NCBI GenBank assembly: GCA_950295325.1
Contig: OX485805.1
Span: 5,208,501 to 5,272,500, forward strand
Reading direction: 5' to 3'
DNA from: Polytrichum commune
Lineage: Eukaryota > Streptophyta > Polytrichopsida > Polytrichales > Polytrichaceae
Length of the DNA stretch: 64,000 bases
Shown here: one piece after another, positions 1 through 64,000 of the stretch
Layout: every line of letters begins with the position of its first letter
Position numbering within the stretch: the stretch's first letter is position 1
Translations under genes and position numbers: made by a program
The notes under the pieces: model-generated
The model's database searches: none
What the model was told of the DNA's origin: nothing
Seen by the model: only the letters and a program-made list of their open reading frames with translations

Positions 1-14
1 TTGCATGTACTTAC

Positions 15-2741
15 CATCTGAGTACTCGCAGCGCATGCTAAGGAGCTGCTTGTACCATCCAGTCGCCTCAAGCAGTGCCTTCACTTTTTGCTTCCTTTGA
101 TTCAACTTGCCTGTAATGTCTGCACAACCAATTTCGTCATCACAGTTGAGGGCCACTTTACACTATGGCCAAGGGCCGTGATCATGAAATTGTGTGAACC
201 CTTGGACTCATCCGAAGGCCATACAATGGAAAATTGAAACTGAATTTTGTGTGGTGACAGGCCTTTTGACTGTAGTGTAAAGGCATTTGTGAGCAGGCTC
301 TCAACCAAATGCTATTATATCACTATCCTATCCATGTGGGCCTTTCTACACAAAAAAACTATAAAATTATGAGGGTTGCGAGACTGTTAACTGTCATGGT
401 CTCCTGCTTTTGTGTTAGATCTACTTCTTTGAGGTGGGCTTGATGAAATATCTGGTAGACCATGAAACAACATCCATTGCATGCCATGTAGGAACCCACC
501 TAGGGAGTTTCATCCATTCAAACTTCCTTGGTCACTTAGGCCCTCAAGCTCTAATGTAATGTGAAGTGGGGCAGTCTTAACATTTTTGACCTAAGAGTGG
601 TTTTAGATTTCAATGGTCAGAGGCCCTCAAGCGCTATTGTAAAGTGCCCCTTTGCTACTGATGCTTATGGAAAATCTTCAACCTAATAAACCTGATCAAG
701 AAATATCTATGGCAGGATTTGTTTGATCTGAAATTATGAAGAGGAATGAAGTCACTTCTTGTTCTTGATGAAACCAACTACTTGACAAGCTACAGCCTTA
801 CCTCCCATGGACTTTGAAATAAGTGCTTCGCGCTCTGTTTTCAGCTGGTAAAGCTGCTTGGTGCGCTCACTTAGTTCTTCCAGATTTTTGTATACCTCAG
901 CTGTTTCTTGTTCACATCTGCTAAGCTCTTCCTGTTGCTCTTCCCTTACTAGGTCCATTCACACAATATATACAATTCAATCAGCCCTACTTCAATGTGG
1001 ATACTTCTTCACTGCAAAAAAATAACTCCAATGGTATGGTTCCTTGCAACAAGAAAAGAAAGTGTTACGATTTCCATTGTTCAGTATATTATAGCCACTT
1101 TTGAATCACTGACTACCTAGACATTTGCAGATCTCAGAATGGCACGTTCTTGGTAGCCAAACATCTCTTGAAAAGTACAGAAAGACTAAATAATTAGTAA
1201 ACCAACCTCTCTGAATGAACTGATCTTCTGCCTCCAAGCTCCCCAAGCGGCTAATGATTTCATCGACATCCTCTGCAATTGAGCAAGAACACATTGCATA
1301 AATTGCCAATCAGAACCTCAGCTTAGACGAGAGTGCTCACGTGAGTATTAAAAGGTCACAGAGCATGCGATTACGCAAACGTATTTACCGTCAAAGGACT
1401 TTGCCGCACGGTCTAGAAGGAATTTTCGTCAACACGGCTTCAGAATGCTGAAAACTAATATTCTGCTGGCTCGAATGCGCAATCAAAGGAGAAGGATTAA
1501 GCTCGGCAAAGAATCACACATATGTTGAGCCAAAGATGGCTTAATAGAGAACTGAATGCGATTTCTCGATACAAGCTTCACGTCAAACTCCTCAAATGCA
1601 AGTTGTGATATCTAAAGAAATCTGCCCACACAAAATCTTGTTCCGAACCGAATAGTGGAACTTTAGCTTTCGATACAAAATGAAATATCTTTCACTGATG
1701 TCGTCCACATTCGCCTAATTGAACGCCACAATAGTTGCAGCAGCTAAAAGAGAGGAACCAGATTGCCTCCCACAACATTCTTGTCATCACGAACGAAATG
1801 CGATCTACTCAAGCTCCACCAAAACCTCAAAGAGAACCTCCTCGGCTGAAAGCTGTGAATTCTAACTCTACTATCACTTAAAAGAATCTCCCAACACGAA
1901 ACCTTGTTCCGAATAGCTAGTGGAACTTTGCCTTTCGATACCAAATGAAACATCGTGCATTAATATCGCCCATATTGGCGTAATTGAAGGCCAGAATGCT
2001 TGCAGCAGATAAAAGAGAGACCAGATCACCACTTATAACATTCTTGTCATCACGAACAAAAGGCAATCTACTCAAGTTGTGAATTCTTAGAAGAATCTGC
2101 CTGCACAAAATTTTGTTTCAAATAGTGGAACTTTGACTTTCGGTACAAAATGAAACATCGTTGACTGATATCGTCAAAATTCACCTAATTGAACACCACA
2201 ATGCTACCATCAGCTAAAAGAGAGAGACGGGATTACCTCTCACGACATTCTTCTCATCGCAAACGAAAATGCGATCTACGCAAGTTCCACCAAAACTTTG
2301 AAGAAAATCTCCTCATATGAAAGTTGCGAACTCTGAAAAGAATCTCCCCCGCACAGAATGTTGTTCCGAATAGTGGCACTTTGACTTTTGACAGAAAACG
2401 AAACATCGTTCACTGACATCGTCCACATTTGCCTAATTGTACGCCATATGCTACCAGCAGCTAAAATTAAGAGACCAGACTCCCTCTAACAGCATTTTCG
2501 TCATCGTGAACGAAGCGCGACATTCTTCTCTACTCTAGCCTCACCAAAACCCTAAAGAAAACTTTCCACTGCTCGTGCAAATCGACTAACCTTGTGCGGC
2601 AACTTGCACGGAGCTAGCCACGTCTTTCGTATCTCTCAGAGCCGTTGCGACGTGCGCGCTCCAGGCTTCCACTTTCTTCACCAGATCCCCGAGCTCCTTG
2701 CCAAACCTGGCGCCATTGTGGCCAGAGGCTTGAGGCTCCAT
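15..2741 (-). CDS. SPC25: Kinetochore protein SPC25 (5' portion, four exons)
   Basis: SPC25 is a subunit of the NDC80 complex, which couples kinetochores to spindle microtubules. I assembled four exons on the minus strand with consistent phases: 2591-2741, 1207-1272, 802-948 and 15-110, with donors GTTAGT, GTTGGT, GTAAGG and GTAAGT. The ATG at 2741 was chosen because it opens the frame that joins the other exons; an upstream in-frame start at 2777 is possible. The protein is a charged coiled coil (EEQQEELSRCEQETAEVYK) that leads into LLEATGWYKQLLSMRCEYSDG. That segment aligns with the WYNRVLGFKIECGHG segment of Arabidopsis SPC25, recalled from memory, just before the globular RWD-like C-terminal domain. 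The C-terminal exons lie left of base 1. The coiled coil looks shorter than in Arabidopsis, so a small exon may have been missed in intron 1 or 2. Confidence 0.82.
370..620. repeat. Dispersed repeat, second copy inverted at ~52,630-52,840
   Basis: This segment of SPC25 intron 3 reappears in reverse orientation in an NPC1 intron near 52,630-52,840. Shared landmarks are a GAGGTGGG block, 'catgaaacaacatccattg' matched by its reverse complement, and a 'ccttggtc' / 'gaccaagg' block followed by CTCAAG or its complement. It carries no coding potential and is probably a short non-autonomous transposon. Confidence 0.5.
1612..2560. repeat. Four degenerate tandem copies inside SPC25 intron 1
   Basis: Intron 1 of SPC25 contains about four imperfect tandem copies of a ~200-270-bp unit. 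Landmarks recur in the same order: a block around GAACTTTGACTTTCG (near 1662, 1922, 2128 and 2386), then CATCGTTCACTGA, then a CAGCAGCTAAAAGAGAG block, then a CATTCTTGTCATCACGAACG block. Copies differ by substitutions and small indels, so the duplication is old. No coding frame is shared by the copies. Confidence 0.8.
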
Positions 2742-4062
2742 TGTGGTTGTCTCACCACTTCCTTCCACTCCGCACATTCAATCCACATATGCTAGGTGCT
2801 GCTACATATGAGTGACGCAATGCTTGGAGTTTGAGAAGATTGGAAAAGAGAGAGAACGAGATGGATGGCTATGGCGATGCAGGCCAGTCGTGTACTGCGA
2901 AAGCAACCACGATCGCAGCTCCCGCTTCGGACCGTTTGGTGCGTTTGAAATTTTGAACAAGAAGGGGGCGGTATTAGGACATGCATGGGCCTATGACCGT
3001 GCTTGTTGTGTCCATTGGAATAATGATATAAAATTAAATTAAACATTGGTGTTTCATGCACCGTCAACGTGAATGGGAGACCATTCTTTCTGGCAAGCGA
3101 TACTTATATAGCATACAAGTGCGAACTTTATTCTTCCATTATAAAAAATTTGAAATAATATTATATATGTAGTTCAGAGGTTGCTTTTTAAAGCTGATTT
3201 GACACCAAAATTAATTTAAAAGACTTTGATTCATCCAGTCCAAGTCATTGGGGTTGAATCGACCCACAAACTTATAAGGGTTCAAGTTTTCATATTAAAT
3301 GAATGGGAGGTATGTTCATATGCAATAATTCCCTCTCATTGTTCTCCCTTACAGTGATCATGTTTTACCAAACTTCAAGTTAAGGATATTGCCTTCCTTT
3401 TGTAAAGTGGACTTCATTTTTTTTAAACATTTGGGGGGTTGGGGGGTTGGGGGGGGGGTCCACAAGTGTTTTTTTATTCTTCTAATTTTGTTTATTTAGG
3501 AATAAGTTTGATGGCTATTTGGTGTATGTGTTTCACTAATGTTTTTGACTTCTTGCGAAATTCACTAGAGCAACTCCTATGATCACCGTAAAAATGATTC
3601 TATCAACTCCATGTATATAGGTCTGGTTGGGGATGTCTATGCCACAATTCAATTTCTACGTCATCCATTAAGGTTCCAACCAATCACATGATGTCATGTG
3701 AGAAATTTTGGCCTTTAAAAAAAAAAAAAAACCATTTGGTGCCTAATGTGATCCACATGTAGGGTGATTGACTTTCAAACTTTGGATGCCATAACATTCT
3801 TCAACTTGCATTGTTTGGTAACTTGTTTATCTAAGCCTACCATCAAAAGAACATTTTTCACAATCACTATCCCCAACATTATTTCTTCACAAAAAATTGT
3901 TCCTACCATTTAAACTATATTTTCTTGCACCAAAGGCCATCCTCATCTCAAATTCAAACTGAGATGAGGACAAGGTTTTCAATCCTTGGACTATTTTCAA
4001 AAACCATCTCTTGAAAACCTTGATAGGACAAGTTTAGAGCATCCAAACTAGAATCTAATTGA
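2742..4062. other. Intergenic between SPC25 and the kinase
   Basis: This stretch holds the SPC25 upstream region and the kinase 3' flank. It is AT-rich, with a G-rich tract near 3430-3460 (runs of GGGG separated by TT) and a 14-A run near 3718. I see no gene. Short frames at 2792-3067 and 2812-3042 oppose each other and lack recognisable content. Confidence 0.6.
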
Positions 4063-4905
4063 TTACCTACTAACTTGTGTCAACCACGGGTGCTCTAGAA
4101 TCTCCGTTGCACAAATTCTTGTTTCCGGATTGAAATCGAGCATCCGCAGTACCAAATGCACGGCGTCTTCTGGGAGGTTCTTGTTCCAAAATTCAATGTC
4201 ACCCGAGCAGTCTGTGTTTGCAAATTCCTCATCCGGTTTATCCAAGTCGAACGGCCAATCCCCTGTCAACATGAGGAACAACACAACTCCCGAACTCCAT
4301 ATGTCGTTTGCGGGCCTTGCGGCTTCGCGTCTCAAAACTTCGGGAGCAATATACCCTGGAGTTCCACAACAGTATTTCGTTTCGCCTTCTAATTTACTAT
4401 CCTCCTCCTGCGGCTGGATTTCGGTCGCCATTCCAAAGTCCGTGAGCCGAATGGACGTTTTATCGTCTGACAAAAGAATATTTTCGGTCTTGATGTCGCG
4501 GTGAATGACGCCCTTGTCGTGGTGGATGTATGCCAACACTTGCGCGAGTTGCTTCATGAGGTGTTGCGCGAGGTCGAGACGGAGGCCGTCGGGGTACTGG
4601 GTAATGAGCTCGGTTAGAGTTCCGCCTTTGCAATACTCCATTACAATGTGCATCTCTTTGTCGGTTTCAAAGGCTTCGTGGAGCGTGACGACGAATGGGT
4701 GTGACGAGCATTTCCGATGCATCGCGACTTCTTGCCGTAAATGGGCGCTCATGCTATTACATTCTGAGAAGTACACGGTTTTGCACGCCATCAATTCTCC
4801 CGATCTCTTGTCTTGGCACAATCTTACAGTCCCTTGCGAACCGACCCCGATTGGTGTATTCCACTTGTAAACGTACGAATGATCAAACCTAGACTCTGTC
4901 TCCAT
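4063..4905 (-). CDS. CAMK-type Ser/Thr protein kinase, single exon
   Basis: A 280-residue protein that is almost entirely a Ser/Thr kinase domain. In order: glycine loop GVGSQGTV, catalytic lysine in MACKTV, catalytic loop HRDIKTEN, DFG motif in TDFGMAT, activation-segment end GTPGYIAPEVL, DIWSSGVVLFLMLTGDWPF in subdomain IX, and a closing HPWL. This matches the calcium/calmodulin-dependent kinase group, close to CDPK, SnRK and PEPC-kinase domains. There are no EF hands, autoinhibitory segment or NAF motif, so it resembles stripped-down kinases such as PEP carboxylase kinase. That identity is not proven. The frame stays open upstream to 4968 but begins there with GTG; the first ATG is at 4905, and an upstream coding exon cannot be excluded. 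No introns interrupt it. Substrate unknown. Confidence 0.85.
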   Translation of the reverse strand: METESRFDHSYVYKWNTPIGVGSQGTVRLCQDKRSGELMACKTVYFSECNSMSAHLRQEVAMHRKCSSHPFVVTLHEAFETDKEMHIVMEYCKGGTLTELITQYPDGLRLDLAQHLMKQLAQVLAYIHHDKGVIHRDIKTENILLSDDKTSIRLTDFGMATEIQPQEEDSKLEGETKYCCGTPGYIAPEVLRREAARPANDIWSSGVVLFLMLTGDWPFDLDKPDEEFANTDCSGDIEFWNKNLPEDAVHLVLRMLDFNPETRICATEILEHPWLTQVSR

Positions 4906-6310
4906 CTTTACACGCTCGAGAGTTTGTTCCTCTCCAGCAAACTTTGCTGCCTCCTTAAAAGAGTACACCAGTATTTTCTTAAATATTATGGTGTCTCTTC
5001 CTTAGTACCGATACTATGTATGAATTTCAGCTGCACAAAAATAAATTTGAAGGAAAATGGCCTATAAAGTTTGAAGTTCACCTTCACAAAAGAAAAAGCA
5101 ACAATGGTCCCATGAATGTAAAAGCAGAAATTCGGGTGGTATGTCAATGTTTATTGCATGGCTGCACTTACATTTCCCATGCCCTGAGTTTCATTCATCA
5201 TTTGTTAAAAAGGAGAAGTCTTAAAAACAGCACACCGACTCCCAATTCCACTTTTACTTTTTCCATGCCAGGAATTTCATTCACAGTTTGTAATCTGAAA
5301 AGGGGCTCAAAAGTAAAAGTGATTCCCAATTCCATTATGTAATGTACACTATTTATGATATTTAGTGTCACTTACTATTTGGAATTACATGATACTATAA
5401 CTTTCTGGTATATATATCAATTTTAACCAACAAAGGTCAATTAAGTTTAAGACATTGTAGAACATAAACATCAATACTTAATAAAAGAAATTCATTACAG
5501 TGTAACATTAAATAGTAAGTGACAAAAATACCATAAACTGTGCACTGTATTGTACTCTAAATCAACCTATTAGCTCGGCCGCATTTATTCTCTAGAACCC
5601 ACTTTGATTATAGATATGAGAATTACAATGGTCCACAATAATTTTCAACCCATTCCAAATTTCCAAGCTAGAATCAGTGTGGGTCCACATATATTCTATT
5701 TGTAGGAAGCTGATGTGAGTGACTATTTAATTTTATGCTAAGTTACTCACACTATCTTATGCTACCTAAGCCTACAGGAAGGCTTATGGAAAGACTATTA
5801 ATGTGGCCCACAATGATTATTTCCAAATCAATTTTCCACCCACACTATTATTATACTGCTGGAATCACTTACATCGCAATTTGTTCACAATGCACACTTG
5901 TGTAGGAAAAATTGTTGATCAAGCTCAAAATACATGACTACAGAAGCCCATAGTGAAGTGCTGGTTAAACTTGCAACCCAAATTTTTACACAAAGCTCAC
6001 CTATGAAGAGGCCATTCCAACAGGCACTTCATCAAAATGAGAGTGGTGTTTGAGGTAGCCAACTGGAGTTCTAGGTAAAGTGGTCATGAACTGCGTAGAA
6101 TATCCAAGGCACACCTTTCCACTTTTCTTAAGGAATGAAACTAATTTTAGGCAATTTCATTGAGAACCAAAGGCAGCCTTCATATTCCTGATGACATGGA
6201 ATTCTATGTCCATCAATTTTAGTGCTATTCAGTAACATTGACAGTCATGTTTGCCTGTGCAAAACAACCCTCCAGGATGATGTGATCATTTGGTTCAAAA
6301 TCTGAGTAAG
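4906..6310. other. Intergenic between the kinase and RFC4
   Basis: AT-rich DNA without a supported gene. It includes the MITE at 5337-5565 and the kinase upstream region. The 108-residue frame at 5016-5342 runs into the MITE and has no recognisable domain. Confidence 0.6.
5337..5565. mobile_element. MITE, family 1, copy 1
   Basis: About 225 bp bounded by imperfect terminal inverted repeats of roughly 40 bp. The left arm contains ATTTATGATATTTAGTGTCA and CTTACTATTT. The right arm contains AAATAGTAAGTGAC and ATACCATAAACTGTG, its reverse complement with a few mismatches. The interior is AT-rich and noncoding. A second copy lies at 12,160-12,382. This is the structure of a non-autonomous DNA transposon; its superfamily is not identifiable from two copies. 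Confidence 0.7.
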
Positions 6311-9300
6311 TCAATAGTAAGTGCATTCTTGAGTTTGATTACACAGAGAGCGCATCGTGTTGCTAGCCACGTCCATCAATTGGAGGTACTCATCTGCTCC
6401 ATCTATAAGGCACTGATCATCACCAATATTGACAATCAATACAAGTTTACCATGACCATCAACAAATAACGCAATTAACTTTCAGAAAACGAATTTGAAG
6501 ATTTAATAGAGCTACCGTAAAGTGATGTCTGATTTGACACAAAATAATTATTCTTTGGACAAATTATGCCCTGTGTTGTATCCACATTGGTTAAGACCAT
6601 GTTCAATCCAACATGGAAATTGGTTTTCAGCATTCAAAATGTCGAACCAAACATCACTCTACGGTATCTTTGACGCAGTGGGACTTTTGGTTGGGAGTTG
6701 GTTGTTTCGCATACAAATCCTTCCATGTTTAATGAGTTTTTTGTGCATTCTCAGATGTAGTGTGAAGGATTAAATGAAGAACATTCTACCTCAGTTCATT
6801 GAGGGTCAAACTCTTATTTGGCATGCCAAGAGGTGATAAAATGCGTTTGGCCATCAATGAACCAAAAAAGGTTGCTTTTCATTCAAACACTACCTTCAAG
6901 GATGCACAAGTGGAAAGAGTTGATTAATTATGTATAAAAAAAATCATTGAGAATTCATAGTGGACTAACTCGCAACAAAAAGTCCAATTGAGCTAAAAAT
7001 TAATTCTAATGAACACTAAGCAAACACAGAAGATAGAGGTATTCAAAACCCAACATAACTGAAGATGTCAAGAGACCAGTGGGGCTGGCTGATATTTCAG
7101 GATGGAGGGATTTACCTTGTCAGCCTCAGCAAGCCGCTCGGTAATTTGTGCTTTTTGTGTGTCTGTCATATCTTGAGACTGAACTACAAAATCAAATAGC
7201 TGGATGCAGTCCCAAAAGTTACACCCAAACCAACAGAACATATCAATAATTTGTACAACCTTGAAACATTACCTATAGAGAAATATTGCAATAAAATAAC
7301 ACTTTGAGTCCACAATCTTTAACAAAATTTTATCATCTCTATTCTCTATTCAACCACAATTGTCTCACCAGCTTAAAAGCCATCACCACTATGGGACGTA
7401 TAGCAGAAAAGGGAGCCGTACTAAAATGTAGTACCTGAGAGAAGATTTGAGACACAGGGTGGCCTTCTGCAATAATGTCTGTAACCTCTTTGTGTGCCAA
7501 ATCAAATTGCCCACTTTGGCAAGCTTTCAAAAGTCCTTTGAGGACACTGTCAGGCACAATCTACACAACATAGAATATATTAGAAACAAGGTAAGTCCAT
7601 TCCTATTGTGACCACAAATTTCAAGCAACTTGTCAAATAAGTAAGCAAATTAACCACAAAACCCAAGTAAGGAACTAGATTTACACTACAGACCAGTTTT
7701 CAGAGTCATGTGCAAAATCTTCTACATTGACATTGGATAAAAGGATCATTTGCAAGTTTGGTGATATACCCCAGAAACGCTGATGATGTTTTCACTGGAT
7801 ATGGAGGAGCCATATAGCCGTGCCGCACTCTACACAAATTGAAGGCTGGTTAGAACTTTAAGAGTAATTTTGAATTTATATTGGAATCATACTGGTCCTT
7901 GCCCAAGTGCGAACCATTAGGATCGGCATACCGGATCAGGTGACTAGCCAATCAAACAAGTTGTTCATAACTTTGAGATTGGGATGCACAGAATGCACAA
8001 ATCAAATGTGATTGACACCATAAGCAGCCACAACCATTGCTTGACCCTTAAAAGTCAAAGGGTATTTTTTGAAAATTGAGGTGACTTGAGATAAATGACT
8101 TTCAATATTCGAGTGTTCTATACATTCAAAGAGGAGTTGTTAGGAATCACTCAAAGACTACATCCATACTACATTTGTACGGTTGAAATTAGCACTAGAC
8201 ATGACAAAAACCCATGTATAAGATTTTGAGCAAATTTTGATTGCAAATATTCATAAAAAAATCATGGCAAGGTATTACTCAGTGAAATTGTGTCTGCAGG
8301 CTCAAAACTAAACTATGTATAACATACTTTGAAAGAACAAAAAATTAAAATCATGTGTAGAATTAGTAGCTAAAAATAGTCATTAATTGAAAAATACCAT
8401 CAGAATAATAAAGCTACTTCAATACGGGTTACTTTTCCAAGAGAAGGCTAAAGATGAAGTTATCAATGATGAAATTTCATTATTCTTGACGTCTCAAGGT
8501 TAAAAATTGCAAAATAGTTGACAATAGGTCAAGGATAGTCTAAAGCTGCACCTGTAGGTAGGTGATAGCCCGTCGAAGGTCACCATCAGAAACTCTGCTA
8601 AGCGTTGAGAGGGCCTGCACAAAGATCCGTATATCACCAATGTCACTAACAATGCCAATAGTGACAATCTATGATGTTAAATTGCAAAGCTCAACACCGC
8701 TAAAATGTTGGAGCATAAAGGATAAATTGTTGAAGGGTGAAATCTGTTTCAGTGATCCACCTCTGCAGGAAGTGTCAAACCTTCCTCTTGACATATATAT
8801 TGGATGCGGTTTGTCATAACATCTTCAAGAAGAGGTTTGAACCGAAACTTCGCACATCGTGATGCCAATGGCTCAATTATTCTGGAACCACACCATCTTG
8901 TTCAGAACAAGCCATGTACTACAACATACCCCATTCTAGCGTTTTAGAAACTCAAATACTATTCTAATGTGCTTCTCACTCTTTTCAAATGTTCAGATCC
9001 AAATCTTGATACTGTCAAGCATAGTATATGCATAGTTGCAAGAAAGCTCATTTATACATCTGAAATAAGTTGGACTCTCTTCAGTTTATAGGTTTAGAAA
9101 GAAGGAAAAGGAACACACCGGCTTACATAATTGCAGATGAAGCAAAATCGAGTTACTTTGGAGTAGGTTTCCATGGTGCGCCGTAACGCATTCTACACAA
9201 AGTAAATTGACAACATCATGCTTGAATCCAATTCAAAATTCTCAAATTATGGTTTTAGTTCATAGTCATAATGGAACAATATCTTATCCATGAGCAAAAG

Positions 9301-11367
9301 AAATGATTTCATGCGAACGTGCTACTAAGCATTATTGCAAGAGATCAGGTTACTGCGAAAAGATTGAGACATTGAAAAAGAAAAGTGGAAGCTAACCTGG
9401 GCGTCTTCAGTCATGGAATCAGCTTCATCCAAGATGATGACCTTAAAAGGAGGACATGGGTACCCACTACAAGGAGAGAGATGTTATCTACGAGAAAACT
9501 TATTTTTAAGTCACAACAATTTAGGAAATCATAGGAACAGGGCAGGAATATATTTTAAAGCTGCAGAGGTAATGACCACACACAACCCACCTCACATTAA
9601 ATAGTTTTTTTGTATTAGACAAGACATAGAATCACTTTTGTCTTTAGGTGCTATAAACTCAGATATCAGGTATATAACATTTTAACAAGACACAAAATTA
9701 AGTAGCCTATTTAGGTTCTAATGCAAATGGAATAATTCTTAAGGTATCCAGATAGCCTAAGAATGATCTCATTGAGGACGTGCTTCTTCAATTGGATCTT
9801 GGTAGATGGAAGAAGGCTTTGTGTCCGATGATAGGCCACAATGAGGTGTTGACTAACGAGAGCTTGCTACTTGACTATGCTTGGTGGTAATCATGCATGT
9901 AATCAAGGACCTTGATTCTTGAAAATTTATTCTTGAAGCTAGAATAGAGAGAGAACGTGCGAACACATGCTAAAGCATGCTATGGAGGAATGTGGGGGTT
10001 AGCAAATTACAAGTGACTGCCCAAGACTGATACACAGAACTCACTGCCTTCAAACACTAAACAATTAGAACAATTAAACCCCAAATCCTGTATTATAAGC
10101 AAAGAAAATTGAACGTAAAAAGATGAACATATTCCACACACCTGACACCAGAGCCAACTGCAACTGCAGCAAAGTCCTTGATCTTTGTCCGAACGACGTT
10201 GATCCCACGATCATCACTGGCATTCAGCTCCAGCACTCTTGATTTATAGAGCTCTGGCCTGCATCAAGGAATTGAAAAGGCGTGCTTTGGACATGCATGG
10301 GTAGGTATCATACTAGACTTAAGACCTAATTAAGAACAGCAAGATCTTTTCTTCTCAAGAAATAAATTGTTTCCAAGGTTGCAATCACAAAAAGGCAAAC
10401 TTAATGGATTGTGAAGAATTTTTTATTAATGACTCACCCGAACAGCTGATGACAGATAGCAAGGCCAGTTGTAGTCTTTCCTGTTCCGGGAGGCCCATAG
10501 AACAAAAGGTGAGGTAACTGCACCATCCACAAGTCCCATCAGAAATTTGCCTCCTAAAAAATTGCACAAATTGCATGAAGGTAGAGATCATAGAATCAAC
10601 GCAATCCAAAAATAAATACTCACATTTCCTGTTTCAAGTGTGTTGGTGAGAGTTCGCACGACTTCCTCTTGATGTGCAACATCCTTCACCTGCCGGGGTC
10701 GACTGCCACATGCAAAATTTGGTCAAAAGCAATCCCACACCCGAAATAGTAAAAACAATACCTAAAAGAAAAACCACAAAAAAGCACCAGGGTCTCAAAA
10801 TGCTGCAGAGACTTGCGAACGATCCTATCTTTTCTGCAAACTAAGAGCATTTCCAACAATCACTTAAAAGCAAGCCTCTGTAATCGGCATTTATTCTATG
10901 ACTTCTTGGAGCAATTTTTTTTTGCGTACTCACTCCTACCCACAAAGCCCAGAAATTTATTCAAATCTTTATTGCCCGCCAATTATTGACAGAGATTGAC
11001 AGAGAGGCAACCCTCTCTAAACCCCTACGCATCCCCGATCACTTCACCGCGGACTTTACAGGGTTGTCTCTCTCTCAATCAATAATCGGCGGCGACCAAT
11101 GAAGACTTATGATATATATGGACTTTGTGGCTGGGATGAGCATGCAACATTGGCGCGTAGAACTTTGAAAGCCGATGATCACAGAGAGAACCATTCTAAG
11201 CTCCAAGAATTCGTAAAGCCGATGCTTATTGAAAGAATCCTTTAAAAGCGACCATAGAAGTGGCTCTTAGAACAATATGAGAGAAATGGCAAAAATATGA
11301 ATGGAAGAGCAGAAAGTTTTTACTATTTCTCCACCCAATGTTGTGTGCTCTGCATCACCGGTGCCAT
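6311..11367 (-). CDS. RFC4: Replication factor C subunit 4 (clamp-loader ATPase)
   Basis: A small RFC subunit of the clamp loader that opens PCNA and loads it on primer-template DNA. Twelve exons read continuously for 339 residues: 11324-11367, 10624-10702, 10438-10517, 10142-10258, 9397-9466, 9119-9192, 8761-8881, 8552-8614, 7770-7829, 7435-7560, 7116-7199 and 6311-6412. The start [15 protein letters not shown] matches the plant RFC4 N-terminus. Motifs in order: RFC box II region WVEKYRPRQV, Walker [21 protein letters not shown], Walker [10 protein letters not shown], sensor [17 protein letters not shown] (with the SRC arginine finger), and the C-terminal collar ending in [13 protein letters not shown]. 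Every splice phase closes and there is no internal stop, so the gene appears intact. The length matches other plant RFC4 proteins. The short C-terminal tail after LCNQTQE is specific to this copy. Confidence 0.95.
6690..6990. repeat. Dispersed MITE-like repeat, family 2, divergent copy
   Basis: This segment, 3' of the RFC4 exon at 7116, resembles the MITE at 50,189-50,418 and copies near 61,150-61,470 and 63,860-64,000. Shared blocks are GGTTGGGAGTTGGTTG, CCTTCCATGTTTAATGAG, the GAAGAACATTCTAC block and CATTGAGGGTCAAACTC. It lies within RFC4 intron 11 (6413-7115). Confidence 0.5.
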
Positions 11368-11490
11368 TGCTTGTTCTGTTACGCCTGCTGCTGAGAAATT
11401 AACTTTTTCCGCTTGGTGAACCTCAGATTCTGACTGCCATGTCTTGCAGCCCACACCGTGCTTTGCTGCGCGTGAAATTGCTGTGAGCTG

Positions 11491-11510
11491 AAGCCCTAAA
11501 CCCTAAGCCC
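11491..11510. promoter_or_regulatory. Telo-box-like site upstream of RFC4
   Basis: About 125-145 bp upstream of the RFC4 ATG, the sequence carries CCTAAACCCTAAGCCC. The AAACCCTA telo-box is a known element of plant promoters for ribosomal and replication genes. Its function here is inferred from position only. Confidence 0.45.
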
Positions 11511-11628
11511 TTATGAAAATTTTGCAATGCTATGACTGCAACCCATTTCCAATTAAGTTAAGTTATTTTCATCCCGGTGTGGCACTTCGATTTGAATGCA
11601 ACCAGAATTGGAAAGAGATGGAGGGGAA

Positions 11629-11661
<33 letters not shown>

Positions 11662-12159
11662 CAGTGTGGCAATAGCGAGGTCGGGCGGGAGACATTAGAT
11701 GAACAGTCTTTAGCGTTTAGATGGATAGAGACATCCATCCGTTTCACTTCTTACACTGTACAGAATCTTTATTACTTCAATTACTGTAAGGTATGCGGGT
11801 GCTATTCAGTTCGTTTTTCTCGTTCTAATTCTTCTAGTGACCAGATTTACTTCTTTGATTTTGTGTTGCATTAGCAATTCTATGATGAAACATCAACAAA
11901 TCAAGCTAAATTTTGGACCTCCCCTCATTTAGTTATAGTTATCAAAACTGCATGTTTGTTGATTTCTTAATTGAATACATAGATCCTCCAAATTGTGTTC
12001 ACTATTGCATGTGGGTTATTCATTTAAACTTGATGATATAGTCTAATCTCTTGTAAACATGTGTCTTTATGGTGTTTGTTCTTTGATAACACCCGTCTTC
12101 ATCATACTCTTTTCTAAGGGCAAACTTCCATGTGTTGGCAAAGTCTCATGAAACAACTA

Positions 12160-12382
12160 CTTACATTGTTTATGGTATTTAGTGACACTTACTATTTGGA
12201 ATTACACGTTGCTACAACTTCTTGCCCTTAATATAATATCTACTAACAAAGATTGCATAGATTGTTCAGACAATAGAACATAAATTTGTAATACACTACA
12301 ATCTCAGTATATACTTATAGCATGACGTAAGTCTACAGAGTAAGTGACATTAAACACCATAAAAAATATACACCATTTATAC
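12160..12382. mobile_element. MITE, family 1, copy 2
   Basis: The left arm contains TTTATGGTATTTAGTGACAC and TTACTATTT. The right arm, near 12,335-12,382, contains AGTAAGTGACATTAAACACC and ATAAAAAATA as its imperfect reverse complement. The arms match copy 1 at 5337-5565 better than the interior does, as expected for a MITE family. Confidence 0.7.
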
Positions 12383-14866
12383 TACACTAAATATCGTATT
12401 TGATGTCACCAATTCTAATTGTCTTGCTCAATACTAAAAGTGTAACCATGGTATAGTGTCACCAACACTAAATGTTAACCCAACATTATTTGTCATTTCT
12501 TGTAATTTTTTGGGGGATTATAGATTTACAAGTTACAAATATTGTCACTTACCAAGCGATTTTTTCATCCAAATTTCAATCATCCATGACAATATTTCAT
12601 CATAGATTTTTTAGGAAGCAAATTATACCAAACATAAGAAAATCTTACCAACAAAGATCTCAAATCAGACATCTATATCCAAGAATCACTCTTCTCATGT
12701 TTTTGTCATTCAAAGTACTTCAAACATCAAAATCTAATATTGAAGGCAACGAGAGCCTTTTACAAGAATGACGTGAGCATATTATATTGAGGTCCAATAA
12801 TATGAACAAGTATGTAATTATGAACCTCAATTGACCTCAGCAAAACTATAGAATTGTGCCATGAAGATGGGAGGATTACTCATTTCATTCAATGGTCATA
12901 TGAATGAATTCGCAATCCAATTCCAATATCAATCTAGGAGTATCTTTAGAAACATCACTTGTCTACTCTCACATGCCTTCTCCTTTTGTCTTGGGGCACC
13001 ACACCAAATCTACATCTGGAAAACCCTAATTGAGAGGGAGAGGGAGAGGGAGATAGAGAAGAGAATCTAAATCCCCCCCCCCTTAAGATTGCAATATCTA
13101 TACAAAGTGATGACAACACTTACAACTTCCCCACAATGAGCAACATATGTATACAAATATACTTTTGAATAACATATAAACCCCTATCATATGTAAAATG
13201 CAAAACCCTAGAACTCATCATAAAGTCATTGGAGACTTTTTCATCCCCCGAATGTAATTCATAAGCTTCTAAGTTTATAATTTATGTCATAGAAGCTAGT
13301 GCAATTATTGTTTCAAAAGATCGGTAAGATCATATGAAGTTTTTCATCAAATGATTAGTAAGAATGTAAGTCCACTTGTTGTTGGCCTTTTTGATACCAA
13401 CCAAAGCCAATCTCCATATGTGATGGACCGTCCATCAAGTCAATTGGATCCCTATACTCCACCCAACGGTTGTCAAATTTTCTATACATCTTATAAAATC
13501 TCCCAACACACCAAACCTTGATTGGAGCTGTTTTTTGGGTCAACTACCACATTTTGGACAATTCTAGCTTCAACTGTGTTCTTGTCTTCACATTCTTTGA
13601 TTGCATCTTGTAGTTCTGATATCAATCAAAATTCAAAGTGTCTTGAACAAAAAAAAAAGTTACTGAACCCATTTTATTCCATTTGTTAATTAGTCTCTAC
13701 CATGCATGCTTTAATAATAACCACAACTTAATTCGGAGACAAGGCAAGCATTTTCCTCTCTATTTAAAACTAAGAATTCAATTGATGGAAGCTTGTATGT
13801 ATAACACCAATTGTTGCATCCACAATCCAATACATAAAATCACTAATGTGATGAGCACCCAAAAGGAGGTAGGGGCAGTGTGAAACACACAGAATGAATA
13901 AAGAAGGAGGAGTTTTGAGCACCTTCGCAACTTCAACAAACTTTTTGTTGCCCTTTGTGACAAGATCTAGTAACTTCTAAGTTAGCTAATGTCTCCAATC
14001 ACTACATGCATCAACCAAAAGGAGGCATAACACCCTATTCTGCATCACGGGACCCCCGTGATCAGCACAGGGTTAACGGGCTCATATTCACGCCAGTATA
14101 AATTACACGGGCGTTTTCTTATCTTTTATTTTCTTTTGCATCAACCATCCGCATCTCCTTTGATCAACCTCTAGAAAGAAGCGTGGCATGTTCCTCTTGC
14201 AACCCTAAGCAAGAAGCGGCCTCGTCCTCAACGCAAAGGCCCCTTCCAAAACCCTGATATTGCCTCTTCTATACATGCATGGATGAGATAAAGAAATGAA
14301 ATTTATTCATCCGAGTTTCATCCAATAATAAGTACTTATCCCATAAAGTCCAGTGACACTACCATACAAGTACAAATGTTGTATATTTTCTAGGGATCCT
14401 TCATACATGTACATAACTACGAGCTACAATTTGTGTAACATACACATATGTAGTACGACAAAGTTCAAATTAACATGATCCCTTTTGTGCACTCACGTAT
14501 ATTCTTAGAATGTCATGAAACGTGCGCCCTTGGGGTTTTGAACATATGGTAGTGTAGGCTAGAAATTATTGTGGTATGTCAAAATGATAGCAAGTTGCAA
14601 TATCAAGTTTTAAAGGTGTAGAGATTCATAAAAATTGGACCCCCTACAGATAGATAGATAGATAGAAACTCCGGTCCCTTTTTTACCCCCTACACATGGA
14701 AATGCGAGCTAGTTTTTGTTGAATAACAAAAGCCAACGGTTGCCATAATAGCAGAGGGAAGTTGGAGTTTGAGGAGGTAAGTTCTCTGCCCTACTGTGGG
14801 GTTACATGCAGCAATGTTTGTCTCTAAGTAAAATATCGGATGCGGCAAACATAATCCCAGGTTGTA

Positions 14867-15246
14867 TTTACGAACGAACGTTCGGAAATTTGATGAATCT
14901 ACGAGTATACGTTTGAAATGGCCGTGAGGAAAAACGAACGTTCGTTCGCATATAACTGTCATATTGAAAGTCCAAAAACAATCAGTGATGGTGATGCATG
15001 CGTGCACAATAATCCCATGTGGCTTTTACGAACGCGCGTTCGTATATCAATGACATCTACAATATGAATATGCCTATCCATATGCACTGCCTGTGACTAC
15101 CCATGTGCACGTGTATCTATAGGTCTCTGAACTCGCACTGCTTATACGGTACTTACGAACGTGCGTTCGTAAACTACCCACCATCATTTATCTGACCCAT
15201 TTATGTATGTGCCAGATTGTGTGCTTTACGAACGCGCGTTCGTAAA
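14867..15246. repeat. Cluster of five A-type palindromes
   Basis: Five copies of the A-type palindrome lie at 14867-14888, 14931-14952, 15025-15046, 15152-15173 and 15225-15246. Spacing is irregular (about 64, 94, 127 and 73 bp) and the intervening DNA is not repeated. Centres vary (AA, TT, CG, TG, CG) while the ACGAACG and CGTTCGT arms are kept. The cluster is about 2.9 kb from the next copy and is followed by a GC-rich stretch (15,247-15,420). Confidence 0.85.
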
Positions 15247-17190
15247 ATCCCGGTATTTACGGCGGTATATGCGGGTGTGAAGGTTGTCGTGTACCTGGGA
15301 GGTGGGGGTTGGCGCACACGAAAATGCCTTCCCGCGAGCTCCGTCGGGTCTCTGGAGCGCACCCGGCGTGTGCCGCAGAAAAGAGCTTTGCAGTGGGGGG
15401 AAGAGCTTTAAGTACTTGTCTACGATGGTTCAAAATTCCTTGGATGCTCTTAAAAAAGCCGATTCCCGCCGCCTACTTTGACCTACCACTATGTCATTCC
15501 ATCCATGCGCAATTATATATTAAATAGCATTATGTAAGGAACATGTATTGCATACACGCAACTTGATATTGAAAATATGTAAATTGGTCGCAAACCTTAG
15601 GTGTTACCAAGGTCTCATGAATATAAATATGTATATAATAGATACATAATATCAGAATATGATGCTGGTCAATATAGAATATTAAATGATTTGCGACCAA
15701 GTTGTGAAGTCCAAGTTAATTGACAATGGAAACCTAATATATGTTATGAATGAATGTGATTGTGTGTATATATATATATAACTAAGGTAAACTCAATTAA
15801 AAACAAGTTGTGGAGGCCCCTAAAATTATAGGAATGCCCATATGATTCACATCGAATCACGCCCGTAATATGCTCACAAGTGTGTGAAAACCATTAAAAA
15901 GATGGGTTAATCCATAATGGCTTGTACTAGGGTAGATTGAGGATAATATGAATCTAATCATAACTAGATGTAAGTTAGGACTAAATTCAAATGTAACCAT
16001 AGGTATAGGAATAATGAATTAAAATGGCATGTATGGAAATGTTTAATTAAGTTGGAATGATCAATATGATAGAGTAATCATAAGAAATGAAACCATACTT
16101 ATGACAAGTCACACTTAAAATTATGTGTTTTACATCCTGTCAGAAGTATGTGGATGCTTGTATTAGATAAAAGTGTTGAGTTACAGTAAAGTCTTAAGAC
16201 ATGCATGTTATAATGATCCCATGTTTGGATTATGTGATCAAATAGCACTGAAGAATATTAAGGGGGAAGATGGAGCATTTCAACACTCACTTTTCGCCCA
16301 AACCAAAGCTTTCCCCGAAATCTATTAATGTTGAATCTCAAAATAACAATTGGCATGGTATAAAAAAAAATGTAGGGATGCAAGGTTTAGGGTTAGGGTT
16401 TAGGGTTTGTGATAGTTGTGTATTAGGGTTTAGGGTTTTGTCATTAGTACGATACATTACACACACACACAAACAATATTGACTCCTAAAAACCCGTACT
16501 GCACTAACTTAATTTATGCAAGCTCAAAGTTGATGATACCCTCTCTACACAATCTCAAATTGGTCCTTTATGAATGTAATAGTGATTTGAAAAACCATGG
16601 TTCGAATTGAAAGATATTATATTGTTTACGAAAACTGTATATTATTTGAAAACATCATATACACAACCTTAGGGGTGTGTTCTTCGTTGGAAACCTATTC
16701 CATACATTTGATGCTAGCGAGATATCTGACCATATGGCTCATTGGTTAAATGCAATCCCATCATTGTTGAAAATTAAAGTTCAATGCACTGTACAATTTT
16801 TAGTTCAAGTTGACGCCCAATTAAATGATTCAATTGACGTCCTATTGGAGATTGAGTTTTCCTCCACCTCTTGTAAATAAGCGAATAGGGCCTCTAAACA
16901 ATCTCAAATTGGGTCCTTTAAGTACTATGTCATATATACCTGAAGAACGACGGTTCAATCTTAAAGTTATCTCGTTCATGAAAACTCTATACTGTACAAC
17001 ACCATATACACATCCTTGGGGGTGGATTCTTCATCGCAATCGCACAAAATGCATATATTATTGTGCAATACGAATTAACTTAAGGTTGTTTTGAAAATAT
17101 GTTTACAAGGAATCTAATAGTAAATGTACTAAGGGCATACGGTAATCAAAATTCATGTCTTCATACTAAGTTCTTTAAGTTAATGTGATT
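15247..17190. other. Noncoding stretch with interstitial telomere-like repeats
   Basis: After a short GC-rich block (15,247-15,420) the sequence is AT-rich, with a TA microsatellite near 15,768 and an AC run near 16,459. Between 16,386 and 16,437 there are several direct TTTAGGG/TTAGGG units, a short interstitial plant telomere tract. No supported gene. Confidence 0.6.
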
Positions 17191-18599
17191 AATGCTTCCA
17201 TTACATATAATACATATACACATGTTTTACGCCCCCCCCCTTCATTACATCTACATCCATCTCCAATTGCATTTCCCCCCATCCCCCCATCCCCCCACGT
17301 GGAGCGTCGCCAATGAAAGGACGGCATTGGGCCGTCGCCATTGGCAGAACGCCACGTGGCAGCCAAGGGTAAACCCTAACAACGCCGGTCACCACCCCGC
17401 GGCCCTTCCCACTTCTCCTCATTCTCATTTGGAACAGAGAGGAGGAGGAGAGGAGAGCTTAGAATATTCGAAGCAAAGCTCTGCCGGATTGTAGTCTGCC
17501 TTGTTTTACTTTGCTTGAAGTTGTGTTTGAGTTGCATATTTCGCTTGAGAGGTGACTTATTGTGAGTAGGGAGCTTGAGGGTTGCAAGAGCGCTAGTAGA
17601 CTCACCTGCAGTTTGAATATTGGGATTTGAAAGCTTGAAGCTTGAAGCTTGTAGCTGCACCAAATTAGGCGCTAGGGTTTGTACATAAAGAGTGAGGCCT
17701 TGAAAGTGTGGTGAAGGAGTGAGTGGTGCAAGAGTGCATTTCAACAACAGGCATTGTAGATTTGTGTGTTGTTGTGTGGTTTTTCGGGCAAGGGAGAACC
17801 AATTTCTGTCAAGGAACACTTCAATGTGAGTACATTCCATCCAACTTGCCTCACAACCCACATCCTGAATTGGTTCATTGTAGATTTCCTTTTGCATTGT
17901 TTGAAGGGTGAGCCTTGGCAGGTTTTGCATGCAATCTGAGCTTTGCTAAACATTCTGAAGCTCAGATATGTTGTGTTTTTCATTTTTTGTTCAATTCAAT
18001 CGTTCTGACCACGTACTTGCAAGCATTCTACACATGAATAAGCACATTCTACCCTATATGTATTCATATATATATGAAACCGTATATGTACGGACAAGAT
18101 GTGAACAGCCAAACCAACCACATTTATGAACATGCGTTCGTAAATGCGAATGCATTGCCTAACCCAACCCTTTTTTACGAACGCTCGTTCGTAAATACCC
18201 GTACCCAAAGCCCATGCGAAGGAGTTTTACGAACGCACGTTCGTAAATACCCTTCACCCACAACACAAATTCAAAACTTTACGAACGCTCGTTCGTAATA
18301 TACGATACAAAACAACATACACCAACATATTGTCAGTGATAAACACACTAAGTGAAATCATTCAAACCAAATACCAATCTTACGAACGCACGTTCGTAAA
18401 AACGTGAAATGTAAATTAAACCGACCAAAAACTATTTACGAACGATCGTTCGTAAATATGAACAAAGGCCTCTAGATCAAATATATGAAATGTTATACAA
18501 CCAAACCAACAATGCAAACAACATTGTCTGCGGCCTAGTGGTACCACTCACGAACGAACGTTCGTAAATACTTCACTAAAAGTGTACATCATTGTGCAG
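17191..18599 (+). promoter_or_regulatory. Probable promoter and leader of the element A gene
   Basis: A GC-rich island in AT-rich surroundings. It has two G-box cores CACGTG at 17296-17301 and 17353-17358, the second inside the palindrome GCCACGTGGC, and AAACCCTA at 17371. A GAGGAGGAGAGGAGAG leader-like stretch follows near 17,438. A good donor GTGAGT at 17826 and an acceptor TTGTGCAG ending at 18599, directly before the ATG, suggest a leader intron holding seven A-type palindromes. Promoter use is inferred. Confidence 0.45.
18123..18568. repeat. Cluster of seven A-type palindromes in the leader intron
   Basis: Copies at 18123-18144, 18174-18195, 18226-18247, 18278-18299, 18379-18400, 18435-18456 and 18547-18568. 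The first four are spaced 51-52 bp apart, close to five helical turns. Central dinucleotides are AT, CT, CA, CT, CA, AT and AA. Flanks are unrelated. The cluster ends 31 bp before the ATG of the ParB/methyltransferase-like gene. Confidence 0.88.
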
Positions 18600-19900
18600 A
18601 TGGCTAGATCAACCAGGAGTGCCATCGAGATGTTCGCAGTGAAGGTGGACAACCTGCCACAATCAGTGTTGGATACAAACGACAATGACAATTACGTCCC
18701 AAAGATCGACTTCATGGGGGAGTGGACAGCGCTGCCGGAGAAAACCGAAGACGGTTTTTTTGTCCTGCGCTTCACCTACGAGCTGGAGACGAGACCGGAC
18801 CAACCAGGACAATGGGTGCAGATGAAGACATGGGAAATAGAGTCAATAGAGGCCCAGGGGGATTACGTCATTTTGGATATGAAAAACAAGAAGGACCACA
18901 TCAACCTCCTCTTGCACTACATGGAGCACTCCTTCTCCCACAATTACGCCATTCTGACCGTGGGAGAAGAGGCCAAGCATTTCAACCTACAGAATCACTT
19001 CACAAAGTACGCTTTGAGCCAGTACTGGACAACCAGAAAGTTAACTGCCTTGGCTTTAAACATCTCCAAGTATAACAGTGTGGTCGCCGAGGCGAACAAG
19101 AAGAAGAAGAGTCCTAGAAAACCTTCTGTGTCCGGGGCAGGAGGTTCGAGAAGTGCACCCCGGCCTGTGCCATCCGCGAGCCGGGGGACGGACGGGCCCA
19201 ACAGACAATCCACGCCATCCAAAAGGACAAGGGATGACTTGGAAAAATCGGGTGTAACAAAGACGGCGGAGGTGAGCTCGCCTCCCGTTATGCCAATTCC
19301 TTTGAAGAAGGGAGAAAACCCGGACGCCGTGAAGGCTACCAGAATCCTGAGAGACTTCAACACTTATTCAAAGGATTGCTGGCCCATGGGGAGGCATTTT
19401 ACATTCAACGTTGATTGCTTCAAGTGCGAGAAATCGCCAAACAAGTGGGTGGTGAGGTCTCGTGAGAGCGGGGGTGTCAAGTGGCAAATTAACAATTTGA
19501 TGAACAACGTCAAATGGGACAGGCAGACCGTTTGCGTGATGCCAAAGGGCTTCACGTCCCGTCCGACTGAGAAAGATTGACCCCGGATCCATAATGGTGA
19601 GTTCTGGATCATAGATGGACAGCACAGCCTAGAGGCGTCGCAGCTCATCCTGAACGACGATAACTTCCAGTATGAGCTGAAGGCGGACCTGCGCTACTGG
19701 AAGGCCTTCTTGGTGTGGTCTGACGACTGGGACAAGCTCCGAAAGATTTCAAATTTCTTGAACTCCGGCAATAAGATAAAGGCGTTTGAGGCGTCCTGGG
19801 CAGCAAACATAGTGGCTGCACGAGATGTCTGGGTGGCACATGGTTGCCCACCAAAAGAGAGAGAGAACGCGAAGACCCAGTCTTCTCAGTGGAAGGTATG

Positions 19901-19986
19901 TTTACGAACGAACGTTCGTAAAAGTCATTGCATTTCAATTTTCTATTTTTCATGAAGTTTCCATTTCACGAACGTGCGTTCGTATT
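19901..19986. repeat. Two A-type palindromes in intron 1
   Basis: Copies at 19901-19922 and 19965-19986 lie in the 124-bp intron 19896-20019. The first starts five bases after the GTATG donor and the second ends 33 bases before the acceptor, so the two sites occupy about a third of the intron. Confidence 0.88.
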
Positions 19987-21366
19987 TAGAGCAACACTGA
20001 CATTTGTTTCGCATTGTAGGCATTTTGCGATGCAATGGTGGACAAATTTTCTTCTATCGATATGAAGTCCACCACCACAAAGTCAGTACTTGAGCTGAAG
20101 GGTGAGCTCCGTCTCATCTGCTGCAACAGGGACACTTGGGAGTTGTGGACCCAATTTTTTGACGCGCACAGCTCGGGCGATCTCGTGAACCCCGACACCG
20201 AGGAGAAATACAGCTCGGACAAGACCGGAGAGGCCCCTTCACTCCTAAGGGAGTTTTTCAGGTCCCTGCAAGGACTCACGGAGTCCGAACTTCAGCGCTG
20301 CGCGGTTCATGTACTTGGGAACACAGTTGGGAGAACAATCCCATATCCCAAGATTTTTTTGAAGAGGCCCAAGCATAAGCCCGGAACATACTCCATCAAG
20401 GAGTGGTGTGAGCATAGGAAAATGAAGACATCTGCGATGCGAGAGCTTAGCGCTCTCGTGCCAGAGATGCACCTCTTCCTTGCCGACGGCGACATCAACT
20501 GGGCCAATTGGAAGGTGTTCAAGTCGCGTTACAACATCAACGGGGCCTCAATGCGAAGCCTAGTGAAAGAGCACATCGCCGTTCTGAAACTCAAGGGCAA
20601 TAAGAGGGCCAAGAAGACTGAGACAGAACCCAAGGAGCTGCAGCGGTACATCTCCTTCTTGGAGAGGAAGCGTAACGCCACATTCGAGGGCGTTGCGAGA
20701 TTTTGTGTGGTGACCACGGGGCTGGAGAGGACCACGTTTTCCAAGTGGGATGGCACCTTCAGCAGGTCCGAGGTCAGGGAGGATCGAAGGGGTTGTCCCT
20801 TCGCGGTCATCGACTTCAGAGGGATCCCCGGTGCCTCGCGACAGGGCGCGAAGGGGGAGCCTTTCTACAACCCTTTCATGGCGAAATTCATGGAGCACAA
20901 ATCTCCGACCATGAGGGAGCCGCATGTATGGCTGTGGATTGTGGAGCAAGAGAAGCAATCCGACGTCATCGATTTGTATGAGAACAAGATCAAGTTCGAG
21001 TACAACATCTTCCACAGCACATACGTGCCAGCGAAGACGGAGGGGATTGTTGCCGTAAACGAGGCCAGAGGCAACAAGCAGGTGGGAGCGGTGAGCCTCA
21101 TCTTCTTGACGTACAATGCGCTTAGGAATGGGCGAGCACCCATAAAGGCGAACAACACATTCAAGAAGATATACAACATCCCTCACCCACCTCCAAAGGA
21201 TCTCTTCCAGGAGACTTTGTACACTGTCTTCCCAGCGCTGGAGCTGAGGATGGAGTTCTACATCTCCATATTGCAGGGTTTGGCGATGACTGGCGAGACT
21301 GTCTACAACGTATTTGGGGGCAGCAAATTTATGTACGCGGCCATGGTAAGCCATCTCACACCACTT

Positions 21367-21505
21367 TTTACGAACGCTCGTTCGTAAACACTGCATGCTC
21401 CAAACAATTTATCATGGGCAACCGATACTTATGATTGTTTTGTGAATTGTTTTGTTAATATTTCCTCGCTCGAAGCCTTTATGTTTACGAACGCGCGTTC
21501 GTATA
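21367..21505. repeat. Two A-type palindromes in intron 2
   Basis: Copies at 21367-21388 (centre CT) and 21484-21505 (centre CG) lie in intron 21346-21533. The copies lie 21 bases inside the donor and 28 bases inside the acceptor. Confidence 0.88.
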
Positions 21506-22516
21506 TGACTGAATCTTTGCCTTTGTATCTCAGATGCTGGGGCTGTGCGTGAACACATACATTGACGCCGTCGACGAGGAGGATTACAAGTTCCACAGGA
21601 CAAAAACGTCGATGATGGACCTAGCTGATATGTCCGTGCCCAGAACGGACTTTAACATGCAGGCCGACGAAGGCATGCCTCCCATGGAAACAGACGACGA
21701 CGAGCCTGGCCCCTCCGTCAACGTCGATGCCATCCTCCAGGCTTTGGATGTCACCCCTCTCCGGTTGTTGGCCCCATCGGGGGAGCCTTCGGAATACCAA
21801 GGGACCCCGGCTGGATGTACTGGATCCTCGGCAGGTGCCACCCAGGGTGTCCTCCCCGCAAGAGTGTCTGGTGCGGAACCCTTCGGCACGCTTGGAGGCT
21901 GCTCGACTTCAGTGTCTCCAAGGCCCGTCGTTGTTCCGAGGATGGAGACCCTCGACCTCCTCGACCAACGCTCGCGTCCATCCTTGGACCTCTTCCGAAA
22001 CACGAGGAGGAGGATGAAGAAGATGCCGTACGTGGAGTTGCCTGAGGGAACAATCATCGAGGTGTCCGACGAGGACGAGGGGGACATGGACATCATGGTG
22101 GAGCTGGGGGTCGATTACGACAAGAACAAGCGGGTGAAGGAGGAGGCGCTGACAGTTGCCGAGCTGAATGCTAAGCTAGAGCAAAAAATGAAGGAGGAAA
22201 TGGCGGCTGCGGCAGAGGAGAGTGCAAGAAATATGGCCCGCATGCAGGAGGCGATGCGGGAGTCCGCAGCAAAGACGGACGCCATATTTGAGATGCTCAG
22301 AAATATGCAGAGCTTCTCGGCGCCAGCACAACAGCCTTACCCCTTCCCCGGAGGATATCCCTCCCATACCCCCCCTCCAGGCCTGTTCCCCGGAGGACCT
22401 TCGCACCCACCGGCACCACACCCAACGCCAGCTGGGAGTCCTCCGCCCCCTCAATTGACTGCCACCCCCGTCAACTCGCACGATGCGATAAGGGTTGCCA
22501 TACGCGAGGACGAAGA

Positions 22517-22538
22517 TTTACGAACGCGCGTTCGTGAA
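22517..22538. repeat. A-type palindrome inside a coding exon
   Basis: A near-perfect copy (centre CG) lies in exon 3 of the element A gene and is translated in frame as LRTRVR. It sits in a low-complexity, probably disordered region where insertion would be tolerated. Confidence 0.85.
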
Positions 22539-22775
22539 TCTTCAGGTCCGGCAGTCCTAACCCCTCCCCCTCCAAGGGTAGGATTGGCCTCAGTCACTGA
22601 CACCGCCTCTTTGACAGTCGTCCCGAGGGTAGTGGATAGGCAGGGCGATGAATCTGCGCAATACACTGACATGGTCATTGTGGAGGAAACGCAGGGGAGC
22701 CCCAATGACGCGGCAACTGTCCAAGGAATGGACGTTGAGAGCCCTGACCTGGGACGACATCCATCCGGGACGACA

Positions 22776-22779
22776 CTTG
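22776..22779. other. Left target-site duplication of element B (CTTG)
   Basis: CTTG directly precedes the left terminal repeat and recurs at 43,697-43,700 directly after the right one. Taking one copy out rejoins the element A reading frame. Four bases alone could match by chance; the frame restoration is the stronger support. Confidence 0.65.
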
Positions 22780-22820
22780 TATGTGAGCGTAGAGCGGAGA
22801 GCGGAGATTTGGAGAGCGGA
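22780..22820 (+). repeat. Element B left terminal inverted repeat
   Basis: Starts TATGTGAGCG and continues through AGAGCGG repeats to GGAGAGCGGA. It matches the reverse complement of 43657-43696 with one substitution and one single-base indel. A short second match (CCTATTTCCGTGG) follows further inside both ends, near 22,936 and 43,605. Confidence 0.85.
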
Positions 22821-23282
22821 GAGCGTAGAGGAAATAAAAATAGTAAACTTGTCAGACTAAAATTAGGATATTCCAAAATAGCCAAGAATATTCCATAATA
22901 TTCCAGAATTTGACAATAATAGTAAAAAAATTGGACCTATTTCCGTGGGATGTATAGGTCATAAAATAAAATAAAAATCCTGAATTTGAAATGGTCTCAT
23001 TAAGTTTGGAAACCGTGAGGTGGTTGAATTATTAAAACCAATGATGACTACAAGAAAAATCAATGAAAATGGATTTTTTGAGATTGGTATAATTGAAGAA
23101 TGAGTCAATCAATATACAAAGGAATCAAAATAATAAACTTGCTTGGTTTTTATTCATCACTTTTCTCTTTGTCTTATATGTGAGTCTATTCTATAGCTTG
23201 GACTTTAGCAATTATCGTTTGTGGCCGAATAGATTATAAATTGGACTCATACCCAACATAATTGTATATACAGTTGCACACA

Positions 23283-23750
23283 ATGGGAGATGAGAGAGAC
23301 ATGTTTGCTGGATTAGGATGGGAGAAGGAAATTAGAAGTCTAGGAGATCCTCATATTCCATTTAATCCATCGCCGGAATTTGAGTTTGCTGCTGGAAATC
23401 AAAGTAGTGATGACTACGAGCTGACTCCATTTTCGCAGTCTACACAAGCATGGAGGTGGAGGGTGCAGGAGGAGCAAAAACAATATGAGAAAAAGGAAAA
23501 AAGGCAGGAAGATGTGCCGGAGAAGGATGTTGATTTAGATGAAGACAAATCGAACGAAACGGAGGAGGAGGTGAAGGTGGAAGAGGAATCTTCGAAGTCT
23601 CTTTCATTTCGCGAACGGATGAGAGGAATGACGCCGCATCATCTTCCGCTGAAGGATCGAAAGAGAGATAAGACAATTTCTTATATGGATTTGCTTCGAC
23701 CGGGTCCACCTCCCTCGCAATCATCTAAGAAGTATGCAAAACGGAAATAG
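23283..23750 (+). CDS. Small acidic charged protein of element B, unknown
   Basis: A 155-residue frame starting at the ATG at 23283, about 500 bp inside the left end of element B. It begins MGDERDMFAGLGWEKEIRS, has a hydrophobic/proline patch (PHIPFNPSPEFEF), a long Glu/Lys-rich charged middle (roughly residues 60-115) that may be helical, and a basic C-terminus (KKYAKRK) that could act as a nuclear signal. A splice acceptor-like ACAG lies just before the ATG. Its end faces the transposase gene, which ends at 23,912 on the other strand. I do not recognise the family. Its position suggests an accessory protein of the transposon. Confidence 0.5.
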   Translation: MGDERDMFAGLGWEKEIRSLGDPHIPFNPSPEFEFAAGNQSSDDYELTPFSQSTQAWRWRVQEEQKQYEKKEKRQEDVPEKDVDLDEDKSNETEEEVKVEEESSKSLSFRERMRGMTPHHLPLKDRKRDKTISYMDLLRPGPPPSQSSKKYAKRK

Positions 23751-23911
23751 AGTTGATAGACATAGGAAGCATTGTAATACAAAATTTTGAAGCAAATAAA
23801 AATAATCATTGAGATTATACCTTTATTATATCAATCAATTATTGCTTCACAAGAGGTCCAAAAATGGACACATATATCATAGCCCAAAGTACTGCTAGGC
23901 TGAGATAAATC

Positions 23912-26900
23912 CTAAGAAGTAGACTTTGTCAAAAGACCCCCTTCGAGGATGAGTTTGACTTCGTTGAAGCTAAATGTCGGGGCGTGAATGAACAAATTCA
24001 CTTCCGCATCCAAATTAGAAACCTTGATGAAAATGTAATACAAATGCTTACAATTCAAATAAGAATTTCGTTTGCGGCTGAACTTGGAAATCATATCCAA
24101 GAAAAATGCGCAGTTGCACTCTGGAAGAGAACTGACTGTCACTTGGTAGATCGGTGGTTGGGGTTCTGATTTGGACTGCAGTGTGATAATGCAACCAAAT
24201 CCCGGTTGAGGGATCATAGTTAACTTCATAACGGTACCATGCATAGCTTCAGCAGAGGCCACCATCTGCCTCTGCTTTGCCGAAGGTGCGCTACTGGATC
24301 GCCGAACAAGCTTGGACAATCTTGTCGGAGGGATCATGTCGGGGTTTTCTGGAACACGGATTCCAGACATATCCAGCGGGGGAGCAGAGTTGGTGAAGAG
24401 TTGAGTCGGTGTGATGCGCTCCTTTGGTGGGAGTTGAAAACCTGCGTTCTCAAGGGCGAAGATATCCGAGCGGGTGAGGTTGGTACCAATCTTCACGGGC
24501 CAGATTGGGGGAATAGGAGGCTTCTGGTCATGAGCAGAGAACGGCATGACCCATTTCCGACGAGGGCCCTTCACGCAACGCTCAATGTCGTCGGGGCAAA
24601 AGACAAAGTCCGTGCGCTTCATAGATTGGAGTTTGTAATGATGCCACATACCGGTGTAGGTCGGCGCAGGGACGCTCTTATTATTAGTGACGATTCTTGC
24701 GGTGCACTTCTTCTTCGTGCCCGCATGATTAGCCCAACAAGACTTCCCAGACGTATAGGGTATGCGGGCAATATGCCAAAGAGAGACATCTACTTTGGTT
24801 TCTTGCACGGCAGTGACACGCTGGAAACCAAGTCCTGCAGGTGAAGGCACTTGAACCTCTTGTACAGAGGGGGAAGACTCCTCAATGATAGTGGGTAGTG
24901 TTTCTGGTTGAGATCGAGTGACACGCTTACCGGGGGGAGGGCGAGAGAAGTTCACGGTATCGGGGCGGTGGGTCTCGCCATCATCACCAATTGGAGTGTC
25001 TGATCTTCGCTTCTGCGATCCAAACACCTCGGCGCCCTCAAGGTGTGGATCGCGAGTGCAAAATTCTTCCCCACCGGACATGTCAAGCAAGACCTTCTGC
25101 AACACTGTGGGGTCGCCAGTACGCTGAGCTCGACGTTGAGCACCCCTGAGCTTTAGTTCTTCTTTGCTTGGACCATCTCCGCCAATTCCACCTTTAAGGA
25201 ACTGGTAGTATGCAACAACTTGTAAGAAGGCGCGAATGTAGTCGTCAACCGTAGCCACGTATAGATCTCCACCCTTGTTGCCGGAGGCTTGAAGCCATTT
25301 GTTGTAGACGGACTCCGCAAGATTGCACGACGGCATCTCGGCCAATTGGTCTTGGGTTAAAACCTTTTCCTGATTGGAGAAATCAAGTATTAATATAAAT
25401 GTACAGAGAGAGGAAATCGAATCCAAGAAAAACCAATAATGAATTATGAAGGAGATGTACCAGTTCCATGAAACCACCCCATTGAAGGTAGCGGAAGTGC
25501 CAAAAAGCAAGCCAGAGCTGAAGATGCTTGAGACCGTCCTCACTTGTACAATTCGATGACGCCCACCAAGCCTTGATAGCTAGGTACCTAGTCTCAGCCT
25601 CTTCCATAGATGACGCATTTCGATATTGAAGGCAAAGATGTCTATGTTGGTCTTGTAACTCATGCTTTATATACGATTTCGTATGTTTTTCGAGCGATTG
25701 TTTCCAATGGAAAAAACAAGTGCGCTCACGACCCTCCATTGGAACTTTGGGATCCCCCGAACCATATACAATGCGAACATCGTTCCAATTGGCTTGGGCA
25801 CTGTCCGCCATGAAGCCTATAAAGTTTGGATGTGGGATACTGTGAGGCCAAACCCCCCACCCTTAAGCGTCCGTAGTCCGAGTAGTGGGTTTGGGCTCAC
25901 ATTCCTCCGCGGTATTGGATTTGGACTTGGATGAGTCCATAGTGCAAGGTTCACCCTTCAAGTGGTCTTGGATTTAACTGGAATTTCACTTTTAACAACT
26001 CAATGTACAATTTCAATACGTATGTGGAGAATGCACAAGTTAACTATGTTATTTTAACCTCCTTATGCTCGGGTGCTATTTTGTCTTTGTTTGCTTCTAA
26101 CGTCCATCCGGCCGCTTTAGCTACACAAGCCCTTAAGGATATCCCTCTCCTAAATGGAGTCCGTGCCGTTGACTCTATACTACCACTTGAACTATCACTT
26201 GTGTATTCCGTATCGCTACTATAAGAGGTCTCACTTGGTGTCTCCATACCGTACATAAGCCTTTAAGTATTAAGAAATACTTATGTGACTTATGTCAATC
26301 TCTCCCTCGCACCTTTGGTCTTTGCTTCCTTTGTCTTGCCACCGCGAGAGTGCTCCACATTCTCCATTAATTTGTGCACGTGGTTTATTTTTAAAGAGAG
26401 GATGCAAGTGTTAAAAAAAACACTATTCTCTATAGTCAATCTCAAATACATTTACTTGTGAAAGCCACCATAACACTAACTAGCATAATGTAACTAACTA
26501 CTTGTCTATGAGCTAATTAGGTAGGCTATCTACTAAGTTCCTTCATGAACCCATCTCTTTACTTTCTAATTACATAAACCTAGCTCCTTCATAAACCCAG
26601 GTCCTTCATAAACCCAGCTCTTTACTTTCTAACTAAACAAACCTAACTCCTTCATAAACCCAGCTCTTTACTTTCTAACTAAACAAACCCAGCTCCTTCA
26701 TAAACCCAGCTCCTTCATGAACCCACAACTTTGTAGTTGTAATCCCCAACTACCTCACTAATTATTCAAGCCCTTAACTAATCTTCCTACCTAATTTCCC
26801 TAATTCTACTAACAACCCCTTTCTAATCACACAATTCTTCTCTAATCCTAAAATCCTAAAATCCTAGAGAGGAGAGGGGGAGAGAGAATTTCCTAACTTC

Positions 26901-29690
26901 ACTAAGACTAACTAATCCACACAAGTATATTTTTGCACTCATCACAACATCAAGTGCTCAACTCTTAAACATGGAACTTGCAACCACGTGTATTCAAAAC
27001 ATGAACTTTAAGTACCACAAATTGGAATCATGAATTAACTTTAAAATCCTTCACGTCAACACTAATTCTACCAAGAGGTCAAGCCCTCTTCAAGGCTAAC
27101 AAGCCTTGGCTCTCAAACTAAAAACTAAGCACACACATGTGCTCCAATATGGCTTCCCACACCCATACTTATAACTCGTGGGGTGCCTTGGAGCACAAAG
27201 GAAAGAGAGGATGAGTGAGGGAAGAATGAGGGATTATATAGTAAGCTTGAGGGGGTGAGCACCCTCAAGGCTCACGATAAGCCCTTGAGATTTCCTCCTA
27301 CTTAGTAGGCGCCAATCCTATCTTCTAAGCCTTCCTCCCTCAAATGATCAACAAGGATCCTAATTCGAACATTTAACTAGCCTTGGCTTTCTACCTACCA
27401 CACTTTACCAAACTTGGGATGCTTCAACCCAAACTTAGCCTCCTTCGCTTTCCGCCGCCATAACTTTCTCCCCTTACCTTCCCAAATCGTCGCTCACCAC
27501 TTAATTCAAACCACGATGCTTAACTCGTGATTTGATTGGTGCTTTGAGAATTTGCTTATCCTCCACCTTGCATTCTTCCTTGGGCCTTCCCCATTAAGTG
27601 GCCATGATGAGGTGGTCCACTTGTGCGCTCCATGTGATCCTCCATTCATCCCAATTCGAATGCACTTGCCTCTTGAGTCACTTTGGTTGTCTCCATCCAT
27701 TTGTACTAGCCTACTCACTAACTACTCAATCCAAGTTCTCCTTACCTATCCTCATTCACTCAAATCCTTCCGAAGGTAAAAACACAATAACAACTCACAT
27801 CCTAGCCTCTTACAACATGGTACTTCTAAGACTAACATTTCACTCTTTTAATATTTTTGTGAAGTAACATGCTACTTCAAAGTGCATCAACTAACGTTTC
27901 AAGGGTCTAAGACTAAATGTGGGCACCCTTTTGGGCTCACAGATACCGTGTCGGGCCATGACGTGGTTGAGGTTCTGCCAGAAGAGAACTTGGGCATCCT
28001 TATCCTCCGATTGGAAATCACAACATGAAATGGTCATGACCCGTTGATAAGTCCCATCGTACATATGAGCGGCCATGGTGGTCCACCCTTTGACCCGCTT
28101 CACGTGATCGGACATCATCCACGCGTTCTCCAGGTCCCCACCCGGTTGCATCCGACGAACCAAATCCACTCCACTTCCAGGACCAACCTCCGACATCTTG
28201 AAGACGAACACCTTGTCTGTATCGTCACCTTGTCCTGGGAATTGGTTCCGTTGGACGTAGGCCCAATTGCTAACGCCTCGGAGCTTTGCGATGCCATCCA
28301 TAACACCAAACCTCCGCAAATATTTGAAAGAGGTAACCTTAGAGCGAAGGTTTGGGGAATTCAACTCTCTACAGCTCTCAAAAACAGGTTCAAGCTCTTT
28401 TAAAGAGAAGAGACGGTGTGTGTCATTATCGCCAGAAAGGAGAAACTCACCAACAATGTCCTTGCTAGCTTCAAGGACGATCTTGCTGTGGGTGGCTTGA
28501 GGCGTACGTTCAACGTGCTCCTCAAGAAGTGCATTGATACGCTTCCGACTGTCTCTGCAGTCTCCAACCTTCACTGGATGTTGATGAGAACCGAGATGAA
28601 TGCAGGCTCTTTGGGATGACTCCTTCCCATGGACGTAGAAGATTTTGGCCTCGCATAGTGCAATGCATTTGGGAGGCTCTTTACAGATCCTGCAGACAAG
28701 AGTAGATCCGGATGGCACAATGCCAGAGAGACGGAAAGGATCTTTAGTGAAACCTTCAAATTCTGTGTCATTGACCTTAGAGGTACGATGGGCGCGTTGA
28801 AGGTAATCACAACTCGGGTTTTGGCATTGGAGATGGCCAACACAGGTAGAGGAACGAAATGCAAGGCCAACGTCGTTTGTAATGTTGGTGGTTTGAGTCT
28901 TAGTCCAAACATGGCCATCATATTGCTTGTCCATGCCGTCCAACGACTTGGCCCTGGTTTGAGATGAAGAGACTTCTGCTGCAGGGAGGACAAATAACTG
29001 GGTGCCATCGAAACGAGGGGGAAGGTGATTAACTTCTTGGATTTTGATTTTATCGTAATCTATTTTCTTGAGGACGTTCTTACTACCGGGCATAGAGCCA
29101 AGACGACGAAGACATTGAACAATAGTTTGAGGAGGTTTAGACGTAGGGACCGAAGGAGTTGAAGGGACAGAGCTAGATGGAGAAGGCGTTATGTAGGATG
29201 CAAAGGGAAACAAATGAGGGGAATCATGGACAGCAACCTTATACACTGGTACATCTTCACTCGAAGAATCAGACAAGTCTATAACGTTGTCTACACCAAG
29301 CTCGGTCTTGACGCTTATTACGGGGGGTGTGCTAAAGGCAACAGTGGATGATCGAAGAGGAGGAAGGATTTCTGTTGACACTTCCATCTGAGAATCTGGC
29401 CAGCCACAAACCCTATACTTTCCCGCGCCAAGCTCCCACACTACATTGCCATTGTCAGTTATCTTGGAGGTCTCATGGAAGGTATGAACGAGCAATCCAG
29501 TATCAGGATGGTAGATCTCACGCTCTACCCATATTGTACTAGCTTTCAAAGAGAACCTAATGCTAAGATGAAGCTCCGAGACAACAACAATACCTTGTGC
29601 ACCAATGGGGAATATAATAGGGACCCCGATGCCATGTGAACGAAGTTCGGCCATCTCAGAGACGGGAGGAAGAATTGAGGTGGAAGCCAT
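23912..29690 (-). CDS. MULE-like transposase with SWIM zinc finger
   Basis: Three exons with matching phases, 27947-29690, 25461-25816 and 23912-25369, encode about 1185 residues. The middle of exon 1 has a zinc-binding region (CQNPSCDYLQRAHR, then CRICKEPPKC and a CIHLGSHQHP stretch) like the WRKY/GCM-type DNA-binding domains of plant transposases. The RNase H-fold follows: WTTMAAHMYDGTYQRVM carries the likely first Asp, and GFMADSAQANW across the exon 1/2 junction the second. The acidic third residue should be in exon 2 (MEEAETRYLAIKAWW is one candidate). Exon 3 ends in a SWIM finger pattern, CNC then CKH. This order is typical of Mutator-like transposases. Intron 1 (25,817-27,946) is long. 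The ATG at 29690 follows the last upstream alternative start. No internal stop was seen, so it may be active on the element B ends. Confidence 0.75.
26576..26726. repeat. Short tandem repeat in the transposase intron
   Basis: Repeated blocks of CTCCTTCATAAACCCAGCTC and TTTACTTTCTAACTAAACAA alternate several times with small variations. It lies in intron 1 of the transposase gene. The rest of that 2.1-kb intron is AT-rich with no supported gene. Confidence 0.7.
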
Positions 29691-30009
29691 GAAGGCAGAG
29701 AAAGCAAACGTGAAGGAACAAAGATGCAAAGATGCATAGAGAAGGAGAATGGTGATGACGATGAAGTTATAAACAAATACGCATGAATATCAGGAAGGAG
29801 ACAAAACTGTCAGGCATCCTAAAAAAAGATACCCCTAATTACAAAGATGGTTGTCAGATAGTAAAGCGCGCCTCCCATCGGGAGGTATTGCAATTATATA
29901 CTGAGAAGAATGCGATTGCTCACTTTCTTTCCAATGTGTGAGTTTGATGTGGTGAGGTTGTGGAAAGGAAATAGAGCGAATAGGTCTGAATTGCGGGAGG
30001 GTTGAACAC
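29691..30009. promoter_or_regulatory. Divergent promoter region inside element B
   Basis: A 319-bp gap separates the ATGs of the transposase (-) and of the gene at 30,010 (+), so the two must share or abut promoters. I see no A- or B-type palindrome in it and no unambiguous TATA box. Confidence 0.45.
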
Positions 30010-30958
30010 ATGAAGGAAATAGGCAATTCACAACCTCCGACAACGGAACCATCTAAGAAAAAGAAGAGGAGGCGATCGTCTACACATTACACTGATAAGA
30101 AGAGAAAGACAGTGAGGACACAAAAGTCACAGGCAAGGAAAGCGCCAATTGAGGGCCGTGGGACGCCCGAGGATTTGAGCCAAAGCATAAAGGACCTGCG
30201 GAAACCTTCGTGGAGGTTAGACTGTGGGATTCGGCCTTTTCATTTATCACCGATTGTAGAAGAGGCGGACGGAAGTAAAGCGCAACCAATGGCAGAAGTG
30301 GAGGAGTTGGGAAACGACAGCATCCAAGAGGACTCACGCGAAGAGACAAACTCTACAAGTGTCGTACGTATTCTTCGGGTTCTCCATATATTCAGTTGTT
30401 TGAGCACATAATGAAAATGGTAGAACATATTCAACTGTGAAACAACTTTTCTTTTAGATATTATGGTTTGTCATCATTGTTATAAACATTGTTTTATCTT
30501 AAATATAGGAAGAGGGGGGGAGTGGAGATAGTGGAAATATCTATGAAGAAGACAACAAGGAGGTAGCACAACAAATTGAGAAGGCGTTAGAAGAGCGAGA
30601 ACCGATGTCGGGACAACCAACGATTCAAGCAAGAGAAAAAATGAAGGCGTCCAAGAGGAAAGCGGCAAAGGAAGATCTGAAATCAAATTTGTTGGGAGGC
30701 CGCGAAAGAGCTGAAGGAGGAGACCCATGCGCAGAAACCCTAAGTGTGGATGTTGTAACCCCTGCTTCAAGATTTCTGCGAAGCAAGGCGGGCGGAACAC
30801 AACAAACATCAAGGCGAGGGCGTGGCCGCGGGAGAGGAATGGCGCAAATAAACCTCGGAGATTCGAGAAGCACTCCAATATCGCCGACAGAGGACGGGAC
30901 CTCGGAAGATAGTGGCGCCAATATAGGGGCTTCAGTGGAGGGCATACTCCAAATTCTG
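30010..30958 (+). CDS. Basic/acidic nuclear-like protein, possibly the N-terminus of the ParB/methyltransferase-like protein
   Basis: Two exons, 30010-30363 and 30509-30958, give 268 residues with intron GTACGT...ATATAG. The protein is low complexity: a Lys/Arg-rich stretch near the start (KKKKRRR), acidic stretches, and an RGRGRGRG tract near residue 225. It looks like a nuclear, nucleic-acid-binding tail rather than a folded enzyme. The second exon ends at a GTAAGG donor in phase 0. The next good acceptor in compatible phase is at 38,510, directly before the ATG of the ParB gene, so the two may be one gene with a 7.55-kb intron containing the palindrome array. It may instead be a separate gene ending at the TAG at 31,028. 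Confidence 0.5.
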
Positions 30959-33900
30959 GTAAGGTGTCGGGATCTCGGCCAAGCTATGTTCGCCAACGTT
31001 TTTGCTTTCTATCACCTTGATTTCTCATAGTATTTGGAATATCAGCTTGACTTGCTTTCGGCCTTGTCTTGATTTGGGTTTAGGAACATGTTAGGAAAGG
31101 TATGTTTGTGCTTGAAAAATCAAAAGGTTATGTGCACATCATGTTGCTCTCGGCCTTGTCTCGTTTTGTGTAGTGCACAAGAACGAGCTAGGGCAAGAGG
31201 CCTCGGATCCGAGGCCTCATATTTGTGTAAGTTTGAGTATGTGAGAGGTAGGGTTTTGAGGGAGGTGAGGTTCTTGATTTCTCAACCTAATAGAATGTCA
31301 ACTTTCTTGCTTTCTTGATTCCTTGCTCTCGGCCATTTCTTCTATTGTGTAGTGCATAAGTGGGAGCCATAGGAAGAGGCCTCGGATCCGAGGCCTCTTA
31401 TTTGTGGGTAGGTTTGTGCTTGAAAAATCAAAATGTTATGTGCACATCAATTGCTCTCGCCCTTGTCTTGTTTTGTGTAGTGCATAAGAAGGAGCTAGGG
31501 GAAGAGGCCTCGGATCCGAGGCCTCTTATTTGTGTAAGTTTGAGTATGTGAGAGGTAGGGTTTTGAGAGAGGTGAGGTTCTTGATTTCTCAAACTAATGG
31601 AATGTCAACTTTCTTGCTTTCTTGATTCCTTGCTCTCGGCCATTTCTTCTATTGTGTAGTGCATAAGTGGGAGCCATAGGAAGAGGCCTCGGATCCGAGG
31701 CCTCTTATTTGTGGGTAGGTTTGTGCTTGAAAAATCAAAATGTTTTGTCCACATCGATTGCTCTCGGCCTTGTCTCGTTTTGTGTAGTGCATAAGAAGGA
31801 GCTAGGGCAAGAGGCCTCGGATCCGAGGCCTCATATTTGTGTAAGTTTGAGTATGTGAGAGGTAGGGTTTTGAGGGAGGTGAGGTTCTTGATTTCTCAAC
31901 CTAATAGAATGTCAACTTTCTTGCTTTCTTGATTCCTTGCTCTCGGCCATTTCTTCTATTGTGTAGTGCATAAGTGGGAGCCATAGGAAGAGGCCTCGGA
32001 TCCGAGGCCTCTTATTTGTGGGTAGGTTTGTGCTTGAAAAATCAAAATGTTATGTGCACATCAATTGCTCTCGCCCTTGTCTTGTTTTGTGTAGTGCATA
32101 AGAAGGAGCTAGGGGAAGAGGCCTCGGATCCGAGGCCTCTTATTTGTGTAAGTTTGAGTATGTGAGAGGTAGGGTTTTGAGAGAGGTGAGGTTCTTGATT
32201 TCTCAAACTAATGGAATGTCAACTTTCTTGCTTTCTTGATTCCTTGCTCTCGGCCATTTCTTCTATTGTGTAGTGCATAAGTGGGAGCCATAGGAAGAGG
32301 CCTCGGATCCGAGGCCTCTTATTTGTGGGTAGGTTTGTGCTTGAAAAATCAAAATGTTTTGTCCACATCGATTGCTCTCGGCCTTGTCTCGTTTTGTGTA
32401 GTGCATAAGAAGGAGCTAGGGGAAGAGGCCTCGGATCCGAGGCCTCTTATTTGTGTAAGTTTGAGTATGTGAGAGGTAGGGTTTTGAGAGAGGCGAGGTT
32501 CTTGATTTCTCAAACTAATGGAATGTCAACTTTCTTGCTTTCTTGATTCCTTGCTCTCGGCCATTTCTTCTATTGTGTAGTGCATAAGTGGGAGCCATAG
32601 GAAGAGGCCTCGGATCCGAGGCCTCTTATTTGTGGGTAGGTTTGTGCTTGAAAAATCAAAATGTTTTGTCCACATCGATTGCTCTCGGCCTTGTCTCGTT
32701 TTGTGTAGTGCATAAGAAGGAGCTAGGGCAAGAGGCCTCGGATCCGAGGCCTCATATTTGTGTAAGTTTGAGTATGTGAGAGGTAGGGTTTTGAGGGAGG
32801 TGAGGTTCTTGATTTCTCAACCTAATAGAATGTCAACTTTCTTGCTTTCTTGATTCCTTGCTCTCGGCCATTTCTTCTATTGTGTAGTGCATAAGTGGGA
32901 GCCATAGGAAGAGGCCTCGGATCCGAGGCCTCTTATTTGTGGGTAGGTTTGTGCTTGAAAAATCAAAATGTTATGTGCACATCAATTGCTCTTGCCCTTG
33001 TCTTGTTTTGTGTAGTGCATAAGAAGGAGCTAGGGGAAGAGGCCTCGGATCCGAGGCCTCTTATTTGTGTAAGTTTGAGTATGTGAGAGGTAGGGTTTTG
33101 AGAGAGGTGAGGTTCTTGATTTCTCAAACTAATGGAATGTCAACTTTCTTGCTTTCTTGATTCCTTGCTCTCGGCCATTTCTTCTATTGTGTAGTGCATA
33201 AGTGGGAGCCATAGGAAGAGGCCTCGGATCCGAGGCCTCTTATTTGTGGGTAGGTTTGTGCTTGAAAAATCAAAATGTTTTGTCCACATCGATTGCTCTC
33301 GGCCTTGTCTCGTTTTGTGTAGTGCATAAGAAGGAGCTAGGGCAAGAGGCCTCAGATCCGAGGCCTCATATTTGTGTAAGTTTGAGTATGTGAGAGGTAG
33401 GGTTTTGAGGGAGGTGAGGTTCTTGATTTCTCAACCTAATAGAATGTCAACTTTCTTGCTTTCTTGATTCCTTGCTCTCGGCCATTTCTTCTATTGTGTA
33501 GTGCATAAGTGGGAGCCATAGGAAGAGGCCTCGGATCCGAGGCCTCTTATTTGTGGGTAGGTTTGTGCTTGAAAAATCAAAATGTTATGTGCACATCAAT
33601 TGCTCTTGCCCTTGTCTTGTTTTGTGTAGTGCATAAGAAGGAGCTAGGGGAAGAGGCCTCGGATCCGAGGCCTCTTATTTGTGTAAGTTTGAGTATGTGA
33701 GAGGTAGGGTTTTGAGAGAGGTGAGGTTCTTGATTTCTCAAACTAATGGAATGTCAACTTTCTTGCTTTCTTGATTCCTTGCTCTCGGCCATTTCTTCTA
33801 TTGTGTAGTGCATAAGTGGGAGCCATAGGAAGAGGCCTCGGATCCGAGGCCTCTTATTTGTGGGTAGGTTTGTGCTTGAAAAATCAAAATGTTATGTGCA

Positions 33901-33969
33901 CATCAATTGCTCTCGGCCTTGTCTTGTTTTGTGTAGTGCACAAGAACGAGCTAGGGCAAGAGGCCTTCT

Positions 33970-34465
33970 CTACACTTGTTTTGGAACACATAAAAGAGGC
34001 CTCGGATCCGAGGCCTCATTCACAAACTAGTTTACATCCTCAAAAACAAGCGAAGTGCCTCATTCATACAAGTTATACTTTGAATCAAAAAACCTCAAGT
34101 GGCCTCGGCCGAGAGGCCTCGGATCACTTTGGCCGAGAGGCCTCGGATCACAAGCTAGAGGCCTCTCGGCCACTTTGGTTGGTTTTGAGTATGTAAACTA
34201 GTTTGTGAATGAGGCCTCGGATCCGAGGCCTCTCTTATGTGTTCCAAAACAAGTGTACGGAAGAGGCACTTTGGTTGGTTTTGAGTATGTAAACTAGTTT
34301 GTGTGTAAGGCCTCGGATCCGAGGCCTCTCGGCCGAGGCCACTTGAGGTTTTTTGATTCAAAGTATAACTTGTATGAATGAGGCACTTTGCTTGTTTTTG
34401 AGGATGTAAACTAGTTTGTGAATGAGGCCTCGGATCCGAGGCCTCTTTTATGTGTTCCAAAACAT
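33970..34465. repeat. Long inverted repeat within the palindrome array
   Basis: About 150 bp at 33,977-34,117 recurs as a nearly exact reverse complement at 34,315-34,460, with a loop of roughly 200 bp. Each arm carries B-type palindromes and the block TCGGCCGAGAGGCC. The arms would form a long cruciform or, if transcribed, a long hairpin RNA. Confidence 0.75.
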
Positions 34466-34618
34466 GTGTACGGATGAGGCACTTTGGTTTGTTTTGAGTA
34501 TGTAAACTAGTTTGTGAATGAGGCCTCGGATCCGAGGCCTCTCTTATGTGTTCCAAAACAAGTGTACGGAAGAGGCACTTTGGTTGGTTTTGAGTATGTA
34601 AACTAGTTTGTGTGTAAG

Positions 34619-35500
34619 GCCTCGGATCCGAGGCCTCTCGGCCGAGGCCACTTGAGGTTTTTTGATTCAACGTATAGCTTGTATGAATGAGGCACTTTGC
34701 TTGTTTTTGAGTATGTAAACTAGTTTGAAAATGAGGCCTCGGATCCGAGGCCTCCTTTTAGTGCCCTCGATCAGCAGTCCCCAGGGAGTGGCTCCCGGGA
34801 CTCCGAATGTTCAAACAGGCATAACTTCCTTGATTTTTGCCCAAATGGGGCAAGTGAGGTGTCCATCGGCATCTACATTTCACGTAGATGACGATAGAGT
34901 GGTTGATTGTTAGATTCGGAGACCACACGTGGAAGATATGGAGGTCTGAAGCTGCCGGGGGGGGGAAATGTGTTTTGTTAAGTGCATATGTAGAAGCTAG
35001 GAGAAGAGGCCTCGGATCCGAGGCCTCTTTTATGTGTTCCAAAACTAGTGTACGGATGAGGCACTATGGTTGGTTTGGAGTACGTAAATTACTTTGTGTG
35101 TGAGCCCTCGGATCCGAGGCCTCTCAGCCGAGGCCACTTGAGGTTTTTTGATTCAACGTATAGCTTGTATGAATGAGGCACTTTGCTTGTTTTTGAGTAT
35201 GTACACTAGTTTGAAAATGAGGCCTCGGATCCGAGGCCTCCTTTTAGTGCCCTCGATCAGCAGTCCCCTGGGAGTGGCTCCCGGGACTGCGAATGTTTAA
35301 ACAGGCATAACTTCCTTGATTTTTGCCCAAATGGGGCAAGTGAGGTGTCCATCGGCATCTACATTTCACGTAGATGACGATAGAGTGGTTGATTGTTAGA
35401 TTTGGAGACCACACGTGGAAGATATGGAGGTCTGAAGCTGCGGGGGGGGGGGGAAATGTGTTTTGTTAAGTGCATAAGTAGGAGCTTTGGGAAGAGGCCT
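34619..35500. repeat. Direct duplication of ~487 bp within the array
   Basis: The segment starting near 34,619 repeats from about 35,106 with few differences. Each copy contains a unique ~250-bp block not seen elsewhere in the array. That block has two small hairpins: a GGGAG...CTCCC stem near 34,784 and 35,270, and CATCTAC...GTAGATG near 34,870 and 35,357, followed by a poly-G run of 8-11 bases. Confidence 0.75.
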
Positions 35501-37130
35501 CGGATCCGAGGCCTCTTTTTTGTATCAAGGTTTGTGCTTGAAAAATCAAAATGTTAGGTTCATTTTTGAATTCTCTCGGCCATTTTCTGTAGTATGTATT
35601 TCATAAGGAGGGGCATTCGGAAGAGGCCTCGGATCCGAGGCCTCATTTTTGTGTCAAGGTATGTGCTTGAAAAATGAAAATCTTATGTTCATTTTTGAAT
35701 GCTCTTGGCCTTCTTGTTTTGGGTAGTGCATAAGTAGGTACTTTGTGAAGAGGCCTCGGATCCGAGGCCTCATTTTTGTGTCAAGGTATGTGCTTGAAAA
35801 ATGAAAATCTTATGTTCATTTTTGAATGCTCTTGGCCTTCTTGTTTTGGGTAGTGCATAAGTAGGTACTTTGTGAAGAGGCCTCGGATCCGAGGCCTCAT
35901 TTTTGTGTCAAGGTATGTGCTTGAAAAATGAAAATCTTATGTTCATTTTTGAATGCTCTTGGCCTTCTTGTTTTGGGTAGTGCATAAGTAGGTACTTTGT
36001 GAAGAGGCCTCGGATCCGAGGCCTCATTTTTGTGTCAAGGTATGTGCTTGAAAAATGAAAATCTTATGTTCATTTTTGAATGCTCTTGGCCTTCTTGTTT
36101 TGGGTAGTGCATAAGTAGGTACTTTGTGAAGAGGCCTCGGATCCGAGGCCTCATTTTTGTATCAAGGTATGTGCTTGAAAAATGAAAATCTCATGTTCAT
36201 TTTTGAATGCTCTTGGCCTTCTTGTTTTGGGTAGTGCATAAGTATGTGTTTTGGGAAGAGGCCTCGGATCCGAGGCCTCATGTTTGAGTCAATTTTATTT
36301 AAGAAAAATCAAAATGTTATGTTCGTGTAAGATTACTCTCGGCCTTCTTGTTTTGGGTACTACATGAGTAGGAGGTTTGTGAAGAGGCCTCGGATCCGAG
36401 GCCTCTTGTTTGTGTAAGTTTGAGTATGTGAGAGGTAGGGTTTTGAGAGAGGCGAGGTTCTTGATTTCTCAAACTAATGGAATGTCAACTTTCTTGCTTT
36501 CTTGATTCCTTGCTATCGGCCATTTCTTCTATTGTGTAGTGCATAAGTGGGAGCCATAGGAAGAGGCCTCGGATCCGAGGCCTCTTATTTGTGGGTAGGT
36601 TTGTGCTTGAAAAATCAAAATGTTATGTGCACATCAATTGCTCTCGCCCTTGTCTTGTTTTGTGTAGTGCATAAGAAGCAGCTAGGGGAAGAGGCCTCGG
36701 ATCCGAGGCCTCATATTTGTGTAAGTTTGAGTATGTGAGAGGTAGGGTTTTGAGAGAGGCGAGGTTCTTGATTTCTCAAACTAATGGAATGTCAACTTTC
36801 TTGCTTTCTTGATTCCTTGCTATCGGCCATTTCTTCTATTGTGTAGTGCATAAGTGGGAGCCATAGGAAGAGGCCTCGGATCCAAGGCCTCTTATTTGTG
36901 GGTAGGTTTGTGCTTGAAAAATCAAAATGTTATGTGCACATCAATTGCTCTCGGTCTTGTCTTGTTTTCTGTAGTGCATAAGAACCAGCTAGGGGAAGAG
37001 GCCTCGGATCCGAAGCCTCCTATTTGTGTAAGTTTGAGTATGTGAAAGGTAGGGTTTTGAGAGAGGTGAGGTTCTTGATTTCTCAAACTAATAGAATGTC
37101 AACTTTCCTGCTTTTTTGGTTCCTTGCTCT

Positions 37131-37670
37131 CTGCCTTGTGCCCCACGGGTGAACACCCGTGGGCCATGTAACAAGTAATTTGGTTAGGTTTTAACATCAT
37201 CAAATGTGTGCCCCACGGGTGAACACCCGTGGGCCATGTAACAGGTAACTTGGGTAGGATTTAGCATCATCACGGGGAGATGTCTCCATGTCAAATATTT
37301 TTAAAAATTATGATTTTTTTTCTCTATATTCATAACTATTGATTATATCTTTTGTATATTTTTTTGAAATTTTTTGTCATCTTCATTTTTTCTAGTAATT
37401 GTTTTAGTTGAATTCTGCGTCATTCTAGGTAGAAATGGTATGTTTTCTAGAAAAATATGGTCATCAAATTTGGTCATGATATTTTACTTCGTAATAGATA
37501 TCATGTATATCTACGTCCCAAAAAAATTTGAGAAAATTTTGACCCATTTTGGTGATGCAACTTGGCAATGGAGTGACCTCCCCTGGAACATCATCAAATG
37601 TGAACCTCACGGGTGAACACCCGTGAGCCATGTAACAAGTAAATTGGTTAGGTTTTAAAATCATCAAGGA
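37131..37670. repeat. Three CCACGGGTG hairpins around an AT-rich insert
   Basis: Hairpins at 37142-37163, 37212-37233 and 37606-37627 have a stem CACGGGTG / CACCCGTG with an AA centre, and are followed by the same tail (CCATGTAACAAGTAA, then TTGGTTAGGTTTTA, with small variations). In the third copy the outer pair changes on both sides (CCCAC...GTGGG becomes CTCAC...GTGAG), so pairing is kept. Between copies two and three lies ~340 bp of AT-rich DNA. The block interrupts the B-type palindrome array. Confidence 0.7.
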
Positions 37671-38513
37671 GGGGCATTTGGAAGAGGCCTCGGATCCGAG
37701 GCCTCATTTTTGAGTCAGGTTGTGTGCTTGAAAAATGAAAATGTTAGGTTCATTTTTTAATTCTCTCGGCCATTTTCTGTAGTATGTATTTCATAAGGAG
37801 GGGCATTCGGAAGAGGCCTCGGATCCGAGGCCTCATTTTTGTGTCAAGGTATGTGCATGAAAAGTTAAAATGTTATGTTCATTTTTGAATGCGCTTGGCC
37901 CTCTTGTTTTGGGTAGTGCATAAGTAGGTACTTTGTGAAGAGGCCTCGGATCCGAGGCCTCATTTTTGTGTCAAGGTATGTGCTTGAAAAATGAAAATCT
38001 TATGTTCATTTTCGAATCCTCTCGGCCTTCTTGTTTTGGGAAGTGAATAAGTATGTGTTTTGGGAAGAGGCCTCGGATCCGAGGCCTCATATTTGTGTCA
38101 ATTTTATGCTAGAAAAATCAAAATGTTATGTTCGTGTAAGATTGCTCTCGGCCTTCTTGTTTTGGGTACTACATGAGTAGGAGGTTTGTGAAGAGGCCTC
38201 GGATCCGAGGCCTCATTTTGGAGACAATGTATGTGCTTGAAAAGTCAAACTGCTATGTTCACATAAGATTTCTCTCGGCCTTTTTCTTTTGGGTAGTGCA
38301 TAAGGAGGAGGTAGGAAAAGAGGCCTCGGATCCGAGGCCTCTCATTCGTAGGTAGGTTAGTGCTAGAGTTGAGCACTTGACTTAGCATTCGGCCATTTCC
38401 ATTTGTAGTTTGCTCTCGGCCTTGTATTGTTTTTGTGAGGATTTGTTTATTTATAGTTACGAAGTTATTGACTTTTCTTTGTGAAATTCTCATTTTCTCC
38501 ATGTTCTTAGGAT

Positions 38514-41500
38514 ATGGACTCTTCACAGGTTGCGCAATCGCAACCCCAATCTGGAGAGGATGTTGTTCTTGCGGCCCCCGCGGTTGAAGTTGAAGCTGTG
38601 CAGGTTGAGAGTCTCAATTCGCAGGGCCCATTACAAGTAGAGGTGAGTTGGATAGTTGTTGAATAATTTGTTAAGCAAGTTTTTTGAGTTCTAGCTTTCT
38701 AAGCATGGTTTTATTGTTTGTGTTTTTGTTAGGCTCTCGCAATGAGCGAAGATGCCGTTCAAGCAGTTGCCGACACGGATCCCGTGGTGTGTGAGCTTGA
38801 GCTTCGGAAATCACAAAAGGAGGACTCCATTGGTGTTATCCAACGCCTTCGGATTAAGCCAACATGTAAGTCCCGCTTATCCATTCCTTTATGCCGCTTG
38901 AGAGCCCTCCCTCTCGTCCGTCCTATCAGTGAGGTTGAGGTGCAGCGCTTGGAATGTGAATTTGTAATGGGATACCGAGAGGGTGATCGGGTTTTTTACG
39001 TGTCTTCTTTCAACGACGTTCCCGTGGACCTCCCCATTCCCCCTGGCATTATGGCCTCTTGGAGCCCTCTCTGGCAAGAGGCCTCCGCAGAATTTGACGC
39101 CAAGCTCAAGGAGGATCCGGATCTTGCACATTTCGCCGGGAAGATGTTCTTCGTCTGGGAAGGCAATCATCGTCTCACCGCTTGGTGGAGACACATCAAT
39201 AACCACCACGCCGATGACAAGAGTTGGCATATCTCGGTGGATTGCATTGTTGTTGACCCTAGAGGATACACCGGTATATTTCTCAATGCCATGAGCGACA
39301 TTAATTGGTAAGCTCATTCATTTTTTTCATTCATTTTTCATTTTTGTTTCAATTCTTTTCCATTCTTTTCAGCTCACGTTCCTCACATATTTTTTCTCAG
39401 GTCAACCGAGCATGATTATGTCAAGGCAAACATTCCGGCCAAGCTCCTTCGAATCCGCACTTTTGGGAGGTTAGAGTTGTCCACCTTCAAGGATCTTATA
39501 TCGCCATCTGACTACAAAGCATGCGAGAAGATAAAGGAGAGTCGCCCAACTTGGTACACCTTGACCGCGGATGTGTTCGTTAAGTTTCTTTACAAGGTAT
39601 GGTTTTATGCATTCAATCATTTAGAGCTTCCAACATAGATAATTTCCATACCGATTATATGAACTCACAAGGTCATTTCTTGCAGAGAGACATTTTGGCT
39701 CAAGCAGACCTTGCAGTGAGGCATTACCGTGAGACCACACCCGTTGCGGAGAGGTCGGCCACTGAGATTTGGAATGTTATGACCAAGGCCCAGGAGAGGA
39801 CAATCAAAAGTATTCGGGCCCGTTCTTTTGAGAAGTACATATCCGTTGCACACCCTGACAATGGAGAGGATTTCTTTCATGAGGTACTCTTTTGAACTCA
39901 AATCACTCTTGAACGCAATTCATCCAAATCACTCTTCAACTCTATTACTCTTTTGAATTCAAATCATTTTTATTTTGTGCACAGATTGACCGTTATTTTA
40001 ATGAGTTCTCTTCGACGGACATGACAATTGAAAAATTACAAAAAATTGTCACATGCCCGGTCGAAGCTTCGTTCAAAGCTAAGTGGCTTCACTGGTGGAA
40101 CGCTCCCCTTCGTGAAAGGTTAGATAACAAGTTCCCCGTCGACAAGCCTATGAAGGAGAGGGCTTTGGACGACTGGCTACACAAGGCGTCCTTCTGGGCT
40201 CAAGTAAATCCATTCCTCGGCCTTCTTCATTTTCATTTTCCTCTATTCCATTTATCTCATATCTAATCATCTCCTTCTCTGCAGTTGGAGAAAGAAGTCG
40301 CGGTTGAAATTGAGACCTTAGAGGAGAGCCTCTCCGTCGACATTGATTGGGACGCATCAGAAACTATCTTGCGCCCTCGTGAGTACGTTGATCATTGGCG
40401 GATTGTCCTTTGGGACAAGGCCTTCAAGCCTTATCTCGGCGATAAGCCTGACATCGCATTTGCCAAAGGTGATAATCTCTTGGAGTTCGAGGAGGGGGCT
40501 CTCGCTATCAAGCGTGTAGCCTATCGGTAATACATCTATCCTCCACTTTGCACCTCTCCTTAATGTCATTTCTTGCTCGTTTTGTTGGTTTTCTTACATT
40601 CTTGTTTTGTCATGTAGGTATATCATGAGAGAATTGGTTGTGAAGAATGCATTGGCCTCATCTTCCTTGCCGGACTACCTCTCGGACTGGGTGAATATTT
40701 TTTCTAGCCTCTGCGTGTATACGACCGCGCAAACAAACAAGTTTTCCGAATTGCACTTGCAGGGTGGTGGATGGTACTTGGATTGTGCTGCAGGATTTGT
40801 CCCCGGGGAAGAGAAGGCTTTGTTTGCTAGCCTTGTGGGTAGTGCTCTGGATAATAACATTGTTACCTTGGAGGACCCTGACATCGTTGAGCTTCCCCCT
40901 CCTCCTCCTAAGGCACCAAGGAGAAAGGGCAGAGCAAAGAAGACCGCCACTCAAGCATCTTCCCAAATTCTCACTCGGTCTGCTTCTAAGACCCCGGTTG
41001 AGCCACCCACCCTTCCACACAGTCCATCTATCGCTCCCTCCGTTGCTCCCTCTCTTGCCCCTTCTGTTACTCCATCTGCATTTCATCCACAATCTCTTGC
41101 CACTCCATCTCATAGTGGCACTTCTCTCCTCTCTTTGCCTCGCAAGAGGAAGGCCGCTCTCTTGGATACCAGTGCCACCTCTTCGGATGCCACTAACACG
41201 CTTACCCTCATCGAAAATGTGGACATGGTTCAACTAATGCTGGATTCCGAGGTTGCCGGAGGTCCCCTCCCCGCATATACCTGCATCCAAGAGTTCATTG
41301 CCAAGGTTTGTATACTTGCCTTCGTCAATTCTCAATTTTTTTTCCTTTGCTTTGTTTATTTTTTTCCTTCTTGTTTTCTCATGAAGTTTCAATTGCAGGT
41401 TGGGGCAGGTCGTTCCCGTGTGAACACCTCGACTACAACTCACAAGGGCCTCGATTTGCTCTTCGCCGACATTCCCGAAAATTTGCCGGTGCCGAACATC

Positions 41501-42714
41501 TCCACCGATGTTCCTGCTTGGAACAAGCTCCATGAATCATACTATGAGTGTCTTTTTGCATTTGCGAAATCTAACCTCTATGATCATGGTGTCCTTGTTC
41601 TTGCCCATTGTGCGAGTGCCAGTGTTTCTAGGAGTATTTTCGATTGGGCACACACTTATGACTTCTACGTCGCGGAAGATTGGTTTGGAATGAATGATTT
41701 AGACCTCCAATCTCCCGTTGTTCCCTCTGGAGTGGTAAGCAAGTCTCCCTCTCTTCCCCTTCCGTATTGCTTATCATTTCAATTTCAATTCAATTTCAAT
41801 TCCATTTCATTTCAATTCAATTTCATTTTCATTGTTGCAGATTCGGAAGTTCAACATCAAAGTTCTTGTTCGTGTTAACTCCGTTCTTAGAGTGCGGGAG
41901 GAGGCCATACAAGAGTATGGTTACAACCTCCAACGAGATGGATGGTTGAATACCTTCACCGATGAGAAGAGCCAGACGATGCGCAGTGATGGGGTACCTT
42001 GGCGAGGTGCCCGTGAGAAGCATCCTGTTTTTTTTTCCATCCTTCTCGCTACTCTCACCGACAAGAATGATGTTATTATGGACTGGCAGTGTAGTGTAGG
42101 TACGCCTTCTTTTTCAACTTCATCCTTACTTTGAATTTTCCATTATTTTTCCTTGACTAGTTTTCATACTAACATTTTACCTCTCTTTGCTTTAGGTGGT
42201 TCGATTACAGCATGTCGCTCCCTTGAGCGGCATATTGTGGCCCTTGAGAGTGACCCTGTCATTTTCAATTCACTCCTACTCCCCATGCGCGATCCCCAGC
42301 CTGCGCGTATATCTCGCTCAGTTGCCGCACCGTCTACATCTATCTTTGATCCTCCTCAAAAGATGACCAAGAGGGCATTCGGATTTCTTTGTGCGTAAGT
42401 TTGCTTTCTATATTTTGCCATGTTTGCTTTGATTTCAAATTCTCATTTTCTAGTGTCATCATGTTTCTAATCCTTTTGCTTGGGTGTTTAGAGAGCCAGC
42501 GGAGGTCGCAGTCATTCGTCGAGACATGTTTTCAAGTCTTCCGAAGCCGTTTGAGCTTCCCCCGTATGCTAGTGCAATGGCGGATTGTTTTGCGAAGGCG
42601 GAGTCCCCATCTCCTCCTCGCGTTCGTCATTTCTCGCGTGGAACACGAAATCTTTTCTTGTTAGAAGCAAATGAGGGTGAGGAGAGTGATAGGGAATGTT
42701 CTCTAAGCCCTTAG
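38514..42714 (+). CDS. Element B ParB-like plus DNA-methyltransferase-like protein (intact)
   Basis: Eleven exons whose phases all close: 38514-38642, 38733-39307, 39401-39596, 39686-39883, 39985-40203, 40285-40526, 40618-41305, 41399-41734, 41841-42099, 42196-42394 and 42492-42714. They give 1087 residues, more if joined to the exons at 30,010. A ParB/sulfiredoxin-type fold is indicated by IPLCRLRALPLVRPISEVEV, then FFVWEGNHRLTAWWRHI (GNHR at residues ~187-190), then WHISVDCIVV. Exon 7 encodes a Pro/Ser-rich, basic linker. Exons 8-10 look like a beta-class N4/N6 DNA methyltransferase: LDLLFADIPE at the motif IV position (773-776, where DPPY is usual), LYDHGVLVLAHC, then KHPVFFSILLATLTDKNDVIMDW and GGSITACRSLERHIVALESDP at motifs X/I/II. 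The SAM-binding DPFxGSG is replaced by DWQCSVGGS. Catalysis is therefore doubtful. I infer binding to the adjacent palindromes, as ParB binds parS. Confidence 0.75.
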
Positions 42715-42769
42715 TTTATCATTTTGGTTTTGGAGATTATAACTCCGTTTGTTGTTGTTATCCGGCTTT

Positions 42770-42775
42770 AATAAA
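42770..42775 (+). terminator. Poly(A) signal AATAAA
   Basis: AATAAA lies 55 bp after the TAG stop of the element B ParB/methyltransferase-like gene, at a usual distance for a plant 3' UTR. Confidence 0.55.
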
Positions 42776-42997
42776 AGTTGTGTGTTGGTTTTATTTTTGA
42801 TATCCGGCGCAAGTTTCATTCTTTCTTTCCATTATTTCATATTCATATGTCAACCCGCATTGCATTCTTTATTTTTTCTTCATCGTTCGGATCTCTTAAC
42901 TTCTAGTCACAAAACAATCTAGCTCTCGGCTCTTAGTGTGAGATCTTAGTTATAGGGGGACCATACTTTCTATTAGTGTGGATGGTTTATTTTATGG

Positions 42998-43306
42998 TTG
43001 TGCACACTAATCACATTGGCCGTCTTCCAATCCCAATTGCTATATAGCAATTGGAAGTTTTGTTTGGCACGCGAACATAACCTCGTCAAACTTTTTAAAT
43101 TGAAATTCATGTTGTTCTCAAAGAGCCGGCACGTCACCTCAAAAATTTCCAAGAGGATTCTAAGGTTGGACTTGGGGGATTTGTCTTTGAGGTCTTTGGC
43201 TAAGCTAAGGACTGAATTGGAAGGCTGTTATGGTGCGACGGAGTTTTATGGCATGTTCTTTGGATCATTTTACCCATATTGGACATGCCCGGCAGATAGG
43301 GTGTAG
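42998..43306 (+). CDS. Possible small protein near the right end of element B
   Basis: An open frame whose later part, from about residue 40 (SKSRHVTSKISKRILRLDLG, then LAKLRTELEGCYGATEFYG, ending in WTCPADRV), has ordinary protein composition. It has no recognised domain and no clear start or splice context. It could be an exon, a decayed gene or chance. The rest of 42,776-43,656 shows nothing I can name. Confidence 0.2.
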   Translation: MCTLITLAVFQSQLLYSNWKFCLAREHNLVKLFKLKFMLFSKSRHVTSKISKRILRLDLGDLSLRSLAKLRTELEGCYGATEFYGMFFGSFYPYWTCPADRV

Positions 43307-43656
43307 ATGGCCCTAAACTAGAGTATATAGTTATTTTAACTAACTACCCATTTTTGTAAGTCTTGAGGTTGGCTACATTTTGTTGACCAATAAAATATTT
43401 TGTGTATGGTATTTTGATTTCAATTTGGTGACGTCAGCCCTAATTTAATATGATACATTTGAAAACATATACTATAAGATGTTTGATAACAAATGCAATC
43501 TTCCACGCCTATAGGATCCGTTGGTTTCTCAAACAATTCTGGGTTATTATGTCCACGGGAATGGGGGTACCTTTCCAAATATAGAATTCAAACTATCTCT
43601 AATTCCACGGAAATAGGCACTGCTTCTCCTAAAATTACCCAACAAAATCTAAATTT

Positions 43657-43696
43657 TCCGCTCTCCAATCTCCGCTCTCCGCTCTCCGCTCACATA
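43657..43696 (-). repeat. Element B right terminal inverted repeat
   Basis: Forty bases, ending CGCTCACATA, that are the reverse complement of the left end. The repeat is built of CCGCTCT units. CTTG follows at once, then the element A frame continues. Confidence 0.85.
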
Positions 43697-43700
43697 CTTG
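43697..43700. other. Right target-site duplication of element B (CTTG)
   Basis: The second copy of CTTG directly abuts the right terminal repeat. The reading frame of element A exon 3 continues from 43,701. Confidence 0.65.
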
Positions 43701-43867
43701 AGTTTCCCCATCCATCCGCGGAGATGGAGGATGTCCACATGGACACTCTCGACCTGGGCGGAGACGACGACGACGACGACGAGGCGGACCACATTGTGCA
43801 GACCCAGGCGTCACAGTCGGAGCATGCCATAGATGCCATGGAGACAGAGGCGGCTGGCCCAATGGGG

Positions 43868-43995
43868 ATTACGAACGCGCGTTCGTTAATCGAAGAGGAG
43901 GGAACTGCTCGGTCCAGCGCCGCTGCCCCTCCCCCCGATGACGAGGTAACTCTCCTCTGAGAATACCACTCATTTGACGAACGCGCGTTCGTAAC
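43868..43995. repeat. Two A-type palindromes at the exon 3 donor
   Basis: Copies at 43868-43889, inside coding sequence and read as ITNARSL in a different frame from the copy at 22517, and at 43974-43995, 28 bases into the following intron. Both have centre CG. Confidence 0.85.
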
Positions 43996-44304
43996 CACTA
44001 ACCCATGCGCGTTTTGTTCTTGGCGGTTCCTGTCCATCAGCATCACGAGGCGTGCGAGGACCCTTCTCTACGTGGACCCTTAGCCTGATAATTTTTGACC
44101 CTTAGCCCGATAAATTTTGTAGAACACGGCATGTATTTGCCATAGGAAATTGTGAAAAATTATCACGTGAGACAATTGCAAATATTCACCGAATTAATAT
44201 ATGAGCAGATGATCTCTGCGTCGCATCTCCCAAACTTATTGTATCGTATCGCATCTTGTATTATGTATGTTCATGCGCATCATTACACTTTCACACCCAC
44301 CTCA

Positions 44305-44417
44305 TTAACGAGCGCCCGTTCGTAAAAGGGTGCGACCATCTGTCCACCTCCTTCACGAACGACCGTTCGTAAATGATGCGCCACCCCAGCCTTCATTCAC
44401 GAACGCTCGTTCGCAAG
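44305..44417. repeat. Three A-type palindromes upstream of the HAD exon
   Basis: Copies at 44305-44326, 44352-44373 and 44396-44417, spaced 47 and 44 bp, with outer arms decayed (TTAACGAGCG, TTCACGAACG) but cores kept. Centres are CC, AC and CT. They lie in intron 43,946-44,530. Confidence 0.8.
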
Positions 44418-45418
44418 TCTGCACTTGACCACATTTTCCTTGCACTATTTTCCTCGCATAATCGTCTTTTCCTTAATGCAATGTTATTTATTGGATCATA
44501 GAATTAAACTAGTCGAGTTGTTAATCACAGGATCCCCCGGAGATAGGTCGGAGACCCTCGACCAGTGGACGTCTTACCCGAAACAAACCGTTCGTCGTGT
44601 TCGACCTGAACGGGGTGTTGTGTCACACCGAACACATCCCCCGGGTCCCCACGCGTCCCTTCCGTCACCCCGACGAAAGGGACTACGACGGAGAGCTCGA
44701 CACGCTCATTAACCGCAAGGCTGTCCGCGCCCGTCCCGGCCTGCGTGACTTCCTTCGAGAGGTGCTCGATGTAGCTCACGTCATTGTGTGGAGCTCCATG
44801 GTCATGGAGAACACCGAGCCAATCGTCGACTTCCTCTTCCGCGATCTTCCGAGGCCTTGCCTCATCCTCGGCCAAGAGGATTGCGATGAATTGCTTGACG
44901 AAAAGGGTATGCCGGTTCCAAAGTTCGGCGGTCAGGGCGGAGGACAACAATTCCTCAAGGTCCTGAGGTCAAGACTGTGGCGGGGCATCCCCCGGTTGCA
45001 GGGGGTACCCCACGGGTGGTGGCCGACCCCCGAGAACACCGTCCTCGTCGACGACAGCCCCACCAAAAGCGTCTTGAACCCCCCCGGGGAACGTCATCTT
45101 CCCCGCCACTTGGACCGGCGATAGGAATGACACGTTTTTGGTCGATACGCTAGCGCCTTACCTTAGAAGGCTTGTTGTCCACGCCGGTAGCATACCATTT
45201 TTTGTTAGGTCCAACCCCATCGGCAATGTGGGTTTAAGCCCCCGTGATAATGTATTCAAGAGCATCATGAGGCTCGCCAAACTCAATAAATTGATTTGAA
45301 ATTCCTCCATGTCTTTGCTTGTTATCGTGTGGTTCACATATCTAATGCTTGCTCTGTTTTGGATGTCTTTTGTTGTTGTGATTGTTGTTGTTTTTGTTGT
45401 TCTTGCCCATAGTCTGCC

Positions 45419-46383
45419 CCAATATGCTACGCCCCCGTGGTCGACGGCCCTTCCCGTCCCGTCTCGCCCCCTGCCTCCCCTTCCCGCGACGTCACGGACT
45501 TCCAAATGCCATCCCTCTACCACTTCTCGGCGGTCGACGCGGCCTCGGCCGTGGATTACTCCCGCGACGTCGGCATCGACGACGGTGTCGTCAACAGCCC
45601 GCCCCTCGCACTTGTCGCCCGCGCCTACGCCCCGTCGCCCTCCCCCCTCTCCAAGGAGAAACGGACGCTCGTTCGTTTGGGGCACCTCTCGCCCTCTAGG
45701 GACGACTGCGTCGCTCGTCGTGGGCCGAGCCGGCATCTCCGCATGGACTTTGCCCCCGCCGACTCCGTTCCTCCCCCCGCAACGTCATCCGCAATCGTGG
45801 GCCCTCCAGGCCTCGACTCCCCCCCGCCATCCAACAGTGCAATAGTTCCATCGGCTCCGGATGCTCCCGTCGACGCCCCCCTCGTTCCCACTGTTCCCCG
45901 CATGGACGTTCCCAAAGCCAAGGTGCCCTCCTCAACCCTAAACCCCTTTCCCGCTTTTGCTTTGCTTGTCTTCCGTGTGCGTGCCGTTCTCTTTACGAGC
46001 GCCCATCCCAAACCGCCCTCATTATTTTCCCCACTCCATTCCCATTCTTATCTTCCTATGACGTTGTTTCGCAGGTGGCTACCCGCTCGCTTGGTGCCCG
46101 GCCCTCCTCCACGTCCTCCTTGGATAGGCACGCCCTCAAGGCCGCATCTTCCGAGTCCGATCGTTGTCTGGCCCTCCGGAGAAGCGCAAGACGTTCCCTT
46201 TCGCAAACGCCCTCGTATTCTACTTATAATACCACCTCGTACAATTCGGGAGCGCGTCCTGAAACATGCAAGAACAACACATATTCCTGTCCAGGCAACA
46301 CACAAGGATACAGTCGTGGGCCTGAGATTTTTAGAGCCATGGAGGCCGCCAAAAAAAAGGACTTAGCCGCAAAAAAAAAATAG
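45419..46383 (+). CDS. Proline/serine-rich coding exons of element A, unknown
   Basis: An acceptor-like CCCATAG at 45418 opens a GC-rich frame (SAPICYAPVVDGPSRPVSPP...) that ends at a GCCAAG donor near 45,929. An acceptor TTTCGCAG at ~46,074 continues in phase 0 (VATRSLGARPSSTSSLDRH...) to a TAG at 46,381, ending in a Lys-rich tail. The product is low complexity and I recognise no domain. A degenerate A-type palindrome lies at 45658-45679 (read KRTLVRL) and a half-site near 45,992. It could be a separate gene, alternative 3' exons of the HAD gene, or decayed sequence. Confidence 0.3.
45658..45679. repeat. Degenerate A-type palindrome in coding-like sequence
   Basis: The cores ACGGACG and CGTTCGT are kept around centre CT; the outer arms have diverged. 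It is the most distal A-type site in the window. Confidence 0.6.
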
Positions 46384-46912
46384 TGGGTCGGACTAGTGTG
46401 ACTAGAAGCGTACTAGTGGGACGGACTCCCTAAATGGGCTTAGGTGTAGAACATATTTAAGTGCTTACTTTCTATGCTATTCCAAGTTACTCAAGACATT
46501 GATGGTATTTCCATTATAATTGTATTTCAATCCCAATTAATTCATTCAACTTCCATTCATTCTTCGCATCTTCCCTTCCATTCATAACGAGTTGTCATTT
46601 CATACGCAACTATTTTCATGTATGCCTCACATTTTTGTTCACTTTCATGCCTTTATGTATAATAATAGTAGCATACCATTATACATATGGGATTTTTAGT
46701 CGTCATTACTAGTCCAATTTTGAAATGTGCATCCTTATATAGTCTCATAATCAACAAAAAGTCTCCAATTACCGAATATAATGTTAGATGCCGACCTTGG
46801 TAGTATGATCCGGACTGGATATCTACAACACTTAATATTCATAAGTTTGGTGATCATCATAATTATGAGTTGACGTGTTTTCTTACAATCAAAGGGAACC
46901 AATTATAGAAAA
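46384..46912. other. Noncoding spacer
   Basis: AT-rich sequence with several ACTAGT palindromes near 46,393-46,420. No gene or terminal repeat of element A recognised. Confidence 0.5.
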
Positions 46913-47785
46913 ATGGAAAATCCTCGGCATGTGCCGTTGGGATTAGTCAACTCGCACATGGATGTGCCCAAAGGAGCTCGACTCCAGGATGGGTGTCTAA
47001 AATGCGGCGAGAAACCATCGAAGTTTTTGTATAACAACAACAACACAAGATACCAAGTTCGTGTGTAGTGTTTGCGGATAGATTGTAAGCACAAATACCA
47101 GCTCTTCGCGTTCCGCAAATTGCATCCCAACGGGTACAAGAAAGTGAAGATCACAGAACCGGAGCAGTACGTGGGTTGCGTCAAGGTGTGCCCTGGTTGC
47201 GGCTGTTTCGACGTCAAGTTTTATGGCCTCAACAACAATGATGCGATCCAAGCACGATACAAGTGCCTCAACCCTGCGTGCAAGAAGCTCTTCACACCTT
47301 TTGGTAACTCTCGCAAGAAGAAGCGGAACCACCAAGAATTGACGACCGTGGACTCGCATGTTGTTGACAATGTCGAGTGCATTGAGAGAACGTCGATGAA
47401 TGACTTGCAATATTTGACATCTAATGATCAATCGCCAATGACTCATGTGGTCAATCCGTTGGTGTTCACGCCACGTGCTTATTGTGATGCCACCCTTGAC
47501 TACAGTGGAGTGGGAGCACGTCCAGAAAGATTGGAATCGTGGAATTTTCCATATCATGAGTTTCGTAATGTGCCAATCACTAGTTTGCAAGACGATGATC
47601 AAGTAAATTATGGCTTGCTGTTTCAGACAACTTGTGATTTGAAATCAAGAGATCTTGCAATGGCCTTCATGCCAATTTCGACAATTTTACAATTTGAGGA
47701 CCGCATGTCAATAGTGGTCGCGCCAAATCCAACTCCAAACTACTTGGCAAGAAAATTTGGTATACGCCTTGCCGACTCCAACTGA
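46913..47785 (+). pseudogene. Protein with two Dof-like zinc fingers, interrupted by TAG
   Basis: The frame from the ATG at 46913 runs to a TGA at 47783 with one internal stop, TAG at 47066-47068. Before and around the stop is a Dof-like pattern, CLKCGEKPSKFLYNNNNNTR then YQVRV, stop, CLRIDC. A second such finger follows: CPGCGCFDVKFYGLNNNDAI then QARYKC and C, with a basic KKKRN tail. In Dof proteins CxxC, then KFxYxNN, then RY-C-xx-C is the DNA-binding zinc finger, so these look like diverged relatives with a CxxC-CxxxxC arrangement. The ~150-residue C-terminal part is unrecognised. A CAG-to-TAG change would explain the stop. It may be a broken host gene, a decayed cargo gene of element A, or use an intron I did not find. 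Confidence 0.5.
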
Positions 47786-48449
47786 CTTATTGCAATAAGA
47801 AGATCAACTTGTACACGACGTTTCGACAACTCCAACTAGTTTGCATGAAGATCACAAGCCAACTTGGTAAACTGGTTTGCAAGAAGAAGATCACATGCCA
47901 GATTGAGAAACTAGTGTAATTTGCAAGAAGATCGAGATATGGTATAGTGGATTCTACTTGGCGGTGCTTACTTAGCTCTTATGCTAAACAATGTGCCAAC
48001 TTCTACTTTGGACAATGTGTGTATGGAGGAAAATTTTGACATCCAACATTCTAATTTGTCATCATTGTTAGATTCACAGTTTACCTTCCCGAGTTAGCAA
48101 GTTAGTGAGTAGTTTACATTAAATCTCCATGCTTTGATGTGAAATCAACCAAAAATAAATCCCACCCACAATTGGGTGAGGCTTGGTGTGTCATGGATGG
48201 TTGGAGTTGGCAAAACATGGACTAAGCCTTCTCCACCTAATACTATGGCTCACTATAGTTTTGTCATACCACGATAATTTTGGTCAATGTAATTTTTCTT
48301 GACCTATGCATTCTTTGAGCTCACAATATTTTATGTTCAAAACTAGGAAGAATAAACAATCGATATGTTCTACATACACATGACACACTACGGTTTCATA
48401 AATGTCATATTCATATGATATCAACATTATATGAATGAGGTCTATTATG
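47786..48449. other. Intergenic
   Basis: AT-rich DNA after the Dof-like gene, with short repeated phrases (GAAGATCACA, AACTTGGTAAACT) near 47,800-47,930. Nothing else supported. Confidence 0.5.
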
Positions 48450-49575
48450 AAACTTTGAAATGACATTCTTTGTGATTCATCATAATTACTAGCGGAATGA
48501 GACCACTCCCAATCCAATCCAAGGACCAAAATCATATGTGAGTTCTAAATGCCCATGATAAGATGATCCATTACCTTGCCTCTCAAGGGGACTCATACAC
48601 AAAGGTGATTGTAACAACTAAAATATATAACAATATGGTGAACATTCTAATTCATAGGTTTAATGATTAACACAATTGGGAGGGCCTATATGACCACTTT
48701 AAAAATAAAAAGAATCTTGACTTTGACCTCATAAATTTTGCATCTAAACACCAATTTTTAAACTTGAAATGACAATCTTCATGATTCATTGCTAACCATA
48801 TCAGACCACTCCCAATTCGATCCAACAGTTAAAACCATCTGCGGAGTTGGAAGTGCCCATAATAACATGGTCATATTACCTTGCCTCTCAAGGTGACTCC
48901 TATGCAAAGGTGATTGTAACAACTAAAATTTATAACAATATGGTGAATATTTTTATCCAAAGATTGAATAACTATCAAAATTGGGAGGGCCTGTGTGAAA
49001 GAGAATCTTTGCTTTGACGTCTACCAAATTCCGTGTCCCAACACTCCAATCCGAAGAACTTGAAATGACAATTTTCGTTATGCATTCCTAACTGGATGTG
49101 ACAACCCCCAATCCGATCTACAGCCAAAATTATCTGTGGAGTTAGAAATGCCCTAAATAATAAGGAAAAGCGATCCACAACATTACCTTACCTCTTAAGG
49201 TGGATCCTGTGCCAAGGTGACTTTAACAGCTAAAATCTATAAAAATAGGGTAAACTTAAATATGCTGATCCATAGGGTCAATAATAAACACAATTGAGAG
49301 GGCCTGCTGTGATCACTTTAGCAAGAAAGTGAATCTTCAATTGGACTTCTAATAACTTTTGAGTCTCAACTCCAATTTTAAAACTTGGAATGACAATTTT
49401 TGTGATTCATTCATAATCAGACGAGACAACTCCTGATTCAATCCACAGCCAAAATCATCTGTGGAGTTGGAAGTGCCCAAAATAGTAGGGCATTAGTGAT
49501 CCACAACATTACCTTGACTCTCAAGGTGGCTCCCATGCCAAGGTGATTTCACAGGTAAAATCTACAGATATAAAG
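48450..49575. repeat. Four degenerate tandem copies downstream of NPC1
   Basis: A unit of about 300-325 bp repeats four times (starting near 48,455, 48,755, 49,050 and 49,385). Recurrent blocks are TTGAAATGACAATCTTCATG, ACCACTCCCAAT(C/T)CGATCCA, GGAGTTGGAAGTGCCC, ACCTTGCCTCTCAAGGTG and CAAAATTGGGAGGGCCTG. Copies differ by 10-20 percent by eye. It lies directly 3' of NPC1. Confidence 0.8.
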
Positions 49576-49733
49576 TAAAATAAATACGCTGTTCCAGAAA
49601 CTCAAATGACATTCTTGCAGTACACTCTCGTGAGTGCCTACCCTGTAGTACTTTATCTACAACGGAGAAAACAGATGTAACAATTAATGGAATACAAGCT
49701 TATCTACAACAACATCTTCAACCTATACATGCA

Positions 49734-52700
49734 TCAGTCCATGGACGGAGGTGAAGAAATAGGCGACTCGGCTTTAATCACACCTGATCCTACACTAAAA
49801 TGATGGTCAAAATCCTCCTCTTCGTAGTATAGCGGCTCCCCATTCACAATGTAGGCCTGGATAACCATTGAGCGAGGCCCCGCGAGGCTCAACCATACGG
49901 GTAAGAAAATGAGGCCGTGAAGTGCTCCCAATAGCACAAGCCCCAAGTACATCCGGAAGTAATAAACCTGCATTGACACATAGGCCAAAAAAATTTGAGC
50001 TAGTTCAGCTTCAGATAGGAAAAATTACACTGCAAGGAGGTGTTAAACCTGCATTGGAGTGTTAACACTTAACCCTTGAAGGACCAAGGGGGCTCAATGT
50101 ACCATTTATATACACATTTCCTATAAGCCCCACCAAGGCTTAAAACCATGAGTTTTTATGTTTACGAGTTTTCAACTTTATTTGGTACAATAGACTTATC
50201 CTTTAATTCAACCGGAGTTCTGAAGGGGAGTTGGTTGTTTTTCATGCCAAAATGAGGGAGTTTTGGCTCTCAATGGACTAACAGAGAAAGTTCTTCGTTC
50301 AAACCTCCACACTGACTCCAAGCATGCACGAAAAAACTTACCAAACATGGAAAGCATTGTATGCAAAATCACCAACTCCCAACCAAAACTCTGGTTGAAT
50401 TAAAGGATAAGTCTATTATCTTTTATGTCAAGGAGAAAATAACAATATACTCATGTGTGACATTGATGATCAACATACTATGTATTTGCATTCAAGGGCA
50501 CCCATGTTGTGTAATTGAACCCAAATCTTAAGAAACATTGAGGTACCCATTTGAAAACTGCACTTCAAGAATGAGTTAATTCTAGATAGAGTGACTTTAG
50601 AAATAATCAACTAAAAATAGAAATATGTAGCTCAACACCCTTGTTTTTCTGCATGGATAGGCCCAAGATTAACCCTCAAAGGCTCCAATATACTTTCTAT
50701 ATTCCACATGGTAGATACTACAAATTTCACTTCATCTATGAGAATGAAACACAACCTATGGTCACATGTGACAACGGTGAGAAGATAGACGTGGTATGTA
50801 TCTGAATCTAGGTCATTAATACAAAGCCAAATCTCCTAAATTTCTTTTACACATATTTATGCCACAACCGAAGGTATGCAATTGATACTTGGGTTAATAT
50901 TAGGTGAAGTCACTTTCGACATATCCAACTAAAAATAGAAACCAAGTCCCTTAGACTCCTTCGAATGATATCTTCAAGCCCAGAATGCACGTCTTGGACC
51001 TTTAAGGGCGAAACCGTACAACAAAGTGTGAGCTGAATGGGAAGGATGGGAAGGAAGGAATGTTTAGGTTTTCTGACCTCAAAAATTTCGGAACGCGAAA
51101 AGTAGAGGACTAAAACACCCGCAAACTTTGTGAGAGTGATTCCACTGTGACATATCAAAATCCAACCCAGTATCAGTAGGAGGTGTAAATTAAATGCACA
51201 ACAAAATCTGGGAAAGAGTAAAAATCTGAGCAACCAGGGATTTTAGGGTTCAGGGTTTAAGGTTAAGGATGAAACTGTTATTTTCAAGTTTACCTGAAGA
51301 CTGACGCTCCCATTGTGACAAGAGACTTTGTAGCTCTTTCAGCCCTGTAACCGGTTGACATCTGCAAAAAAATGTATGTGGTCAACAAAGGCAGTAAACT
51401 ACACTCCATATTGCACACAAATCTTGTCAAAACTTTTAAGCCTTCAGATCTTTGTAGTTCTAGATATAGCCAAGAATACCCCTCACACTTTTTGAGTATC
51501 TTTGAAAGATGTGGGTCTTAAATTTGTTACTTTTTTCGATTAGCCCACATCTCCTAAGATATTGAACGAGTGATTAGTACAAGATCATTAGCAAATCCAA
51601 ATCGAGGCTGTAGCCATTCTGCCTAAGAATTTTTGGATCTCATATAAAAATCTCACACATTATTGAAGTAGAGATTCTTTTCTTCCTAAATGATCATATA
51701 GGTCCCCACGATAATGTTGTGTTGAGCCTTCAATAGTTAACAAATTTTGAGCATGTAGCCCAATCACTTTGAAACACATGTCTTTTTGGTGTCCGCTCTT
51801 AGATCCACACCTCACCACAAACCATTCAAATATAGGTGTCCGATTAAGTTAAGTAGCCAAGTCAGACCCCCCTACCTTAGGTCTCTTGAAATGAAGACTG
51901 TTATCTCTGGGAATCTAAAGTGCAAGGCCACTCATGAAGGTTCATGGAAGAGGTGATGCTAGTGAATGGTTACCGTAAAGGCGTGAGTGATGTGGACACA
52001 AAACTCAACAGCAATTCCAATCGACATAACGAGATTCACGACGGAGACAGCATTGAGCTGTATGTCCCAAAGAACCATGAGGCCCTGTACATCCACCAAC
52101 AAAAGCCACCACATTCTTACTGAACACAAAACTCCAAGAGATTCCAACATCTTAGTTTAGTGGCCAATCTCAAAGTATCACAAAGATTATAAACTCACAT
52201 GCTTGGGAACTTTAATTACCAAAATTATTTTTCATGAAAGGGTGTACATAAATCTCACCAGCAAATCAATTATAATCATCGAGATTACAAATACAATTGT
52301 TGCAGCTGTCCAGATACTGAACCACATTCCACAATAGAGGTTAGCAATTGAAGCAGTCAAAACAAGCATGATGAAGTACCAGGTTTAAACAAACTTGCAA
52401 TAAAATTGCTGATAAAAATCGAATCCATTATGAAAGGGCACATGAGGTTTTCACGAAACTGACCTGGTTGTAGTAATAAGACACACTACAAAAACAGCCG
52501 CTGCAACACACAGAAATCCCCAGATGAAGACAATTAGGTTCCCAAAATATTTTTCTATTGGTACTTAGGAGCAATTTAACCTAAATCTTGAGGGCCCGTT
52601 ACGATCGATATCTAAAACCTCTCATTGGTGGAAAATGCTGAGACTGACCCACTTCACTTAACACAAGAGCCTAAGGGACCAAGGAAGTTTAAATGGATGA

Positions 52701-55700
52701 AGTTCACGGCATCCAATGGATAATGTTTCATGGTCAACCAAATTTTGTGTGTGCAAACCTCAAAGAGGTGGGTGCAACATAAAACCAGGAGACCATGACA
52801 CTTCAAAATCTCACAATCCTTGATTGAATAACTTGTGTGGAAGGGATAAATGAATAGGGTGGTGATTTAAATAGCAATTGGTGGAGTGCTGGTCACACAT
52901 GTTTTTACAGTACACTGAAAGGCGCATGACCACATAAATTTCAATTTCAGTTTTAAATGTATGGCCTATGGATGAGTTTCAAGGGCCATCACAATTTCAT
53001 GGTCATGGCCTTTGGTCATAGTGTAAAATGGCCCATAGTCTTTAATGGTGACAAGAATCTCAAAGGCATTTAGTGCCAATAACAATAGATCTGAAAAAAT
53101 CCAGTCTCTTACCCAAAGCAAGCAAGAGGCTGACTATTGTAGTTGTCATGATGTTGAGGTATTGCTCAAAGAAGATGTAGAAAACTGAGTAAGGAAATAC
53201 TTCAATCTGCACAAGTGGCAAGCACCAACAGTAAGCTAGTCTGACACAAAGTGAATATACATATTGGCTAAGGAATGAATAAATCTTGCAATGTGTCTTT
53301 TAAGCTAAGGTATATTGGTCTTATTGGTTACTAATTTCCGTTTAGCCCACTTCTCCTAGGATTTTAAGCACACATTTAGTATGAGATGACTAGCAAATCC
53401 AAATTGTGACTGGCAATTTCCCTCATAATTTTCAGAGATCATGTGAATACCATATTTTAATCAAAATAAAGATTCTCTTTCTTCTTGAATAATCAAATAG
53501 ATTCCCCCCAACTCTGTGAGCATTATAGCTGATATAGTTTTGAGCACGTCATCTAATCTCTACAAAACTCATGTCTTTTTGGTGTTCGTTCTTAGCTCCA
53601 CACCCAACCACACACCACTCAAAAATAGATGTCTGATTAAGTAACCGAATTAGGTCCACTTACCTTAAGTACTGTAATTCTATACATGTTGAAGGCGCTT
53701 GTAGTCTAAACTATCCCATTCAAGAACAAGGAAGTTACACTCGGTCTCAGTAGTTACAGTTTGTGATACTGAATGACATCAATGATGCAACGTATAAATA
53801 CTGACATGGTGAGAAACTCACATTCAATGAGTCAGATAACCTTGTTGTGAAGTCCTTGGCAGCACGTAGTGCATCTATAAAGTCACTCTGAAAAAGTTTT
53901 AAGCAATGAAGTCAATGCAAACACTTCTCAAAGATACTTAATCAGCATATGAACTTTAAAGGCTCCTTAACATTAGTTCATCAAGAAGAATCAGAAATGG
54001 CATCCATCATGATGTGCTATTTGACTTTCGGTATGAAACGGAGAATATACATACCTGCTTGTTAAGAGCAGTGTGATATGACCGAAATTCAGATGCCTTT
54101 ATTACCCCACTTTCAAAACCTACATATGTTCCAATGTACTGGTTTAGAGAGAGGAGTTCAAATGAATAAAATAAAAATCTCCTGGAGGCAACCTAACAAT
54201 TCATTCCAAGGGAGAAAAGATGGGAGACAAGATGGCCGTTAAAGTGTCACAAAATTTACAGCAACAAAAGTGAGGTCAAAGAATTAATTACGTGTAAGGT
54301 CAAGACTGTTTGTGTATGCTCCATGTCCACCCTTAGCGCAGTCTGCAGATGGAAGCGCGTCCAAAAACCATGGCAACTTCTTTTGAAATTGTTCAGTAGA
54401 AGGTCGACCCTCCTTTAAATCTGATTGCAAGAAACACTGCACAAATTGTGGCCAATTTGCAACACAATAACAATCAGTACTGAGCACCATTTACAAGGCC
54501 AACAATCAATTAATAGTATCTTTTTCAAATAAAGAAATATTACAGAAATAAAGGAAGCTTTCCACAGCTCAAAGACACAAAATAGGAGTGGATTGGTACC
54601 GTGGTGCAGTCACTACAAGTGTCACTGAGGCCGCAGTAATCTTCGCCTTCAGGACAGCATGGTGGCTGTCACAAGTCCAAGAAATTTGAGAACAAACACA
54701 ACTCAGAATCTTAGACATAATTAATTTATGGACAATAGGTGTAAAGCATAGACATACAGACACACCGACACTATCTTTCAAAACTACAGTGGATGTGGAA
54801 AGTCTCACATAAAATGCTTGAGAGATTTTCTTGATGGACTTTTGTAGGAAGGGACTCACCAGATGTGACATACATATGTAATAAAGTACTCTACGTGTAA
54901 CTCTTCAAAGTGTTGAGGTCATCGTAAGTGTTACCAGATTAACTGATCAACACTTTTCTAACTTGTTTGACCCACACCTAATACAGCTGTAAGGGTATAT
55001 GACATAGATGGTCATTCATCCAAGTTAAACTGAAACCATCTGCTTGAACATCCATAGAAATTTCATAGAGATTCTTATACCTATTGAAAACATTATGCAA
55101 TTGGATCAGCCAAACCGTACCTGGTCGTCTGGAGGACAATAATTTCCCTCAGGAAACTTTCTACAGCACCCAAAGGCATTCGGTGACAACCATACAAGGA
55201 AATCATCCAACCAAGATGCGGCGGGTCGTGCAATGAAACTTGTGTCTGGTGACAGTGCTGCTCTTGAAATCTGTCAACAATTTTCAGTTAGAAAGAAAAA
55301 GAGTTTAAGAGATCATGGGAGGGGAAACCATGGGACACAAGGTGGATGTGTGTTATTCAGAAACCTTTCTCTCTGCACCCACTTCTTGCAGGATATGATA
55401 CAGACATTTAGTGAGAGATGATTAGCAAATCCGAATCATACCCATGGCCATTTGCCTTTAAATTTCCAGAGCTCTTATGAAATATCTTATTCAATATCAG
55501 AGTGAAGATTCTCCTACTCGTTAAGTGGTCATATAGGTCCCCCCAATCATGCTGACTATTGAGCCTAGAATGGTTAGCATATTTAAGCATGTACTCCAAT
55601 CTCTGTTACACAGATGTCTTTTTGGTGTTCATCCTTAGATTCACACCTAACAACATACTACTCAAATATGTGTGTCCAGATTATTGATATGTTTGAATTA

Positions 55701-58700
55701 GGCACATCCACCTTAGTTTCAACATTTGAACACACATGGCAAATAACACACACGTCTACCCTGAAAAATATTTTTCATGGTGAGTTGAGTGATGTACCTC
55801 ATTAAGCAAAGAATTAGGATCACATTGGCTAATGGAGCACAATTTGTTCGTATGATTGCTCCCAATGCTGCAGAGAAATAGTAGTCAATCAATATGCCCA
55901 CCAATTATTTGAACTCTCCACATAAGTGTAAAAACTACATAATGGGCAAGCCAAATAATAACCAATCAAGTAGACTAGAAATAGCTAATTTTTCCTAAAG
56001 TGTTTGAAGTCAGCCAGATCAGGTGCGTATTCCATAGTTTGTCACCTTTAGCAAGTAATAGGCATAAGGACAAATATACTGCCAAAATATTTCACTGAAC
56101 CTGTAATCGTAGTCCTTCACCACAAAGTACACAGGGGGTCCAACTCGTAGGTACTCAGTTATATTGTCGAAGTAGCCCTGCACAATGAAAAGTATTGTTG
56201 TTCATGCTAGATTCCTTACAAACAAACGTGAGAATATAAGGCAAGAAAGATGCCCTTCCAAATGAATTATCAGCTCCATTTGGAAACTCAAAAGGCCATA
56301 CATAACTGACACAAGAAGGCCAAATAGATAGGATAGCTGTAAAGAAATTGTCGGCTTCAGAATTCCTGAGAAACAACTTGTTTTCATCATTGTAAGAAAC
56401 CAACCTGAAGATAAGAATCGCGAGGCAAAACAATCTTCTGGTTTAGTCCAGGCGAAAGGTGTGGTATCAATGTCTGCAATAAATTCCAAACGTCTTACAA
56501 ATTAACCATAGTTCTTCTCTTACAATGTTCTCACTGTAAACCCTGTGTGATCAAAACCATACATATTTTTCCCTAACCATACTTCTTCATATTTAGAAAG
56601 GATGTACAACTTACAATGCTGGTGAACAATAGAGCGAAAAAGGCTGCTAGAACAAAGGCCTTTACTGCTGGGATATTCAAGATTGGAGCATGGTAATTCT
56701 GCACACAAAATGTCAAACTAAAGATTGTAAAAACCTCTACACATCCCAAAGGAAAGTAGAACCTCAATCAGATATTATTTATATAAGCAGTAAACTCATC
56801 ATAATTTACTCTAACACAGCAGAATGATAATATTGTCAATCAACACTAGAGACCCACATCCCACAGGAGAAATATGTTATTCATACTACTATCACACTGC
56901 CAATATTCTATAGTATTATTGGAGCATTTATTTATAAATAATTATAATAGGAATGGTAATTTACCCTTTCAAATAGTCAGATGTTATTTAATGTGTGAAA
57001 ATCATATATTAATGCACATTTAAATGGTCAATAAACTCTACCTGCATGTAGTGAACAAGTAGCCCAGGTTCACGGTTTTGTTGCCTTCTTGAGGATCCTG
57101 AAAGAGAGAATTGTACTAAGCAACAAGCATATAAACCTCTTCAAGCTTCACAAAATTCTTAAAGCAATAGAGTTATCCTTAAATTCTCTCAAGAACTCAT
57201 GTTTTGGTACAGAGCTTCACCCCACTTTTGAGAATTTATAATGTCTAAGGAGTGTTCAAGTGGTGTCAGAACGCCAATTTTAGTAAATTGGAGTGGAGGT
57301 GTTTGACTTTGGCCAAGAGACGGTTATATTAAAACAAACTTGGCAAACTTTAGAGAGCACCACTCCTTAATCATTATAAATGTCAAAAGTGGGGTGAAAT
57401 CCCTACCAAAACATGGGTTTTCAAAAGGATAACGAGTACTAGACTACTATTATAGGCTACTGCTCAGCAACTTCGCAATCTTATTATCATGTCTTAAAAT
57501 GGAACCTGATCCAGATAATACAGAATACAACAATTCATGAAAATCCACTGTCAATTGATGGAATGTTACCACGAGGATCCTCATCAATTTCCAACGTCCC
57601 AACAGAGATACAAGGGAAGCAATCCACACGACCGCTTTCACTTCTGCGGAAGTCAAGAGTGAGGAGTGCTACAAATGCAGTAATTTGAAGCAGGTAATCA
57701 AGTAACACTGCCACCGCTGCACATCGTCACCACACATCATATCGTTAGTGTGAAGCACCACGTGAAATGCACTGCACACCAATGAATGTTCAGGGGAGAA
57801 AATAACCTAGAGTAAAGAGAATAACAACCTCCAAATCTTGACTACTCTACGTGCAGGTCAGACACATGTCATCATATGGTCAGTTGGAACCTCTTAAAAA
57901 GATGACGTTAAAATTGACTTCAGGCAAAGACATGCCCAACCAGACCTGAACGTAAGGTAGGCTAAACAGTACGCATCAGAATAACCACTCTGCAAATTGC
58001 TTGCAGTGCTATAATCTTACCACTGTGAATGTGCCAACTATTTAGGATTTGGGGGTTGAAGATTCAGATTAAGAGCTCAACAAGATGCATCTATAACACG
58101 AAAGGAATCAGAGATGGATCCATATTTCTATCCCAAACACATCCATTGGTTGCAGGGGAACATTACTACTAAAAGTCATGTTAGTAGTCGTCCGTGACAT
58201 GCATATGTAGAATCTTGGATAGGATACTCAAAGTGGCAGCAAACATTGAGAATACTGTTGATTTACAATTGTATATGTGCCAACTATTTAAAATACGGTT
58301 AAGCGGTCAAGAGTTCAACTGGATTCATCTATAAAACAAAAGAAATTAGAGATGAATCCAAATTTCTATCCCATACATGCCCGTTGCTTGCAGGGAAACG
58401 ATTGAAGCTACTAAAAGTCGTCTTATCAGTCATCGATGACATATGTTATGTAGAAAATTGGAAAGAAAATTTGCAGTACCAGCAAACATGGAGAAGACTT
58501 TGCATGCAGGCATGGGTGTGAATGTCCCGACTGTGAAAGCCAAAACCTCAGCCAAGCTTGCAAGTGTAATAGAAGGCCCAACTTCAGCGAGGGCGAGACC
58601 AATCCGTTCCTCTAGTTGCAAGTTCAGGTCTTGCCGCTTTAAAGCATTGACCATTATGCACATGTTATCCACTCCAACCTGCCGACAAAGAAGCAGAAAC

Positions 58701-61700
58701 AAGCAGATAGAACTTATGTTTCAACATCAAAAAATTCCAAAGGGTGGTGTATTATGTGATTATTCCATTGAAATACACTAAGTCGTGCATAATGCAATTA
58801 TCTTGTGCTAGATGTATTATTCTCATGTAACAATTTTCTTTGTAGAAGAAAATTAGACAATCATGTAATTACCACGCAATAATCAAGAATTGATAATCTT
58901 ATTTCAACATTTTATTTTTACTACATAATAATTTCGCTTTTTGAAGTTCTTTAAGAATGCTTCATTGTGAACATCACAAGAAAACCAAATCTGAGGACAA
59001 GAATGCACACATTTTTGTGATATGCTCCACCTGACAAATAGAGAAACTCCAATTACTGAACTGAGAGTGCACAGGCAGTATTCTTTCCTTACCGCAAGAA
59101 CCAGGAATGGAATGACTTCCACAATAATTAGTGTTGACTTCACTCCAAAGGCGCTGCAAACACCCATAGCTCCAAGCACAGAAAAGCCTACAATAACAAC
59201 TCCCGACAATCCTAGTAGAACCTGCAAGGAACGAATCATAGAGCCATACATTCAATACACAAAACATTTCATAGATTTACTGAAAGCTAATGATGCAATC
59301 AAAATGCTTGCTGAGTCCCTGTAATAAGGTAAGTGGGCTTTAAAATACTTTCTCACCTTAAATTTAAATGATCGTATGAATATCATAATTATTATCAAAA
59401 TAAACATTCTTGTGCTCATTAAATGGTTATAAAGGTCCCCCCCCCCCCAAATTATGTTGAGTATCGAGCCTAGAACGGTTCACAAATATTGAGTGCGTAG
59501 TCCAATCACTTTTGAACACACTTCCTTTTGGTGTCTGCTCCTAGATCCACAGCTAATCACACACCACTCAAATACAAGTGATCACATTCCAGGGGTGTTG
59601 AATTAGCACTGGACTACCTTACCCTTCAGCAGACTGTTGATGAACAATGTATCTTTTGTGCAATGGAACCATAATAGAACTTCTCTTGAAAGAGATCTAA
59701 AGAAGATACAAAAGCCATAACAGTTACAAATAAAAAGACCCCAGACATACCTTGGAAGTCACATAGAAAGGTGCAATCGAGGGCGTGTAATCTCCCAATG
59801 TGATTGAGATGTACGCAAACATCACAAGGTAACTAATCTGTCACACAGATAAATACAATGATTGAAAATCTCAGTTACCCTAAAAGAGAACCAATTATTT
59901 TCGACAAGAATACTCATATTGAGAATGTTTAGTAGACTGGAAGAGGAACTATATACAAGAAACCAGATGCAAAAAAGGGTCAACTAATTCTCTATTATTG
60001 CACACATACAACAAACTAAACAAGGTCACAGCAATTCAAGTCCTTAACAACGTACAGCAATAGTTGAGATGTCTGCAGTGCTCTCTCGTTGCAGTTCAGA
60101 TTCAATAGAGCTTTCAGAAGTATAAGAAAGTGTTAAATTTTGAGCTTTAATCATGGGTACAAGCTCATCCTGTATAGAAGAATAACACATAATTAAGTTT
60201 AGTGTAGATAAAGCCAATTGTAGTCAACTTTTAGATAAGAAAGGCCTCAAAGCAATAAGGCAATAAAGCAATGAAGCAATAACTCAAGCCCACACCTACA
60301 TAACTACATAACATCTATTGCAGCTTTGTCAACTATCAATCAAATATGAGTCTTTGAGGTAGAAAGACCCATTTTAAGAGTTCTCAAGCCGATTTACAAT
60401 AATGATCTAGTATGCCATTACTGCAAAGAAATGACCACTAGTAGGCCTTCCATAAGGCGCAAATGTACTAGAGTTATCCTTACAGTATCTCATTAACTCA
60501 TGTTTTGGTAGGGAGTTTCACCCCCACTTTGATGATATATAATTATTAAAGGAGCATTCCAGTGGTGTCGGAAACCCCATTTTTGGTGAATTTGAGGTGT
60601 TTGACTTTGGCCAAAAGACAGCTATTTAAATATAAAATTTAGGTGCTTTCAATTTTTTTGCAATAAATTTCAGTTTTATATAGCCGTCCTTTGGCCAAAG
60701 TCAAATGAATCCCCCTTCAATTCACCAGAATTGGGGATCTCCACACCACTTAAACACTCCTTATGACAGTCTGAAATGTCAAAAGTGGGGCAAGATTCCC
60801 GACAAAGACATGAGTTTTTGGAGAGATTTTAAGGTTAACTCTAATGTCAAATGACATTTGAACCAAGCTTGAGTACCTTGATGAGACGAATAAATTCTTG
60901 TTCCCAGGCTATAGCTGCAGCATTGCCATCAGCTGACAATGCATTGACAACTGGGTAGGTCACCACGAATGCAGTTGCCTGTTCCAAACACAATTTACAA
61001 AACAATCGTAAAAAATGGGAACAATTTCATTGTGGTGGAACTTGATAACTGAATAAAACCCAGAATAAAGAGTGAAACCCATTGCTAGACCTGCAGTATA
61101 ACTCAAGGGTGTGAAACACAGATTAAAATTATCCTCTAACTTAACATGACTTTGGTCAGGAGTTCATTGTTTTTCCATAGAATACCTTCCATGTTCAGTA
61201 AGTTTGTGGTGCATCCTTGAAGGTAGTGTGGAGGTTTGAATGAAACACACTCTACATTGGTTCATCAAGAGTCAAACTCCGTTCATCATGCCAAGGGTGA
61301 TAAAATGAGTTGGAACTCAATAGACCACAATAGGTTGCTCTTCATTCAAATTCTAACACTACCTCCAAGCATGCACCACAAGTGGAAAAAAAGAAAAAAT
61401 ATATGGATATTGTATGCAAAACAACAATGGAAATCATAGGAACAAAATCCTGACAAAAACTCCCATTGAGCTGAAGGAAAACTCTAATATATGACCACTT
61501 TAAGGGACAACATGGACTTAAAAAAATACTTCTAGAATAAATGATGATAAATGCAAAAGAGTAAACCTCAGTATAGCTGTTTCCAGAAAAGCCACCAAGT
61601 ACAGTAGTAGGATCCACTGGTCCACTGAAAGCACTGAGGCAGGTCTCTGAAGATGAGTAGTGCTGCCATATGAACAAAAAATAGCTTTAATTCTTGATTC

Positions 61701-63552
61701 ACAAGCAACTAAATGAGAATAGTGTGAAACATGCAATTAGTTCAAGATGGTTAGCATGCCCATAGTCATTATCCTCATACTTTCGGAGCTTATATGAATA
61801 TCTTATTTATTATCAAAGTGAAGATTCTCAAGCTCATTAAATAGTCAAATAGGTCCCCCCAATTATGTTGACTATTGAGCCTAGAATGGTTAACACATTT
61901 TGAGCACATAGTCCACTTTCTTTTTAACACGTCTTTCTGATGTCCCTTCTTAGATCCACACCTAACCACACACCACTCAAAATAAAGTGCATGATTAAAA
62001 GAAATAACCAAGGCCTGCATAAGTTAATACACTGTGTCCAGAACTATGGAATTTTTCTCACCCAATGTAAGTGAGGATATAGTAGGAGCACAAACTAGTA
62101 TAATAGGCATTTGTTGTGACAGTTTGAGGATTTAGACACCACTGAAAAATTAGTTATGATGTTGGAAGATGTTTGTAAAATCATGCACTTCCAGAGATGG
62201 GATATCAGTACCTGGAAACAAAATTCCGCATGACCAGCACCCTCGTACTCATCGAATAAATCACGATCCATTTTGAAATACTGTGGAAAAGAGGAAAAGG
62301 TTAAAACATTGACCCATCCCTGGCACTTTATTCAACAGGGAAGTAGGCTTGTATACCACAAAAAAAATATAATATGATACCTGCAAAACACTTTGAGTTG
62401 CACATGGTGTACCCAGCGGCTTCAAACAGATATCTTGCAGAGAGAAAAGCTTGCCAGAGTAATTCCCTCTCACTTTATCAACCTGGACAAATAGCCACAC
62501 CAACAAATTATTAAATTCAGAGTGACAACCCATATTTATTTATGCAATACTTTGAAAGCCACAAAGTATTGTCCTTTAATTTTCAGCATCACCCGTAGGT
62601 GGTTGGGTTATGTATCTATATTAAGACTGTCATACAAATGCTTTAAATCTTGCCTAGGAAGGTAAAATCAATAAGGATACAATGAGATGGCCAAAGGATA
62701 TGTTGTCATCACTACACCTTTTCCTGAATGTCAAACATGAGTTGAATGTTTTCATCCGTCACAATACTTGGAGCAGATGTATTCTCATTTGGTGGAATAG
62801 TTGCCACTATGAGCTGCACACCACCAAGACAAAACATATACAATAAATTCCCATAGTATGTAGGAATTCCTTCCAATTCATATTAAATATTGAGATACAT
62901 ACTTTCAATGCAGGTTTTAGAACCCACACAGAAGAGATTCTAATTTGTTAGAATAAGGTTGTACATTATCTTGATAATAATACAGCAGGTCATTTTTAGG
63001 AACGATTTGTACCTGCTCGATTCTGTAAAAAGGTGCCAAATGAGTGTCAAAAAACTCTTTCTCTTCAGCAGCCTGGCTTCCAGGGCTAACCCAGAGCTGC
63101 AAAAATCATTTCAGTTATTATCAGAATTTGCAAAAATACATATTTAAAATGCACAGAAACTTAATGTGGGACTTAATGTAGAAACTATTTATCAAGAGGA
63201 GCTGATCAAATAAAATCACCTTCTCTGGACGTGTCTCAACATTAAGGCGAAACAAGCCAAGGCAAAGTACTATGACGATGACAAAAGTTATTGCCAAGAC
63301 TGTTGTTGCATGATGAGCAACCCATTCTCCGTGTAGTCTGTCACATATGACATAGCTTGGATTAGACAAGTACCACAAGAATGCTGCATAGCAAATTTCA
63401 AGAGCTAGTTTGTCCTTCTGAATTGCTTGCTTGCAGAACTTTAAATGTAATGTTCATTTAGATTCAGGAGACTCCAAGTACCTGAACCTGTCGGACAGGA
63501 AGGCCTCCATATACGGGGGTCCTGATGGTTCCTTCTCTGCAACTCCATTTTC
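49734..63552 (-). CDS. NPC1: Niemann-Pick C1-like sterol/lipid transporter (5' end outside window)
   Basis: NPC1 proteins are multi-pass membrane proteins that move sterols or sphingolipids out of the vacuole/lysosome lumen; they are RND-superfamily members with a sterol-sensing domain. About 30 exons can be followed on the minus strand, near 63.5, 63.3, 63.05, 62.8, 62.45, 62.25, 61.6, 60.95, 60.1, 59.8, 59.15, 58.6, 57.65, 57.07, 56.65, 56.45, 56.1, 55.85, 55.2, 54.65, 54.35, 54.1, 53.85, 53.15, 52.5, 52.3, 52.0, 51.3, 51.1 and 49.9 kb. Key stretches: a transmembrane helix [20 protein letters not shown], the sterol-sensing domain ([47 protein letters not shown]), a Cys-rich lumenal loop ([30 protein letters not shown]), and the last helices [20 protein letters not shown] and [16 protein letters not shown]. 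The stop is at 49,734. The Cys-rich N-terminal domain lies to the right of the window. No lesion was seen in the exons read. Confidence 0.93.
50189..50418. mobile_element. MITE, family 2, in the NPC1 3' intron
   Basis: A 230-bp unit with terminal inverted repeats: left AATAGACTTATCCTTTAATT then CAACCGGAGTT, right AACTCTGGTTG then AATTAAAGGATAAGTCTATT. About 30 bp is almost perfectly matched. Related copies lie near 6690-6990, 61,150-61,470 and 63,860-64,000. Confidence 0.8.
51640..51860. repeat. NPC1 intron repeat family, copy 1 of 5
   Basis: Shares the ordered blocks 'aagattctctt', 'catataggtcccccc', 'ttgagcctagaatggtta', 'ttttgagca', 'acatgtctttttggtgt' and 'cttagatccacacctaacca' with copies near 53,435-53,660, 55,450-55,700, 59,370-59,600 and 61,775-62,000. 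All are in the same orientation and all lie in NPC1 introns. Confidence 0.75.
53435..53660. repeat. NPC1 intron repeat family, copy 2 of 5
   Basis: Carries AAAGATTCTCTTTCTTCTTG, the GATTCCCCCCAACTCTG block, CATGTCTTTTTGGTGTTCG and TTAGCTCCACACCCAACCAC in the family order. No coding potential. Confidence 0.7.
55450..55700. repeat. NPC1 intron repeat family, copy 3 of 5
   Basis: Carries GTGAAGATTCTCCTACTCG, CATATAGGTCCCCCCAATC, TTGAGCCTAGAATGGTTAGC and GATGTCTTTTTGGTGTTCAT in the family order. Confidence 0.7.
57171..57433. mobile_element. MITE, family 3, copy 1 (NPC1 intron)
   Basis: Terminal inverted repeats of about 60 bp: the left end starts GTTATCCTTAAATT and includes CATGTTTTGGTACAGAGCTT and CACCCCACTTTTGA. 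The right end ends with the reverse complement (TCAAAAGTGGGGTG, CCTACCAAAACATG, AAAAGGATAAC). The interior contains a GTGTTTGACTTTGGCCAA block. Confidence 0.75.
59370..59600. repeat. NPC1 intron repeat family, copy 4 of 5
   Basis: Carries a run of C residues (about 12) at the position where other copies have six, then ATCGAGCCTAGAACGGTTCA and TTTTGGTGTCTGCTCCTAGA. Confidence 0.7.
60469..60842. mobile_element. MITE, family 3, copy 2 (NPC1 intron)
   Basis: The left end GTTATCCTTACAGTATCTC with CATGTTTTGGTAGGGAGTTT pairs with a right end containing TCAAAAGTGGGGCAAGATTC and a CATGAGTTTTTGGAGAG block. The interior has the GTGTTTGACTTTGGCC block in both orientations, around a central ~60-bp AT-rich segment. 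It is longer than copy 1. Confidence 0.7.
61775..62000. repeat. NPC1 intron repeat family, copy 5 of 5
   Basis: Carries GTGAAGATTCTCAAGCTCAT, AATAGGTCCCCCCAATTATG, TTGAGCCTAGAATGGTTAAC and TTAGATCCACACCTAACCAC in the family order. Confidence 0.7.
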
Positions 63553-64000
63553 CTGCATTAGAGAAAAAAGAAGAAAGTTTCAAAGGAATCAAATTTTATC
63601 AAGGAAACATCCTGCATGATATGCTGAAAGTTGAGCCTATTAAGTGTGCTGTATTTAATCTTCTCAATCTTCCCGAGACCAAAATATGTATGAAGTAGAG
63701 AGCACGATGAAATACTACATAGCCTACTTGCTCACTTAGATTATTGGAACACATTTGATACTGACCGTGCGTTACAAATCTAAACGTAATCTTCACAATA
63801 AATATCTGTTCGAGTTATCTTCTAACTCAACAAGGCTAATCATCAGGAATTGATTGATTTGCAGATAACAACTTCATGTTTGGTAAGTTTGCAGTGAATG
63901 CTTGGAGGAAGTGTGCAGGTTTGAACAAAGAACATTCTATATAGATTCATTGAACTGCCAAGAGCTGACATGCCAATGACATTGAACTGCCAATGAGGTT

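Follow-up and report, generated by a model that had tools for sequence, protein, structure and literature searches.

Palindrome arrays that follow the lineage of a ParB-like gene suggest a self-recognition system in a Polytrichum commune transposon

Introduction

Why should dozens of nearly identical palindromes cluster with a ParB-like gene in the genome of Polytrichum commune? The window analyzed here, a stretch of 64,000 nucleotides from contig OX485805.1, presents such an array within a mobile element, element B. A first-pass annotation took it for a set of protein-binding sites, constituting either a parS-like centromere or a regulatory array of that element. We address the question through the architecture and conservation of the array, the element and gene that hold it, and the distribution of palindrome classes among related ParB-like genes across the genome.

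Results

A window scan allowing at most one mismatch recovers 46 sites of GAGGCCTCGGATCCGAGGCCTC at 31197..38341 (40 exact and six with a single mismatch), confirming the earlier count of about 46 GC-rich palindromes; five additional composite sites in the array differ from the 22-mer GAGGCCTCGGATCCGAGGCCTC at 4–6 positions. The motif is a perfect 22-bp palindrome with the internal build GAGGCCTC-GGATCC-GAGGCCTC. The window holds 40 perfect palindromes of at least 22 bp, whereas 100 first-order Markov simulations produced not one, and the 407.8 Mb genome has 1903 exact copies of GAGGCCTCGGATCCGAGGCCTC and none of its reversed control. The exact palindrome had no match in the viral contigs searched, and neither tRNAs nor Rfam families at the gathering score were found in the window. 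The repeat architecture is as originally described: 307-bp units (9.3 copies at 31099-33966, 96% alike); two runs of 127-bp units (7.4 and 5.3 copies); and distinct blocks of 486 bp and 309 bp, with a block at ~37137-37666 being devoid of palindrome sites. The segment surrounding the site at 33996 lies in the opposite orientation to its neighbors. Amplification and homogenization are clearly evident in these arrays.

The palindrome is far better conserved than its surroundings, as had been claimed. Within the window the majority base of each palindrome column has a mean share of 99.4% over the 46 sites versus 73% and 64% in the two 45-bp flanks, and in 160 pairs of distinct sites with flank identity below 40% the palindromes remain 97.8% identical. 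The comparison across genomic copies that the first-pass annotation had called for gives the same picture: over the 45 pairs of ten loci, palindrome identity is 94.2% versus 61.7% for flanks and 57.5% for shuffled flanks, with 25 random unit pairs being drawn per locus pair and sites being chosen at up to two mismatches, a choice biased in favor of the palindrome. In three of the 45 pairs (those among L008, L065 and L068) the spacers are alike at 90-92%. Among 30 near-identical copies, differences from the consensus outside CpG sites amount to 13/3204 in palindromes versus 169/15093 in spacers, with palindromes being the less diverged in 21 loci and the more diverged in six, although these copies are not independent.

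These patterns bear on the alternative of a passive satellite or structural repeat, wherein gene conversion, hairpins or recombination would maintain the palindrome with no protein partner. Such arrays do amplify and homogenize, and perfect palindromes could fold; however, 22 near-invariant base pairs amid unrelated spacers at several loci are hard to obtain by conversion, and at L008, L065 and L068 the variant GAGCCCTC disrupts pairing through a change on one side, with no compensating change on the other. Hence, we regard this alternative as improbable.

The array is carried by a terminal-inverted-repeat transposon of 20,941 bp, element B (22768..43708), whose ends are set by an empty site and a second copy. 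It interrupts a coding exon of element A: the left part of the element A gene, with a DGQH motif, occupies 18600..22757 on the forward strand and the gene continues past element B at 43719, while another element A copy at C1:2243858ff provides the contiguous empty site. These two comparisons also define the 10-bp target duplication CATCCATCCG on the left (22758..22767) and right (43709..43718), which replaces the duplications of 4 bp (CTTG) or TA suggested by the window alone. The second element B copy, at C1:2246924-2261912, is flanked by a different 10-bp target duplication. The left terminal inverted repeat (22768..22820, forward) pairs with the right one (43657..43708, reverse), the strong match at 22779-22820 being 95% identical to 43697-43657. 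The family comprises dozens of copies dispersed over the chromosomes. Element A has palindromes of its own, with a ACGAACGNNCGTTCGT core, directly upstream of its start codon (18123..18568) and also in its introns and ends; TTTACGAACGNNCGTTCGTAAA has 2909 exact genome copies and its control none. Sub-threshold matches in element A at 19581-19895 are to GmrSD_N (E 0.066), DUF6551 (0.096) and DGQHR (0.077).

Element B encodes a transposase-like and a ParB-like gene arranged head-to-head. On the reverse strand lies the transposase-like gene (23912..29729; ORFs 27891-29729, 25383-25811 and 23912-25543), split by an insert at ~25841-27941 that two other copies lack. Its ORF 27891-29729 has 94 relatives at E <= 1e-3, and Cys/His positions are conserved in the protein; no credible Pfam family, MULE included, was recovered for ORFs 27891-29729 and 23912-25543 or for the relatives P0002, P0003, P0006, P0021 and P0064, and NCBIfam gave no match for P0002.

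On the forward strand, the ParB-like gene is predicted to have 13 exons that form a single open frame of 1356 aa, with every intron being GT-AG. Exon 1 (30010..30363) is in frame with a GT donor, has a basic stretch that by eye resembles an NLS, and is 99% identical in the copy at C1:2246924. Exon 2 (30509..30958) is in frame with AG/GT borders. Exons 3-13 span 38511..42714 (38511-38642, 38733-39307, 39401-39596, 39686-39883, 39985-40203, 40285-40526, 40618-41305, 41399-41734, 41841-42099, 42196-42394 and 42492-42714). The ~7.5-kb intron 2 (30959..38510), predicted with GT-AG borders and phase 0 on both sides so that the frame is kept, contains the entire array. Thus, the association of the array with the ParB-like gene is upheld, but by this gene model it is closer than the adjacency first described. 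In the lineage at 81% identity, exons 4-8 align at 81.7-87.2% identity, four short introns align in part, and five donors are GT (by best 26-mer match, with 2-7 mismatches); no alignment was obtained there for exons 2 and 3.

A predicted structure model bears out the ParB-like label: the region 38742..39307, with the motif EGNHRLTAW, is modeled with a ParB N-domain-like fold, in keeping with the ParB/sulfiredoxin fold superfamily. By sequence, no ParB family was recovered from Pfam or NCBIfam, PDB sequences likewise gave no match, and Pfam recognized no HTH in the 1356-aa protein. The dN/dS of the domain is 0.10; hence, it is under purifying selection.

This setting has consequences for the parS-type centromere, which would segregate an extrachromosomal or chromosomal replicon. 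The ParB-like fold and the palindrome cluster near a parB-like gene, as in parABS systems, speak for it. However, element B exists as dozens of dispersed chromosomal copies with predicted spliceosomal introns, terminal inverted repeats and target duplications, and no ParA family turned up in the sequences scanned, five ORFs of element B together with the spliced product of the ParB-like gene. Since the array sits in a dispersed transposon and no ParA was found among the scanned proteins, the centromere half of the original proposal is unsupported and we deem it most improbable; the other half, a regulatory array of element B, fits.

The decisive result, shown at the level of sequence, is that the class of palindrome matches the lineage of the ParB-like gene. 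The window palindrome occurs in all 39 loci examined (window included) whose domain is 72-100% identical to that of the window: 30/30 at 96-100% (again counting the window) and 9/9 at 72-88%, several of them with unrelated spacers. At 63-68% identity, 9/11 loci have a second class, ACCCTCTCGGNNCCGAGAGGGT; at 59%, L047 and L048 have a third, AATCCCACGGATCCGTGGGATT, of which L058 has one site; and further lineages have other classes. The second and third classes number 752 and 84 in the genome, with reversed controls at zero. Among L043-L065, no locus has the class of another lineage at up to three mismatches; in the window, the class-VII pattern is matched once at that threshold. A CGGNNCCG core is common to four of the five palindrome classes, with the arms being different. 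The arrays of L043, L045, L046 and L049 were found by gapped inverted-repeat scans, the exact-palindrome scan having missed them because their site centers are unpaired. Among control tiles, 4/51 of 1.2 kb and 2/11 of 5 kb contain a palindrome at least three times, and the motifs in these are the known A- and B-type arrays. Among the clusters listed, a ParB-like match lies within 10 kb of 5/7 AATCCCACGGATCCGTGGGATT clusters and near 3/4 clusters of the window palindrome and 1/3 CACCCTCTCGGNNCCGAGAGGGTG clusters; as 150 of more than 1250 candidate ParB-like places were scored, a missing partner is not decisive.

A natural recombinant, L044, separates the two genes of the element. The start of its transposase is 72% identical to that of L049 (113 residues) versus 55% to that of the window (162 residues), whereas its ParB-like gene and palindrome are of the window type; the L049 palindrome differs. 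This one recombinant suggests that the palindrome goes with the ParB-like gene rather than with the transposase. TnpA sites of CACTA elements are transposition-related binding sites, and one might likewise envisage the array being bound by the transposase or a co-factor to assist end pairing. Every component being transposon-borne accords with this, as does the head-to-head transposase gene, seen also in L044 and L049; but the array is central, away from the element ends, and in L044 tracks the other gene, making this explanation a poor prospect.

Proposed mechanism and implications

In light of the above, the sites resemble a protein-binding array tied to the element B ParB-like protein, as originally suggested. 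That this protein binds its cognate palindrome appears quite probable; given binding, anti-silencing as its main function is favored, if by a modest measure. Taken together, we lean slightly towards the palindromes being self-specific sites of the ParB-fold protein of the element, most likely for VANC-like anti-silencing. Briefly, we advance the following plausible mechanism. A dimer of the ParB-like protein would sit on each two-fold symmetric site, with the shared CGGNNCCG core being supplemented by outer arms that might confer lineage specificity, so that the protein would act on its own element family and not on relatives. Less certainly, clustered binding might hold the chromatin of the element open against host silencing, perhaps through loading and spreading that depend on a nucleotide, as they do in bacterial ParB and VirB; this would be the counterpart of what VANC does in the Arabidopsis VANDAL elements. 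The palindrome/ParB-like pairing thereby suggests a self-recognition system, possibly aiding escape from silencing. More tentatively, a eukaryotic ParB-type clamp might serve as a self-recognition code for transposons, wherein at least five ParB-like lineages of this one genome, each with a private palindrome of at least 22 bp (four on CGGNNCCG with arms of their own), would use nucleotide-aided loading at intron arrays and spreading over the element for non-cross-reacting anti-silencing.

CpG content does not help the anti-silencing part of this proposal: in the 30 near-identical copies, CpG decay is equal in palindromes and spacers, which argues against lasting hypomethylation. The observed/expected CpG ratio is 0.71-1.12 in the gene-holding parts of the element versus 0.56 in the array and 0.44 in an LTR-like insert, with the flanks at 0.56 and 0.34, a contrast that is suggestive only, being confounded by coding content. 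The main competitor is autoregulation, in which the ParB-like protein, bound to its own intron, would tune or repress its own and the divergent transposase transcription in KorB-like fashion with no role in silencing. Yet 46 sites in 7 kb, re-amplified in other lineages with other spacers, exceed the need of a simple operator, and we consider this explanation unlikely, if the strongest of the alternatives.

With purifying selection acting on the domain and the site arms varying by lineage, the ParB-like lineages offer a natural series of candidate protein–site pairs for reading the specificity code of the ParB fold. If anti-silencing holds, the VANC solution would have been reached by a lineage using a protein unrelated to that of VANDAL, with a bacterial-type ParB fold; transposon escape from silencing without harm to the host would become testable in a second system; and sequence-specific tools for plant chromatin editing could follow.

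Comparison with known systems

No report of a ParB-like gene with a palindrome array in an intron emerged from a full-text literature search that covered few subscription papers. Bacterial ParB, Noc and KorB, and VirB, a ParB relative that is an anti-silencer requiring CTP (PMC10653881), differ from the present system, which resides in a eukaryotic transposon in which no ParA was found, and which has 22-bp sites with lineage-specific arms and no Pfam HTH. With MULEs, whose target duplications are given as 8-11 bp in PMC6446971, element B shares terminal inverted repeats and 10-bp duplications in two insertions (one with a contiguous empty site), and accessory ORFs are known in them; unlike MULEs, it has a transposase with no credible Pfam match, a short terminal inverted repeat (~50 bp) and a very long body.

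The functional parallel is with the VANDAL/VANC system of Arabidopsis. VANC21 and VANC6 each bind motifs specific to their family; these motifs make up tandem repeats in noncoding DNA, including the introns of VANC21 (PMC5735166). The passages on VANC in PMC5735166 and PMC10398659 indicate several shared features: a second protein borne by the transposon; short family-specific motifs in noncoding DNA, one such place being an intron of the gene that encodes the protein; tandem amplification and rapid change of these motifs between related elements; and different motifs for related proteins. By the same passages, the VANC21 motif is a 9-bp one in a single orientation as against the 22-bp palindromes of element B, and anti-silencing is demonstrated for VANC, whereas for element B it is a candidate role by analogy. 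VANC has DUF1985/DUF287, neither of which Pfam found in the 1356-aa protein.

The nearest published case appears to be the transposon Sola1-1_Ec32 of the alga Ectocarpus, at least on the passages of PMC12477816 that describe it. These report no palindromic target array for it, and assign it to the Sola superfamily and its 1104-aa protein a DNA methyltransferase domain; element B has 10-bp target duplications, and Pfam detects no such domain in the 1356-aa model. Nevertheless, Sola1-1_Ec32 too is a large (21.5 kb) DNA transposon with a ParB-like domain encoded on the strand opposite the transposase, and a self-binding role has been proposed for that ParB-like accessory protein (PMC12477816).

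The palindrome array and its host elements

In the P. commune genome, transposon-encoded proteins of predicted ParB fold and the palindrome arrays matched to them constitute a real, genome-wide system. In the window, the 22-bp palindrome GAGGCCTCGGATCCGAGGCCTC recurs between 31197 and 38341 at 46 sites when one mismatch is allowed, 40 of them being exact, and is borne by repeat units of 307, 127, 96-103 and 486 bp, and control simulations yielded 22-bp palindromes in 0 of 100; the roughly 46 palindromes in units of 307 bp, 127 bp and others described by the first-pass annotation are thereby borne out. Genome-wide (407.8 Mb, 64 contigs), the exact palindrome occurs 1903 times and its reversed control 0 times. 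The introns here, the second of which holds the array, are predicted to be spliceosomal; together with a relative in the fern Adiantum (P0001; E 1.2e-13, with 27% identity across 25% of the query), they indicate a land-plant genome. Within the array, an AT-rich block (37137-37666), probably a separate insert, lacks the main palindrome and carries repeats of another, CCACGGGTGAACACCCGTGG.

The array lies in element B (22768-43708), a transposon whose ends are set by a second copy (C1:2246924-2261912) and by a B-less copy of its host, element A, on contig C1, where the sequence is contiguous across the insertion point. Its terminal inverted repeats are ~50 bp long (95% match across 42 bp), and the two B insertions have target duplications of 10 bp each, CATCCATCCG and TCCTTATATA. 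The transposase-like gene, on the minus strand, has 94 relatives, and no Pfam family was recognised in it. In the window this gene is interrupted by a 2.1-kb insert (25841-27941) that is missing from two other copies. The insert has TG...CA ends, shows a 5-bp duplication that was read by eye as GATAC, and resembles a solo LTR; more copies of it occur at C1:13.97-13.99 Mb.

Element A (14870-22757 and 43719-46400), in a coding exon of which B is inserted, has a second palindrome system (TTTACGAACGNNCGTTCGTAAA; 2909 exact genome copies, control 0), which surrounds a gene that contains a DGQH motif and an in-frame stop at 19578-19580; a NIF-phosphatase-like part lies downstream (PF03031, E 6.8e-9). 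Directly outside element A, an ORF at 47072-47785 weakly matches a Dof zinc finger (E 2e-4, under Pfam's cut-off).

Palindrome class and ParB-like lineage

Searching the genome with the ParB-like domain exon gave 1285 candidate places, of which 150 were scored; 52 of these 150, by manual count, are at least 92% identical. Among the places scored, many ParB-like matches, often with stops, are crowded at C4:42.4-59.1 Mb, a region that may be heterochromatic or non-recombining. Each of the 30 loci at 96-100% identity, with the window's own among them, has the window's palindrome; allowing up to 4 mismatches, they contain 181 sites, of which 155 are exact. For the diverged lineages, the stretches upstream of the exon were compared. 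At 72-88% identity (L008, L044, L065-L071), 9 of 9 loci retain the window's palindrome at differing spacings (e.g., 118, 128, 170 or 139-223 bp). The claim that the palindrome is kept in other element copies while spacers differ holds: the flanks are at about shuffled level in most locus pairs, the exceptions being L008, L065 and L068, with common spacers (90-92%), and L044 and L066, with partly common ones (75%).

More distant lineages have classes of their own. At 63-68% identity, the ACCCTCTCGGNNCCGAGAGGGT class, defined on L043-L049, is found in 9 of 11 loci, in variant form at L043 and L059; these nine include five of the six loci of this range that were added after that definition (L059-L064). 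L050 has no site in 5 kb. Upstream of its 66% exon, L060 (C7:39386951-39388150) has only an array of the half-site CCTCTCGGAATC without the mirror half, and its lineage may have lost the palindrome. The 59% loci L047 and L048 have AATCCCACGGATCCGTGGGATT (84 genome copies), as does L058 at one site; L051-L053 have GGAACTGCTTTC-N6-GAAAGCAGTTCC (2-3 sites per locus), and L054 and L057 the TTCGGNNCCGAA class (two and three sites), while L055 and L056 have no site in 1.2 kb. Overall, 26 of 30 diverged loci have a site of their own class and four have none; palindrome arrays occur in 0 of 47 control 1.2-kb tiles outside known arrays. Classes B (the window's), III, VI and VII have a common centre, CGGNNCCG, with their 7-bp arms agreeing at only 2-4 of 7 positions. 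At L054 (C5:33111501-33112700), a tandem block of CGTGGG-N7-CCCACG repeats, resembling CACGGGTG from within the array of the window, stands beside CGGNNCCG palindromes.

Two loci bear on which gene the palindrome tracks. At its start, the L044 transposase shares 55% identity with the window's over 162 residues and 72% over 113 residues with that of L049, a locus with another palindrome class; further along it is 63-77% identical to the window's. Both the ParB-like gene (88%) and the palindrome of L044 are of the window's class, and this locus appears to be a natural recombinant. The L008 transposase is 85% identical to the window's across 603 residues and its ParB-like domain 81%; its palindrome is a variant (GAGCCCTC...) with different spacers, common to L065 and L068 (79-81%). 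Such alignments suggest that palindrome class goes with the ParB-like gene, within-gene linkage contributing.

Proposed function and known systems

A dimer of the predicted ParB-fold protein probably reads its own element's two-fold sites; such sites, a common centre with lineage-specific arms and per-lineage amplification are as expected under this mechanism. Anti-silencing is our leading guess for the function, given the precedents of VANC and of VirB, a ParB relative described as able to act as an anti-silencer (PMC10653881). It is weakened by CpG decay, which is equally fast in palindromes (16/356) and spacers (10/237).

The VANC proteins of Arabidopsis VANDAL elements are described as removing silencing and as binding family-specific motifs in tandem repeats within noncoding regions and introns (PMC5735166; PMC10398659); they thus read their own element as proposed here, but by unrelated protein domains. 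A 21.5-kb Ectocarpus transposon is reported to encode an accessory protein with ParB-like and methyltransferase parts, and similar ParB-like accessory proteins are cited from green and red algae (PMC12477816); no methyltransferase was found in the ParB-like protein of element B, unlike that of Ectocarpus. Each half of the system has a precedent, one in anti-silencing by transposons that use motif arrays and the other in ParB-like accessory proteins of transposons, and it is the combination of ParB-fold proteins with palindrome arrays in transposons that is novel.

Follow-up and report, generated by a model that had tools for sequence, protein, structure and literature searches.

The gene at 38514–42714 of a 64,000-nucleotide (nt) stretch of the Polytrichum commune genome (contig OX485805.1; hereafter the window) belongs, as an accessory gene, to a large DNA transposon, and its predicted product joins a ParB/sulfiredoxin-type domain to a region homologous to beta-class N6/N4 DNA methyltransferases. 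Between subfamilies of the transposon, the half-site of a dyad motif, arrayed in noncoding DNA next to the gene, changes in step with the protein's ParB half. From this combination we lean towards the view that the gene encodes a VANC-like accessory protein, which would bind its own element and counter silencing.

The gene is read from the forward strand. A predicted exon 1 (38514–38642; residues 1–43) is followed by exon 2 (38733–39307; 44–234), which carries the box GNHRLTAW and in which the predicted ParB/sulfiredoxin fold begins at about 38868 (residue 89), by exons 3 (39401–39596; 235–300), 4 (39686–39883; 301–366), 5 (39985–40203; 367–439), and 6 (40285–40526; 440–519), and by exon 7 (40618–41305; 520–749), within which lies a proline/serine-rich linker. 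The methyltransferase-like exon 8 (41399–41734; 750–861) has ADIPEN at the position of motif IV, exon 9 (41841–42099; 862–947) contains PWRGAREK and the start of motif I (DVIMDWQC), exon 10 (42196–42394; 948–1013) supplies the remainder of motif I together with motif II (GGSITACRSLERHIVALESD), and exon 11 is closed by the stop codon (42492–42714). All 10 introns are of the GT–AG type and 81–106 nt long, and the reading frame of 3,264 nt, stop included, encodes 1,087 residues with zero internal stops and ends at 42714. The 11 exons with closing phases proposed in the initial annotation are thereby borne out as predicted splicing. All of the signature motifs it had named are present as well (IPLCRL, WEGNHRLTAWW, VDCIVV, LLFADIPE, GVLVLAHC, and DVIMDW...GGSITACRSLERHIVALESDP), and the frame it had called intact is uninterrupted, with a dN/dS of 0.14–0.21 for the window copy against its relatives at loci L018, L019, L028, and L030. 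Since spliced alignment recovers a matching exon series at eight further loci (L017, L018, L019, L020, L021, L028, L029, and L030), the series in the window is not a product of chance. Exon 3 measures 196 nt in all nine gene models and exon 4 measures 198 nt in seven of the nine, the models of L017, L021, and L029 deviating around exons 4–5; exons 9 and 10 are fused in L019, L021, and L028. The intron after exon 5 extends over 1.6–2.4 kb in L019, L020, L021, and L028, and array motifs lie inside it in all three cases checked (L019, L021, and L028). A giant open frame, considered as an intronless version of the gene, was rejected, the frame being a run of N.

The transposon that houses the gene spans 20,941 bp (22768–43708, forward strand) and itself sits inside another repeat element, element A, which gave no convincing match to ParB and methyltransferase profiles (best E above 1). 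Its terminal inverted repeat (TIR) regions occupy 22768–22820 on the left and, in reverse orientation, 43657–43708 on the right, with 22779–22820 pairing with 43657–43697 at 95%, and they are flanked by a 10-bp target duplication, CATCCATCCG, delimited by eye at 22758–22767 and 43709–43718. The same ends recur in copies at C3:9.95M and C1:34.53M, so that TIRs and 10-bp duplications were found in three of three copies read at both ends; the latter copy is 99.6–99.8% identical to the window element across the 6.2 kb compared. Two further features of the window element, both shared with the C1:34.53M copy, have no assigned function: a small open reading frame (ORF) at 23283–23750 and a small gene at 30010–31030, whose two ORFs were taken as exons by eye, both on the forward strand. 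Genome-wide, the TIR has 45 matches at up to three mismatches and the exons of the accessory gene have 205. Among the 30 exon-7 places listed, the window's own included, 14 are 97–99% identical, and 14 are followed within 5 kb by a TIR that faces inward, in a search limited to three mismatches. The transposon thus exists as many dispersed copies, accompanied by diverged, constrained subfamilies. A single, long-domesticated host gene, as the initial annotation had argued from the intact frame and introns, could explain the frame and its constraint, but near-identical copies dispersed within one transposon that is bordered by target duplications leave that reading with hardly any credibility: the gene is part of a TIR transposon and not a lone domesticated copy.

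The transposase is encoded on the opposite strand. Its probable 3′ part (23912–25579) bears a CxC...CxH, SWIM-like motif recognized by eye and has no Pfam match above the cut-off. An exon further upstream is split into two pieces (25387–25844, start approximate, and 27942–29789) by a 2,097-bp insertion (25845–27941) that has a 9-bp duplication at its edges and is absent from the C1:34.53M copy, where a 766-residue frame is open; the larger piece drew 74 scored candidates in the genome, at 83–100% identity where full-length. Mutator-like elements have target duplications of 8–11 bp (PMC6446971), and the 10 bp found beside the TIRs in all three copies fall within that range. Neither transposase ORF matches the MULE transposase profile PF10551, and neither resembles the three examined of the genome's 142 PF10551 matches. 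The element is accordingly not classed here as a MULE, its transposase sequence tying it to no superfamily.

The two halves of the accessory protein were assigned by different means, the ParB half through its fold and the methyltransferase half through wider profiles. An AlphaFold2 model of the exon-2 domain (pLDDT 78.6, pTM 0.71) finds its best structural match in Caulobacter ParB (7bm8; Z 8.3, rmsd 2.1 over 93 residues). Of 33 structural matches, 21 are named ParB, Noc, KorB, PadC, or sulfiredoxin and eight SerK or SbnI, making 29 that agree with the ParB/sulfiredoxin-type domain read earlier from the letters; the remaining four comprise two BrxU entries at Z below 3 and the unnamed 1vk1 and 2hwj, which we take to be proteins of the same fold. 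The G-x-x-R box is part of the nucleotide site of the ParB/sulfiredoxin superfamily. Exon 2 possesses this box: in 21 exon-2 sequences, G144, N145, and H146 are kept in at least 90% and R147 in all. Of the two checks suggested for this half, structure prediction supported ParB but the profile did not: PF02195 (ParB_N) matched neither the window protein nor any of the 21 exon-2 sequences, the window's included. Foldseek with the exon-2 model returned a best E of 0.053 and none under 0.001, a PDB profile search with the ParB region hit unrelated proteins, and a PHROG "ParB-like" hint in five of the 21 sequences (E 0.046) stood among unrelated families with comparable scores. We conclude that exon 2 encodes a ParB/sulfiredoxin domain, with homology resting on the predicted fold.

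For the C-terminal part, homology to beta-class N6/N4 DNA methyltransferases emerges from profile comparison. Profile A10 matches DpnA at E 8.4e-7 (best single stretch 4.2e-5) and CcrM at E 4.2e-4, covering positions 2–214 of 224. The intronless relative L067 serves as a bridge, with the family profile A2 reaching it at E 3.3e-16 in a library-sized search space and L067 in turn matching PF01555 at E 1.1e-7 over positions 1–216 of 221. The suggested PF01555 check therefore succeeds through this relative but not directly: the window protein matches zero Pfam families at E up to 10, PF01555 itself touches two of six pieces of the region (best E 0.1), and direct Pfam, PHROG, and PDB searches yield sub-threshold methyltransferase hints only. 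As the AlphaFold2 model of the L067 methyltransferase region is poor (pLDDT 40.7), the methyltransferase call rests on sequence.

Whether the domain is catalytic is a separate matter, on which the earlier methyltransferase claim fares less well than on homology. Motif IV of beta-class N6/N4 DNA methyltransferases has the consensus [DNS]PP[YFW]. In the window it reads D-I-P-E, and DPP[YFW] occurs at none of the 23 loci read, the second proline being missing in all 23 and the aromatic residue in 22; the forms encountered are DIPE, DVPE, DISE, VIPE, DYPD, EYPD, DLPE, EYHD, and DIPD, with DIPY in L067. This alteration makes a working methyltransferase doubtful. An active N6-adenine or N4-cytosine enzyme, targeted by the ParB half and marking the transposon's own DNA, would account for the homology to DpnA and CcrM, the CGVGG stretch of motif I in seven of nine loci, the purifying selection on the domain (dN/dS 0.18–0.22, window against L018, L019, L028, and L030), and the DIPY and GTG retained by L067, and the same has been proposed for an Ectocarpus protein (PMC12477816). 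Set against the state of motif IV, and the S that replaces a G in motif I of the window copy, this explanation appears unlikely, though not negligible.

Between the transposase and the accessory gene, at 31197–38341, lie noncoding arrays holding 46 copies, at up to two mismatches, of a 22-bp palindrome, GAGGCCTCGGATCCGAGGCCTC, a number reached by none of 100 shuffles. Exact matches to the motif number 1,903 genome-wide, compared with zero for the reversed pattern, and by hand count 49 of 50 listed sites fall within 25 kb of a listed transposase copy. Seeding with GGATCC only, so that sites were not picked by the motif itself, gave 1.50 and 1.51 bits in the eight columns to each side of the window's 50 sites, versus 0.84 and 0.73 in the 25 columns beyond. 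This difference is weak in L020+L024 (0.80 and 0.92 versus 0.74 and 0.73), and L030, L029, and L026 show a small one. Motif and N-half of the protein vary together between elements. The half-site GGCCTCGG is abundant in elements with a window-type N-half (window 94, L016+L017 67, L029 34, L030 20) and has zero occurrences in all five elements whose N-half is of the other type (L018, L019, L020, L021, and L028), while CCTCTCGG numbers 90, 16, 55, 12, and 74 in those five, respectively, versus 8 in the window, 5 in L016+L017, 2 in L029, and 7 in L030. In L019 and L028, a window-type C-half (exons 7–10) is combined with an N-half (exons 2–6) and half-site of the other type. L019 and L021 mainly carry a different repeat, TTCAGATTATGA, in 25 and 21 copies. 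In L026+L031, a 16.7-kb stretch adjoining a transposase copy, arrays are present but no accessory gene was found.

These element counts are not independent, since the recombinants probably share one event and the window element is nearly the C1:34.53M copy; and because the arrays adjoin, and sometimes lie within, the N-half of the gene, motif and N-half could co-travel by linkage alone. Ordinary minisatellites of the element, unrelated to the protein, would thus co-diverge with it through physical linkage, and would display just such regular periods (e.g., 127, 307, and 486 bp) and a motif contrast that is weak in some elements. They would less readily explain why window array types with diverged spacers have the same 22-bp palindrome, or why related elements also have dyads, of differing sequence, and we regard this account as improbable. 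A second competing role is that of a transposition or copy-maintenance factor, whose ParB-like loading on the arrays would build up a nucleoprotein assembly that aids synapsis, end-finding, or recruitment of the transposase, similar to a second Mutator ORF. ParB proteins load at palindromes and then spread; the gene keeps a constant place next to one TIR and runs counter to the transposase; and the L018 element has arrays between gene and nearby TIR too. The window arrays, however, lie mid-element, between genes, and the accessory proteins of L018, L019, L020, L028, and L030 are 59–78% identical to the window protein, compared with 84–90% for their transposase exons (77% in one N-terminal stretch of L020's). 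Because the accessory protein has diverged more than the transposase, an arms race fits better than a structural role, and such a factor seems distinctly improbable.

A VANC-like function would work as follows. The ParB-containing N-terminal half probably recognizes the dyad motif of its own element, much as bacterial ParB binds parS. At the bound arrays, the methyltransferase-like half may then serve as a reader, scaffold, or atypical modifier, and the bound protein would keep the element from being silenced in the manner of Arabidopsis VANC; for this latter part, the chances seem to fall slightly short of even. Since protein and motif diverge together, the effect would be confined to the element's own subfamily. 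Plant transposons might even have evolved sequence-specific anti-silencing separately from VANC, a bacterial-type ParB clamp loading on the parS-like palindrome arrays of its own element and spreading, the methyltransferase-derived domain shielding or demethylating that DNA, and the two halves being swapped between subfamilies into new target–effector pairings, a scheme that we consider speculative and rather unlikely. Were binding to its own arrays and desilencing both true, the protein would meet the same challenge as VANC by a second and unrelated route, assembled from bacterial chromosome-segregation and DNA-modification parts. It would also bring into the streptophytes a class of transposon proteins that is little known and so far algal, would furnish many naturally paired ParB domains and dyad motifs on which to study the evolution of DNA specificity, and might allow plant epigenomes to be addressed in a programmable way. 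Thanks to the dyad motif, a binding test would be simple.

Genes of this kind are already in print, and the possibility that they were unreported in eukaryotes, along with the earlier statement that no eukaryotic transposon family was known to contain one, had to be abandoned: the 21.5-kb Ectocarpus transposon Sola1-1_Ec32 encodes a 1,104-residue protein with ParB-like and N4/N6 methyltransferase domains, cited together with similar transposon proteins of green and red algae and proposed to bind and epigenetically modify its own sequence (PMC12477816). Compared by that description, the moss system agrees in having both domains in one protein of similar length (1,087 residues here), aboard a DNA transposon of about 21 kb and on the strand opposite the transposase. 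Among the best matches in the open-access literature beyond PMC12477816, titles and abstract openings report no such protein from a land plant. The streptophyte host, the element with 10-bp duplications, the altered catalytic motif, and the subfamily-specific dyad arrays distinguish the moss element from Sola1-1_Ec32 as described there, and appear to be new. The genome's GRAS genes, with 70 matches compared with 0 of 14 prokaryote controls, indicate a streptophyte. The same domain order, ParB then methyltransferase, is found in a bacterial- or phage-like ORF of 443 residues (L064:820–2151; ParB_N at E 1.9e-11, N6_N4_Mtase at E 1.5e-19), which is compact, intronless, and equipped with a canonical DPPY, unlike the plant protein, in which a middle region and a linker add several hundred residues. 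Fungal DNA transposons with TET/JBP dioxygenases (PMC12730594) likewise have on board an enzyme of epigenetic DNA modification that is presumed to oppose silencing, but enzyme and host are different and the catalytic motif in moss is altered. A functional parallel exists with the VANC proteins of Arabidopsis VANDAL (Mutator) elements, for which anti-silencing through their own tandem motifs was shown, with target repeats that vary between related elements and also occur in introns and upstream of the transposase (PMC5735166). VANC contains DUF1985/DUF287, neither of which was among the Pfam matches of the window protein (zero families at E up to 10), and the anti-silencing proposed for moss is a reading by analogy. 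As far as that source describes them, the two systems share a fast-diverging accessory gene next to a better-conserved transposase, and tandem motifs peculiar to each element, located in noncoding DNA as well as introns.

The ParB–methyltransferase (ParB-MT) gene, at 38514–42714 on the forward strand of the window, closes exactly as the initial annotation had proposed: its 11 exons join in phase into a reading frame of 3,264 nt, stop codon included, that encodes 1,087 amino acids, and its ten introns, all GT–AG, span 81–106 nt. GC content at third codon positions is 0.52, compared to 0.32 in the introns. Spliced alignment of the window protein recovered a matching exon series at eight further loci in the genome, and this shared arrangement constitutes comparative, sequence-level evidence for splicing. 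Exon 3 measures 196 nt in all nine models and exon 4 measures 198 nt in seven of them; the exon 4–5 region is modelled differently in loci L017, L021, and L029, and intron 9 has been lost in L019, L021, and L028. With the window copy as reference, dN/dS (Nei–Gojobori) is 0.21 against L030, 0.19 against L019, 0.14 against L018, and 0.20 against L028. The L029 copy, at 0.42 and with nine stops in its model, is decaying; the L017 pair (0.78) is too close to judge, and dS is saturated against L020. Where dS is computable between diverged copies, the ParB and methyltransferase domains are both constrained.

Sequence profile searches with the N-terminal domain did not reach ParB, and the PHROG "ParB-like partition protein" family matched 5 of 21 sequences (best E 0.046) amid unrelated families scoring similarly. 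The fold predicted from an alignment of window exon 2 with 20 relatives, 32–80% identical to it, had a pLDDT of 78.6 and a pTM of 0.71. Foldseek placed sulfiredoxin and ParB at the top (best E 0.053, no row below 0.001), and with a second structural aligner the leading hits were the ParB proteins of Caulobacter and Myxococcus (Z 8.3, rmsd 2.1, 93 and 89 residues). The 33 structural rows comprised 21 ParB, Noc, KorB, PadC, or sulfiredoxin entries, 8 SerK/SbnI, 2 unnamed ones that we take to be the same fold as ParB/sulfiredoxin, and lastly 2 BrxU (Z <3). A Z near 8 would be middling by itself; it is because the structural list agrees and the GNHR box is conserved that the originally suggested ParB-like domain is upheld.

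The methyltransferase-like call also proved right, by way of successively broader profiles. The window protein alone gives hints only (DpnA, E 0.39), a six-sequence profile reaches DpnA at E 0.021, and PF01555 matches two of the six sequences (best E 0.1). A genome-wide search with PF01555 yielded L067, a chromosomal ORF without introns that exceeds the Pfam cut-off (E 1.1e-7, positions 1–216 of 221). Since the family profile matches L067 at E 3.3e-16, and the ORF immediately upstream of it matches residues 340–440 (exons 4–5) of the window protein at E 7e-15, L067 belongs to the same superfamily. Widened by L067 and two more families, the profile reaches DpnA at E 8.4e-7 (4.2e-5 for the best stretch) and CcrM, over nearly the entire domain, at E 4.2e-4.

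At motif I, seven of nine loci have CGVGG and the window has CSVGG; L029 is broken there. The canonical motif IV of such methyltransferases is DPPY, which occurs in none of the 23 loci read, the window, the remote relative L027, L066, and L067 among them: the window has DIPE, L067 DIPY, and elsewhere DVPE, DISE, VIPE, DYPD, EYPD, DLPE, EYHD, and DIPD are found. Given this absence, ordinary methyl transfer by the window family looks unlikely, and the conserved D-x-P-E may have some other role. Intronless relatives of the C-terminal half (exons 7–10) lie at C1:9661256–9662956 (L067), C4:44111581–44113281 (L066), and C5:16865163–16866863, with 97–100% identity to the L067 ORF. L067 pairs its DIPY with SVGTG and L066 pairs DIPD with FVGTG, and these three ORFs would be the likeliest active methyltransferases among the relatives seen. 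With L027 as query, exon 2 returned at least 151 matches, those listed being 38–100% identical, and exon 8 at least 150 (33–100%); these counts are lower bounds because each search scored about 150 of >1,000 candidates, and a few of the rows are fragments of a single locus. The small contigs C10, C12, and C23 (L063–L065, L068–L070), which are probably contamination, carry ParB and methyltransferase genes of bacterial or phage type, among them a 443-aa fusion of the two.

Rather than being a long-domesticated gene, as initially thought, ParB-MT belongs to a multicopy transposon with target duplications. In the assembly that contains the window (64 contigs, 408 Mb in total), the protein has at least 205 exon matches, and exon 7 occurs at no fewer than 30 places including the window's own, 14 of those listed being 97–99% identical. 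Blasting the window on itself revealed inverted repeats at 22779–22820 and 43657–43697, and comparison of both ends with two other copies sets the limits of the whole element at 22768–43708. By eye, 10-bp target duplications are present in all three copies: the window has CATCCATCCG, the C3:9.95 Mb copy ACTTCCGAAT, and the C1:34.53 Mb copy CAACTGGCCA. The leftmost component of the transposon is a small ORF; next come the reverse-strand transposase gene, a small gene, arrays spanning 7 kb, and, at the right, ParB-MT on the forward strand. Across the 6.2 kb compared on the left side, the C1 copy (16,631 bp) matches the window copy at 99.6–99.8% identity, apart from an insertion of 2,097 bp (25845–27941) that is absent from C1, has a 9-bp duplication at its edges, and is perhaps another small transposon. 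As this insertion interrupts the transposase exon, the window copy combines an intact accessory gene with a broken transposase exon.

In many of the other copies that exon is an open frame of 766 aa; 74 candidates were scored. A Pfam search of the transposase gave nothing above cut-off, and it has no detectable similarity to 3 of the 142 canonical MULE matches in the same genome. Mutator elements duplicate 8–11 bp of target, according to PMC6446971, and the window transposon is reminiscent of them in its 10-bp duplication and in a SWIM-like CxC...CxH motif noted by eye; despite both likenesses, assignment to Mutator was not made.

The insertion is hosted by element A, a repeat element at 14870–22757 and 43719–45676 with its own palindrome, ACGAACGNNCGTTCGT (24 sites at ≤2 mismatches versus 0.03 expected), and ORFs at 18489–19580, 20020–21387, and 21513–22898. 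The second ORF ends in GETVYNVFGGSKF, motif-I-like by eye; it had no Pfam match, and ParB and methyltransferase profiles found nothing convincing in it. Right of the transposon, an NLI-interacting-factor-type phosphatase ORF (44525–45124; PF03031, E 3.5e-10) may be a captured host gene.

Between L019 and L020, exons 2–6 are 82–95% alike and exons 7–10 48–66%; between L019 and the window, exons 7–10 are 69–89% alike and exons 2–6 55–73%. L028 has the same mosaic pattern. Judged by these similarities, gene halves have evidently been exchanged between subfamilies near the boundary between exons 6 and 7. Intron 5, one exon upstream of that point, spans 1.6–2.4 kb in L019, L020, L021, and L028 versus 45–121 nt in the other five models.

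The array palindrome occurs 46 times in the window (≤2 mismatches), always within 31197–38341, a count reached in 0 of 100 shuffles. Genome-wide there are 1,903 exact sites, versus none for the reversed control, and by hand count 49 of the 50 listed have a transposase copy no more than 25 kb away. Each of ten other elements read has a repeat array, whose motif differs between elements: GAGGCCTCGGATCCGAGGCCTC in the C1 copy and L029, a spaced version of it in L030, CCCTCTCGGATCCGAGAGGG in L020+L024 and L026, CACCCTCTCGGTTCCGAGAGGGTG in L028, direct GCCTAGCCTCTCGGAA repeats in L022, AGGTTCAGATTATGAG and some CCTCTCGG in L019+L023 and L021, and GCCTTAAGTGCTAAT in L027. Arrays of CTCTCGGATCCGAGAG are present at L026+L031 (C4:50382300–50399000), beside a transposase copy; a ParB-MT homologue was not found in these 16.7 kb. 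Sites chosen by the full motif carry 1.93 bits per column versus 1.06 and 0.86 in the flanks, a partly circular comparison. Seeding with GGATCC only, the window gives 1.50 and 1.51 bits versus 0.84 and 0.73, a contrast that is clear there and in the C1 copy, smaller in L029, L030, and L026, and almost gone in L020+L024. The two half-site counts sort with the N-terminal half of the protein (exons 2–6), not the C-terminal half, the L029 and L030 stretches being partial. Such an association could also arise through linkage, as the arrays adjoin the 5′ half of the gene and lie inside it in L019, L021, and L028, or through shared ancestry, the recombinant elements being related by descent. Target recognition by the ParB-MT protein is a clear, testable hypothesis.

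The initial annotation knew of no described eukaryotic transposon family with such a fusion, a novelty that does not hold: PMC12477816 describes a 1,104-aa protein with a ParB-like and an N4/N6 methyltransferase domain in the 21.5-kb Sola1-1_Ec32 transposon of Ectocarpus, and cites a 2011 work and Petroll et al. 2025 for similar proteins of green and red algal transposons. According to PMC5735166, the Arabidopsis VANDAL anti-silencing proteins (VANC) have as targets tandem repeats that vary from one related element to another and are located in introns as well as upstream of the transposase gene, and the accessory protein is more variable than the transposase. Each of these features, the varying tandem targets, their location, and the faster-varying accessory protein, has a counterpart, by sequence, in the window transposon.
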